Source: Thermoanaerobaculia bacterium | GTDB lineage: Bacteria; Acidobacteriota; Thermoanaerobaculia; Multivoradales; JAHEKO01 | Direction of reading: 5' to 3' | NCBI GenBank assembly: GCA_945787575.1 | Contig: CALZKB010000005.1 | Span: 1-46,830 of the forward strand | DNA length: 46,830 nucleotides | Part shown: piece after piece, positions 1-46,830 of the stretch | Layout of the letters: each line of letters opens with the position of its first letter | Position numbering within the stretch: the stretch's first letter is position 1 | The notes under the pieces: generated by a model | The model's input: only the letters and a program-made list of their open reading frames with translations | The model's database searches: none | Told to the model about the DNA's origin: nothing | Program-made: the position numbers and the translations under genes

Positions 1-523
1 CACTGTCGAGGTTGCCCGTCGGCTCGTCTGCGAGCAGGATCGACGGGTTCATCACGGTCGCGCGGGCGAGCGCCACGCGTTGGCGCTCGCCGCCCGAGAG
101 TTGATCCGGCAGATGGGTGCCGCGCTCGGCGACCCCGACCGACTCGAGGGCGGTGGCCACGCGCTCGTGGCGCTCGCGCCGCGGCACGTCGCCGAAGATC
201 ATCGGCAGCTCGACATTCTCCGCCGCGGTCAGGCGCGGCACGAGATGAAAAGACTGGAAAACGAAGCCGATCTCGTGGCGCCGGACCTGGGTGAGCTCCG
301 CCTGGGAGAGCTCGCCGACGCTGCGGTTGTCGAGGGTGTAGCTGCCGCTCGTCGGCCGGTCGAGGCAGCCTACGATGTTGAGCAGGGTCGACTTGCCCGA
401 GCCCGACGCCCCCATGATCGCCACGTGCTCGGCCTTGCCGATGGTCTCGTTGATCCCCGTCAACGCGTGCACCGGCTGTGAGCCGACCATGAAGGTCCGC
501 GTTACGTTCTCGAGCTCGATCAC
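1..523 (-). CDS. ABC transporter ATP-binding protein, MacB/LolD type (partial)
   Basis: This is the cytoplasmic ATPase of an ABC exporter. The 3' end is cut by the window edge. The visible part reads from GTG (521-523) and shows a Walker A (GASGSGKST), a Q-loop region (FVFQSFHLVPRLTA), the signature LSGGERQRVALARA and a Walker B ILLADEPTGNLDS, in the order and style of the MacB/LolD/FtsE group. The start overlaps the stop of the upstream adaptor gene by four bases (GTGA), so the two are translationally coupled. The matching permease should lie beyond position 1. Substrate is unknown; MacAB-like efflux or an envelope export role is inferred from the adaptor partner. Confidence 0.93.
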   Translation of the reverse strand, partial: MIELENVTRTFMVGSQPVHALTGINETIGKAEHVAIMGASGSGKSTLLNIVGCLDRPTSGSYTLDNRSVGELSQAELTQVRRHEIGFVFQSFHLVPRLTAAENVELPMIFGDVPRRERHERVATALESVGVAERGTHLPDQLSGGERQRVALARATVMNPSILLADEPTGNLDS

Positions 524-1674
524 AGGCTGTCGACCGCCCGGGCCTCGGCCCCGTCCTTGACTTCGGCACGGTCGAGCGAATTGACGACGCGATCCCCTTC
601 GTCGAGACCGGAGAGCACTTCGGTGTAGTCCCAGTTCTTGAGCCCGGGCTCGATCGACCGCTCGGTGAGGACACCATCGACCAGGGTCAGCACCCGGTTG
701 CTTTCCATCAAGGCCGACGTGGGGATCCGGATCGAATCCTCCCGGACCTCGAGAATGACCTCGACGTCGGCCGAGGTCCCCGGGAGGATCTCCTCGGTCG
801 GCTCGTCGGGGTCGAGCTCGACCTCGATCTCGACCGTCCGGTTCTGTTCCTGAAGGTCGAGGACGTAGGGGGCGACCCGGGTGACGGTGCCGTCGAAGGT
901 TCGATCCCGGAACGAGTCGATCGTCACTCGCACCGGCAGGCCGGTGCGGACGCGACGCGAGTCGACCTCGTCCATCGGCGCGCTGATGTAGAGCGCCGAG
1001 GGGTCGAGAACGTCGATTACCGGCGGCACCGGCAGCGCCGGCGGCGACGGCGTCGTCCACTCGCCGACCTCGATCGAGACCTCGGCCACGATGCCGGCGA
1101 AGGGAGAACGGACGGTCGACTTGTCGACCTCGGTCTGGGCGACTCTTATGGCGGCGTTGCCGCGCGATTCGTTGGCGCGCGCCGCCGCGCAGGCGGCGTC
1201 GGCGGCCCGCTTGGAGCTCTCGAACTGGTCCAACAGGTCGTCCGAGAGGAGCCCGTCCTCGGCGAGAGCACGGCTGCGCTCGAGCTCGCGGCCGGCACGC
1301 TCCGCGGTGATGCAGGCGCGATCGCGCTCAGCCCGGGCGGCCTCCACCTCGCGGCGAGAGAGCTCGAGCCGCGCCCGCTGGGCGCTGTCGTCGAGCCGCA
1401 ACAGGACCGCGCCTTCCTCCACGCGATCTCCTTCCCGGAACGGGATCTCGACGACCTGGCCGCCGATCTCCGGCGACAGCTTGGCGCGCCGGCGGGTGTG
1501 CACGGTGCCGGCTCGCGAGTTGGTGACGGTCGCTTCCACGTGCCCCCGCGCGACCTCGACGACCAGCACCTCGACCGGTTCGGGCTTGAACACCGTCATC
1601 TTGAGGACGAAAAAGACCGCGACGACAGCGGCCACGATCAGCGCTCGCCAGAGCCACTTCCTCATACCGAGCAC
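520..1674 (-). CDS. Periplasmic adaptor (membrane fusion protein, HlyD/MacA/RND type)
   Basis: A 384-residue membrane-fusion protein that would connect an inner-membrane transporter to an outer-membrane channel. It has one N-terminal membrane segment (about residues 8-26), a lipoyl/barrel-sandwich half (ending near GDRVEEGAVLLRLDDSA), a helical hairpin rich in Arg/Glu/Ala (about 95-165), the second sandwich half (TVRSPFAGIVAEVSIEVGEW) and C-terminal beta-barrel domains. It is coupled by a four-base overlap to the ABC ATPase downstream, which favours a MacA-like partner over an RND pump. A second ATG lies three codons in (MLGM), so the exact start is uncertain by nine bases. Confidence 0.9.
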   Translation of the reverse strand: MLGMRKWLWRALIVAAVVAVFFVLKMTVFKPEPVEVLVVEVARGHVEATVTNSRAGTVHTRRRAKLSPEIGGQVVEIPFREGDRVEEGAVLLRLDDSAQRARLELSRREVEAARAERDRACITAERAGRELERSRALAEDGLLSDDLLDQFESSKRAADAACAAARANESRGNAAIRVAQTEVDKSTVRSPFAGIVAEVSIEVGEWTTPSPPALPVPPVIDVLDPSALYISAPMDEVDSRRVRTGLPVRVTIDSFRDRTFDGTVTRVAPYVLDLQEQNRTVEIEVELDPDEPTEEILPGTSADVEVILEVREDSIRIPTSALMESNRVLTLVDGVLTERSIEPGLKNWDYTEVLSGLDEGDRVVNSLDRAEVKDGAEARAVDSL

Positions 1675-1736
1675 TCTAACGGATCGGCGATCCCGAATTG
1701 CAGCCCGCCGGGGTGGGCGCGTAACCTGTCGGGCGA

Positions 1737-3170
1737 ATGAGCTCGACGATCGAGATTCCCCTCTGGCTGGCCGTCGTCGCCGGCCTGTTGGCGGTCTGGG
1801 CGGTGCTCAGCCGGCTGCTGGTGCCGAGCGTGCGGTGGTTCCTACGGCGCCGGATCGAGCGCGCCCTCGACGAGGTCAACCCGCGGCTTCAGATCCGGCT
1901 ACAGCCGTTCAAGTTCACCAAGCGGCAGGCGCTGATCGAACGCCTGGTCTATGACCGCGTCGTCATGGAGGCGGCCGACGCCTTCGCCGGGGCCGAGAAG
2001 ATGCCGCGCGAGGTGGCCCAGGAGAGGGTGGAGCGCTACGCCCGGGAGATCGTCCCGTCGTTCAACGCCTGGGCCTACTTCCGGTGGGGCTACGGTCTCG
2101 CCCGGCGGGTCGCCCGCGCCCTCTATCGGGTGCGGCTGGGCTCGGTGGACGAAGGGGCGCTCGCCGAGATCGCGCCGGGCGCCTCGGTGGTGTTCGTCAT
2201 GAACCACCGCAGCAACATGGACTACATCCTCGTCTCCTACCTGGCGATGGAGCGCACGGCGCTCTCTTACGCCGTCGGCGAGTGGGCACGGATCTGGCCG
2301 CTCGAGCAGCTGGTCCGCTCGATGGGCGCGTTTTTCGTCCGCCGCAAGTCGCGCAACGCGCTCTACCGCGCCGTGCTCTCCCGCTACGTCCACATCGCGA
2401 CCCGCGAAGGCGTGACCCAGGCGGTCTACCCGGAGGGCGGCCTGTCGCGCGACGGACGGCTCGGCGCGCCAAAGCTCGGTCTCTTCGATTACATGCTCCG
2501 CGGCTTCGATCCGGACGACGACGCCGACGTCATCTTCCTGCCGGTCGGCCTCAACTACGACCGGGTGCTCGAGGACCGGACGCTGCTGCTCGACGGCCGG
2601 GCGGAGGCGAAAGGCAAGCTGGCGGCACTCGGCACGGCGCTCGCATTCTGGGGCGAGCAGCTCCGGCTGAGAATCCGCGGTCACTGGTATCGGTTCGGCT
2701 ATGCCTGCGTCAACTTCGGCCGGCCGCTGTCGGCGCGCGAGTTCTTCGCCTCGCGTGGAGAGGATCCCCGGCGGTTGTCACGCGAGGATCGCTTCGCCAC
2801 GATCGGCCAGCTGGCCGGAGAGCTGCTGGAACGGGTGGCGGCGATCATCCCCGTCCTGCCCGTCTCGGTGGTCGCCACCGTTCTTCTCGAAGACCCCGAG
2901 CGCCGCTGGAGCGAGCTCGAGCTCAAAGCCGCCATCCAGGAGCGGATCGAGGCCTTCGAGACTGCCGGCGCCGCGGTCTACGTACCGCGGGAGGATCGGG
3001 AGTACGCCGTCGAGGTGGGACTCCGGATGCTGGTGCTGCGGCACGCTCTCGAGGAGGAGAGCGGACTCTATCAGCCGAATCCCGAAGATCTCGGGCTGTT
3101 GCGGTACTACGCGAACGCGATCGCGCACTGGGGTGGCGAGACGGCCTCCGAGCGGGGACGACAAGCGTGA
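1737..3170 (+). CDS. PlsB-like glycerol-3-phosphate acyltransferase family protein
   Basis: A 477-residue acyltransferase of the PlsC/PlsB superfamily, expected to act at the inner membrane in phospholipid synthesis. It starts with a membrane segment (about residues 8-28). The catalytic HX4D motif is NHRSNMDY (His157, Asp162), followed by GAFFVRR near 198-203 and YPEGGLSRDGR near 231-241, the usual acyl-acceptor blocks. The long region after the catalytic domain resembles GPATs more than 1-acyl-G3P acyltransferases. It overlaps the next gene by four bases (GTGA) and diverges from the efflux genes. Family assignment is firm; the exact acceptor is inferred. Confidence 0.85.
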   Translation: MSSTIEIPLWLAVVAGLLAVWAVLSRLLVPSVRWFLRRRIERALDEVNPRLQIRLQPFKFTKRQALIERLVYDRVVMEAADAFAGAEKMPREVAQERVERYAREIVPSFNAWAYFRWGYGLARRVARALYRVRLGSVDEGALAEIAPGASVVFVMNHRSNMDYILVSYLAMERTALSYAVGEWARIWPLEQLVRSMGAFFVRRKSRNALYRAVLSRYVHIATREGVTQAVYPEGGLSRDGRLGAPKLGLFDYMLRGFDPDDDADVIFLPVGLNYDRVLEDRTLLLDGRAEAKGKLAALGTALAFWGEQLRLRIRGHWYRFGYACVNFGRPLSAREFFASRGEDPRRLSREDRFATIGQLAGELLERVAAIIPVLPVSVVATVLLEDPERRWSELELKAAIQERIEAFETAGAAVYVPREDREYAVEVGLRMLVLRHALEEESGLYQPNPEDLGLLRYYANAIAHWGGETASERGRQA

Positions 3171-5500
3171 AGCGCGCGATCGTAGGGCTCGCCGGCGGCA
3201 CTCTCGTCTTGCTGCTGGGGTTGGGGATCTGGGTGTGGACCCGGGCAAGGGCCTCACTGCCACGCGAGGGTGGGGAAGTCTCGCTGGCCGGGCTCGACGG
3301 CCCGGTCACCATTCACCGCGACGAGCTCGGAATCCCGGTCATCGTCGCCACCAGCCTCGAGGACGCGGTGCGCGCCCACGGGTTCGTCCATGCCCAGGAC
3401 CGCTTCTTCCAGATGGACCTGGCGCGTCGGGCGACGGCCGGCGAGCTGGCGGGCCTCGTCGGAGCAAGGGCCGTCGAGGCGGACGCCGAGAAGCGGCGGC
3501 TGCAGCGCCGCCGCGCCGCTCGGCAGCTGCTGGCCGATCTCGACGCTGCCGATCGCCGACTGATCGAGGCGTACTGCGAGGGCGTCAACGCCGGCCTCGC
3601 GGATCTCGGCGGACCGCCTCCGGAGTACTTGCTGTTGCGCGGCGAGCCCGAGCCGTGGCGGCCCGAGGATTCGCTGGTCCTGACCCTCAGCTTCTTCGAC
3701 TTGCTGTCGTTCAATCACCGGATGGAGAGGCAGCTGGCGGTGATGGAGGCGACCCTGCCAGCCGAGTTGGTCGAGTTCCTGACTCCGTCGACCAGCCGGT
3801 GGGACGTCCCGCTGGTGAGCGCCGAGAAAGGCGGCTACACGCCGGCGGCCGTCCCCGGTCCCGAGATCCTCGATCTCCGCTCGGCGCAGCCACCCGAGAT
3901 CGATCGCGACGTCGTCAGACCCACCGGCATCGCGCTCGGCTCCAACAACTGGGCGGTGGCCGCCCAGCGCAGCACCCACGGCGGTGCGATCCTCGCCAAC
4001 GACCCCCATCTCGGTCTGCGGGTGCCGCATGTCTGGCATCGGGTGGAGTTCGAGATCGCCGATCGGCGGGTTGCCGGGGTCGGCTCGCCGGGTCTGCCCG
4101 GGGTCGTCATCGGCTCGAATGGTGGCGTCGCCTGGGGCGCCACCAACTCGTTTGCCGACCAGACCGATATCGTGATCATCGAAGTCGACGACGCCGATCC
4201 GAGCCGCTATCGCACGCCCCAGGGATGGGAGCCGTTCCGGGTTCACGTGGAAGAGATCGAGGTGGCGGGCGGAGAGCCGGCGAGCACCGAGATCGCCTGG
4301 ACTCGCTGGGGTCCGGTGACCGACGAGGACTGGCGCGGTCGACCGCTGGTCGTGCACTCACCGGTGCATCAGCCGCATGGCCTCGACTTCGACCTGATGC
4401 GCATGATGCAGGCTCACACCCTCGAAACCGCAATGGACGTCGTGGCTGGCTGGCGGGGACCGTCGCAGAACTGGATGCTGGCCGCCGCCGACGGACGGAT
4501 CGCCTGGGTCGTCAACGGTCCGATTCCCGCCCGCCGCGGACTTTCCGGCAAGTACCCGCGGTCGTGGAGCGATCCGGCGATCGGCTGGGACGGAGAGCGT
4601 CCAGGGCCGCGAGTCGAATCGCCCGCAGCCGGCCGTCTGTACACCGCCAACGGCCGTACTGTGCCGCACTCCGACCCACCCTTGACCCACGTCTGGATGC
4701 ACTCGGCTCGCAGCCATCGCATTCGCCAGCGCCTCGACGGCCGTCCCCAGTGGGACGAAGCGGGCTTGCGAGGTATTCAGCTCGACACCCGAAGCGCCTA
4801 CAACGACTTCGTCGTCGACCTGGTGCAGGAGATCGTGCCCGGTGACGAAGCCGACGTCGAGCTGGCGGGGCTGTGGGAGGCGGTACTCGGGTGGGACGGC
4901 ACCGCCGAGATCGATCAGTCGGGCTTCGTCGCGGTCGGCGCGCTTGCCGAGGCGTTGCTCGACGCGATCTTGACCCCGCTCCTGGCGCCGGCGGCGGCCG
5001 TCGACGAGGAGTTCGTCTACAACTGGGCGCTCGGCGACGAGCCGATGCGCCGCATCCTCGAGGAGCGCCCGCCCCATCTGGTGCCGCCCGGCCACGACGA
5101 CTGGCGAGGCTTCCTGCGTTCGCTGATGTCCGAGGTGGCCGGCGAGCTGGCCGCGGCGCCCGGTGGCTTCGACCGCACCTGGGGGGAAGCCCGGCCGGTC
5201 GCCATCCGCCATCCGCTGGGTGGCCTGGCGCTGTTGGGGAGATACCTCAACATGCCGGCCGGCCCGCTGCCCGGCTGGGCCGGCACCGTCCGTGCCCAGA
5301 CCGCGAGCTACGGCGCCTCGATGCGGATGGTCGTCAGCCCCGGTCGCGCGGAGATGGGCCTGCTCCACATGCCCACCGGCCAGAGCGGCCACTTCATGTC
5401 GCCCCATTACGCCGATTCGCACGAGGCGTGGGTCACCGGCGCTCCCACCCCGTTTCTCGCCGGAGAGCCTGTCTCCACCCTTACCCTCACACCCCGATAG
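3167..5500 (+). CDS. Penicillin acylase family Ntn-hydrolase
   Basis: A predicted periplasmic amidohydrolase of 777 residues, made as one chain and self-cleaved in this family. The GTG start at 3167 overlaps the upstream stop and directly yields a signal/anchor segment (residues 4-24); longer in-frame extensions run through the upstream gene in another frame. The alpha part carries HGFVHAQDRFFQMDLARR (about 71-88). The catalytic N-terminal serine of the beta chain is Ser259 in ALGSNNWAVA, followed by GGAILANDPHLGLRVPHVWH. Members cleave beta-lactam side chains, N-acyl homoserine lactones or acyl peptides; the substrate cannot be told here. Coupling to an acyltransferase gene hints at an acyl-amide substrate. 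Confidence 0.93.
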   Translation: MKRAIVGLAGGTLVLLLGLGIWVWTRARASLPREGGEVSLAGLDGPVTIHRDELGIPVIVATSLEDAVRAHGFVHAQDRFFQMDLARRATAGELAGLVGARAVEADAEKRRLQRRRAARQLLADLDAADRRLIEAYCEGVNAGLADLGGPPPEYLLLRGEPEPWRPEDSLVLTLSFFDLLSFNHRMERQLAVMEATLPAELVEFLTPSTSRWDVPLVSAEKGGYTPAAVPGPEILDLRSAQPPEIDRDVVRPTGIALGSNNWAVAAQRSTHGGAILANDPHLGLRVPHVWHRVEFEIADRRVAGVGSPGLPGVVIGSNGGVAWGATNSFADQTDIVIIEVDDADPSRYRTPQGWEPFRVHVEEIEVAGGEPASTEIAWTRWGPVTDEDWRGRPLVVHSPVHQPHGLDFDLMRMMQAHTLETAMDVVAGWRGPSQNWMLAAADGRIAWVVNGPIPARRGLSGKYPRSWSDPAIGWDGERPGPRVESPAAGRLYTANGRTVPHSDPPLTHVWMHSARSHRIRQRLDGRPQWDEAGLRGIQLDTRSAYNDFVVDLVQEIVPGDEADVELAGLWEAVLGWDGTAEIDQSGFVAVGALAEALLDAILTPLLAPAAAVDEEFVYNWALGDEPMRRILEERPPHLVPPGHDDWRGFLRSLMSEVAGELAAAPGGFDRTWGEARPVAIRHPLGGLALLGRYLNMPAGPLPGWAGTVRAQTASYGASMRMVVSPGRAEMGLLHMPTGQSGHFMSPHYADSHEAWVTGAPTPFLAGEPVSTLTLTPR

Positions 5501-5554
5501 CCGCGCCGTCCCCCGCAGTCGAAAACGCCGGTCTCCTCAGCGTGTGGCAGGCCG

Positions 5555-6535
5555 CTACCGTAGGCCCTGCTCCCGCAGCCAGGCTTCGTTGAGCTTGGAG
5601 AGATACCGTTCGCCGGAATCCGGGAAGAGCGTCACCACGAAGGAGTCCTCGCCGAGGTTCTCGGCCACCTGTCTGGCTCCCACCGCGGCGGCGGCACCCG
5701 ACGAACCGGTGAAGATCGCCTCCTTGCGGGCGAGCTCGAACACCGCGTCGTAGGCGTCCTGGTCGGTGACGGTGATCACCTCGTCGATGTAGTCGAACCA
5801 GACGCTCTCGGGCATCAGGTCTTCGCCGATCCCGTCGATCAGATACTGATGAATGTCCTCCTCGGGCGGCAGCTCGCCGTGCTTCCGGTAATAGGCATAG
5901 ACGCTGCCCACCGGATCGACCCCGATCACCCTGATCTCGGGGTTTTGCTCTTTGAGGTACTTGGCGGCGCCGCTGATCGTTCCGCCGGTGCCGACGCCGG
6001 CGACCCAGTGAGTGATCGTCCCGTCGGTCTGTCGCCAGATCTCGGGCCCCGTCGAGTCGTAGTGAGCCTGCGGGTTGGCCTGGTTGTAGTACTGGTAGGG
6101 GAGGAAGGCGCCCTCCTCGTCCCGAATCCGCTCCGCAACCTTGTAGTACGAGCGCGGGTCGTCGGCATCGACGTCGGTGGGGCAGGTGATCACCTTGGCG
6201 CCGTACGCTTCGAGCAACGCCTTCTTCTCGGTAGGCATCTTGTCGGCGGCGGTGCAGACCAGCTCGTAGCCCTTGAGGATCGCCGCCAGAGCGAGCCCGA
6301 CGCCGGTGTTGCCCGAGGTCGGTTCGACGATCGTCATTCCGGGGCGCAGCTTGCCCTCGCGCTCCGCGGCCTCGATCATCGCGATGCCGATGCGGTCTTT
6401 GACGCTCGAGCCGGGGTTGAACGACTCGACCTTGACCGCGAGCGGGGCGCCGGTCGGGCTGTAGCGCGAGAGCCGCACGAGCGGCGTGTCTCCGAGGGTC
6501 GCGAGGAGGTTGTCGTAGAGTTCCATCGTGCTCAC
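5555..6535 (-). CDS. PLP-dependent cysteine synthase / cystathionine beta-synthase family enzyme
   Basis: A 326-residue fold-type II PLP enzyme that would form cysteine from O-acetylserine and sulfide, or cystathionine from serine and homocysteine. The PLP lysine is Lys46 in NPGSSVKDRIG, the substrate loop is PTSGNTG, the phosphate-binding loop is GTGGTISG, and the PLP-nitrogen serine is in TLFPDSGERYLSK. The segment VDADDPRSYYKVAERI is more typical of CBS-type enzymes, but there is no C-terminal CBS pair. It converges on the acylase gene with about 54 bases between stops. CysK versus CBS cannot be decided from sequence alone. Confidence 0.92.
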   Translation of the reverse strand: MSTMELYDNLLATLGDTPLVRLSRYSPTGAPLAVKVESFNPGSSVKDRIGIAMIEAAEREGKLRPGMTIVEPTSGNTGVGLALAAILKGYELVCTAADKMPTEKKALLEAYGAKVITCPTDVDADDPRSYYKVAERIRDEEGAFLPYQYYNQANPQAHYDSTGPEIWRQTDGTITHWVAGVGTGGTISGAAKYLKEQNPEIRVIGVDPVGSVYAYYRKHGELPPEEDIHQYLIDGIGEDLMPESVWFDYIDEVITVTDQDAYDAVFELARKEAIFTGSSGAAAAVGARQVAENLGEDSFVVTLFPDSGERYLSKLNEAWLREQGLR

Positions 6536-6667
6536 TTCGATTCTGATCTACTGCGGAAATCCCCTGGGTCTCGATCTGTGCGGAAGGGGCGGTGCCGAGG
6601 TGTTGCGGCCGCCAGAATGTAGCACAGCGTTCGCCACCCTCCGGCGGGCGGCAAGAGGCTCAACCGC

Positions 6668-7630
6668 ATGAACCCATGGGGACATCTGCGGACGATCGGT
6701 GCCCACCTCAGACGACGAATCCGTCCCGCCGAGCCCCCCGCGGCCGCCGACTGGAGCACCCTTGTCGCGGACCCGCAGCTCGGCTCGGTTCGGCTGACCG
6801 GTCGGCTTTCCACAACCGGTCGAGACCGACTGCTGGTCGCCGTTCACGGCCTCGGTGGCTCCGCCGAGAGCCACTACCTGTGGGAGCTCGCGGCGACGGC
6901 GGTGGAGGCGGGCTGGGCGGTGCTGCGGCTCAACCTACGCGGCGCCGATCGCTCCGGCGAGGACTTCTACCATGGCGGCCTGACCGCAGATCTCCACGCC
7001 GCGCTGGCCGACGACGCGCTCGCCGCCTTCTCCGACATCAGCTTAGTCGGCTACTCGCTGGGCGGCCACGCCGCCTTGCGCTGGGCGACCGAGGCGGGCG
7101 ATCCGCGCGTGCGCGCGGTCGGCGCCGTCTGCCCGCCTCTCGATCTAGCCGCCGGTCAGCGAGCGATCGATCGCCCGGGGGCGGTGCTCTACCGCGGCTA
7201 CATCCTTCGTCACCTGCGCGAGATCTACCGGGAGGTGGCGTCGCGCCGCGCCGTGCCGCTCCCGGTGAGCAAGGTGGGCCGCATTCGCTCCCTGTGGGAG
7301 TGGGACGATCGGATCGTTGCGCCGCGTTACGGGTTCGAGGGCGCCGCCGAATACTACGCCCGGGCGAGTGTCGCGCCGCGCCTCGACCGGCTCCGGCTGC
7401 CGGCGCTCATCGCCGCGACGAGCGACGACCCGATGGTTCCCGCGTCGACGCTGCGGACGGTTCTCGCCGATCGGGCGGCGGGACTCGAAGTGCGCTGGAT
7501 CGAAAGCGGTGGCCATGTCGCCTTCCCCCGCGATCTGGACATGGGCTTCGGCGGTCGGCCGGGTCTTGGGCATCAGATGCTCGCCTGGCTCGAGCAGATG
7601 AACGCCGGTCCGCGCGGTCAAGCCTGCTAG
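6668..7630 (+). CDS. Alpha/beta hydrolase, YheT-like
   Basis: A 320-residue alpha/beta-hydrolase of the YheT/ABHD-type group. The oxyanion region is VAVHGLGGSAESHY (about 58-70), the nucleophile elbow GYSLGGHAAL places the serine at residue 130, the acid is probably in ATSDDPMVP, and the histidine in SGGHVAFP. The text LNLRGADRSGEDFYHGGLT matches the conserved block of this group. No signal peptide is seen, so it should be cytoplasmic. It lies one base before the phosphatidylserine synthase gene, suggesting one transcript and a lipid-related esterase role, which is inferred only. Confidence 0.88.
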   Translation: MNPWGHLRTIGAHLRRRIRPAEPPAAADWSTLVADPQLGSVRLTGRLSTTGRDRLLVAVHGLGGSAESHYLWELAATAVEAGWAVLRLNLRGADRSGEDFYHGGLTADLHAALADDALAAFSDISLVGYSLGGHAALRWATEAGDPRVRAVGAVCPPLDLAAGQRAIDRPGAVLYRGYILRHLREIYREVASRRAVPLPVSKVGRIRSLWEWDDRIVAPRYGFEGAAEYYARASVAPRLDRLRLPALIAATSDDPMVPASTLRTVLADRAAGLEVRWIESGGHVAFPRDLDMGFGGRPGLGHQMLAWLEQMNAGPRGQAC

Positions 7631-7631
7631 A

Positions 7632-8348
7632 ATGGAGAGTCGAGGAACCAGGATCTTGCCGAATCCCGACTCGTGGCGCTACGCGGCGCCCAATGCGTTC
7701 ACCTTCGGCTGCCTTGCGATGGGCTTCGGCTCGATGTGCGCGGCAGCCAACGACCGCTTTGATTTCGCCGTCTACCTGCTCTTCTTCGCCGTCGTGCTCG
7801 ACATGTGCGACGGCCAGGTGGCGCGGAAGCTCAAGGCGACGAGCGAGCTCGGCCAGCAGCTCGACAGCTTCAGCGACACCATCAGCTTCTGCGTCGCCCC
7901 GGCCTTGCTCGTTCAGCGCGCCTTCTTGAGCGAGCTCGAGGGCCTGGGAGTGGCGATCAGCATCACGTTCGTGATGGCGGGGGTCTACCGCTTGGCGCGC
8001 TTCAACCTGATGAGCGACGCCCACGACAAGGCGACCAAGACGTTCGGCGTGCCGACGCCGATCGCCGCCGGCTACCTGATGGCGATCACCCTCATGCGCG
8101 AAGAGATCCAGCCGGTGCAGGCCGCACTCATCGTGCTGCTCTTCGCCGGCCTCATGGTCTCCCGCATCCGCCTGCCCGAAAGGCAGATTCGCGGCCTTCT
8201 CGGCTTCGCGTTCATTGTCGGGTTCTGGAACTTCGTCGCCCTGCTGGTGAATCCCAACTGGATCACCTTCGCGTGGTGGAACCTCTGGAACGTCGCGCTC
8301 CTGCTCATCGCCCGCGGCCAGGAACGCAAGCTCGCCGCCGCCGGATAG
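7632..8348 (+). CDS. pssA: CDP-diacylglycerol-serine O-phosphatidyltransferase
   Basis: A 238-residue integral membrane enzyme of the CDP-alcohol phosphatidyltransferase family. The full catalytic signature is present: Asp57, Asp60-Gly61, Ala64-Arg65, Gly74, Asp78 and Asp82, spaced D-x2-DG-x2-AR-x8-G-x3-D-x3-D. Several hydrophobic segments follow to the C-terminus. The PAPNAFT-like start and the GVPTPIAAGYLM block fit the serine-specific type II PssA group. It would make phosphatidylserine, the precursor of phosphatidylethanolamine. No decarboxylase (psd) is next to it in this window. Confidence 0.9.
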   Translation: MESRGTRILPNPDSWRYAAPNAFTFGCLAMGFGSMCAAANDRFDFAVYLLFFAVVLDMCDGQVARKLKATSELGQQLDSFSDTISFCVAPALLVQRAFLSELEGLGVAISITFVMAGVYRLARFNLMSDAHDKATKTFGVPTPIAAGYLMAITLMREEIQPVQAALIVLLFAGLMVSRIRLPERQIRGLLGFAFIVGFWNFVALLVNPNWITFAWWNLWNVALLLIARGQERKLAAAG

Positions 8349-8370
8349 CCGCCGCCCCGCTTCGAACTCC

Positions 8371-8394
8371 CTGGGAGAAGCTGTAGCTTCCCAG
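8371..8394. repeat. Imperfect hairpin after pssA
   Basis: An inverted repeat with arms of the form CTGGG..AAGCT and AGCTT..CCCAG just downstream of the pssA stop. It has no T-run after it, so it is a weak terminator candidate at best. It stands immediately before the much longer hairpin at 8401-8475. Confidence 0.45.
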
Positions 8395-8400
8395 CAGCCA

Positions 8401-8475
8401 AGGCGAAGAACGTGGTTCTTTCCGGCTGGGGTAGGGGATGGGCTGGCCAGCCGGAAAGAACCACGTTCTTCGCCT
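8401..8475. repeat. Perfect 29-bp inverted repeat with 17-nt loop
   Basis: Arms 8401-8429 and 8447-8475 are exact reverse complements with a 17-nt G-rich spacer. Each arm itself contains a smaller palindrome (AAGAAC GTG GTTCTT), so the element can fold as one long stem or as two short hairpins. It lies between pssA and the DUF255 gene. No T-tract follows on either strand, which argues against a classical terminator and suits a REP/MITE-like palindrome or a protein-binding or RNA-processing site. Function unknown. Confidence 0.8.
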
Positions 8476-8550
8476 GAATCCGTGAGCCGCGAGTGGGTGG
8501 GTGAGATGTCGAACAACGGTAGATAGCCGCCGACGGATAGACTCGTCGCC

Positions 8551-10731
8551 GTGTCCAATCGCCTGGCCGAAGAAACGAGCCCCTACCTCCTGCAGCACAA
8601 GGACAACCCGGTCGACTGGCAGCCGTGGGGCCCGGAAGCGCTGCAAGCGGCCCGTGACGAGGACAAGCCGATCTTCCTCTCGGTCGGCTACTCGACCTGC
8701 TACTGGTGCCACGTCATGGAGCGCGAGTCGTTCGAGAACCCGGCGACCGCCGCCCTCATGAACGAGGCCTTCGTCAACATCAAGGTCGATCGCGAAGAGC
8801 GCCCCGACCTCGACGAGATCTACATGGTGGCGACCCAGGTCATGTCCGGCCAGGGGGGCTGGCCCAACTCGCTGTTCCTCACCCCCGACCTCGAGCCCTA
8901 CTTCGCCGGCACCTACTTCCCGCCGGACGACATGCACGGCCGACCCGGATTCCCCTCCGTCCTGCGCTCCATGCGCGACGCCTGGCACGAGCGCCGCGAC
9001 GATGTTCACGCTCAGGCCGCGAGCGTCGCCGGCGCCATTCGCCGCTATCTCGAGGAGCGCTCGACGCCGGTCGAGACCGTGCCGGGGACCGACGCCGCCG
9101 AGCGTGCCATGGCGGACCTTCAGCGCCGCTACGACCCCCGCTGGGGCGGCTTCGGAGGGGCGCCGAAGTTCCCGACTCCGTCGAACCTGATGCTTCTGAC
9201 CGAGCTCGCCGACGGCGATCGGCCAGCGGCCGAGATGCTCGCCAACACCCTCGACCAGATGGCTCGGGGCGGGATCTACGACCAGCTCGGGGGCGGCTTT
9301 CACCGCTACGCCACCGACCGCGAGTGGAAGATCCCGCACTTCGAGAAGATGCTCTACGACAACGCCTGGCTGCTCGAGGTCTACGCCCGCCACCACCGGC
9401 GGACCGGCGATGCGCAGGCGGCGCGCGTCGTCCGCGAGACCGCCGAGTTTCTCGATCGCGAGCTGACCGGCCCCGAGGGTGCTTTCTGGAGCGCGCTCGA
9501 TGCCGAGACCGAGGGCCACGAAGGTGCCTTCTACGTTTGGACCCGCGACGAGCTCGAGGAGCTCCTGGGAGCCGAGGATGCCGCGTTCCTCGCCCCGATC
9601 TACGGCTTTGACCGTGCGCCGCTCTTCGAGGGGACCCACCACGTGCTGCACCTGCCGGTGCCGCTCGAGGATCAGGCCAAGCGCCGCAACGTCTCCGTCG
9701 ACGGTCTGCTCGAGGAAGTCGCGCCGCTCGCCGCGAAACTTCTCGATGCGCGCTCCCGGCGGCCACCGCTCGCCACCGACGACAAGATTCTCGCCGACTG
9801 GAACGGCATGGCGATCGCCGGTCTCGCCGTCGCCGGTCGGCTGCTGGTGGAGCCGATCTTCGTCGACCGGGCGGCCCGCGCCGCGCACTTCATCCTGGCC
9901 ACCTTGCGCGACGGTGACGGCACCCTGCTTCACGCTTGGCGTGACGGCAAGGGCAAGGTGGCGGCGCTGCTCGGCGACTACGTGGCGATGAGTCGCGGAC
10001 TTCTCGCCCTGCACGCGGCGACCGGCGACGGCGATTGGCTGCGAGCCGCAATCGAGCTGACCGAAGAGCAGATCGACCGGCTGCACGACGCCCGAGAGGG
10101 CGGGTTCTTCGTCGCCGCCGAGGCGGCGGACGTCCTCGTTCGCTCCAAGGAGATCATGGATGGTGCCGTTCCCGGCACCAACGGCCTCGCCATCGACAAC
10201 CTCCTCACCCTCGCCCAGCGAACCGACGACCCACGTTGGGGCGGGCTCGCCGAGCAGGCGCTCAAGACCTTCGGCAGCATGGTCGAGTCCCATCCGTCAG
10301 CCGTCGTGACTCTCACCCTGGCGGCGCGGCGTTTCGCGGCCGTTGGGGGAGGGCGCGGGGACGGTGGTGCGGCATCGGCGAGCGAGAAGCGATTCGCCCC
10401 CCCCGTCCTTTGGGCTGATCTGGAAGGGGGGAGCGGCAGCTTCCGGCTCGAGCTCACCGTCAGCGGCGGATGGCACATCTACGCTTTGGGTGACGCTCCG
10501 CCGGCCACTACCCTCGAGCTCGCCGGCGGCGAGTTGGTGGAAGTCACGCCGCCGGAGCCAGAGACGTGGCAAGGTGCCCCCGAACTGCCGAGCACCGAGG
10601 TCTATCGCGGCAAGGTGGAGATCTCAGGCCGGGTGGAGAAGGTGCGAGACGGCGCGGTGCTCCGCCTCACCTACCAACTCTGTGACGACCAACGGTGCCT
10701 GGCGCCCGAGACGGTGGAAGTTCGGCTCTAG
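8551..10731 (+). CDS. DUF255 (YyaL-type) thioredoxin-domain protein with C-terminal DsbD-alpha-like domain
   Basis: A 726-residue protein starting at GTG 8551. Residues 1-160 form the DUF255 thioredoxin-like domain with the invariant start [21 protein letters not shown] and a redox motif CYWC (Cys50, Cys53). A toroid-like helical region follows, with [20 protein letters not shown] and [11 protein letters not shown]. The usual C-terminal part of this family appears to be replaced. From about residue 610 the sequence instead resembles the N-terminal periplasmic domain of DsbD: GGWHIYA, then [11 protein letters not shown] and [21 protein letters not shown] at the very end. No signal peptide is visible, so compartment is uncertain. 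The fusion suggests a thiol-disulfide role. Confidence 0.85.
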
Positions 10732-10891
10732 GGACGCTGTTGTTACTCGAGGGTCGACCGTGGCTGATCGAATTGCCCTTCGGCGACCCGCCGGGGCACC
10801 TGTGGCCGGCTTCCCGTCGAGCGGACCGGGGGCAGGGGCGCCCGGCGATTGAGGCGGTTCCGCCGGCGTCCCGGTACGGGCTGGAACCCGT

Positions 10892-10897
10892 TATACT
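10892..10897 (+). promoter_or_regulatory. Candidate -10 element for the NfeD-slipin operon
   Basis: TATACT stands in an otherwise GC-rich stretch, about 27 bases before the GTG at 10924. No convincing -35 is present at the normal distance. It supports placing the start downstream of it rather than at the TTG of 10849. Confidence 0.4.
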
Positions 10898-10923
10898 TAC
10901 AAATCCTAGAACGAGTCTCTAAA

Positions 10924-12261
10924 GTGCCAAAGACAAAGACTTTTCGCCAGCTCTACCTCGCAGGACTGTTGATCCTGGCCTCAGGGGCGCTCCTCGCCAT
11001 CCAAGATTCGGCCGACGGCGCCGTCGATGAGGGCGCCGAGGACGCGGCCCAGGCCGGCCCGGCATTCCATATCGTCGTCGACTCGATCATCCATCGCGGC
11101 ACGACCGAGTTCGTCGGCGATGCCCTCCGTCAGGCCGAGGCCGCCAACGCGTCGGCGTTCGTGATCGAGCTCTCGACTCCCGGTGGCATGCTCGACCAGA
11201 CCCGCGAGATCTCGACGCTGATGCTCAACGCCGAGGTCCCGGTGGTGGTGTACGTCTCCCCGTCGGGGGCGCAGGCCGCGTCGGCCGGTTTCTTTCTGCT
11301 GATGTCCGCCGACATCGCGGCGATGGCTCCCGGCACCAACACCGGGGCGGCGCATCCGGTGGCGGGAGACGGTGGTGACATCGAAGGCAATCTGGGTGAG
11401 AAGGTCGAGCAGGACGCCTCCGCCCAGATCCGATCGCTCGCCAAGCAGAAGGGACGCAACGTCGAGCTCGCCGAAGCGGCGGTGCTCGAGAGCCTCTCCT
11501 GGACCGCCGAAGAGGCGCTCGAGGGAGGTTTGATCGACGTCATCGCCGAGGACCTGACCGGACTCCTGGATGCCATCGACGGCCGCTCCGTACGCGACGG
11601 CGAGTGGACGCTCGCCACCGCTGGGGCCGCCCGGCAGAAGGTCGAGATGACCGGCTTTCAGAAGTTCCTGTCGGCGATCGCCCACCCCAATATCGCGGCG
11701 ATCCTCATGTCGCTGGGCTTTCTGGGGCTCTACTTCGAGTTCCAGAGCCCGGGCACGATCTTGCCCGGAGTCGTCGGCGCGATCTGCCTGGTGTTGGCCT
11801 TCATGGCGCTCTCCGTGCTCCCGGTCAACTACGCGGGGATCCTGCTGCTGCTGCTGGCCGCGCTCTTCTTCGTCGCCGAGATCAAAGTCACCAGCTACGG
11901 TCTGTTATCGGTCGCCGCGGTGGTGTCGCTGGTGCTCGGCTATACGCTGCTCTTCAAGAGTACCGACCCCGCCGTACGGGTGAGCTGGGACGTCATCGCG
12001 AGCCTCGTCGCCTTCTCCGTGCTCGTCGGCGGGCTGCTCTTCACGATGATCATTCGTACCCATCGCAGCGCCGTGACGACGGGCACCGAGGGGCTCCTCC
12101 AGGAGAAGGGAGTCGCCCGCTCGGACATCGCCCCTACCGGCAAAGTTTTCATTCACGGCGAGCTGTGGAACGCTATTTCGGACAACGAAATCGCTGCCGG
12201 CACGGCGATTCGAGTCGTCGACGTCGATGGAATGACCGTTCGTGTCGAGCCCGCGGCCTGA
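10924..12261 (+). CDS. NfeD-type membrane serine protease (ClpP-class)
   Basis: A 445-residue membrane-bound protease. I chose GTG 10924 because it gives a signal/anchor segment (MPKTKTFRQLYLAGLLILAS) and lies after a good -10 box; an in-frame TTG at 10849 is less likely. A ClpP-like domain carries STPGGMLDQT, then GAQAASAG with candidate nucleophile Ser120 and candidate general base Lys160, a spacing close to the Ser-Lys dyad of the archaeal STOPP protease. Several membrane segments follow (about 250-390), then a C-terminal OB-fold NfeD domain. It sits 28 bases before a slipin gene, the classical NfeD-stomatin pair. Confidence 0.92.
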   Translation: MPKTKTFRQLYLAGLLILASGALLAIQDSADGAVDEGAEDAAQAGPAFHIVVDSIIHRGTTEFVGDALRQAEAANASAFVIELSTPGGMLDQTREISTLMLNAEVPVVVYVSPSGAQAASAGFFLLMSADIAAMAPGTNTGAAHPVAGDGGDIEGNLGEKVEQDASAQIRSLAKQKGRNVELAEAAVLESLSWTAEEALEGGLIDVIAEDLTGLLDAIDGRSVRDGEWTLATAGAARQKVEMTGFQKFLSAIAHPNIAAILMSLGFLGLYFEFQSPGTILPGVVGAICLVLAFMALSVLPVNYAGILLLLLAALFFVAEIKVTSYGLLSVAAVVSLVLGYTLLFKSTDPAVRVSWDVIASLVAFSVLVGGLLFTMIIRTHRSAVTTGTEGLLQEKGVARSDIAPTGKVFIHGELWNAISDNEIAAGTAIRVVDVDGMTVRVEPAA

Positions 12262-12289
12262 GGGCTTCACCCACTAGGAGGATCTCGAG

Positions 12290-13042
12290 ATGCCCATCGC
12301 ACTAATCGCCCTAGGTCTGGTCATCGTGTTTCTGGCCACCCGATGGATCAACGTCCTCAACGAGTACGAGCGCGGCGTGATCTTCCGCCTCGGTCGCCTG
12401 GTGCCCCGCGCCAAAGGCCCCGGCTTGGTGATCGTCCCGTACCCGATCGACAAGATGGTGAAGATCCCGTTGCGGACGGTCGTCCACGACGTACCGTCGC
12501 AGGACGTCATCACCCGCGACAACGTCTCGGTCAAGGTCAACGCGGTCGTCTACTTTCGAGTCGTCGATCCCGCCAAGTCGGTGGTCGAGGTCGAGAACTA
12601 CCTCTTCGCCACCAGCCAGATGGCGCAGACGACCCTGCGCTCGGTGCTCGGCCAGGCCGATCTCGACGAGCTGCTTTCCGAGCGCGAAAAGCTCAACGAC
12701 CAGCTGCAGTCGATCATCGATGCACACACCGACCCGTGGGGCATCAAGGTCTCGTCGGTGGAGGTCAAGCATGTCGACCTGCCGCAGGAGATGCAGCGCG
12801 CCATGGCGAAGCAGGCCGAAGCCGAGCGCGAGAAGCGGGCCAAGATCATTCACGCCGACGGTGAGCTCGAGGCGTCGAAGGCTCTGGCAGAGGCCGCCCG
12901 CGCCTTCGCGGCGAATCCGGCCACCCTTCAGCTACGTTACCTGCAGACGCTGACCGAGATCTCGGCGGAGCACAACTCGACCATCGTCTTCCCGCTGCCC
13001 ATCGACATCCTCTCCGCTTTCAAGCGCGGCGAGGAATCGTAG
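12290..13042 (+). CDS. Slipin / stomatin-like SPFH-domain protein
   Basis: A 250-residue SPFH protein with a single N-terminal membrane segment (about 2-18), the stomatin block [14 protein letters not shown], then [20 protein letters not shown] and the helical region [19 protein letters not shown]. It should form membrane-associated oligomers, and it is a likely partner and substrate of the NfeD protease encoded just upstream. A strong ribosome site (AGGAGG) precedes the ATG. Roles in membrane microdomain or protein quality control are known for the family; the specific role here is inferred. Confidence 0.93.
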
Positions 13043-13076
13043 CTCACCCTGACGGGTTGGAGTCCTTGGAGGCAGC

Positions 13077-13823
13077 ATGACCGAAACGCGCGAAGCCAGC
13101 TGGTACGAGATCGCCCTCACTCACAAGCAGATCGTCAAGATCTTCGTGGCGCTGCTGCTGTGTCTGGTGGCGGCCTTTTTCTCGGGGGTTTGGATCGGTC
13201 GTGACGGTTCGCTGTCGACGGTCGAGGCGTCGCCGCAGATCGCCGCCAGCGACCTGGCCACCGCCGTCGAGAAGGGCGAGGTCGGGCAGCTCAATTTCTT
13301 CACCCCCGACGGCAAGAAGATCGACAAGGAGAAGCCGGCCGAGCCGGAGCCGGCGATCCCAGCGGTCGGCGGCGAAACCACCCTGGTCGACGATCTCAAC
13401 GGCGCCCGAGCCGAGGACGAACAGGGCGCCGAGCCCGGAGCGAAGAACGCCCCCCCCGAGGCGTTGATCGCCCGTGCCGGCGAGGCAGGGGCACGCCGCC
13501 AAGGTCCGGATGCGGCCGTCGAGGTGACGCGAGAGACCGCGGTGGCGCCTTCGAAGCCAACTCCCCAACCGGGGGCGCACGACGCCGGCGATCTCGTGGT
13601 TCAAGTCTTCTCCTCGAACGACGCCGCCCAGGCCCGGAAGGTCCTCGGCCGGCTCGCGTCGAGCGGTCACCCGGCCTTCCTCTCTCCGGTCGAGGTCGAG
13701 GGCCGCACGATGTATCGTGTACGAATCGGACCCTACGCCGAGCGCGTCGAGGCGGAGCGGGTGGCGGACACAGTCAAGCGGACCTTCAAGCTCGAGACCT
13801 GGATCACGTCGAAATCGACCTGA
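13077..13823 (+). CDS. SPOR-domain membrane protein
   Basis: A 248-residue bitopic protein. One membrane segment (about 21-42) follows a short cytoplasmic tail. A long Pro/Ala/Glu-rich linker (about 65-170) leads to a C-terminal SPOR domain (about 178-246) with LVVQVFSSNDAAQARKVL and YRVRIGPYAERVEAERV. SPOR domains bind denuded peptidoglycan at division septa, so the protein probably acts in the periplasm in division or wall remodelling. It is followed after eight bases by lnt and probably shares the transcript. Confidence 0.85.
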   Translation: MTETREASWYEIALTHKQIVKIFVALLLCLVAAFFSGVWIGRDGSLSTVEASPQIAASDLATAVEKGEVGQLNFFTPDGKKIDKEKPAEPEPAIPAVGGETTLVDDLNGARAEDEQGAEPGAKNAPPEALIARAGEAGARRQGPDAAVEVTRETAVAPSKPTPQPGAHDAGDLVVQVFSSNDAAQARKVLGRLASSGHPAFLSPVEVEGRTMYRVRIGPYAERVEAERVADTVKRTFKLETWITSKST

Positions 13824-13831
13824 AGGGGCCG

Positions 13832-15355
13832 TTGACCTCGTCTCGCGGCCAGAGGTCGCCACAGTCGCCGCCGCCGACGTGGGTTGCGGCGCTCCAGTCG
13901 ATCGCCGGTGGCGTCGTGTGGGCGTGCTGCTTTGGGCAGGAAGGGTTCCGGTTCGTCCCCTGGCTCGCTCTGGTGCCGGTCTTCTTCCTCCTCGGCGGCC
14001 GCCGCGCTGCGTGGCTGGTGTGGATCCACGGCACGGTCTTCTGGCTCGCGGGGCTCTATTGGATTCCCGCGACGATGGTGACTTTCGGCGGAGTTCCGTG
14101 GCCTCTCGCCCTGCTCGGGCTGTGGCTGCTGGCCTCGTTTCTCAGCCTGCTCTTCTGGCTGCCGTTCGGGCTGCTGGGGCCGCGACTGTGGGCCGCCGGC
14201 GGCGTGGCAACCCTCGTCGGGCTGCCGGCGCTCTGGGTGGCGCTCGAGTGGCTGCGCGAGTTTCTCTTCTCCGGCTTCCCGTGGAACGTCGCCGCCTACG
14301 CCGCGATCGAGGTGCCGGGGGCGCTCCCGGCGACCGCCTGGATCGGCGCCTACGGATTGTCGTTTCTGCTGGTGGCGGTGAACGCGGCCGTCGCGCTGGG
14401 GATCCGTCAACGGCGCTCGACCGCTCCCCTCGTGATGGGCGGCCTCACGGCGCTCGTGCTTCTCGCCGGCTGGGCCACGGCGCCCGCCCCCGAGGTGGCC
14501 GGGGATGGCGCTCAACCGATGCGCGTTCTCCAGCCCAACATCCCCAACATGGTGAGGTTCGAGCGGCAAACGGCGGAGCGCAACTACTACCAGATGCTGG
14601 GTATGGCCGATGCCGCCTGCTCGGACGGTGCGCTGCTCGTGCTCCCGGAAAGCGGTCTCTGGCCCTACGAGTACGCGCGCCACCCATTCCTCGTCGAGGA
14701 CCTCGACCGGATCGCCGAGCGCGGCTGTCCGTTGCTGGTGAACTCGATCACCCCTCAGGGGCCGGGCGAGCCCTATTTCAACTCAGTGCTTCTCGTCGCC
14801 GACGACGGCGTCGCCGGAAGATACGACAAGCGCCAGCTCGTGCCGTTCGGCGAGTACGTGCCGTTTCGCGGCATCCTGCCCGCCTTCGACAAGCTGGCGC
14901 GCGCGGCGGGCGATTTCACCTCGGGAAGCGAGCCGAGCCTCATCGACTGGGGCGGTCATCGGCTCGGATTGGCGGTCTGCTACGAGGTGATCTACCCGAC
15001 GATCGTCGCCGAGCAGGTGCGTGCGGGAGCGACCGCCCTCGTGACCGTCACCAACGACGGCTGGTACGGCGACACGTGGGCGCCCTGGCAGCACTTACGT
15101 GGTGCGCGCTTTCGCGCCGCCGAGAGCCGGCGGCCGCTGCTGCGCGCCGCCATCACCGGGGTCTCCGCGGTGATCGCTCCCGACGGTAGCGTCGTGGGGC
15201 AGCTCGGCGTGGACGATGAGGGGGTGCTCGAGGCGGAGGTCGCGCCCAGGACCGGCCTCACCCTCCACTCCCGCGCGCCGTGGCTGGTGCCCGGCATCTG
15301 CACCCTTTTGGCTCTGGCGATGTGGTTCGCCCGCGGTCGCGACATGGCGGGGTAG
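13832..15355 (+). CDS. lnt: Apolipoprotein N-acyltransferase
   Basis: A 507-residue inner-membrane enzyme that adds the third acyl chain to lipoproteins. Six or so membrane segments occupy the first 210 residues, followed by a nitrilase-fold periplasmic domain with the catalytic triad Glu273 (VLPESGLWP), Lys333 (YDKRQLVPFGEYVP) and Cys383 (LAVCYEVIYP), and a final membrane segment. Length and motif positions match the E. coli enzyme closely. The start is a TTG at 13832 preceded by AAGGGG; a later GTG near 13917 is an alternative that would remove part of the first membrane segment. Confidence 0.95.
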   Translation: MTSSRGQRSPQSPPPTWVAALQSIAGGVVWACCFGQEGFRFVPWLALVPVFFLLGGRRAAWLVWIHGTVFWLAGLYWIPATMVTFGGVPWPLALLGLWLLASFLSLLFWLPFGLLGPRLWAAGGVATLVGLPALWVALEWLREFLFSGFPWNVAAYAAIEVPGALPATAWIGAYGLSFLLVAVNAAVALGIRQRRSTAPLVMGGLTALVLLAGWATAPAPEVAGDGAQPMRVLQPNIPNMVRFERQTAERNYYQMLGMADAACSDGALLVLPESGLWPYEYARHPFLVEDLDRIAERGCPLLVNSITPQGPGEPYFNSVLLVADDGVAGRYDKRQLVPFGEYVPFRGILPAFDKLARAAGDFTSGSEPSLIDWGGHRLGLAVCYEVIYPTIVAEQVRAGATALVTVTNDGWYGDTWAPWQHLRGARFRAAESRRPLLRAAITGVSAVIAPDGSVVGQLGVDDEGVLEAEVAPRTGLTLHSRAPWLVPGICTLLALAMWFARGRDMAG

Positions 15356-15486
15356 CGGCGGGAGCCGTGCCCGCCGTTCCGGGGGAAGAGGTCCCCAGGC
15401 TGCCGTGAGAGCGAATACGCATCCCGTCGTATGCTAGGTTCCGGCAGCCGGCAGTACGCCGAAACCCGCGAGCGAGTGACCCACCG

Positions 15487-16609
15487 ATGAGCCCCGATCC
15501 TTCGACCGAAAACCCCAACAGCTCCGCCGAGCTCCAACAGCAGATCGATACCCTCGTCGAACAGGCGACCCGGCTCCGGGGGTATCTTTGAACAGGCTGG
15601 CTTAGAGGACCGGATCGCCGAGCTCGACCGGGCGGCCCAGGCAGAGGGTTTTTGGGACGATCCGGCCAACAGCGCGCCTGTTCTGCGGGAGCGCCGTGCC
15701 GTCGAGCGCCGTCTCGAGACTCTCAACCAGATCCGCTCGGACTCCGAAGAGCTCGAGGCGTGGGGCGAGCTGCTGGCCGAGGGTGAGGCCGACGCCCAGC
15801 TCACGTCCTTCCTGGCCGAGCTCGAGCCCCGACTCCGGGCTCTCGAGCTCGAGATGAAGCTCTCGGGGCCCGACGACGACAAGAACGCGCTCGTCGATAT
15901 CCACCCCGGCGCCGGCGGCACCGAGTCGCAGGACTGGGCCGAGATGCTGCTCCGCATGTTCGTGCGGTGGGGTGAAGCGAAGGGCTACGAGGTCGAGCTG
16001 CTCTCTCGCCTCGACGGCGAAGAGGCGGGAATCAAGAGTGCGGAGTTCGCGGTGCGCGGCACCAATGCCTACGGCTACCTGCAGGGGGAGAGCGGGGTCC
16101 ATCGCCTCGTGCGGATCAGCCCCTACGACGCCGCCAGCCGCCGTCACACCTCGTTCGCCTCGGTGTACGTCTACCCCGAGGTCGACGACGACGTCGACAT
16201 CGAGATCGACCCCAAGGACGTCCGCGTCGACACCTACCGTGCGTCGGGGGCTGGCGGCCAGCACGTCAACAAGACCGATTCGGCGGTGCGGATGACCCAC
16301 ATTCCCACCAACACGGTCGTCTCCTGCCAGAACGAGCGCTCGCAGCACAAGAACCGCGCGATGGCGATGAAGATGCTGCGCGCGCGGCTCTACGATCTGG
16401 AGATGAAGAAGCGCGCGGCGGAAGCGGCCGAGCGCGAGGACGAGAAGAAGGAGATCGCCTGGGGCAGCCAGATCCGCAGCTACGTGCTGCATCCCTATCG
16501 GATGGTCAAGGACCACCGTACCGACACCGAGGTCGGCAACGCCGACCGGGTGCTCGACGGCGATATCGACCCCTTCATCGAAGCCTGGCTCACCTCTCAG
16601 ATCGGGTAG
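15487..16609 (+). CDS. prfB: Peptide chain release factor 2 (programmed +1 frameshift)
   Basis: RF2 terminates translation at UGA and UAA. The first frame reads 34 codons from ATG 15487 to an in-frame TGA at 15589-15591; after a +1 shift the second frame continues from 15590 to 16609, for about 373 residues in total. The second frame holds the RF2 blocks HPGAGGTESQDWAEML, the GGQ catalytic loop in SGAGGQHVNKTDSAVR, QNERSQHKNRAMAM and WGSQIRSYVL. The anticodon-like tripeptide is Ser-Pro-Tyr rather than the common Ser-Pro-Phe. The ORF is not a pseudogene: the break is the well-known autoregulatory recoding site. Confidence 0.97.
15577..15592 (+). promoter_or_regulatory. prfB programmed frameshift site
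   Basis: The sequence CGG GGG TAT CTT TGA shows all parts of the RF2 recoding signal: an internal Shine-Dalgarno-like G-run, the slippery CTT codon and a UGA stop, with the standard three-base spacing. When RF2 is scarce, the ribosome slips from CTT into the +1 frame (next codon GAA). It is nearly identical to the E. coli site. Confidence 0.95.
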
Positions 16610-17042
16610 CGAGGGGGGACGCTCACGCGTACTCGGTATCTGCGACGGCAACGCGCGGCTCTCTCGCCGTCGCTCACGGTCGGTCCTCGGTCGTTGCACG
16701 GTGAAGGTTCCCGCTCGCCGAGAGCCCCCTGGGCTGTCAGCACTCTCTCGCCTCGGGCCTACCGGTGGCGCGAGGGACACCCATTCCTGGCACGGTCGGG
16801 CGTCGTCCGTGTCTTTTACGACGGGAGGCCCCGGCGAGAGAGGGATGAGAGCCCAGGGGGCTTGAGCCGAGCCCTCTGAATCAACCAGGATCACATTGCC
16901 GTCCGGGGCGAAGGCGAATGAGCGCGCGTCGCCGATTCGTAGTCTGGGTACGCGCGACGTCCCCCTGGGGCTCATCCCTCTCTCGTAGGGGGCCGGCAAC
17001 TAAAGGCGAAGACTCAAAAGAACCGGAGCACCGGTACCCCGG
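16610..17042. other. Intergenic region with a repeat family, no convincing gene
   Basis: About 430 bases between convergent prfB and the NUDIX gene. No protein start with a ribosome site is visible. Its main content is the three-copy repeat described separately (16723-16986). A leftward reading frame through 16880-16960 contains DARSFAFAPDGNVILVDSEG, which resembles a beta-propeller blade, but it has no sensible start or end. Confidence 0.6.
16723..16986. repeat. Three-copy ~30-bp repeat in alternating orientation
   Basis: Copy 1 (16723-16757, +), copy 2 (16829-16862, -) and copy 3 (16961-16986, +) share a core of the form CCCCCTGGG, a short variable part, then CCTCTCTCG (ACTCTCTCG in copy 1). 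Copies 1 and 2 are inverted and share an exact 13-base end, so transcripts could form large stems. The arrangement resembles BIME-like clusters of repetitive extragenic palindromes. Confidence 0.65.
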
Positions 17043-17666
17043 CTACTCTTCGACGACCGTCTCGACGAACCCCAACCGCTCCAACAGATTCTGGATGATC
17101 CGGGCCGTGAGCCCCCACACCGGGTGCCGGCCCACGTGGTAGACGCGAATCTGCCGCTCCTGGCCCTTCCACTCGACCAGGCGCTCCTCGATCACCCGAA
17201 CGTCGGTGAACTGCAGGAGAGGGACCGAGAAGACGTTCTCGATCTCCTCCGGATTCGGCGTCGCCTCGAGCGGGTAGGGCACGACGCCGACGCACGGTTG
17301 GATCCGATAGTTGCTGACCTCGGCGTAGATCTCGTCGAGCAGGCCGAGCTTCAAGACTCGCCTGGGATCGAGCCCGATCTCTTCCTCGGTCTCCCGTAGC
17401 GCCGCGTCCCACTCGTCCTCGCCGGGATCGCGCCCGCCGCCGGGGAAGGCGATCTGCCCGCCGTGGTGCATGAGGTCCTGCGCCCGCTTGGTGAGCACCA
17501 GCCAGAGCTCGTCGGCATGAACGTAGAGCGGCACCAGCACCGACGCCGATCGCCCGCGGTGGTCGTCGATCAGTCGCTGCGGCTCCGGCGCCTCCAGCCG
17601 CTGCCGGAGGTCGTGGACCCAGGTCTGCCACTGAGGGGACGGGGCTGAAGTGACCTGCTCACTCAT
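17043..17666 (-). CDS. NUDIX hydrolase, CoA pyrophosphatase type (NudL/UPF0035)
   Basis: A cytoplasmic NUDIX enzyme of about 207 residues that would cleave CoA or its derivatives to phosphopantetheine and 3',5'-ADP. The full NUDIX box is present from GGRDPGEDEWDAALRE to TEEEIGL, and it is preceded by the CoAse block LTKRAQDLMHHGGQIAFPGG that marks the NudL subgroup. I chose ATG 17666 (MSEQ); an in-frame GTG at 17687 would add seven residues, and neither has a clear ribosome site. It lies 60 bases downstream of selA and may be cotranscribed with it. Confidence 0.9.
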   Translation of the reverse strand: MSEQVTSAPSPQWQTWVHDLRQRLEAPEPQRLIDDHRGRSASVLVPLYVHADELWLVLTKRAQDLMHHGGQIAFPGGGRDPGEDEWDAALRETEEEIGLDPRRVLKLGLLDEIYAEVSNYRIQPCVGVVPYPLEATPNPEEIENVFSVPLLQFTDVRVIEERLVEWKGQERQIRVYHVGRHPVWGLTARIIQNLLERLGFVETVVEE

Positions 17667-17726
17667 CGGGAGCGGATTGTCTCGCACCGAGGGAGACAGA
17701 GCAACCGACCGAGATGGAGACCGAGG

Positions 17727-19118
17727 TCAGTCGAGCGCCGTCAGCCGTTCGAGCAGGTCCCCCAGGTCGTCGGCCGGCACGGTGCGCAGATCGAGCACCA
17801 CGGCGTCATCCCGCACCCGGCCGAGAATGCTCGGATCGCCGACGCGCAACTGGGCCGCCAGCTCGTCCGCCGAGCAAGCCGCTCGCCGCAGGCGCACCCC
17901 GAAACTGGGCACCTCCACCAACGGCAACGCTCCGCTCCCCGGCCGCGCAGTGGTCGCCACCACCTCGACCTCGAGCCCGTTTACGTCCGCCAGATCCGCC
18001 GCCAGCTCGCGCGCTCTCGCCTCCACCACCTCGACCGCCTCCGCCAACTGGGCGAGAGCCGGAACCCCCGCAATCGCTGCCTGGGGTCCGTCGAGGTACA
18101 GCTGCAGGGTCGCCTCGAGTGCCGTATAGACCATTCGTCCGGGCCGCATCGCTCGAAACAGCGGATGGCGCCGGCAGCGGTCAACGGCCTTCGAGGTTCC
18201 CGCCAGCACTCCCGCCTGGGGCCCGCCGAGGAGCTTGTCACCGCTGAAGCAGACCAGATCCACGCCCGCCGCCAAAGAGTGCTGTGCTTGCTGCTCCGGC
18301 GGCAGCCCCGACTCCCCGAGATCCAACAGGCAGCCCGATCCCAGGTCATGGATCACCGGAATCGAGTGCTCACGTCCCAGCGCCACCAGCTCTTCGATTC
18401 CGACCTCGCTGGTGAACCCCTTCACCTCGTAGTTCGAAGTGTGGACCTTGACCAGCGCCCCGGCCTCGCCGTCGAGCGCCCGCGCGTAGTCCTCCAGATG
18501 GGTTCGATTGGTCGTCCCCACCTCGGTCATCACCGCGCCGCTCTGGGCGATGATCTCCGGAATTCGATAGGAGCCGCCGATCTCGACCAGCTCGCCTCGC
18601 GAGAGCACGACCTTGCGACCCTCGGCGAGCGCTGCCAGCGCCACCAACGTCGCCGCCGCGTTGTTGTTGACGACGGTGGCCTCCTCGCAGCCGAGAATGC
18701 GGGTCAACAGTTGGGCGCAGCCGGCGTCACGCCCGCCGCGCTCGCCGGTCTCGAGGTCGATTTCCAGCCGCTGGGGCCGGACCGCCAGCTCGCGGACCGC
18801 CTCCGCCGCCACCTGCGGTAGCGAGGCCCGGCCGAGCCCGGTATGGAGCACCACCCCCGTCGCGTTGATCACGCGCCGATAGTAGGGGCGGATCTCACGC
18901 CCCAATCTCCGCTCGACCTCGAGTGCCAGCGCCGCCGGCGTGAGCTCCTCAGGGTCGAGATTGCCGGCAACCGCCTGTCGCCTCACTTCGGCGAGCTGCT
19001 CCCGCAGGCCGGCCACCACGCGGATGCGCGAGAAGCGGTCGAGCAAGGCACTGAACGACGCGTTCTGGAGGAGCTGGTCGGCCTGCGGGATGCGGCGAGG
19101 GAGAGTGGGGTCGGCCAT
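17727..19118 (-). CDS. selA: L-seryl-tRNA(Sec) selenium transferase
   Basis: A 463-residue PLP enzyme that converts Ser-tRNA(Sec) to Sec-tRNA(Sec) with selenophosphate. Family blocks are NATGVVLHTGLGRA (about 85-98), VNNNAAATLVAL, EIGGSYRIPEI, VKVHTSNYEVKGF and the PLP lysine Lys295 in CFSGDKLLGGPQAGVLAG, the same residue number as in E. coli SelA. Length is normal. The organism should therefore make selenoproteins, although selB, selD and tRNA-Sec are not in this window. The ATG at 19118 fits the conserved N-terminal length. Confidence 0.96.
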   Translation of the reverse strand: MADPTLPRRIPQADQLLQNASFSALLDRFSRIRVVAGLREQLAEVRRQAVAGNLDPEELTPAALALEVERRLGREIRPYYRRVINATGVVLHTGLGRASLPQVAAEAVRELAVRPQRLEIDLETGERGGRDAGCAQLLTRILGCEEATVVNNNAAATLVALAALAEGRKVVLSRGELVEIGGSYRIPEIIAQSGAVMTEVGTTNRTHLEDYARALDGEAGALVKVHTSNYEVKGFTSEVGIEELVALGREHSIPVIHDLGSGCLLDLGESGLPPEQQAQHSLAAGVDLVCFSGDKLLGGPQAGVLAGTSKAVDRCRRHPLFRAMRPGRMVYTALEATLQLYLDGPQAAIAGVPALAQLAEAVEVVEARARELAADLADVNGLEVEVVATTARPGSGALPLVEVPSFGVRLRRAACSADELAAQLRVGDPSILGRVRDDAVVLDLRTVPADDLGDLLERLTALD

Positions 19119-19520
19119 TGGCTGGGATCGTACTAGACGGAGCTCGCCGCGAGCGCAGGCTCGACGTCTCGAAGTCCTCGGGCGTCCTCGAATCGTCCTG
19201 ACCGAGACAACGAGAAGCGATCTCTCGGTGCTGCGGCTCTTGGCTCGGGAAGCTCGCAGAGACCATCGCCGTTTCCCCTACCGCTGAGCGATTCGATGTG
19301 CTAACCTCCATTGCAAGCGAAGTTTGTAACTGATATGCGACCGATCCTTCAATTCCGGGAGGGAGGCATTCATATCGATAGAGAACAATGCGGTTGATTG
19401 TCCGTAGAGTTCGCACCAGAAAGTGCCAACGTACCTAGAGATTGGGCCTCGCCCAGCTGCGCAGCCCGAGTAACGCTCGGATCTTCCCGCTTCTGGCCGG
19501 GGGCCTCGAAAGGAGAAGCG
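19119..19520 (+). other. Intergenic region: promoter candidate and structured leader of the next gene
   Basis: About 400 bases between divergent selA and the exported protein at 19521. A possible promoter is TTGCAA (19311-19316), 17-base spacer, TATGCG (19334-19339). The last 80 bases before the ribosome site can form three short hairpins: 19444-19454 (GGGC/GCCC), 19466-19480 (CCGAG/CTCGG) and 19486-19501 (CCCG/CGGG). GGGCCTCG occurs twice (19444 and 19501). It matches no riboswitch class I know. Confidence 0.4.
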
Positions 19521-21149
19521 ATGAAGAAGGACCGAGCTTACTTGTGTCTGCTCGCCGTGGCCGGCTGGTGCTGGCTCGCGGCTCCGGTGGGTGCCCAAAC
19601 CCCCAACGACGACCCGCCCGACCCGGGTGGGCCCTCGATGAGTGATGTCGTGCTCCACACCTCGGGGTTGATCAAGCTGGGTATCCGGGACGAGGGGCAT
19701 CTCAACGTCGTCGGTGGAGAGGGCATCGCTTCGATCGGGTCCGGCTCGACGATCGACGCTGGGTTGCGGCTCGTCTTTCCGAACGGCGACGAGGCCGAGG
19801 CGACGGCCCCCGGTTGCCTGTGCGAGGGGTGGGGCGCGTCGGGAGATGCCGTCTCCGGCGGTGCCAGCGTCGACCTTGGCGGGGTCTTCAACCTGTCCAA
19901 CATCACCTTCGCTTCGGACGGCACGGCCGCGACGTCGACCGTCGACGTCGGTGCGACGCTGAGGGTGACTCACGATTACCATCCCAGCGCCGACACTCCC
20001 AACCTCTACGAGTCGACGGTGACGATCGAGAACATCTCGGGCGCTCCGCTCGCCGACGTCAGGTATCGGCGGGTAATGGACTGGGACATTCAGCCCTTCA
20101 CCTTCAACGAGTGCGTGACCATCAGCTCGGGGACGGCGACCGACCTGGCGTTCGTCACCAACAACGGCTTCGACGGAACGGATCCGCTCTCGCCCCCCGC
20201 CGTGGACCCCGGCCCGGATCCCTACTTCAGCATCGGCGACCGCGTGGATGATGGACCGAGGGATCACGGCGCCCTGTTCCAGTTCGAGTTCGGAGCGCTG
20301 GGCGTCGGTGAGTCGATGTCCTTCAATATCTACTATGGGGCCGGCTTCACCCAGGCGGAGGCCGCGGCGGCTCTCGCCGCGGTCGGGGCGGAGGCCTTTT
20401 CCTACGGCAAGCCGGCCATCGACTTTGAACAGGGTCCTCCGTTTGGCGATGGCGAGTGCGACTCCGACCCGGAGAACGTCTTCATCTTCGCCTTCAGCGG
20501 TATCGGCGGTGAGCCGGATACCGAGCCGCCGTTGTGCTTCCTGTCGGACTTCGATCCGGGTCCGCCGATGGCGATCGAGGTGACGACCCAGGACCTCGAG
20601 TCCGGTCTGGATCAGATCCTCGTGACCGTGCTCGAAAACGCGACGGTCACCATCCCGCCGTTCATGCAGGGGACCAACGACGTCGTGCTGGTGACGGCGG
20701 AGAAGACCGACCCGGCCCTACCGGCGCACCTGGAGCTGGCGGTCCTCGATGTCTTCGGCAACGAGACGGTGTGCGATCCGGTGCTGGTGCGGTTGGAGAT
20801 TCCGAAGAACGCGTGGCAGGTGAGCGAGACGTTCCGGGGGATCCCGGAGTACGAGCGCTTCATCTCGCTACAGAACGGCTCGCCGGGAGTGCATCGTTTC
20901 CAAGCTCTGGTCAACCGCAGCGGTCGGTACACCCTGCCCTTGCGACCGGGACAGGAGGCGTTGATCGACGTCACGAAGTCGATGATCCCGGGCGACAACA
21001 CGATCAGGCTGAGCGCTTCGGGCGCCCCAGGCTCGTGGCTGGTGGTGTTGATCTCGGACGGTGTCGGCGGTGGCAATGAGCTGGACCTGCGCAAGCTGAC
21101 CGGGGTCCGCGCCAGAGGTGTGAACCTCGATTGGAGGGGCCGACCTTGA
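19521..21149 (+). CDS. Exported protein: choice-of-anchor-like domain plus shared C-terminal module
   Basis: A 542-residue exported protein. The ATG at 19521 follows GAAAGGAGA and gives a clear signal peptide ending near PVGAQ (about 25). Residues 38-330 resemble a domain I know from PEP-CTERM proteins, with EATAPGCLCEGWG, THDYHPSADTPNLYE, YRRVMDWDIQPFTFNE and DHGALFQFEFGALG; there the same domain is followed by a PEP-CTERM anchor, which is absent here. Residues 338-542 are the C-terminal module shared with the proteins at 26555 and 34165, including the conserved Cys pair (LCFLSD; NETVCDP). Function unknown; surface or periplasmic location is inferred. It has its own terminator. Confidence 0.85.
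   Translation: MKKDRAYLCLLAVAGWCWLAAPVGAQTPNDDPPDPGGPSMSDVVLHTSGLIKLGIRDEGHLNVVGGEGIASIGSGSTIDAGLRLVFPNGDEAEATAPGCLCEGWGASGDAVSGGASVDLGGVFNLSNITFASDGTAATSTVDVGATLRVTHDYHPSADTPNLYESTVTIENISGAPLADVRYRRVMDWDIQPFTFNECVTISSGTATDLAFVTNNGFDGTDPLSPPAVDPGPDPYFSIGDRVDDGPRDHGALFQFEFGALGVGESMSFNIYYGAGFTQAEAAAALAAVGAEAFSYGKPAIDFEQGPPFGDGECDSDPENVFIFAFSGIGGEPDTEPPLCFLSDFDPGPPMAIEVTTQDLESGLDQILVTVLENATVTIPPFMQGTNDVVLVTAEKTDPALPAHLELAVLDVFGNETVCDPVLVRLEIPKNAWQVSETFRGIPEYERFISLQNGSPGVHRFQALVNRSGRYTLPLRPGQEALIDVTKSMIPGDNTIRLSASGAPGSWLVVLISDGVGGGNELDLRKLTGVRARGVNLDWRGRP
20532..21146 (+). other. Shared C-terminal module, copy 1 (205 residues)
   Basis: This coding segment is homologous to 26558-27178 and 34168-34788. 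The first half looks Ig-like (FDPGPPMAIEVTTQD..TGTND..LVTAEK..VCDPV); the second half has IPEYE.FISLQN.SPG, MIPGDNTI and APGSWLVVLISDG. It ends NLDWRGRP. It is the most divergent of the three copies. Confidence 0.9.
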
Positions 21150-21171
21150 TCTGAAGTCTGCGTTGACTTCA

Positions 21172-21206
21172 GCGCCCTTCGAGCTCCGCTCGAAGGGCGC
21201 TTTTCT
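21172..21206 (+). terminator. Rho-independent terminator
   Basis: A perfect 12-bp stem (21172-21183 / 21189-21200) with a 5-nt loop is followed by TTTTCTT. It closes the exported-protein gene at 19521. The same design ends the two related genes on the other strand. Confidence 0.92.
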
Positions 21207-21269
21207 TGGTGAGGCGGAGCGAAGTGATCTGCGGCTCGGGGAACCCTGCACCGCGGATTTGAGTATCCT

Positions 21270-22415
21270 GTGACACGACCGATGCCCACCGTCCAAGTCG
21301 TCAGCTCCATTCGCTCGCTCGATCCCGTCGCTTGGGACGAGCTCGCCGGTGACGAGGTCCTGGCGACCCACGGGTGGCTGCGGACCGTGGAAGAGACCTA
21401 CGCCGCCGACCTCGAGCCTCGGTACTACCTCGTTCACCGGGAGGGGCGCTTGCTCGCTGCCGCGGGCTGTAATCTGGCTGTAGCGACGGATCGGGACTTC
21501 ACCCTGGACACGACGGTGTACGGCAGGTTCGCGAACGTCGCCGCCGGGCTGGGTCTCGCGCTGCTCCCTGCGATGCTCTGTGGACCTATCTCGTCCTGCG
21601 GCACGCACTTGCTCGTCGCCAGCGATCTGCGGCCTCGCGAGAAGGCGGCCCTTTTCGAGATGCTCTTGGAGCGTTTGGAGAGCGCTGCCTTCGGCCGCGG
21701 ACTGCCTCTCGCTTTCGACCGAGTCTTCGCCGAGGAGTCCGACTTGATCTCCGTGCTGCGGCGGCGCCGTTACAACCAGACCCGGCACAGCCCGATGTGC
21801 TACCTGGACGTGAGCTGGCCGACATTCGACGGCTACCTGGGTCATCTGCGTGGAATGAGCAGGAACATGGCAAGAAACGCTCGCCGCGATCTCAAGAAGA
21901 TGAGCCGCGCCGGCGTCAGCGTCGAGCGAATCCGGGACACCTCTCGATTGGAGAAAGAGCTCTACGACCTCGCCGAGGCTCACTGGTACCGGCACAACGG
22001 TGCCTCGTTTCCGTTCAAATCCGACTTCTTCGCCAGCCTTCGCGAGAATCTCGGTGAGAATGCCGTGGTCTATGGCGCCTTCGACGGTTCCTCGCTGATC
22101 GGCTTCTCGCTGCTCTTGGAGAAGGGCGGCGTCGCGGTGGGCATGTATGTCGGACTCCACAGTGTCCGTGCCAGAGAGGCGGCTTTGTATTTCAACCTCT
22201 GCTACTACGCTCCGATCCAGGCAGCGGTCGGAGAAGCCGGCCGACGCATCTACTTCGGCCGCGGCTTGCGCGAGACCAAGATTCGCAAGGGCTGCGAGAG
22301 CAAGGATCTGTATCTCTTCTTGAAGTCGCCGAGCACATTGAAGCACATCGCGTTCGGGGTGTTGTTCTTTCTTCGCTCGGCCCGGAAGCGCTACGAGACG
22401 CGTGCGGGGACCTAG
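21270..22415 (+). CDS. FemAB/GNAT-like acyltransferase (BioF2-like)
   Basis: A 381-residue cytoplasmic protein with the double-GNAT look of FemAB-like and DUF482/BioF2 acyltransferases. Typical features are WLRTVEETY near the start, the middle block YLGHLRGMSRNMARNARRDL (Arg/Lys-rich, about 190-210), LYDLAEAHWYRHNG, and the C-terminal GNAT-like half GAFDGSSLIGFSLLLEKGG and YFNLCYYAPIQAAV. Family members transfer aminoacyl or acyl groups in wall, capsule or exopolysaccharide synthesis. It starts 120 bases after the terminator of the exported-protein gene and is followed on the same strand by a DegT-type gene. Substrate unknown. Confidence 0.75.
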   Translation: MTRPMPTVQVVSSIRSLDPVAWDELAGDEVLATHGWLRTVEETYAADLEPRYYLVHREGRLLAAAGCNLAVATDRDFTLDTTVYGRFANVAAGLGLALLPAMLCGPISSCGTHLLVASDLRPREKAALFEMLLERLESAAFGRGLPLAFDRVFAEESDLISVLRRRRYNQTRHSPMCYLDVSWPTFDGYLGHLRGMSRNMARNARRDLKKMSRAGVSVERIRDTSRLEKELYDLAEAHWYRHNGASFPFKSDFFASLRENLGENAVVYGAFDGSSLIGFSLLLEKGGVAVGMYVGLHSVRAREAALYFNLCYYAPIQAAVGEAGRRIYFGRGLRETKIRKGCESKDLYLFLKSPSTLKHIAFGVLFFLRSARKRYETRAGT

Positions 22416-22468
22416 CGACCATGTACGGAGAGCACAGGGCACACTAGGTCTCGACCAGGAACCAGGGC

Positions 22469-23728
22469 ATGCTCTCTGCTAACGACAGGACGGTTGCGCG
22501 ATTCTACTCCGTGCCGTCGTACGTCCCCGATTGGGGACTCCGGGAGTTTCGCGTCATGGTGCGTTGTCTCGTGACCAACCGGATCGTGCGCGGTGACTAT
22601 CCGCGGCAGCTCTGCGAGATCGCGAGCGAGGAGCTCGGCGTGCCCTATGCGCTGCCGTTCAACCGCGCACGGTGGGCGATCCAGGCAGCGTTGGGCGCTC
22701 TGGAAGTCGGCGGCGGCGATGAGGTGGTCGTCCCTTCCTACGTGTGCGAGTCGGTACTGCAGCCGATCGCCAACCTCGGAGCGCAACCGGTCTACGCCGA
22801 TACGGGGCCCGACCTGCACCTCTCCGTCGATACGGTCGAGAGGGCCATAACGACCCGGACAAAAGCTGTGATCGTGGCTCATTTGTACGGCAACGCAGCC
22901 CCCATCGCGGCCATCGAGAACCTGCTCGCGGGTAGCGGAGTCGCGCTCATCGACGACGCCGCCCAGTCGTTGGGCGCCAGAAGTGACGGACGTCCCGTCG
23001 GGACATTCGGCACCTGTGGCATGGTTGGGTGCGGTCCAGGGAAGTCCCTGGCCGGTCCTGCCGGTGGATTGCTCCTCACTCGCGAACGCGAGCTTTACGA
23101 TCGCATTGCCTCGAATCCTCCCCGGAACGAGAGCGCCGCGACCGTCTTCCGTCGGGTTCTCGCATTTTGGATCTGGTTCCGCCTGCGGAGGTACACCTTG
23201 GGCTTCAAGCCGATCTCCGACGCGCTTCTGGCGGCTTCCAAGAGTTCCGACGCGCAGCCTCGCTGGATGTCGAATCTCGACGCCGCACTCGTCCTCGAGC
23301 AGCACGGAAAATGGCACCGGAACGCCGACTTGCGGCGCGGTGTCGGCGAGGAGATCTTGCGTGTTCTGGGCGATGCCGAGCACTTCTGCATCTCCGATCT
23401 CTCACCTTCCGGAATCGCGCTGAGAATCGTCCTGATTCTCCCGGAGGCAGGTCCGACGGCTAACGAAGTCGTGGCGTTCCTCCACCGCGCCGGCATCGAA
23501 GCCAGGAGAGGTTACGAACCGCTCCACGGCACTGCGGACACCGCGGGCGAGAGCCTGCCGGTGACCGAGACCCTTTCGGAGCGTACGGTACTTCTGCCCG
23601 TGACGAGCTCGCTCATGAGACGTAGGCCACGGCAGGCTCTCGAGAAGCTGGCGGCCTGGATCCTGACCGGGGCCACCCAGGTCTCCGGCGGAAACCCCGA
23701 CGCAGGCTTCCACAGAGATCCGAGCTAA
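22469..23728 (+). CDS. DegT/DnrJ/EryC1/StrS-type aminotransferase
   Basis: A 419-residue PLP fold-type I enzyme of the sugar aminotransferase group. Visible blocks are VVVPSYVCESVLQPI (about 86-100), the PLP-ring region LIDDAAQSLGA (Asp162-Asp163) and the Schiff-base lysine Lys192 in GCGPGKSLAGPAGGLL. The lysine context differs from the usual SFhpxKxxtxGEGG, and a hydrophobic insertion (VFRRVLAFWIWFRLRRY, about 225-240) follows it. It would transfer an amino group to a nucleotide keto-sugar or similar compound. Its stop overlaps the convergent ATP-grasp gene by four bases. Confidence 0.8.
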   Translation: MLSANDRTVARFYSVPSYVPDWGLREFRVMVRCLVTNRIVRGDYPRQLCEIASEELGVPYALPFNRARWAIQAALGALEVGGGDEVVVPSYVCESVLQPIANLGAQPVYADTGPDLHLSVDTVERAITTRTKAVIVAHLYGNAAPIAAIENLLAGSGVALIDDAAQSLGARSDGRPVGTFGTCGMVGCGPGKSLAGPAGGLLLTRERELYDRIASNPPRNESAATVFRRVLAFWIWFRLRRYTLGFKPISDALLAASKSSDAQPRWMSNLDAALVLEQHGKWHRNADLRRGVGEEILRVLGDAEHFCISDLSPSGIALRIVLILPEAGPTANEVVAFLHRAGIEARRGYEPLHGTADTAGESLPVTETLSERTVLLPVTSSLMRRRPRQALEKLAAWILTGATQVSGGNPDAGFHRDPS

Positions 23729-24921
23729 CTGGCCCCGGAGCGGAAGAGTCCGCGAGTCCTGTCTCTCAGCTCCAACAGGATCTTGCCGACCAAGGGGAGT
23801 GGATCCGTGAGATCGCCGTTGGTCCTCGCTCGCTTCGCCGCGAGCTCGGACCAGACCGCCTTGACCATGGTCCAGTGGATCCCGCGCGCCTTCGCCTCCG
23901 ACTGAATCGACTTCAGGTAGTACGAGACGTTGATGCCCTTCATCTCGGCCGGATACTCCGGAGTGCGGATCGCTTGTGCCGAGGTACCTAGTGCCAGCGC
24001 GGCCGCGATCTCCGGGAAACCGACTCCGCAGTTGATTGCGAAACCCAGGTTGCCCGAGACTCTCGGGTTGATCTCGATCAGTTTCGGTTTCCCGTCACGC
24101 GAGTCGATCTTGAATTCGATGTCAGCGGGGCCCTGCCATTCCCATCGCTGCAGAAGCGGCAAGATGATGTCGACCAGCTCCGGTTCATGGGTGCTCACTC
24201 CCAAGCCGCAGACTCCTCCGATGATCGGGTACTCCCTGACCTTCTTGAAGGTGAAGTGGGCGGCGACGCGACTCTGTTTGTCGAGGATCACGTTGAGCGC
24301 CCTCATCGCCTCCGGCGCGCCGGGGATGTATTCGACGATGACCGTGGGACCGTACTTCTCTTCCACGCGGTCACGAGCCCGAATCAGGGATTCCGCGTCT
24401 CCCACGATGTGGACCCCCCTCGAGCCTCCGAGCTCCTTTCGCGGCTTGAGCACGACGTGAAGAGCCGGCCCGTCGGACGTTCCTTCCTCGAGGGCCCTCA
24501 AGGCCGTTGGCAACGAGAGGATCCGAGGACAGGGGATACCCAGTGCGGCGCAGTCTTCCAGGGTGCGCCGGTTGTCGTGCGCGGCTGCAAATGCGTCGGG
24601 ATCCGGCACGAGCACGTCGGCGTACTCTTCGACCGCCGCGCGATTTCGAGATACGGCCTCGACGCAGAAGAGAGGCAGGAGAACGTCGACCCCTTCGCTC
24701 TCCAGCAGCCCGATCAGGGCGGCGACGAACCCCGGATCTTCGTGAGACGGTAACCGGGAGTAGGGTGGCGTGTACTTCGAATGAAGGGCGAACGGCAGTC
24801 GGCGATCATCCGCGCCGATCACGTCATAGCCAGCCTTGGAGAGACTCTGGATCGAGACCAAACCGGCGCGGATCGTCGCATCCGTGACGAGGACTCTCGT
24901 CTTGACCTTGCCACTGTCCAC
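23725..24921 (-). CDS. ATP-grasp ligase
   Basis: A 398-residue ATP-grasp enzyme that would couple a carboxylate to an amine or similar nucleophile using ATP. The N-terminal Rossmann-like part starts RVLVTDATIRAGLVSIQSL; the ATP-grasp core shows VVLKPRKELGGSRGV (about 155-170), VIVEYIPGAPEAM, and the metal-binding end IEINPRVSGNLGFAI. The gene starts at GTG 24921. It belongs to the PylC/CarB-like group of carboxylate ligases that occur in surface-sugar and peptide clusters. It is downstream of the CapK-like gene on the same strand. Substrates are unknown. Confidence 0.85.
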   Translation of the reverse strand: MDSGKVKTRVLVTDATIRAGLVSIQSLSKAGYDVIGADDRRLPFALHSKYTPPYSRLPSHEDPGFVAALIGLLESEGVDVLLPLFCVEAVSRNRAAVEEYADVLVPDPDAFAAAHDNRRTLEDCAALGIPCPRILSLPTALRALEEGTSDGPALHVVLKPRKELGGSRGVHIVGDAESLIRARDRVEEKYGPTVIVEYIPGAPEAMRALNVILDKQSRVAAHFTFKKVREYPIIGGVCGLGVSTHEPELVDIILPLLQRWEWQGPADIEFKIDSRDGKPKLIEINPRVSGNLGFAINCGVGFPEIAAALALGTSAQAIRTPEYPAEMKGINVSYYLKSIQSEAKARGIHWTMVKAVWSELAAKRARTNGDLTDPLPLVGKILLELRDRTRGLFRSGAS

Positions 24922-25018
24922 TGGCCAGCACCTCCCGACTGCCTTCTCGCAACCCTAGCAGCCCCCTTGTCGCGCGACCCACAGGACTTCTGCCACGGGC
25001 TGCTAGCTCGGCTCGGTC

Positions 25019-26299
25019 CTAGAATTCTCGCCTCACGGGCTGGTACTTGCCTCCGCCTTCCTTCTCGATGCGATCGACCTGCTTGAGCTCGACGATCATC
25101 TCGGCTCCGACCGCTTCACGAATCCTCGCACCCACGGCCTCGAAGTCTCTCGCCGGCAACTCGTTGTCGAACGTCGTGAACTCGATGCGTAGCTTCGCTG
25201 GCTCGGAATGGATGACCTGATACCTCTTGACGACAGGATGACGCTCCAGCCAATGCTCCACGACATACGGTGAGACTCGCCGCCCGCTGGGCAGCGTGAC
25301 GAGGTCGACGTCACGTCCATCGAACGCCTCGAAAGCCGTCGAGGCCCGGCCGCAGGCGCACGCCTCCCGAGCCAGACACCCGCGGTCTCCAATCGAGAAG
25401 CGGATCAGGGGCATCGCGCGATTCTGGAGGCTCGTCAGAATCAGGGCTCCCGTCCGGTCGTCGGCTGCCGACGAGTCCGGTTGCACCTCCACATAGGTAC
25501 TCTCGAAGTTGACGTGATAGCGGCCACGTTCGCATTGCCAGGCGACCTCATTGAATTCGGTGCTCCCATAGACGTCGCAAACCCGAGCCCCGAAGCTCTG
25601 CTCGATCCGTCGGCGCGTGCTTGCCGTCAACCGCTCCGAGCTCGTGAAGATCAGGGGAACCTCGGGGATCACGAGGCCACGGCTGCGATACTCCTGCGTG
25701 AGATCGACGAGGAAGGACGGATAGGAGTAGAGAATGTCGGGTCGATAGTCCTCGATAAAGTCGATGGCCGAATCTAGTGGTTCAAAGAGGGACTTGAACT
25801 CGATTCGAAACAGCCGGGGCGGTGCGAAGATCGGCCACTGCTTGCGTCGAGGGAGATCGGCGACCGGGAGGGCGCGGATCACCAGCAGTCTCTTGAAGAG
25901 CGGGCTGGTCAGCGCGAAGAGCTTGCGCATCTTGATCGCGTACCTGCAGGTCAGGAGGCAGTCTCGATCAAAGTACATGATCGTCGGCTCGCCGGTGCTG
26001 CCGGAAGTCCTCGATGACGCTAGACAGGCCGGGTCGAAGCCTGCCGCCAGCAGATCGCCTGCCCGCTCCTGTAGATCGGACTTGCGGAGGATCGGGAAAC
26101 GCTCGAGGTCGAGATGGCTGGCAATGGAGGAAGCGCTGATTCCGAAAGAGCGGTAGTAGGGAACGTTGGTTACGGCGTAGCGAAGGGTCTCGACGAGCCT
26201 GTCCCGGTGGAACTTCTCGATCCTCTCTGCGGGCCACCATTGTGAACGCTGAAGGGAGAGCAGAGAGGCCAGAACTCTGATCGTGTCGAGCGTTTTCAT
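25019..26299 (-). CDS. CapK/PaaK-like adenylate-forming enzyme
   Basis: A 426-residue member of the phenylacetate-CoA ligase/CapK family. It has the N-terminal block YAVTNVPYYR (about 41-50), the nucleotide loop SRTSGSTGEPT (96-106), DILYSYPSFLVDLTQ, the motif VYGSTEFNEVAWQCERG and a short C-terminal domain ending EKEGGGKYQPV. Cysteines at ACACGRAS match the zinc-like region of many CapK proteins. CapK proteins occur in capsule and exopolysaccharide clusters and probably activate a carboxylate. Base composition looks less GC-rich than in the flanking housekeeping genes (by eye), as in its two neighbours. Confidence 0.85.
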   Translation of the reverse strand: MKTLDTIRVLASLLSLQRSQWWPAERIEKFHRDRLVETLRYAVTNVPYYRSFGISASSIASHLDLERFPILRKSDLQERAGDLLAAGFDPACLASSRTSGSTGEPTIMYFDRDCLLTCRYAIKMRKLFALTSPLFKRLLVIRALPVADLPRRKQWPIFAPPRLFRIEFKSLFEPLDSAIDFIEDYRPDILYSYPSFLVDLTQEYRSRGLVIPEVPLIFTSSERLTASTRRRIEQSFGARVCDVYGSTEFNEVAWQCERGRYHVNFESTYVEVQPDSSAADDRTGALILTSLQNRAMPLIRFSIGDRGCLAREACACGRASTAFEAFDGRDVDLVTLPSGRRVSPYVVEHWLERHPVVKRYQVIHSEPAKLRIEFTTFDNELPARDFEAVGARIREAVGAEMIVELKQVDRIEKEGGGKYQPVRREF

Positions 26300-26485
26300 C
26301 TTCCCTGACTCGGCGACCCGGGCGCCAGTTCCCTCGTCTCCTCGAGCCCTCCGCTGCCGTCGAAGGCGCGCGCCGACTCGTCGCCAACCATAACGGTCCG
26401 GTCCAGAACCTCCAAGGTCAGATCAACCGTCTCGCTGCGTCGGTTCTCGCGTCGTAGACGATCACCCCCGACCCCGCCTCACCAT

Positions 26486-26521
26486 GAACAAAGCGCCCCT
26501 CGAGCCTGGCTCGAGGGGCGC
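26486..26521 (-). terminator. Rho-independent terminator
   Basis: A perfect 12-bp stem (26493-26504 / 26510-26521) with a 5-nt loop, followed on the minus strand by TTTGTTC. It closes the gene ending at 26555. Its stem differs from the terminator at 21172 only in a few paired bases. Confidence 0.85.
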
Positions 26522-26554
26522 CGAAGTCGACACGGAGTCGACACGAAGGTCAGA

Positions 26555-28888
26555 TCATCGTTGGCCGCCCCAGTCAAGGTTGGCCCCGTCGGCGGCGCGT
26601 ACCGCTCTGAGCTTGGCGGCGAGCTCGCGCGCACCCGCCTCGCCGACGCCATCCGAGATCAGCACGGTCAGCCACGATCCCGGAGCGCCCCAGGCGCTTA
26701 GCGTGATCGTGTTGTCGCCCGGCACCATCGACTCTGCGACGTCGATCAGCGCCTCTTCCTCAGGCTGCAAGCGCAGACCATAGCGGCCCTTGCCGTTGAC
26801 CACCGCCTGGAACCGCCGCACTCCGGGCGAGCTGTTCTGCAGCGAGATGAAGCTCTCGTACTCGGGGATTCCGTGGAAGGTCTCGCTCACCCGGCGCTGA
26901 CCTCGTGGAATCCGTAGCCTCACCATGACCGGATCGCACACCGTCTCGTTGCCCGCGATGTCGGTGACCGACAGCTCCAGGTGCGCCGGCAGCGACTGGT
27001 TGATCTTCTCCGCCGTCACCAGCACGATGTCATTGGTCCCCGGCGTGAACGGCGGGATGACGACCGTCGCGTTCTCGAGCACCGTGACGACGATCGCGTT
27101 GAGACCCGTGCCACCGTCCTGGGTCGTCACCTCGATCGCCATCGGCGGCCCCGGATCGAAGTCCGACAGGAAGCAGTCCGGCGGTGTCACGTCGGGCGGC
27201 CCGAAGACGGTAGGCTGGAGGATGAGGATCCCCCAGGCGGTGTTTAGGTTGCGGGTCCAGTTGCCGATGTTCACCGTCGGCGCCCAGCTGCCGTCTCCCG
27301 CCTGGGTGCGCTCGAGATAGCCGAAGTATCCCTCGTGGACGTCGCCGGCGGGCGGCAAGACACCCGGATTCGCCTGATCCTCGCCGGTCTCCCAGTCGAA
27401 GACGACGCCGTTCTTGTCCACCAGCAGCCCGGTGGCGTTGAGCCGCAGGGCTCGCGCCGTCGTCCACATGGCGTAGAAGTTGCCGGGGTTGCCGGCCCAG
27501 ACTCCGGGCGCGGCGTCCCAACGCAGGCCGAGATGGGCCACCGCTGCGCTCTTGCGGGTGGCGGTGTCGGGAAAAGTTGCCGATGAGAGGGTGCCGCCGT
27601 CGAGCAGCGGCGCCACGCGCCCGCCCGCGGTCACCATCACTAGGCCGGATATCCCGCCGGCCGTGGTCGCATTGCCGTCGAAAGCGATCGGAGCCGTGCC
27701 GCCATAGCCGAACTGGCCCAGGTCGCCCGGGCCGCCCTGCGACTGGCTGGAATCGATGCGCCGCTCGGCCTCCTGCTTGACCAGCTCCAGCACCGCGCCC
27801 CCGAAGACCGTCTCAAAGCCCTCCATCGCCACGTAGTGCCAGCTGTCGACCGAGGTGTCCGCGGAGCCGTAGTTGGCGCCGTATCGCCAGCCGCCCCGGC
27901 CGCCGCCTTCCTCCTGGGCGTACGCAATCCAGTCGATCGTGTCCTGGATCAGGTTGACATAGGTGTCGCCGGGCATCTGGCCGGCGAAGGATCCGGGAGC
28001 CACGACCGTGCCGGGTGCAGCGCTGTAGGCGGCAAGGATCCCCGCCGCCGCGATCGGCGTGGAGTAGCCTTCCCGGATATCCGGAGAGAACAGTCCGGGG
28101 CACAGATTGATGATCCGGCCGTTGGCGTCGCCGTCGGGGTCGCCGATGTTGGGCTGCGGTCCGAATCCGGGAGCGCTGGCCTTGGAGAGGATGAAGTCGA
28201 TCCCCTGCTGCACGAACTCGGCGTAGATGTCGGTGTCGACGTCGTTGGTCGGCAGGTGGCCGCTGTTGGCGAACGCCCACACGGTAAACCCGGTGGTGCC
28301 GCAGTCCCAGCCGGCCTGCGACCCGTGAGCCCATCTGCCGTTCGCCTGCTGATTCAGGTAGGCGTAGCGCAGTCCGTCCTGGATCGCGATGTTGACCTCG
28401 ATCGCCTGGTTCTCGAGCGGCGTGTCCGAGATCATGTCGGTCGGATCCACGATGTCGATCACCACCGTGTCGGCGTCGACCCCGCCCGCGAGATCGTCCA
28501 CCGTCAGAGTGCAGGTGACGAGCTCCCGCGTGCTTCCGCCGAGCAGGTTGAAGGTGACCGCCTCGAAGATATAGCGGTCGTCGGTCACGGTGCCGATGAG
28601 CAGGCCGTCGTCGACGATCTGTACGTTGCCGGGATTGTCTGCGACGCACGCCCAGGTGTAGGTTTCGCCGATGGCGGTGCCGTCGGCGATGCCGCCGCCG
28701 GTGCCGGCGTTACCGAACAGATCGATCATCGCGCCCGGCCTTACTTGCCAGGGCTCGATCGAACCGGCGCGCCAGGTCGTCATCACGTTGACCCGGTCGG
28801 CGGCGGCGGCGCCTTGGACGACTGCCAGGGTAGCGATACACAGCAGGACTCCTATCCTGCCGCAGCGAGGAACGCTTGGGAGCTTCAT
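26555..28888 (-). CDS. Exported alpha/alpha-toroid (prenyltransferase/squalene-cyclase-like) protein with shared C-terminal module
   Basis: A 777-residue exported protein. I chose ATG 28888 because AAAGGAGA precedes it and it opens a signal peptide (MKLPSVP... ending near QGAAAA, about 30); an upstream in-frame start at 28948 lacks these. Residues 31-170 look like a beta-sandwich with TCTLTVDDLAGGVDADTVV. Residues 170-565 contain repeated toroid motifs such as NGRWAHGSQAGWDCGTTGFT, GGWRYGANYGSADTSVDSWH and GDGSWAPTV..NTAWGILIL, as in terpene-cyclase and complement-like folds. Residues 571-777 are the shared C-terminal module, ending NLDWGGQR. Enzyme activity is not evident; a binding or scaffold role is equally possible. 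Confidence 0.82.
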   Translation of the reverse strand: MKLPSVPRCGRIGVLLCIATLAVVQGAAAADRVNVMTTWRAGSIEPWQVRPGAMIDLFGNAGTGGGIADGTAIGETYTWACVADNPGNVQIVDDGLLIGTVTDDRYIFEAVTFNLLGGSTRELVTCTLTVDDLAGGVDADTVVIDIVDPTDMISDTPLENQAIEVNIAIQDGLRYAYLNQQANGRWAHGSQAGWDCGTTGFTVWAFANSGHLPTNDVDTDIYAEFVQQGIDFILSKASAPGFGPQPNIGDPDGDANGRIINLCPGLFSPDIREGYSTPIAAAGILAAYSAAPGTVVAPGSFAGQMPGDTYVNLIQDTIDWIAYAQEEGGGRGGWRYGANYGSADTSVDSWHYVAMEGFETVFGGAVLELVKQEAERRIDSSQSQGGPGDLGQFGYGGTAPIAFDGNATTAGGISGLVMVTAGGRVAPLLDGGTLSSATFPDTATRKSAAVAHLGLRWDAAPGVWAGNPGNFYAMWTTARALRLNATGLLVDKNGVVFDWETGEDQANPGVLPPAGDVHEGYFGYLERTQAGDGSWAPTVNIGNWTRNLNTAWGILILQPTVFGPPDVTPPDCFLSDFDPGPPMAIEVTTQDGGTGLNAIVVTVLENATVVIPPFTPGTNDIVLVTAEKINQSLPAHLELSVTDIAGNETVCDPVMVRLRIPRGQRRVSETFHGIPEYESFISLQNSSPGVRRFQAVVNGKGRYGLRLQPEEEALIDVAESMVPGDNTITLSAWGAPGSWLTVLISDGVGEAGARELAAKLRAVRAADGANLDWGGQR
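26558..27178 (-). other. Shared C-terminal module, copy 2 (207 residues)
   Basis: By hand alignment about 170 of 207 residues are identical to copy 3 (34168-34788), and the DNA is also very similar, with an identical stretch of over 30 bases around 26833. The toroid parts of the two proteins are far more different. This points to recent duplication, gene conversion or very strong constraint on the module. Confidence 0.9.
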
Positions 28889-29248
28889 TGTGGACTCTCC
28901 TTTCACCCCGACGGGCCGGTGCCCCTGGGTCGGTGCCGACGAGGTCAATGTGAGGAGAATTTTACTATGTCCGACGCCTCGTGTCTACCCCTTTGTATAG
29001 AGACTGATCACATCTAGATATCAATTAAAAGAGGCATATCTGGCTAGTTCTGACCTCATTCTGTACAAGCTATGTGCATGAAGTGCGCAAGACGTGGCGC
29101 TGCTGAGCGGGCGCCCTCTCCGCCTCGCGTCGCTACCCGCGCCGCAGGCGGCATCGGGGCACCCGCTCGAGCCTGACAAGCTGCGGCAGGTGCGCTGCCG
29201 CCTCATGCAGCCGGGCGAGCGAGGCCGTCGCCCGCCCCTGTTTGGGCC
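28889..29248 (-). other. Intergenic region: leader and candidate promoter for the gene at 28888
   Basis: About 360 bases. The part at 28960-29060 is strikingly AT-rich for this window. On the minus strand it holds a possible promoter, TTGATA (29019-29024) and TATACA (28994-28999) with a long 19-base spacer. The rest (29090-29248) is GC-rich, lies downstream of the TPR gene and shows no gene I can support. Confidence 0.4.
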
Positions 29249-30577
29249 CTACCCCTCTCCGTCCGGCGGCTCCGGCTGCTGCTGCCGGAGAGCGTCGAGG
29301 AATCCGGGCGGCACCGGCTCGCCCAGCTCTCGTGCCTTCTTGACGTGCACCCAGGCGGTGCGGTGGTCCCCGCCGCGGGCGAGGGCCACGGCGAGGTGGA
29401 AGTGCAGCTCGCCGTCGTCGGGTCTGGCGCTCAGCACCCCGCGCAAGAGGGCGATCGCCTCATCCACGTCCGCGGTAACGAAGCTCGGCTGAAAGGTCAG
29501 CAGGATCGCCAGTCGAATCGCCGCGGACTCGTGCCGCGGGTCGATTCGTAGAGCCTCACGATAACCCTCCATCGCCTCCTCGAGCCGGCCGGCGCGGGCG
29601 AGGATGCCCGCCAGCTCGAAGTGAACGTCCGCCTCCTCGCCGCGGAGCTCGAGCGCCTTGCGAAGTAGGGACTCGGCCTTCGTCCACTCCCCGGCGAACG
29701 CGGCTCGTTGACCTCGCTGGCGGTAGCCGGCCGACGACACCGCCTCCTCCAACATCTCGACCATCACCGGATCGTCGAGGGCCAGCTGTCCTTGCTCGCG
29801 GCGCGCGAGATCGGCCGCACGAGCCGCCGCCTCCGCATCGCCCGTGAGCCGGTAGGCACGGGCGAGGGAAGCGTGGATGGAGGCGGCCTCCGGCTGAAGC
29901 TCGAGGGCGCGCTGCAGATGGAGGAGAGCGGACTCGGCATCGCCACGCTCCAGATAGAGCCGCCCGAGCCCGAAGTTGGCGCCGGCAAGCTGTGGTCGGG
30001 CCGCGAGAATCTCCTGGTACTGCTCGAAGGCGCTATCGGAACGGCCCAGCTCCTCCAACAGTCCAGCTCGCAGCAGACCGGCCGGAGCGAAGCCCGGGCG
30101 CAGGTCCATCGCCCGCTCGAGGTAGCGCAGGCTGAGTTCGGGGTCTTCCTGATGGACGTCGTGGGCCAGCAGATAGGGCCAGCGGAATTCCTCGGGATCC
30201 AGCTCGGCGGCGCGTCGATAGCAGGGGAGTGCCTCTTGCCACATCTCGTGACTCTGGAAGACCATGCCGAGCCGTCCCCAGCTCTCCGCGGAAGTCGGGG
30301 ATTCGAGTACCGCCTGCCGATGGCTGCGGATCTTCGCCGCTACCTGGGTCTCGAGTGGGGAGAGGTCGGGATCGGGCGGTAGACGAACTTCGGCCGTCTC
30401 TCCCGAGAGCCGCGGCTCGGCGTTCGCGACGCCTGCGGAGGGTGAGGGCTTTCCACACGCGGCGCCGACGAGGATCGAGAGAACGGCAGCGACGGCCGGC
30501 ACCCTCGCCGGCGGGCGCCGCTCGGGCCGGAGAGAGGCCCGCTTTCGGGGCGCGGGCCACGGCAGATTCACCATCAT
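29249..30577 (-). CDS. TPR-repeat protein, probably exported
   Basis: A 442-residue tetratricopeptide-repeat protein. ATG 30577 overlaps the upstream stop (ATGA) and follows GAGGAAGAG; longer readings run through the upstream gene. The N-terminus has a basic start and a hydrophobic stretch ending LVGAACGKPS, which may be a weak lipobox. About eight to ten TPR units follow, for example ESWGRLGMVFQSHEMWQEAL, LERAMDLRPGF, GLGRLYLERGDAESALLHL and EAMEGYREALRIDPRHES. It is the last gene of an operon with two FG-GAP/ASPIC proteins, a frequent neighbour pair (CRTAC1 plus TPR), suggesting a shared surface complex. Confidence 0.88.
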   Translation of the reverse strand: MMVNLPWPAPRKRASLRPERRPPARVPAVAAVLSILVGAACGKPSPSAGVANAEPRLSGETAEVRLPPDPDLSPLETQVAAKIRSHRQAVLESPTSAESWGRLGMVFQSHEMWQEALPCYRRAAELDPEEFRWPYLLAHDVHQEDPELSLRYLERAMDLRPGFAPAGLLRAGLLEELGRSDSAFEQYQEILAARPQLAGANFGLGRLYLERGDAESALLHLQRALELQPEAASIHASLARAYRLTGDAEAAARAADLARREQGQLALDDPVMVEMLEEAVSSAGYRQRGQRAAFAGEWTKAESLLRKALELRGEEADVHFELAGILARAGRLEEAMEGYREALRIDPRHESAAIRLAILLTFQPSFVTADVDEAIALLRGVLSARPDDGELHFHLAVALARGGDHRTAWVHVKKARELGEPVPPGFLDALRQQQPEPPDGEG

Positions 30578-32271
30578 CTCTTCCTCCGAGTCCGCCTGTT
30601 GCTGAAGATCAAGGTTCGGTCCCGTGGCGCACGCGCCAGCACCGAAGTCCTGCCGTCGGTCCACCGGATGACCAGTCGCTCGACCGCGCGGTCGACCGAG
30701 AGACCGAAGTGTGCATGCGGGTCGTGGCTCGAGAGATAGCCGCCGCCGGGCATTGCCAGCCGGGTGAGCTTGCGCCCGGCAGCTTCGACGATGACCGGCG
30801 CGCCGTGATCGTCGCGGACGCCTCCGGCACCGAGAGCCCGCACCCTGAGCCACCGGCCTCGGTCGCCGACCTGATTGCGAAAGAGTCGGGCCCGTCCGGC
30901 GGTGTTCGTCACCAAGAGATCCTGGTCGCCATCGCCATCGAGATCGCCGGCGGCCAGTCCACGACTGATCTCCACCTGCGACGAGAAGCTCCCGGCTTCC
31001 TTCCCGAGGTCCCGATAGCGCCCGCGGCCGTCGTTTTCCAGGATTGCGTTGGGCTCGGCATAGTGGCTCCACGGCGGACCGAGCGCCACTCCCGGGAGTG
31101 CCGCCCCTCGCAGGACTCGGCCGTTGGCCAGCGCCAAGTCGAGATCGCCGTCGTGATCGTAATCCAGAAACGCCGTGCCGAAGCCGGTCATCTTGAGGCT
31201 CGGGGCGCCGGTTCCCAGCCGCGCCGAGACGTCCTGAAAGCCCATCGCGCCGTCGTTCCGATAGAGGGTGTTCGTCTCGCCGGTCAGGTGGGTCAGAAAC
31301 AGCTCCGGATCGCCGTCGCCGTCGACGTCTCCGGCGACCACGCCCATGCCCGCCTCCGGCCGCCCGAGAGCGTTGAGCGCCACGCCGTCCAGCAAGGCGC
31401 GCTCCTCGAAGGCGACGCCGCTCTGGTTCCACCAGAGTTGATTTGCCTCGCCGTCGTTGGCGACGTAGAAATCCAGCCAGCGGTCGCCGTCGAGATCCAC
31501 GCAGACGACGCCGAGGCCAGCACCTGTGATGCGCCCAACCCCCGTCGCCCGCGATACGTCGGCGAAAGTACCGTCGCCTCGATTGCGATAGAGAACGTCA
31601 CTCGTGCCGCGGAAGTCTCTAGGCCCGCAGTAGTCTCGGCTCCCGTCGTTGACGATGCACTCCTTGTCGGGATCGAAGAGCAGGTAGTGGGCCACGTACA
31701 GGTCGAGGAATCCATCGCGATCGTAGTCGCAGAAGACGGTCGAGGTCGACCAGGCGTCACCGGCGATCCCCGCTCGCACGCTGACGTCGGAGAAGCTGCC
31801 GTCGCCGTTGTTGCGATACAGCCTGTCGGCGCCGTAGCTGCTGACGTAGACGTCGAGATCGCCGTCGTTGTCGACGTCGCCCACCGCCAGCCCCATGCCG
31901 TAGTCGGAGTCGCCCAGCCCCGAGCCGGCGGTGACGTCCACCAGCGTGCCGTCGCCCTCCTGCCGGAAGAGCCGGTTGGGCGCCGGGTCGAGCGTTCGCG
32001 GCTGCGACAGCTGGCCGCCCTGGATGAGGTAGACGTCGAGGTCACCGTCATTGTCGTAGTCGAGGAAACCGCCACCGAAGCCGGTGATCTCCGGCGTGAG
32101 GTACCTGCCTTCGTCGCCTGGAAGGTGCCGAAAGTCGAGTCCCAGCTCGTCCGTGACCTCGACGAACGAGGGGGGCGACGGCGCCGGCGCGACCGCGAGG
32201 TGGAGCATTCCAACGGCCAGCGAGAGGAAGACGGCGCGAGACCACGACGGCCGTTGCTGGAACGAGCTCAC
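30574..32271 (-). CDS. FG-GAP/VCBS beta-propeller protein with ASPIC/UnbV domain (CRTAC1 family), second paralogue
   Basis: A 565-residue exported protein. The GTG at 32271 overlaps the upstream stop (GTGA) and opens a signal peptide (VFLSLAVGMLHLAVAPAP). FG-GAP/VCBS repeats carry Ca-binding D-x-D-x-D loops: LDYDNDGDLDVYLIQGG, GDVDNDGDLDVYVSSYG, DYDRDGFLDLYVAHY and DYDHDGDLDLALANG. The C-terminus is the ASPIC/UnbV domain (RWLRVRALGAGGVRDDHGAP; SSHDPHAHFGL). It is closely similar in order and wording to the gene just upstream, so the pair is a tandem duplication. Members are secreted and Ca-dependent; ligand unknown. Confidence 0.92.
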   Translation of the reverse strand: MSSFQQRPSWSRAVFLSLAVGMLHLAVAPAPSPPSFVEVTDELGLDFRHLPGDEGRYLTPEITGFGGGFLDYDNDGDLDVYLIQGGQLSQPRTLDPAPNRLFRQEGDGTLVDVTAGSGLGDSDYGMGLAVGDVDNDGDLDVYVSSYGADRLYRNNGDGSFSDVSVRAGIAGDAWSTSTVFCDYDRDGFLDLYVAHYLLFDPDKECIVNDGSRDYCGPRDFRGTSDVLYRNRGDGTFADVSRATGVGRITGAGLGVVCVDLDGDRWLDFYVANDGEANQLWWNQSGVAFEERALLDGVALNALGRPEAGMGVVAGDVDGDGDPELFLTHLTGETNTLYRNDGAMGFQDVSARLGTGAPSLKMTGFGTAFLDYDHDGDLDLALANGRVLRGAALPGVALGPPWSHYAEPNAILENDGRGRYRDLGKEAGSFSSQVEISRGLAAGDLDGDGDQDLLVTNTAGRARLFRNQVGDRGRWLRVRALGAGGVRDDHGAPVIVEAAGRKLTRLAMPGGGYLSSHDPHAHFGLSVDRAVERLVIRWTDGRTSVLARAPRDRTLIFSNRRTRRKR

Positions 32272-34040
32272 CGCCGCCTCCTCGGCAACCGCGTTGGCGA
32301 ATCCGCCGGTCGTGCCGACGGTCGCCCTGCCGCCGGAGCGTCGGCTCTGATCACGACTAGGGTTCGGTCGAGAGGTGGCTCGCGCAAGATCTGCCGGCCT
32401 CCGCCCGGCCACCGGATGGCGATCTGTTCGGCAGTCGCGGATGCAGGAACACCGAAGTGCGCCGTCGGGTCGTGAGTCGTGAGGTACCCGAAGCCGGGGT
32501 CCGCCAGGCGCAGATGCTCGGCGCCTCCCGCGACCATCCGTACCTCCGCACCGTAGGCGTCCCTCTGCTGCGGCGACAAGAGAGCCCTAACCCGTAGCCA
32601 GCGTCCCTTCTTGGGCACGTCGTTGCGGAACAGCCGCGCGCGGCTGGCGGTATTGGTCACCAGCAGGTCCTGGTCTACGTACCGGTCCAGGTCGCCGACG
32701 GCGAGGCCACGGCTCACCTCCACCAAACGGCCGAAGACGCCGGCCCCGGCAGCCGCTTCGCGAAACCGTCCCTTGCCTTCGTTCTCGAGGAGCTGGTTGG
32801 GCTCGGCGTACCAGAGCCACGGTACCGGCATCGTGGCGCGCTCCGCCTCCTGGGAGCGCGGCAACGGAGGTTTCGCGCTGATGCGGCCGTTGGCCACCGC
32901 GAGGTCCAAGTCGCCATCGTGATCGTAGTCCAGGAACGCGGTTCCAAACCCCGTGTAGCGAAGGCTGGCCGCGCCGATCCCCGATTGCATGGAGACGTCA
33001 CGAAAGCCTTCCACGCCGTCGTTGCGGTAGAGCGTGTTGGTCTGCCGGCGCAAGTGGGTCAGCAAGAGGTCGAGGTCGCCGTCACCGTCGGTGTCGCCGC
33101 AGGCGACGCCCATTCCCGCCTCTTCCTGCCCCCCTTCGCCGAACGCCGCGCCAGATACCACCGCCTCGTCGACGAAGGTACCGTCTCCCCGGTTGATCCA
33201 AAGCTGGTTGCTCTTCGAATCGTTGGCGACATAGAAATCCGGCCGGCCGTCACCCGTCAGATCTGCGCAAACGACTCCGAAACCGGGCTCGGACAGACTG
33301 GCGATGCCGGCCGGTAGCGAAACGTCCTCGAACACCCCCCCGCCCCGGTTGTGGTAGAGGACATCGCTCTCGCCGGTGAACTGCATCGGGCCACAGTACT
33401 CGGGCGCTCCCGACGGCGCGGTGCACTCCAGCTCGGGATCGAAGAGCACGTAGCGGGTCACATAGAGGTCCAGAGCGCCGTCGCCCTCGTAGTCGCAGAA
33501 GACCGCCGACGCCGACCATCCGTCACCGGCGATGCCAGCTTCGGCCGTGACCTCGGTGAAGCTGCCGTCACCGTTGTTGCGGTAGAGCCCGTCGGGACCG
33601 TAGTTGCTGACGTAGACGTCGAGGGCGCCGTCGCCATCCACGTCCCCGGCCGCCAGCCCCATGCCGTAGCCGGTGTCCCCCAGGCCGGATCGGGCGGTGA
33701 CGTCGACGAAGCTGCCGCCGCCGTCTTGCCGGAAGAGCCGGTTGGGGACCGGATCGAGCGCTCGCGGCCGCGACAGCTCGCCGCCCTGGACGAGGTAGAC
33801 GTCGAGGTCGCCGTCGCCGTCGTAGTCGAGAAAACCGCCACCCGAGCCGGAGATCTCGGGAATGAGGTACCTGCCCTCGTTACCTGGGAGGTGGTCGAAA
33901 TCGAGCCGAAGCTCGTCGGTGACCTCGACGAACGCCGGAGCGGCCGGGTCCACGCCCTGAGCTCGGGCCGGCGGGTCGGTCAGGGCGGCGAAGAGCAGTG
34001 CCGGAAGGACCGCGAACGGGAGCTTGGGGTCGATCGGCAA
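32268..34040 (-). CDS. FG-GAP/VCBS beta-propeller protein with ASPIC/UnbV domain (CRTAC1 family), first paralogue
   Basis: A 590-residue exported protein that heads a three-gene operon. The start is TTG 34040, with a signal peptide (FAVLPALLFAALTDPPARAQG). It has propeller repeats such as LDYDGDGDLDVYLVQGGEL, GDVDGDGALDVYVSNYGPD, GDTDGDGDLDLLLTHL and DYDHDGDLDLAVANG, and an ASPIC/UnbV end (RWLRVRALLSPQQRDAYGAE; TTHDPTAHFGV). A cysteine pair in LECTAPSGAPEYCGP is matched in the paralogue (KECIVNDGSRDYCGP). It is joined to the next gene by a four-base overlap. The predicted function is a secreted binding propeller. Confidence 0.92.
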   Translation of the reverse strand: MPIDPKLPFAVLPALLFAALTDPPARAQGVDPAAPAFVEVTDELRLDFDHLPGNEGRYLIPEISGSGGGFLDYDGDGDLDVYLVQGGELSRPRALDPVPNRLFRQDGGGSFVDVTARSGLGDTGYGMGLAAGDVDGDGALDVYVSNYGPDGLYRNNGDGSFTEVTAEAGIAGDGWSASAVFCDYEGDGALDLYVTRYVLFDPELECTAPSGAPEYCGPMQFTGESDVLYHNRGGGVFEDVSLPAGIASLSEPGFGVVCADLTGDGRPDFYVANDSKSNQLWINRGDGTFVDEAVVSGAAFGEGGQEEAGMGVACGDTDGDGDLDLLLTHLRRQTNTLYRNDGVEGFRDVSMQSGIGAASLRYTGFGTAFLDYDHDGDLDLAVANGRISAKPPLPRSQEAERATMPVPWLWYAEPNQLLENEGKGRFREAAAGAGVFGRLVEVSRGLAVGDLDRYVDQDLLVTNTASRARLFRNDVPKKGRWLRVRALLSPQQRDAYGAEVRMVAGGAEHLRLADPGFGYLTTHDPTAHFGVPASATAEQIAIRWPGGGRQILREPPLDRTLVVIRADAPAAGRPSARPADSPTRLPRRRR

Positions 34041-34103
34041 GGGTCTCGATTCCAGTGCAACGGAGCAAGGCTAACAGAGCGCGGCGTCGAGCCGGTCCCC
34101 GAT

Positions 34104-34142
34104 GGCAAGAAAAGCGCCCCCCGAGCTGGGCTCGGGGGGCGT
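34104..34142 (-). terminator. Rho-independent terminator
   Basis: A stem of 11 GC-rich pairs plus one G-U (34114-34125 / 34131-34142) with a 5-nt loop, followed on the minus strand by TTTTCTTGCC. It closes the gene ending at 34165. Its T-run matches that of the 21172 terminator base for base over the first seven positions. Confidence 0.9.
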
Positions 34143-34164
34143 CGATGCGGACATGAACGTCAGA

Positions 34165-36186
34165 TCAACGTTGGCTGCCCCAGTTGAGGTTCGCCCCGTC
34201 GCCGGCGCGCACACCCCTCAGCCTGGAGGCCAGCGCGCGCGCACCCTCCTCTCCGACTCCGTCCGAGATCAGCACGATCAGCCACGATCCCGGAGCGCCC
34301 GAGGCGCTCAGCGTCATCGTGTTGTCGCCCGGCACCATCGACTTGCTGACGTCGATCAGCGCTTCCTGCTCCGGTTGCAAGCGCAGAGCGTAGCGACCGC
34401 TGCCGTTGACCACCGCCTGGAAACGCTTCACTCCCGGCGAGCTGTTCTGCAGCGAGATGAAGCTCTCGTACTCCGGAATCCCGTGGAACGTCTCGGTCAC
34501 CCGCCGCTGTCCCTTCGGAATCCGCATTCTCACCATCACCGGATCGCACACCGTCTCGTTGCCGGAGACGTCGATGACCGTCAGCTCGAGCGACGCCGGG
34601 AGGGACTGGTCGATCTTCTCGGCCGTCACCAGCTGAATGTCGTTGGTCCCCGGCGTGAACACCGGGATGTCGACCGCCGCGTTCTCGATGTGGGTCACCA
34701 GGATCTGGTCGAGGCCGGTGCCGACGTCCTGCGTCGTCACCTCGATCGCCATCGGCGGACCTGGATCGAAGCCCGACAGGAAGCAGTCGGGCGGATCCGA
34801 CTCGTCGCAGGCGTCGCCGATGCCGTTGTCGTTGCTGTCGGTCTGGTCCGGGTTGGGAACGGACGGACAGTTGTCGTCCTCATCGCAGACCCCGTCGTCG
34901 TCCGAGTCCAGGCAGCCGCCGCCGGTCGAGCGCTCCAAGACCAGAAGGGCGTAGGACTGCTGTGAGAACTGGTCCCACAGACCCTGCGGGTTCGGGTCGT
35001 ACCGCCCGCCGGGCAGCTGGTGCGCGAGCACCTCGTGGGCGAAGTCGTAGTAGTTCCCCGCCGGGAAGTCCGAGTAGTAGCCGGGTCCCTCCCCGCCGAA
35101 CAGCGGCACCCGGGGATCGGCCGTCGGATCGCGGTGGACCTCACGCGAGCCGCCGCACACCGGCGCGTCGCCGGGGGGCAGCATGCCGATGTCGGTGTGG
35201 GCGAGGTTGCCGGGATCGGGGCTGACCCCCGAGGCGTCGAGGAACTTGATCGCCTTGGAGGTGGTCCAGAGGTAGTACCAGTAGCTGAACTCGAAGCCGT
35301 CGGAGGCACTAGTGATGTCGGTGAAGCGGTAGCGGTGGTAGAGCCAGCGCATGTAGGCCTGGACCGAGGCGTCATTGAGATCGGCCCCGCCGACCAGCTG
35401 GATCCACAGTCCGGAGCCGGTCTGCTGGATCGAGGGCGAGTTGCCCCGGTTGTAGCCATGGCCGCGTTCGTCCGCCGAGCATATTCCGCCAAAGCCACCT
35501 TGCAAGGCGTTATCCACGTAGGCCTGACGCGCCTCGGCGGCGTCGGTGTCGAGCTGCGCCAGCCGCGCCGGATCCGAGTAGAGCGGATCCGAGTAGACGC
35601 CCCGCAGCGAGGCGAGGCCGGCGACCACGAACTGGGTCGTCGACGAGTCGTCGCAAGCGGTATTGAAACCGTCTTCGTAGCACCAATAACCGTGGGGGCT
35701 GTTCTGGCTGGCGTGGACCTTGTCGAAGATGTGGTTCAAGCCTCCGATGAGGTCGAAGGGTAGTCCGCCGGGCAGGTCGGGATGGTCTCCGCGATCGGGT
35801 CCGCCGGTCTGCAGATAGAGGGACAGCGCCATCATGAAGGCACCGTCGCGATACGTGACCCCGACGGAGGGGATCTGACCCAGGATGTAGGCGGTCGTCA
35901 ACCGCATCCGTCCCTGGTCGACGGCGCTGGCGCCGGCGTAGCCCTGCGGCGGGTCGCCGAAATCGGACCCACGCTTCTCGAGCAGAGCCAGCAGGCAGAG
36001 GCCGGCCGCTTGGCCGCAGTTGCTGGGATTGTTGAAGGCACCCTGGCCGTCGAGCCAGGTCAGACCGTTGTCGATCGACGTCGCGACGTCGGTGCTGAAG
36101 TTGGTCACCTGGCCGCTGGCGGCCACCACCGAGAGCAGCAGCAGGGCGCCGACGAGGCAGGTTACTTTCGTTCTCGATTGGATCAC
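34165..36186 (-). CDS. Exported alpha/alpha-toroid-like protein with TSP3-like linker and shared C-terminal module
   Basis: A 673-residue exported protein. The GTG at 36186 follows GAGGAG and begins a signal peptide (TKVTCLVGALLLLSVVAASG). Residues 25-435 contain toroid-type repeats: GLTWLDGQGAFNNPSNCGQA, HASQNSPHGYWCYEDG, STTQFVVAGLASLRG and FSQQSYALLVLERSTGG. A short Asp-rich thrombospondin-3-like stretch follows (DSDDDGVCDEDDNCPSVPNP.., about 440-463). Residues 467-673 are the shared C-terminal module. It lies 13 bases after a six-cysteine mini-protein gene in one operon. Activity unknown; calcium-dependent surface exposure is inferred. Confidence 0.83.
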   Translation of the reverse strand: MIQSRTKVTCLVGALLLLSVVAASGQVTNFSTDVATSIDNGLTWLDGQGAFNNPSNCGQAAGLCLLALLEKRGSDFGDPPQGYAGASAVDQGRMRLTTAYILGQIPSVGVTYRDGAFMMALSLYLQTGGPDRGDHPDLPGGLPFDLIGGLNHIFDKVHASQNSPHGYWCYEDGFNTACDDSSTTQFVVAGLASLRGVYSDPLYSDPARLAQLDTDAAEARQAYVDNALQGGFGGICSADERGHGYNRGNSPSIQQTGSGLWIQLVGGADLNDASVQAYMRWLYHRYRFTDITSASDGFEFSYWYYLWTTSKAIKFLDASGVSPDPGNLAHTDIGMLPPGDAPVCGGSREVHRDPTADPRVPLFGGEGPGYYSDFPAGNYYDFAHEVLAHQLPGGRYDPNPQGLWDQFSQQSYALLVLERSTGGGCLDSDDDGVCDEDDNCPSVPNPDQTDSNDNGIGDACDESDPPDCFLSGFDPGPPMAIEVTTQDVGTGLDQILVTHIENAAVDIPVFTPGTNDIQLVTAEKIDQSLPASLELTVIDVSGNETVCDPVMVRMRIPKGQRRVTETFHGIPEYESFISLQNSSPGVKRFQAVVNGSGRYALRLQPEQEALIDVSKSMVPGDNTMTLSASGAPGSWLIVLISDGVGEEGARALASRLRGVRAGDGANLNWGSQR
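34168..34788 (-). other. Shared C-terminal module, copy 3 (207 residues)
   Basis: Same module as copies 1 and 2. It starts right after the TSP3-like linker at DCFLSGFDPGPPMAIEVTTQ and ends NLNWGSQR at the stop. The conserved pair of cysteines could form a disulfide. Confidence 0.9.
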
Positions 36187-36199
36187 GCTGGGCTCCTCT

Positions 36200-36484
36200 C
36201 TAGGACTCCGGCGTCTCGCACGGAGGCGCCTCGCCGGTGTAGTCGGCGAATCGATCGAAGGTGTAGAGGCACTTCTCCTCGCTCGCCGGGTTCTCGTCGC
36301 AGTCGAGCGTCTCGCAGTAGGCATTGCAGTAGGCGTAGGCCGCGTCGTCGTAGCCCGTGCACGGATCCGACTCCTCCTCCTGCGAGGTGGTGATTGCGGC
36401 GCCGAAGGCGACGAGGATCATCGCCAAAGCGCCGATCGCGGCCACCGACGGCCGTAGACGGCTTCTCCATTTCAGTTCTCCCAT
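36200..36484 (-). CDS. Small exported six-cysteine protein
   Basis: A 94-residue protein with an N-terminal hydrophobic segment (about 14-31), then a short mature part with six cysteines spaced C-x10-C-x3-C-x4-C-x9-C-x16-C (DPCTGYDDAAYAYCNAYCET, ..CDENPASEEKC, ..APPCETPES). The ATG at 36484 follows GAAAGGAGA. Its stop lies within the ribosome site of the toroid-protein gene downstream, so the two are probably made together. The cysteine pattern suggests three disulfides in the periplasm or outside. I do not recognise a named family. Confidence 0.78.
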   Translation of the reverse strand: MGELKWRSRLRPSVAAIGALAMILVAFGAAITTSQEEESDPCTGYDDAAYAYCNAYCETLDCDENPASEEKCLYTFDRFADYTGEAPPCETPES

Positions 36485-36832
36485 GCGGCTCTCCTTTCGT
36501 CTCGTGTCATGGACACTTAGTGTGCAGGCCTCCCCGCGGGAGCGCTGTGCTGCCGCCGGTCGCCGATAATCGCATTGAGATTTACCACTTGAGAGTCTTT
36601 GTTATCAGCTCTCGAGGGCGTCTGTCAAGACTTCTTGCATAGTTTTTGGCCATGCTGACCAGAAGATCTACAAGGTGGAGCGGTCTCGAGTCGTCGTCGG
36701 CCGAGAACATGAGAACAACCGCCCGACGCTCTTGTCCGCCGGCGTGGCGACCGGTCGCCCGCGGGTGCTAAGCTCCCGGCTCCGAGAACGAGATCAGAGT
36801 CCGGCGACGGCGTCGGTGGAGGGCGCACTGGA
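36485..36832. other. Divergent intergenic region
   Basis: About 350 bases between the leftward six-cysteine gene and the rightward PNPOx-like gene. The left part contains a strong promoter (annotated separately) and a leader of about 100 bases. The right part is GC-rich, with GGAGGG near 36812 as a ribosome site for the gene at 36833. No further gene is supported. Confidence 0.5.
36599..36628 (-). promoter_or_regulatory. Sigma-70-like promoter of the six-cysteine/toroid operon
   Basis: On the minus strand, a perfect -35 TTGACA (36623-36628), an 18-base spacer and a -10 TAACAA (36599-36604). It stands in a locally AT-rich stretch about 110 bases before the ATG at 36484. It is the best promoter in the window by sequence. 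Confidence 0.6.
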
Positions 36833-37258
36833 ATGAATCCCCGCGAGCTGGCAGAAGAGGTCTTCGGCGGCACCGACGTCGCCTTCCTGGCCACCAACGA
36901 CGGCGACCAGCCGCGGGTCCGGCCGGTCAACATCGCGATGCGCGAGGGCTTGACCCTATGGATCGCTTCCTACACCTACTGGGGCAAGGTGGGCCAGCTG
37001 CAGAAGAATCCGAAAGTGGAGGTGGCCGTCTTGGTGGAATCGGGCGCCCACGTTCGGATCGAGGGTCAGGGGCGAATCCACGAGTCGCTCGAGCTCAAGC
37101 GCAAGGTGCTCGAGACCTTCCCGCTGATGCAGAACTACTTCGCCGACCCGGCGGATCCCCAGTACACGCTGATCGAGATCGTCCCGGAGAAGGTAGGCGT
37201 CAAGGACGCCTGGGATCTCGAGTACGCCGAGGTGCCGCTCGACGACGCCGCAGGCTGA
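36833..37258 (+). CDS. Pyridoxamine 5'-phosphate oxidase-like flavin-binding protein
   Basis: A 141-residue split-barrel protein of the PNPOx-like superfamily. Typical blocks are VAFLATNDGDQPRVRPVNIA (about 16-35), LWIASYTYWGKVGQLQKNPK and VRIEGQGRIHE. Such small members bind FMN, F420 or heme and are often general oxidoreductases. It is cytoplasmic, with no signal. The cofactor cannot be told from the sequence. It stands alone on its strand, with a short convergent gap to the next gene. Confidence 0.85.
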   Translation: MNPRELAEEVFGGTDVAFLATNDGDQPRVRPVNIAMREGLTLWIASYTYWGKVGQLQKNPKVEVAVLVESGAHVRIEGQGRIHESLELKRKVLETFPLMQNYFADPADPQYTLIEIVPEKVGVKDAWDLEYAEVPLDDAAG

Positions 37259-37309
37259 GCGCGGTGGGCCCGCCGAGCAAGCCGGGCGGAAACCCGCTCA
37301 CCGCCCCCC

Positions 37310-37579
37310 TCAGCGACGCATCCAGCCGGTGACCGGCTCGACCGGCACGATCTCCATCTCGACGTATTTCCGAAACGGCGCCTGCAGGCGCTCGAGCAGA
37401 GCGGGATCCTCGCTCTCCAAGAGGCTGAAGGTGCAAGAGCCGTCGGCAGCCGCCCAATCTCCGTGCAGCTCGATCTCCGGTGGGATCTCATCGTAGAAGG
37501 CCTGGGCGAGCCTTCCCAGCTCGGCAAAGTCGTCGGGCGTGAGATCCTTACGTGTGCGGTTGATGATCATGTGCATCAT
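37310..37579 (-). CDS. Small DUF3303-like alpha/beta-barrel protein
   Basis: An 89-residue protein (MMHMIINRTRKDLTPDDF...) with an alternating beta/alpha pattern ending VEMEIVPVEPVTGW, similar to DUF3303 and other dimeric ferredoxin-like barrels. I chose the ATG at 37579 because the domain begins at once; an in-frame GTG at 37612 would add 11 residues. It is divergent from the radical SAM gene across a short regulatory region. Function unknown. Confidence 0.6.
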   Translation of the reverse strand: MMHMIINRTRKDLTPDDFAELGRLAQAFYDEIPPEIELHGDWAAADGSCTFSLLESEDPALLERLQAPFRKYVEMEIVPVEPVTGWMRR

Positions 37580-37609
37580 TGTGTTTGTCGCCCTCACTGT
37601 GGAAAATGC

Positions 37610-37643
37610 CACACTCCAAGTGTGAAGTATGACACAATATAAC
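37610..37643. promoter_or_regulatory. Candidate operator/CRP-FNR-like site and -10 box
   Basis: Between divergent genes there is a palindrome CACACT-CCA-AGTGTG (37610-37624) overlapping TGTGA-N6-ACACA (37621-37636), one base off the CRP consensus, followed by TATAAC (37638-37643) about 50 bases before the radical SAM start. The region is clearly AT-richer than its surroundings. Confidence 0.4.
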
Positions 37644-37692
37644 TGTTACCGATTTCACAGCCCAATCGGCTGGTGGCTCGCAGAGGAGAGCG

Positions 37693-38955
37693 GTGAGTCC
37701 GACGATTCCAGGGAGGACTGTCCATCAAGCAGCGCTAGCGCCTTCGGTGAGGGACAAGCTGCAGATCCTCTTTGACGGAATCCGTTACACGGAGTCCCTG
37801 GGGCGGGCCGCCGAGCACGCCTTCCCCAACTACTACCCCTACCGCTTCAAGTCGGGCGAACCGAATCCCACCGGCGGGGACACCGCAACGATCCCCTATC
37901 TCATGTCGCTGGAGGATGGGACGCTGGTTCGCGTCCGTGGAGACGGCGCCTCGTCCTGGGAAGTGAAAGGCTCCGCAGGCGCCGGCTACCGGCTGACCGA
38001 CGAGAGCGGCGAGCGTCGGGCAGAGCCCGTCAGCTTCGAGCCTCTCCCGGGGTGGATGAACCGCACGACGTCGGACGGATGGCCGATGTCGCGGGCGGGA
38101 ATCGACCTGCACGGCGACATGGCGGTAATCAACGTGGCGCCCGGCTGCGAGTATTTCGGCGAGCGTCGCGACGGCGGCAGCATGCGCTGCACCTTTTGCG
38201 CCTACGGAGCGCCCGGCGAGCGGGCTCGGCACTTCGGTCAGGCACGGGGGCTCGCGGAGCTTCCCGATACGACCCTTCAGCGGCTGCAGGAGACCCTGAC
38301 CGCGGTCCTGGAGGAGGCGCCACCGCGCCACATCTACCTGGTCGGCGGCTCGATGCTGGACTGGGCTCTCGAAGGCCGGCGCTTCATCGAGCTGGCGCGC
38401 AAGGTCCAGGAGATCAACCGCCACCGCGTTCCCGTGGCTTGCGGCTCCGGGGCCTTGCCGTCCGAGAGCCTGACCGAGCTGCACGGCGACGGCCTCGTCG
38501 ACGCGGTCTGCTTCAACCTGGAGGTCTGGTCGGAGCCGCTGTTCGCCAAGATCGCCCCCGGTAAGAACCATTTCGTCGGCTACCGCCGCTGGATCGATTC
38601 GCTGGAGCAGGCGGTCCGGCTGTGGGGACCGGGGCGGGTCTACTCGGCGATGGTGGCGGGAATCGAGCTCGAGCCCGACTACGGCCTCTCGACCGATGAG
38701 GCCGCCGAGCTCGCCCTCGAAGGGGCCGCGGACCTCTGCGACCGCGGTGTGCTTCCGATCTACTCGCTCTATTTCCCGGTCGGCGCCGCCGGCAACCTGT
38801 GGCACCTCTCGGAACTGAGGGCCTATTTCGAGGCACTCGCGGTCGGCTATCGCGCGCTCAGAATGGCCAGGGGTCTGAGCATCTGGGACGGTTTCATGTG
38901 CCACCGCTGTGCCTACATGCAGGTCGAGTGCGACCTGGATCGGACCGTCGCATGA
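37693..38955 (+). CDS. Radical SAM protein with unusual Cys spacing and C-terminal Cys triplet
   Basis: A 420-residue protein starting at GTG 37693 after AGAGGAGAG. The likely 4Fe-4S/SAM motif is Cys152-x13-Cys166-x2-Cys169 (GCEYFGERRDGGSMRCTFCA), longer than the usual CX3CX2C because of an insert. It is followed by radical SAM barrel features: HIYLVGGSMLDWA (beta-strand with GGS), VACGSGALPSESL and VCFNLEVWSEPLF. A C-terminal triplet Cys403-x2-Cys406-x6-Cys413 (CHRCAYMQVEC) could bind a second cluster. Its stop overlaps the VTT membrane protein start (ATGA). Substrate unknown. Confidence 0.8.
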   Translation: MSPTIPGRTVHQAALAPSVRDKLQILFDGIRYTESLGRAAEHAFPNYYPYRFKSGEPNPTGGDTATIPYLMSLEDGTLVRVRGDGASSWEVKGSAGAGYRLTDESGERRAEPVSFEPLPGWMNRTTSDGWPMSRAGIDLHGDMAVINVAPGCEYFGERRDGGSMRCTFCAYGAPGERARHFGQARGLAELPDTTLQRLQETLTAVLEEAPPRHIYLVGGSMLDWALEGRRFIELARKVQEINRHRVPVACGSGALPSESLTELHGDGLVDAVCFNLEVWSEPLFAKIAPGKNHFVGYRRWIDSLEQAVRLWGPGRVYSAMVAGIELEPDYGLSTDEAAELALEGAADLCDRGVLPIYSLYFPVGAAGNLWHLSELRAYFEALAVGYRALRMARGLSIWDGFMCHRCAYMQVECDLDRTVA

Positions 38956-39683
38956 GCCGTCCGCGTATCGCTTTGCAGAGCGCGCCCCCCAGGGCTCGCT
39001 CGCTCGGCTCTCAGTCGTTGGGGCACTACCTCGGCCTGATCCTCGCGATGATTACCCTCCTGCTGGGCCTCTTTGCCCTGTTCGAGGCGCTCGACCTGGA
39101 GTGGCTCTCCAGCCCCGAACGTTGGCTCTCGGCGGGCGGCTTGTTGGGCGGGCTCCTGGGAATCGGACTCCTGGGCGTGGACGTCTTGCTGCCGGTCCCG
39201 TCGAGCCTCGTCATGGTCGCCCACGGAGCCGCCTTCGGAGTCGTCGTGGGAACGACTTTGTCGATCATCGGGAATCTCGCCGCCGGTTGGTTCGGGTTCG
39301 GCATCGGTCGGCGGGGGGGACCCTTGCTGGCGCGACTCGTGCCCGCCGCGGAGCGGCAGCGCGCCGACGCCCTGTTGGCCAGATGGGGTGCCCTGGCAGT
39401 CATCCTCTCGCGGCCGGTGCCGATCTTCGCCGAGACCGTGGCCGTCCTGGCTGGCACGTCACCGATGAGCTTGAGGCAGATGACCCTGGCAACCCTCGCC
39501 GGCTCGCTGCCGGCCAGCCTGACCTACGCGCTCGCCGGAGCTCTGGCCGCGCAGGCTCTCGACAACTTCGTGCTGGTCTTCGTGGCGGTGCTGCTCGTCC
39601 CCGCTCCAATCTGGCTGCTGGCCCGCCGGTGGGCACGGCGCAATCCGGCAAGAACGCCTGAGACCAGGGAGAGCGCGCAATGA
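38952..39683 (+). CDS. VTT-domain (DedA/TVP38-like) membrane protein
   Basis: A 243-residue integral membrane protein. ATG 38952 overlaps the radical SAM stop by four bases. It has about five membrane segments and the VTT core GVDVLLPVPSSLVMVAHGAA, SIIGNLAAGWFGFGIGR, and the downstream motif VILSRPVPIFAETVAVLAG. VTT proteins move or scramble lipids or take part in lipid-carrier recycling. Coupling to the radical SAM gene suggests a joint role in lipid modification or transport, which is inferred. Confidence 0.82.
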   Translation: MSRPRIALQSAPPRARSLGSQSLGHYLGLILAMITLLLGLFALFEALDLEWLSSPERWLSAGGLLGGLLGIGLLGVDVLLPVPSSLVMVAHGAAFGVVVGTTLSIIGNLAAGWFGFGIGRRGGPLLARLVPAAERQRADALLARWGALAVILSRPVPIFAETVAVLAGTSPMSLRQMTLATLAGSLPASLTYALAGALAAQALDNFVLVFVAVLLVPAPIWLLARRWARRNPARTPETRESAQ

Positions 39684-39784
39684 TGCTTCGAAGCGCACGG
39701 CTCCGGCCGGAACATGGCAGGGCGAAACCTCGTGCTGACGCTGCAGTGGAGCGGCTAGGCGCCTTCTAGCAAGGAAGTACAGTC

Positions 39785-41812
39785 ATGGAAACGACGAGTC
39801 GCGAGTCAGTGCAGCTGCCGAAGGTAACCGCGAGAACAGCTCGCCGGCGGCGGCTTGGAGTCGCCAGGAGACAGCCGCCGCTGGCGCCGCCGGGCTGGTG
39901 GCTCCTGCTGATCGGCCTGCTCGTCTGGGCGCCGGCGGTGGCTCAGGTGCCGATTCCAGAGTCCCCGGTGGATCAGCAGGTGGACTCGCCCAGATCCACC
40001 TTCGTGGAAGAGCTCACCGTAACCAGCCGCGCTCTGGACTCCGGTGCAGCGGCCACGGGCGTGATCGATCGGCAGACCATCGAGGACTCGAACGCGCGCA
40101 CGATCGCCGAGCTCGTCCGCGAGGTTGCGGGGGTTCACCTGGTCAGCTTCGGTTCGCGAGGGGGCTCGACTGCAGCCCAGGTGCGCGGCGGTGACCCGAA
40201 TTTCACCCTCGTGCTCCTGGACGGCGTTCCGCTCAACAACTCGATGGACATCGAGGGCGGCACCTTCAACGTGGCGAGTCTGCCCGTAGCGTCGATCGAG
40301 CGGATCGAGATCGTGCGCGGCCCGAACTCCTTCTTCTTCGGTTCGAGCGCCCTGGCGGGCGTCATCAACATCGTGACCCGCCGCGGCCAGAGCGCCGAAC
40401 CTCGAGTGGAGGCGTCGATCGAGGTCGGGGAGGCTTCCCTGTTTCGGGCGACCACCACGGCCTCGCAGAAGTCCGGCAAGGTGGACTACTTCTTGAGCGC
40501 GACCTGGGAGGAAGAGAGAGAGAGGATCGCGGACGAGGCGTTCGCACAGCTCAACCTGCAGACGAATCTCGGCTTCGCGATCAGCGATCGCTCCAGCTTG
40601 CGGGTGCAGCTTCGCTATACCGACTGGGAGGCCGACGACTATCCCGAGGCTTCGGGAGGACCGCGGTTCGGCTCTGGAGCGCTGCGGGAGTCGGACAATC
40701 GACAGTTTGCGCTGGGCGCCTCTCTCGACCTGGGCGAACGGCGCGGGTGGCGGCACAGCCTGCGTGCCTGGTCGGTCGAGGACCGCGCGATCCGGTCGAG
40801 CCCGGCGATCTTCCCGGTTGTGCCTCCTTCCGATGAGCACCGAACCTACTCGCGGAACGGTCTGGGGTGGCTTGCCCGGAGGCATCTGTCTTCGAACCTG
40901 CGGCTCGACGCCGGACTCGAGGTGGAACGCGAGGAAGCCGACAATGAGAGCGTTCTCGTGCTGCCCCCGTTTCTGGGTGGCGAGATCAGCGGTGACTATC
41001 GACTCGATCGGACGACCCCGGGATTGTTCGGCGAGATGACCTTGTCGCGCGGCAACCTGCTGATCGAGGCAGGCGTGCGAGCGGACCTCCCCGAAGATCT
41101 GAGCACCGCCTGGAGTCCGCGGCTCGCTCTCGCCTACCGGGTGCCGAAGCGTGGGCTGGTGGTGAGATCGAGCTGGAGCCAGGCCTTCAAGCTGCCCAGT
41201 ACCTTCGCGTTGGCGAGTCCGCCACAGCTGGGCGGCAACCCCGATCTTCGACCGGAGGAGAGCGACGGCGTGGATCTCGGTCTCGACTACGAGTGGGCGG
41301 GGGGTGAGAACGCCGCCGGGATCACCCTTTTCCGCAATCGCTACAAGGACCTGATCGACTTCGACTTCGACGTGTTTCAGAACCGGAACCTCTCCCGGGT
41401 CGAGGCCGATGGCATCGAGCTCTATCTGCGCTGGAGAGCGCTCCCGTCTCTGCGCTTGATGGCCGACCTCAGCTTTCAAGACGTCGAGGATCCGGAGTCG
41501 ATGCGACCCCTGCTGCATCATCCCGGGCGGCTCGGGAGCCTGCGACTCGAGTGGCGGGCGACCGACTCGATCCTCCTCTTGTTTGTCGGGCGCAAGGTCG
41601 GCGGGAGCTACGATCAGCAGATCCCGGTGCTCACACGCGATTCCGTCGATGGCTACGAGGCGCTCGACCTCGCGGCCACCTGGCGCTGCAACGATCAGTG
41701 GCGGATCGGCGTTCGCCTCGACAACCTGACCGACGAAGAGTACGAGAATTTCATCGGCTTCCCGGAGCCGCGGCGCTCGGCTCGCATCGATCTCAAGTAC
41801 ACTCTCCGGTAG
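39785..41812 (+). CDS. TonB-dependent outer-membrane receptor (BtuB/Cir-like)
   Basis: A 675-residue receptor. A signal peptide with a long basic region ends at PAVAQ (about 54). A possible TonB box lies in FVEELTVTSR. The plug contains NARTIAELVREVAGVHLVSF, GSRGGSTAAQVRG, LVLLDGVPLNN and IERIEIVRGPNSFFFGSSAL with GVINIVTRRG. The beta-barrel ends with the C-terminal strand RSARIDLKYTLR. Length is close to BtuB. It follows the radical SAM/VTT pair by about 100 bases. No cobalamin riboswitch is visible upstream, so the ligand cannot be assigned. Confidence 0.94.
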   Translation: METTSRESVQLPKVTARTARRRRLGVARRQPPLAPPGWWLLLIGLLVWAPAVAQVPIPESPVDQQVDSPRSTFVEELTVTSRALDSGAAATGVIDRQTIEDSNARTIAELVREVAGVHLVSFGSRGGSTAAQVRGGDPNFTLVLLDGVPLNNSMDIEGGTFNVASLPVASIERIEIVRGPNSFFFGSSALAGVINIVTRRGQSAEPRVEASIEVGEASLFRATTTASQKSGKVDYFLSATWEEERERIADEAFAQLNLQTNLGFAISDRSSLRVQLRYTDWEADDYPEASGGPRFGSGALRESDNRQFALGASLDLGERRGWRHSLRAWSVEDRAIRSSPAIFPVVPPSDEHRTYSRNGLGWLARRHLSSNLRLDAGLEVEREEADNESVLVLPPFLGGEISGDYRLDRTTPGLFGEMTLSRGNLLIEAGVRADLPEDLSTAWSPRLALAYRVPKRGLVVRSSWSQAFKLPSTFALASPPQLGGNPDLRPEESDGVDLGLDYEWAGGENAAGITLFRNRYKDLIDFDFDVFQNRNLSRVEADGIELYLRWRALPSLRLMADLSFQDVEDPESMRPLLHHPGRLGSLRLEWRATDSILLLFVGRKVGGSYDQQIPVLTRDSVDGYEALDLAATWRCNDQWRIGVRLDNLTDEEYENFIGFPEPRRSARIDLKYTLR

Positions 41813-41937
41813 CACAAACCGGTGCTCGGCGAAGCCAGCATCTCCGGTCCGTCCGGACGGGGTCGGCGCCTGGGAAGGCGCCTGGCGCCAGCGCTTGGCT
41901 GGGAGCACCCTTGAGCGCGTACCTGCAAGGAACCGTG

Positions 41938-43413
41938 ATGTGGTGGCGAGCGGCCAGTATCCGCAACAAGATCGCAATCCCCTTCACGCTGGCCTTCATC
42001 CTCGCCATCCTGCTCACGGCCGCGATCTCCGTGACGCTGATGGCCAGGCAGGAGGAAACACGGATGCAGAGGCAGATCGAGGAGACCGCGGAACTCGTCG
42101 CCGGCAGCGATCTCGCCGAGAATCCGATGGTGATCGAGAAGCTGAAGCCGATCATCGGTGCCGACATCGTCACCTGGAAGCGAGGTGGTGATGTGATCGC
42201 CAGCACCCTCGGCGATACCGAGCACCGGGAGCTTCTCGACGCCCTTCGGGTACCTGAAGTCACGCAGGATCTGTTCGAAGGTCCGACCGGTTCGCTGGTC
42301 AGACTGCTGGACTACCGAGGTACGCCTTTTCGGGTCACCTATCGCCGGCTCAGAGACCGACCCGATACCGCCGTGGCGTTCGCCGTCGACACCTCCGAGC
42401 TGATCGAGGCGCAGCGCTCCGTCGCCAAGACGATTGCCCTGATCTCGGGCCTGACCGTTCTCGCGATGGCGTTGTTGAGCCGGCTGATCGCCAGGAGCAT
42501 CACCAACCCGGTGCAACGCCTGGTGCGCCACATGCGGCTCGTGCGCCACATGGGGCGTCTGTCGAGCGGCGTCCTCGAGCGCAAGGCACCGGTGGAGAGT
42601 CGCGACGAGATCGGCAGGCTGGCAAGAGCCTTCGACGAAATGACGTCACAGCTCCACTCCCTCGAAGCCAAGGTGGTCCACGCCGAGAAGCTGGCGCTGG
42701 CAGGCCAGCTCGCGGCTCGGGTCGCGCACGACTTGCGCACGCCGACCACGTCGATCAAGCTCCAGACCCAGCTGTTGGCCGGCCGGCCGGACCTGGACGA
42801 GAAGAGCCGGCACTCCTTGCAGGCGATCCTCGAGGAGATCGCCCGCATCGAGCGTTTCGTGACCGGGCTCCTCGACGCGTCACGACCGTCGGAGCTGAAC
42901 CTGGAGACCGGCAACGTCAACACGGTAGTGGAGGAAGCATTGGCCGTCTCTGCGTCTCAGCTCGCCCACCATCACATCGTCGTCGAACGCCGTTTCGCCG
43001 ACGGCCTGCCACAGCTCAGCATGGACGGGGACCGCCTCCAGCAGGCGCTGCTCAACGTGATCCAGAACTCGATCGAAGCCATGCCCACGGGTGGCCTGCT
43101 GAGCGTCGATACCGCGGAAGACGGCTCCGGCGTCCGCATCGCGATTTGCGACGATGGCCCGGGCATCGAGCCGGAGGTCGCCGAGCTGGTCTTCGATCCG
43201 TTCTTTACGACCAAGCGCGAGGGAGTCGGCTTGGGGCTGGTCAACACCAAGAGCATCGTGGAACGTCATGGGGGCACGGTCAGCCTCAGGCGGCGATCGG
43301 AAGGCGGAGCCTGCGCGATCATTCGGCTTCCGGCCGCCGCCGCCGTCGCCGGCGCGGAGGAGGCGACCGCGACCGCTTTTCAACTTGCGAAGGGGGCTCG
43401 GGTCAGTGGCTGA
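41938..43413 (+). CDS. Sensor histidine kinase (HAMP, HisKA, HATPase)
   Basis: A 491-residue membrane kinase. ATG 41938 lies six bases after AAGGA; an in-frame GTG sits three bases earlier. Two membrane segments (about 15-34 and 165-182) flank a periplasmic sensor of about 130 residues. A HAMP follows (ITNPVQRLV...SRDEIGRLARAF), then HisKA with the phospho-accepting His264 in VAHDLRTPTTSIK, the N-box LLNVIQNSIEAMPTGG, and G-boxes DDGPGIEPEV and GVGLGLVNTKSIVERHGG. It overlaps the response regulator gene by eight bases and surely forms a pair with it. The HAMP carries a six-residue duplication (RLVRHM twice). Confidence 0.94.
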   Translation: MWWRAASIRNKIAIPFTLAFILAILLTAAISVTLMARQEETRMQRQIEETAELVAGSDLAENPMVIEKLKPIIGADIVTWKRGGDVIASTLGDTEHRELLDALRVPEVTQDLFEGPTGSLVRLLDYRGTPFRVTYRRLRDRPDTAVAFAVDTSELIEAQRSVAKTIALISGLTVLAMALLSRLIARSITNPVQRLVRHMRLVRHMGRLSSGVLERKAPVESRDEIGRLARAFDEMTSQLHSLEAKVVHAEKLALAGQLAARVAHDLRTPTTSIKLQTQLLAGRPDLDEKSRHSLQAILEEIARIERFVTGLLDASRPSELNLETGNVNTVVEEALAVSASQLAHHHIVVERRFADGLPQLSMDGDRLQQALLNVIQNSIEAMPTGGLLSVDTAEDGSGVRIAICDDGPGIEPEVAELVFDPFFTTKREGVGLGLVNTKSIVERHGGTVSLRRRSEGGACAIIRLPAAAAVAGAEEATATAFQLAKGARVSG

Positions 43414-44827
43414 GGTTCTGGTGGTCGATGATGACGAGCAGATCTGCTCGGCGTTGAGGAACTTTCTCTCGGAAGAAGGGCACCAGACCGAGATCGCCAG
43501 CAGCGCGGAGGACGCGTTCAAGGCGGTGGCGGCCTCGACGCCCGACCTGGTCCTCATGGACATTCGCATGCCGGGAACCGACGGTCTCGAAGCGCTTGCC
43601 AAGCTGCAGCAAATCGCGTCGGACGTCCACGTGGTGATGATGACCGCATACGGTACCAGCCGCACTTCCATCGAAGCGATGCGGCTGGGGGCGTTCGACT
43701 ACGTCATGAAGCCGTTCGACCTGGGCAACCTCAAGGCGATCATCGATCGGGCATTGGAGGACTTGAAGCTGAGCCGCGAGGTCGAGAGCGTCGCGCCCGA
43801 GGAGTCGAACGACAGGGAACTGGTCAAGCTGATCGGCCAGAGCCCGCCGATGCTCGAGGTCTACAAGCTGATCGGCATGCTGGCGGCGCGCGACATTCCG
43901 GCCCTCCTCGTCGGCGAACGCGGAGTCGGCAAGACCCTGGTGGCCGAGACAATTCACTTCAGTGGCCAACGCAAGGACCAGGCGTTCTTCTCCCTGTCCT
44001 GCCGAGCGCTCCCCGAGGAGCTGCTGGCGATCGAACTGTTCGGCGAACAGGTGGGCGGCGACGGGCTCGATCGCCAAAGCGCCACTCGCGGCCGACTGGC
44101 GGCGCACGGTGGAACGGTCTACCTGGAGCACATCGAGGGGCTCTCCCTCCACCTTCAGTCGAGACTCCTCGGCTTCCTGAGCGAAGGAGCGCGAGATCAG
44201 CGGCTGCAACGTCGAAGAGCGGAGCTCGGCGCTCATCTGATCGCCTCCACCGAAGCGGAGCTGGGCGATCTCGTGCGACGGGGGGCCTTCAGCGAGAAGC
44301 TGTTCGATCGGCTGCGAGTGTTCACCATCCGCCTGCCGCCCCTGCGAGAACGCCGTGAAGACCTGTCCGATCTCACGAGTCACTTCATCGAGCGCTGCAA
44401 CGCCGACCTGAAGGTCGGGTTGAAGGGGGTCGACCCGCGGGTAGAGCAGCTCTTCCGAGACTATCCGTGGCCGGGAAATGTCGGCGAGATGGAGAACGTC
44501 ATCCTGCGAGCCGCGGCCATGGCACGAGGCGATGTGATCACCCCGGGTGACCTCGGGGACGTCCTCACCGAGGGCTACTTTGCGGCGCGCTCGGGAGCCG
44601 AATCCGCCCTCGAAGTCGGAGTGCGCCGGGCTTGGCGCCAGCGACTGGGTGAGAAGCCGGTCGGCGAGCGAGGGTCACCTTTCCACGACATCGTGGCCAA
44701 GGCGGAGGAGACCCTGGTTCGTGAAGCGCTGGCCGAGACTTCGGGTAACCAGGTTCAAGCGGCCCGACTGCTCGGCGTGACGCGCACGACGCTGCGCGCA
44801 AAGATGCAGCGATTCGACATCTCCTAG
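43406..44827 (+). CDS. NtrC-family response regulator lacking the GAFTGA motif
   Basis: A 473-residue regulator from GTG 43406. The receiver has Asp8-Asp10, phospho-acceptor Asp52 (VLMDIRMPG), Thr80 and Lys102. The AAA+ domain has a Walker A GERGVGKT (170-177), but after ELFG the GAFTGA loop is missing (EQVGGDGLDRQSATRGRLAA), and Walker B reads GGTVYLEHIEGL instead of the usual DE. The arginine region RLRVFTIRLPPLRERREDL and YPWPGNVGEMENV are normal. A Fis-type HTH ends the protein (NQVQAARLLGVTRTTLRAKM). It probably binds DNA but does not activate sigma-54 RNA polymerase in the usual way. Confidence 0.93.
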   Translation: MAEVLVVDDDEQICSALRNFLSEEGHQTEIASSAEDAFKAVAASTPDLVLMDIRMPGTDGLEALAKLQQIASDVHVVMMTAYGTSRTSIEAMRLGAFDYVMKPFDLGNLKAIIDRALEDLKLSREVESVAPEESNDRELVKLIGQSPPMLEVYKLIGMLAARDIPALLVGERGVGKTLVAETIHFSGQRKDQAFFSLSCRALPEELLAIELFGEQVGGDGLDRQSATRGRLAAHGGTVYLEHIEGLSLHLQSRLLGFLSEGARDQRLQRRRAELGAHLIASTEAELGDLVRRGAFSEKLFDRLRVFTIRLPPLRERREDLSDLTSHFIERCNADLKVGLKGVDPRVEQLFRDYPWPGNVGEMENVILRAAAMARGDVITPGDLGDVLTEGYFAARSGAESALEVGVRRAWRQRLGEKPVGERGSPFHDIVAKAEETLVREALAETSGNQVQAARLLGVTRTTLRAKMQRFDIS

Positions 44828-46830
44828 CCTCGGTGCCGGGGGCTCTTGGCAAGCACGACTCCGAGCAAGAAGACGGCGAGGGCCGCCAAGGCGGCGAACT
44901 GCCAAACATCCCGAAAGACCGGTTCGGCTGCAACGTTGCCGAATGGCGAGTCTTCCATCTCGAGCATCGAGCCACCGGTGGTGCTGCTGATCTCCTCCAT
45001 CAGCCGCAGGTTGGGGGCCGCTGCTCTCCGCTCCGGCAGCTCGGCCACATGGAGGCCGAAATGCGCCGTCTCCCCGCCGCTTTCATCGGCCACGCGCAGC
45101 ATGTAGGTGCCGCTGCCCACGAGATCGAAGGACCCTTCATAGCGTCCCGCGTCGCTCTGACGCAACGGCAGCTCCAGAGTCTCCTGGTTGGGCAGGCGGG
45201 CCCGGGCGCGCAGATCGAGGCCGTTCACGTACGAGCCGTCGTCGGCGACGGCGTCCACCCGGACCTGGACGCGCCCGTCCGCGACGACGGAGCTGGGGTG
45301 GAGCGAGCCGACGACCAGACTCCGGGTCGCCCAGCGCACCATCCGCACCCACAGGCCGGCAAATCGGTCCCACGACAGGAGATCGGCGGCCCAAGCCGAG
45401 AACGGATCCGAAGTGAGGGCCACGGCCTTGCCCAGGCCGTAGCTCCAGCCCGCCAGGATCGGCTCGTCGAGGTCCGAGGCCAGCATGACGACAGCGTCCG
45501 GCTTGGCCACCGAGGCGACATAGCCCATCATCTCGGGGAACTCGGCGGGATTCCCGAGTCCTCGCACGATGTCGTGACCCTCGACCAACCGCGGCCGGAA
45601 CCGTCGCTCCACCAGCCAGCGGCCGGCGATCAGGCGGCCTTCCCGGCGGAAGATCCGCGCCAGCTCACCGCTCGTCTCGGTCAGATAGAGGCGGCCACCG
45701 CCGATTCTCACCAGCTCCTCGAGGAAGTCTCGGTCGACATCGCGACCGACGCCGACCGCCGACACGACGACCTCGGAATCCGCAGCCCTTCGTTGCAGGT
45801 CGACCAGAGCTTCAGGATCGGCTTGACCGTCGGATAGCAGAAGAATGTGCTTGCGCGCGGCCGGCGAGTCGCGCAGCCACTCGTAAGCGCGCTCGAGAGC
45901 GGGTCGGATCTCGGTTCCGCCGCCCGCCTCCAAGGAGGCCAGGAGCCGGCGGACGTCGTCGCGATCGGCACCCCGGCGGGGAAGCATCACGGGCGTCGCC
46001 TCGCGGTCGAAGACCAGGATGCCGAGAACGGTCTGCGCATCCAGGACCCCGAGCAGGGCGACGGCAGCGTCCTTCGCGGCCTCCAGCTTCGACAGGCCGC
46101 CCTCCTCGGCGGACATGCTTCCAGACTTGTCGAGCACCAGCATCAGCGCCAGGTCCGCGGCCTCCCCTCTCGAGCGCACCCTCATCTCGATCGGCATGAC
46201 AGCCTCGATCGGTGTGGCCGCATAGCCGCCTGGACCGAAGCTCCCGGCGCCACCCAGCATCACCACACCGCCGCCGCGCTCGGCCGTCCAGTCGGCGACG
46301 GCGCGCATCTGGGCTTCGCTGAGCGCCGCAGCCGGAAGATCGTCGAAGATCACCGTGTCGTAGGAGTCGAATTCGTCGACCGAAGAGGGAAGCGTCGCCG
46401 GCAGCGCGCTTTCGACGAGAAAGTGCTCGTCCTCGAGGAGGCGGCGTAGAGCCTCCGACCTCGGAGTTCGACTCAGGTAAAGAACCCGAGGTCGGTCCAC
46501 CGCATGCACGACGGCGCCGCCACGGTTGCCCTCTCCCCACTGCTCCCCCGAACGGTCGACCGTCGCGGTGAAGACGTGCAGGCCGCCGGTGTCGGCTCGC
46601 CGGATCATGCGGAACTCGTTGGCGCCATCGTGCTCGAGCGTGACTCGACGCTCAGCGACGAACGACTGATTGTGAAACAGCCTCAAGTCCGCGACGCTGC
46701 CTTGCCGACCCTCGACCCCGATCTCGAGCTCGAACGGCTCACCGATCCTCACTTTGGTCGGTGCTCGAACCGCGCTCAGAACCGGTTCACCTTCGTCGAC
46801 CCCGGCCTCGGGTCGGAGGGCAAGGACGTC
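44824..46830 (-). CDS. VWA-domain membrane protein with GATase-like region (partial)
   Basis: A large membrane-anchored protein whose 5' end lies beyond the right edge: the frame is open to 46830. The visible part has a beta-sandwich-like start, a GATase1-like fold (RPRVLYLSRTPRSEALRRLL; FDSYDTVIFDDLPA), and a von Willebrand A domain with a complete MIDAS: DKSGSMS (46114-46131), the Thr in GGGTEIRP and LSDGQAD. Near the C-terminus lie Ig-like sections and one membrane segment (about the last 25 residues, FAALAALAVFLLGVVLA). The stop overlaps the response regulator stop by four bases. Similar proteins sit near BatA/MoxR systems; none is seen here. Metal-dependent binding in the periplasm is inferred. 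Confidence 0.88.
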   Translation of the reverse strand, partial: DVLALRPEAGVDEGEPVLSAVRAPTKVRIGEPFELEIGVEGRQGSVADLRLFHNQSFVAERRVTLEHDGANEFRMIRRADTGGLHVFTATVDRSGEQWGEGNRGGAVVHAVDRPRVLYLSRTPRSEALRRLLEDEHFLVESALPATLPSSVDEFDSYDTVIFDDLPAAALSEAQMRAVADWTAERGGGVVMLGGAGSFGPGGYAATPIEAVMPIEMRVRSRGEAADLALMLVLDKSGSMSAEEGGLSKLEAAKDAAVALLGVLDAQTVLGILVFDREATPVMLPRRGADRDDVRRLLASLEAGGGTEIRPALERAYEWLRDSPAARKHILLLSDGQADPEALVDLQRRAADSEVVVSAVGVGRDVDRDFLEELVRIGGGRLYLTETSGELARIFRREGRLIAGRWLVERRFRPRLVEGHDIVRGLGNPAEFPEMMGYVASVAKPDAVVMLASDLDEPILAGWSYGLGKAVALTSDPFSAWAADLLSWDRFAGLWVRMVRWATRSLVVGSLHPSSVVADGRVQVRVDAVADDGSYVNGLDLRARARLPNQETLELPLRQSDAGRYEGSFDLVGSGTYMLRVADESGGETAHFGLHVAELPERRAAAPNLRLMEEISSTTGGSMLEMEDSPFGNVAAEPVFRDVWQFAALAALAVFLLGVVLAKSPRHRG

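Follow-up and report, generated by a model that had tools for sequence, protein, structure and literature searches.

Four enzyme genes at positions 21270-26299 of the window (the whole 46,830-nt stretch of DNA analysed) are best explained, with a probability of roughly 0.55, as a small, species-specific accessory set for glycan decoration, probably horizontally acquired and lodged by chance or at an insertion hotspot between two genes that share a C-terminal module. The closest relatives of two of the enzymes reside in glycosyltransferase loci without the module, and the base composition of the island matches that of a glycan locus elsewhere in the source genome.

Gene content and organization

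The island consists of four complete ORFs:

21270..22415, + strand: FemAB_like/GNAT-type (Acetyltransf_6) acyl- or aminoacyl-transferase, 381 aa (PF04339, PF13480)
22469..23728, + strand: DegT/DnrJ/EryC1/StrS-type aminotransferase, 419 aa (PF01041, E 6.2e-49)
23725..24921, - strand: ATP-grasp ligase (PRK12767/carbamoyl-phosphate-synthase-like), 398 aa (PF15632, E 2.9e-11)
25019..26299, - strand: PaaK/CapK-like adenylate-forming enzyme, 426 aa (NCBIfam PaaK-type models, PDB 4r1l)

Matches in Pfam, NCBIfam, and the PDB bear out the four families named in the initial annotation. The FemAB protein matches PF04339 (FemAB_like, E 4.4e-20, residues 13-343) and PF13480 (E 1.2e-8) in Pfam; it matches nothing in NCBIfam at E<=0.001, and hence is not TIGR03019, and nothing among PDB sequences at E<=1. 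Database matches of the DegT protein are generic; it aligns with 2-deoxy-scyllo-inosose aminotransferase (2c7t), retaining the GK of the catalytic stretch, and this stretch is alignable with sugar aminotransferases. PRK12767-type models are the NCBIfam matches of the ATP-grasp protein (best E 1.2e-18). The CapK protein matches AMP-binding in Pfam slightly short of the curated cut-off (E 9.8e-7), PaaK-type NCBIfam models below cut-off (best E 1.7e-33), and phenylacetate-CoA ligase 4r1l in the PDB (E 2.3e-22). Because no NCBIfam match of any island enzyme reaches its curated cut-off, the enzymes are given families without a substrate. All four frames are full length, and three of the four proteins align to solved relatives across catalytic stretches. 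Predicted structures of the FemAB protein (mean pLDDT 36.6) and of the module (mean pLDDT 51.7, chiefly strands) were too poor for a fold search.

The genes had been described as two convergent pairs with touching stops; this needs correction, as the strand order is ++ then --, giving two opposed pairs without an operon arrangement. The sole convergent junction lies between the DegT and ATP-grasp genes, whose stop codons overlap at 23725-23728; intergenic gaps of 53 nt (FemAB to DegT) and 97 nt (ATP-grasp to CapK) separate the genes within the first and second pair, respectively. Co-expression of the two pairs is not required by this layout of opposed strands. A Pfam scan of the 32 window proteins identified no glycosyltransferase, polymerase, or flippase, in agreement with the initial annotation, and no initiating transferase, so that the stretch does not qualify as a surface-polysaccharide locus; polysaccharide deacetylase, sugar dehydrogenase, and hexapeptide acetyltransferase were likewise absent from these 32 proteins.

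The expectation that these enzyme types fit the making of an amine or amino-sugar, followed by acylation or ligation, is supported by the DegT alignment and by the occurrence of FemAB relatives beside PLP enzymes. Under the glycan-decoration reading, the DegT enzyme would aminate a keto-sugar (or similar) precursor, and the FemAB/GNAT enzyme would move an acyl or aminoacyl group onto the resulting amine; the PaaK-like enzyme could activate a carboxylic acid as an adenylate or thioester, and the ATP-grasp enzyme could join carboxylate and amine into an amide. The product, most likely destined for a surface glycan, would then pass to glycosyltransferases and a polymerase that other loci encode, such as the O-antigen-type locus on contig C43. 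Enzyme families, positions, composition, and the context of relatives are observed; we infer the substrates, the order of the steps, the joint action of the four enzymes, and the incorporation of the product into a glycan.

Genomic context of relatives

For the CapK and ATP-grasp proteins, the nearest relatives are encoded in glycosyltransferase loci that do not include the module. The source genome itself holds an ATP-grasp paralogue within the O-antigen-type locus on C43, alongside Wzy_C, Bac_transf, GT4s, DegT, and a deacetylase. The nearest CapK relative (34%) adjoins glycosyltransferases, a flippase-type gene, and a pyruvyltransferase. Across 26 of the 29 places with CapK relatives (two in G067 and one in G112 were left out), the 90 proteins encoded within two genes included 13 GT1/GT4, 9 GT2, 6 Wzy_C, and 4 Polysacc_synt members; none of these families ranks among the 25 commonest in a control set of 90 proteins drawn at random from 99, called proteins below 120 aa being omitted from both samples. 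An ATP-grasp gene stands alongside the CapK relative at one of the 26 places. Gene calls in the relatives came from a custom caller, and some of the frames are wrong. In Rubrivivax, FemAB-related and CapK genes occur within one 75-kb polysaccharide cluster and a DegT gene with an acetyltransferase in a second (PMC3684757).

In the relatives examined, single members or pairs of the four enzymes were seen, not all four. The initial annotation had named, as an observation that would count against its proposal, membership of the four enzymes in a larger, well-known sugar locus in relatives without any module protein; this holds for CapK and ATP-grasp singly and not for the foursome. Because the exact foursome was seen in no other genome searched, joint function rests on adjacency. 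The FemAB, ATP-grasp, and CapK genes are absent from both sister species, and synteny breaks just outside selA; these data are consistent with recent acquisition. An empty insertion site is not demonstrable, because the gene at 37747-38955, to the right of the block, is without a match in either sister genome. Contig scans with the FemAB protein and with four module copies, which reach no further than close relatives and possibly do not include the source genome, found no relative of either.

Relatives of the FemAB protein on plasmids point to a different kind of product. Six of 16 matched plasmid records were opened, and in all six the FemAB relatives lie in PLP-enzyme clusters that are small-molecule-like or lipid-like rather than glycan loci, a setting that favours the former product types over a glycan. 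An unlikely alternative is that the foursome produces, in place of a glycan part, a small metabolite that is diffusible or lipid-like and of amine or peptide-like character; DegT would give the amine, FemAB would cap it, and the PaaK-like and ATP-grasp enzymes would activate and join acids. On Streptomyces plasmids, genes for an L-amino-acid-ligase-type ATP-grasp protein and an MFS exporter come immediately before the FemAB relatives (24-27% identical to the island protein); on Agrobacterium and Rhizobium plasmids the relatives follow a class-III aminotransferase gene, with exporter genes close by, and in G270 the gene immediately preceding the relative belongs to a class I/II aminotransferase family. 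However, the island ATP-grasp protein (PRK12767/PF15632 type) is of a type seen in glycan loci in this phylum and has no recognisable kinship with the Streptomyces ligase; CapK relatives occur mainly in glycosyltransferase loci, and the island is without an exporter.

Base composition

Third-position GC (GC3) of the island genes (0.77-0.81) is below that of the three module genes (0.85-0.88) and of the 26 other window genes (mean 0.854; exact Mann-Whitney p 0.002, island n = 4, genes under 200 aa omitted), a background whose mean is depressed by two probably spurious frames at 29708 and 33351. No difference was detected between the island and 17 glycan-locus genes on C43 (mean 0.767, p 0.24). 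As a marker of origin, GC3 is weak; its similarity across the four genes suggests a common source. This similarity, together with the four full-length frames and the alignment of three proteins to solved relatives over catalytic stretches, argues against a reading of the island as two pairs of unrelated genes, or as what is left of a larger locus, without joint function. Such a reading, which the opposite strands, the uniqueness of the foursome, and the singles and pairs in relatives would favour, appears rather improbable.

Relationship to the C-terminal module

Both immediate flanks of the island are genes bearing the C-terminal module, as initially annotated; the C-terminal ~209 aa of the two proteins are 72% identical. 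Module copies and associated hairpins in the window are as follows:

20526..21149, + strand: module copy 1, in exported protein 19521-21149
21171..21201, + strand: terminator-like 14-bp hairpin with T run, 3' of module gene 1 and before FemAB (z -3.3)
26492..26522, - strand: terminator-like 14-bp hairpin with short T run, 3' of module gene 2 and before CapK (z -4.7)
26555..27184, - strand: module copy 2, in exported protein 26555-28888
34115..34141, - strand: equivalent 12-bp hairpin with T run, 3' of module gene 3 (z -4.1)
34165..34794, - strand: module copy 3, in protein 34165-36186

The source genome holds four module copies, three within the window and one on contig C325, which at 3.5 kb is uninformative on neighbourhood. 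In this genome each module gene has a similar hairpin of its own at the 3' side, and these terminator-like structures set both flanking module genes apart from the island. A single operon of island and module genes was rejected in view of the hairpins and strand changes.

The initial annotation proposed a functional link between island and module, with the prediction that the four enzymes would accompany module genes elsewhere. Such a link could take the form of a linking group that the island enzymes build or attach for the module, comparable to the Wbp/Vim linking sugar of type IX secretion cargo. The position of the island exactly between two module genes invites this reading, and so does the aminoacylated linking sugar that VimA (N-acetyltransferase/FemAB-like) makes with the Wbp pathway and that is joined to cargo C-termini (PMC7468200). 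The predicted co-occurrence was not found: the module is present in three other genomes (G021, G029, and G186; four copies altogether), and no island enzyme lies near any of the four copies within neighbourhoods of 5.1-20 kb. Genome-wide, G021 and G029 contain no CapK, ATP-grasp, or FemAB protein match at E<=1e-20, and G186, searched genome-wide with FemAB alone, contains none at 1e-12. Together with the terminator-like hairpins, the differing base composition, and a module end with neither transmembrane segment nor PEP motif in its sequence, this distribution speaks against the link and makes a linking-group role improbable. More doubtful again is its specific version, in which an aminoacylated or N-acylated amino-sugar would be joined to the module proteins by a Wbp/Vim analogue that evolved with an unrelated module, PaaK-like and ATP-grasp acid activation replacing WbpS/VimE. 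That an insertion should by chance hit a ~16-kb stretch in a genome of 5.6 Mb is improbable a priori, so a real association keeps some plausibility. If the glycan-decoration reading holds, lying between two module genes gives no evidence of a functional link, and composition, terminator-like hairpins, and module distribution tell island and module apart.

Comparison with known systems

As in XrtA/PEP-CTERM loci (TIGR03019), a FemAB-type gene lies here near exported proteins with a common C-terminal segment; unlike in those loci, the FemAB protein falls outside TIGR03019 and the module lacks both a PEP motif and a membrane helix. Exosortase PF09721 had no match in the source genome (the control matched in 1 of 14 genomes), and an exosortase system was rejected on this result and the FemAB classification.

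WbpE is a DegT aminotransferase. In the Wbp/Vim pathway of Porphyromonas and Tannerella (type IX secretion), a DegT enzyme and a GNAT/FemAB-like amino-acid transferase act on one sugar, which becomes linked to exported proteins that have a C-terminal domain in common; the island has both enzyme types and is flanked by exported proteins sharing a module. Unlike that pathway, it contains no WbpA/B/D/I or VimE-like gene, having ATP-grasp and PaaK-like enzymes instead, and the module differs in sequence from the C-terminal domain of type IX cargo. Por_Secre_tail (PF18962) was absent from the genome search, its control matching only below the cut-off; SprA_N had no match in the source genome and none in the control genomes either. 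Were the linking-group idea true, it would represent a second, independent bacterial route to tether exported proteins via a C-terminal sugar.

Unlike O-antigen and exopolysaccharide loci (for example Rubrivivax gelatinosus psc1/psc2 and C43), the island has no adjoining glycosyltransferase, initiating transferase, flippase, polymerase, or export gene, and forms two opposed pairs where those loci form single operons. These loci nevertheless contain the same enzyme families, are home to the nearest CapK and ATP-grasp relatives, and, in the case of C43, match the island in GC3.

Gene organization and enzyme families

Four complete enzyme genes lie between two genes for exported proteins, as the initial annotation had proposed:

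19521-21149, +, exported-protein gene left of the island
21270-22415, +, FemAB-like/GNAT gene, complete
22469-23728, +, DegT gene, complete
23725-24921, -, ATP-grasp gene, complete
25019-26299, -, PaaK/CapK-like gene, complete
26555-28888, -, exported-protein gene right of the island

The description of these genes as two convergent pairs was mistaken; the island has a single convergent junction, with overlapping stops, between DegT and ATP-grasp, and gaps of 53 and 97 nt separate the genes inside the pairs. This layout, with the pairs on opposite strands, rules out a single operon. Elsewhere in the window, tandem FG-GAP/ASPIC-UnbV proteins (30574-32412 and 32268-34040, both -) share 300-nt stretches that are 79% identical; a TPR gene adjoins them, and its predicted ORF (29249-31432) overlaps the neighboring gene in a different frame, which makes its start provisional.

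Among PDB entries, DegT aligns with sugar aminotransferases, including that for 2-deoxy-scyllo-inosose, and it conserves the GK of the catalytic stretch, whose lysine is the PLP lysine. Alignment of the PaaK-like protein to phenylacetate-CoA ligases spans its TSGSTGEPT and YGSTE stretches, presumably functional motifs of such enzymes; in the ATP-grasp protein, similarity to the ATP-grasp region of carbamoyl-phosphate synthase extends over an EINPR stretch, presumably functional as well. A PF04339 match spans nearly the whole of FemAB. NCBIfam matches for DegT, ATP-grasp, and CapK all fall under the curated cut-offs, and FemAB has none; therefore, no substrate is assigned.

Composition and origin

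GC3 in the island genes (0.81, 0.77, 0.79, and 0.77) is lower than in 26 other window genes encoding 200 aa or more (mean 0.854; exact Mann-Whitney p 0.002), and also lower than in the three module genes (0.85, 0.87, and 0.88). Island GC3 does not differ (p 0.24) from that of 17 genes on contig C43 of the same genome (mean 0.767), which carries an O-antigen-type locus with sugar epimerases, Polysacc_synt_2, Bac_transf, GT4s, Wzy_C, DegT, NTP_transf_5, and a deacetylase, which also encodes a paralogue (32%) of the island ATP-grasp. On C43 (L105), the ATP-grasp gene directly adjoins a weakly PHP-like gene; ATP-grasp and PHP genes are likewise together in a Natribaculum plasmid match.

At 1e-20, FemAB, ATP-grasp, and CapK are all missing from both sister species. 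Gene order across 5555-19118 is conserved in one of them (G001), where 11 window proteins match a contig ending 0.9 kb past selA. Beside selA, where our genome has a module gene, G001 carries a FitA-like/PIN toxin-antitoxin-type pair (L133:161-829); this difference suggests that the site next to selA is variable.

Relatives of the island enzymes

CapK homologs occur in 28 of 118 genomes, including its own, at 1e-20 (best identity 34%). Neighborhoods from 26 of the 29 other CapK places comprise 90 proteins, among them 13 GT1/GT4, 9 GT2, 6 Wzy_C, 4 Polysacc_synt, and 3 pyruvyltransferases, families absent from the 25 most frequent ones among 90 control proteins taken from contigs that carry selA. 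By tblastn at 1e-3, with several stretches being short contigs, a DegT gene accompanies CapK in 3/26 places, ATP-grasp in 1/26, and FemAB or the module in 0/26. DegT is generic (53/118 genomes); ATP-grasp is found in 3/118, including its own. FemAB is confined to its own genome among the 118 at 1e-20, and at 1e-12 reaches 7 of 396 genomes including its own, all others at no more than 27% identity. The exact foursome was not found elsewhere among the genomes searched; its uniqueness is a matter of sampling and no evidence of a new system.

On plasmids, ATP-grasp matches 92 records and CapK 197; the three examined lie near a flippase gene (H21), a polysaccharide-biosynthesis gene (H47), and glycosyltransferases plus a flippase (H54). 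FemAB has relatives in 16 plasmid records, with identities of 22-27%. The six examined (H1, H2, H7, H8, H12, and H14) are clusters of small-molecule- or lipid-like type, not glycan loci; all contain a PLP enzyme, and in two, from Streptomyces, an ATP-grasp gene of the L-amino-acid-ligase type immediately precedes the FemAB relative.

The island enzymes plausibly form a set of surface-glycan type that makes an amine and acylates it, inserted in a single species. We put the glycan reading at roughly 55%, and no higher because of the six FemAB plasmid clusters. These clusters are the main support for the island making a metabolite rather than a glycan part, a reading we consider unlikely. A Pfam scan of the 32 window proteins found no glycosyltransferase, flippase, or polymerase, as the initial annotation had also noted.

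Relationship to the C-terminal module

The module (~209 aa) has three window copies, 72-82% identical, and a fourth on contig C325 of the same genome. It occurs in 3/118 genomes (its own, G021, and G029) and in 2/396 drawn from the phylum (its own and G186), the two sets partly overlapping; it was not found in either sister species. A similar ~12-14 bp hairpin and T run directly follow the stop of all four copies:

21117-21208, window, module-end hairpin site
26492-26522, window, module-end hairpin site
34106-34197, window, module-end hairpin site
L098 (contig C325), module-end hairpin, compared by eye only

Shuffle z-scores for the window copies are -3.3, -4.7, and -4.1. On either side of the island, the hairpin separates the module's stop codon from the nearest enzyme gene. 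Terminator-like sites as such are not in excess (5 observed in the region versus 5.4 expected from shuffles), so it is the length of the stems, and the hairpin's recurrence after each copy of the module, that argue for insulation. Module and hairpin look like one duplicated unit, with the island enzymes outside it.

Co-occurrence elsewhere did not emerge: island enzymes are near 0/4 module copies in G021, G029, and G186 (5.1-20 kb fetched). G021 and G029 have no genome-wide match to CapK, ATP-grasp, or FemAB at E<=1e-20, nor G186 to FemAB, the one of the three searched there, at 1e-12. Module neighbors in G021 and G029 are of peptide-modification type, not the four enzymes. In both genomes, which belong to the same taxonomic order, a mini-ORF ending RFSF follows the module gene (G021 L095:10550-10624; G029 L096:2686-2763, -); its N-terminal part matches YxxPxLxxxGxxxxxT, the lasso-leader pattern. 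In G021, PqqD and Transglut_core3 genes follow, and a radical-SAM/SPASM gene lies upstream. The proposed functional link between island and module is thus not supported, no module-side test having favored it.

Comparison with known systems

In Rubrivivax gelatinosus, a 75-kb polysaccharide cluster contains both FemAB-related and CapK genes, and a second cluster holds DegT and an acetyltransferase (PMC3684757). Among known sorting systems, no exosortase was found in the genome (the control did match) and no Por_Secre_tail (the control matched only below its cut-off); SprA gave no match, but neither did the control genomes. By analogy, the best precedent for the island building or attaching a partner group would be that of Porphyromonas and Tannerella, where an aminoacylated linking sugar made by VimA, an N-acetyltransferase/FemAB-like protein, and Wbp enzymes is attached to cargo C-termini (PMC7468200).
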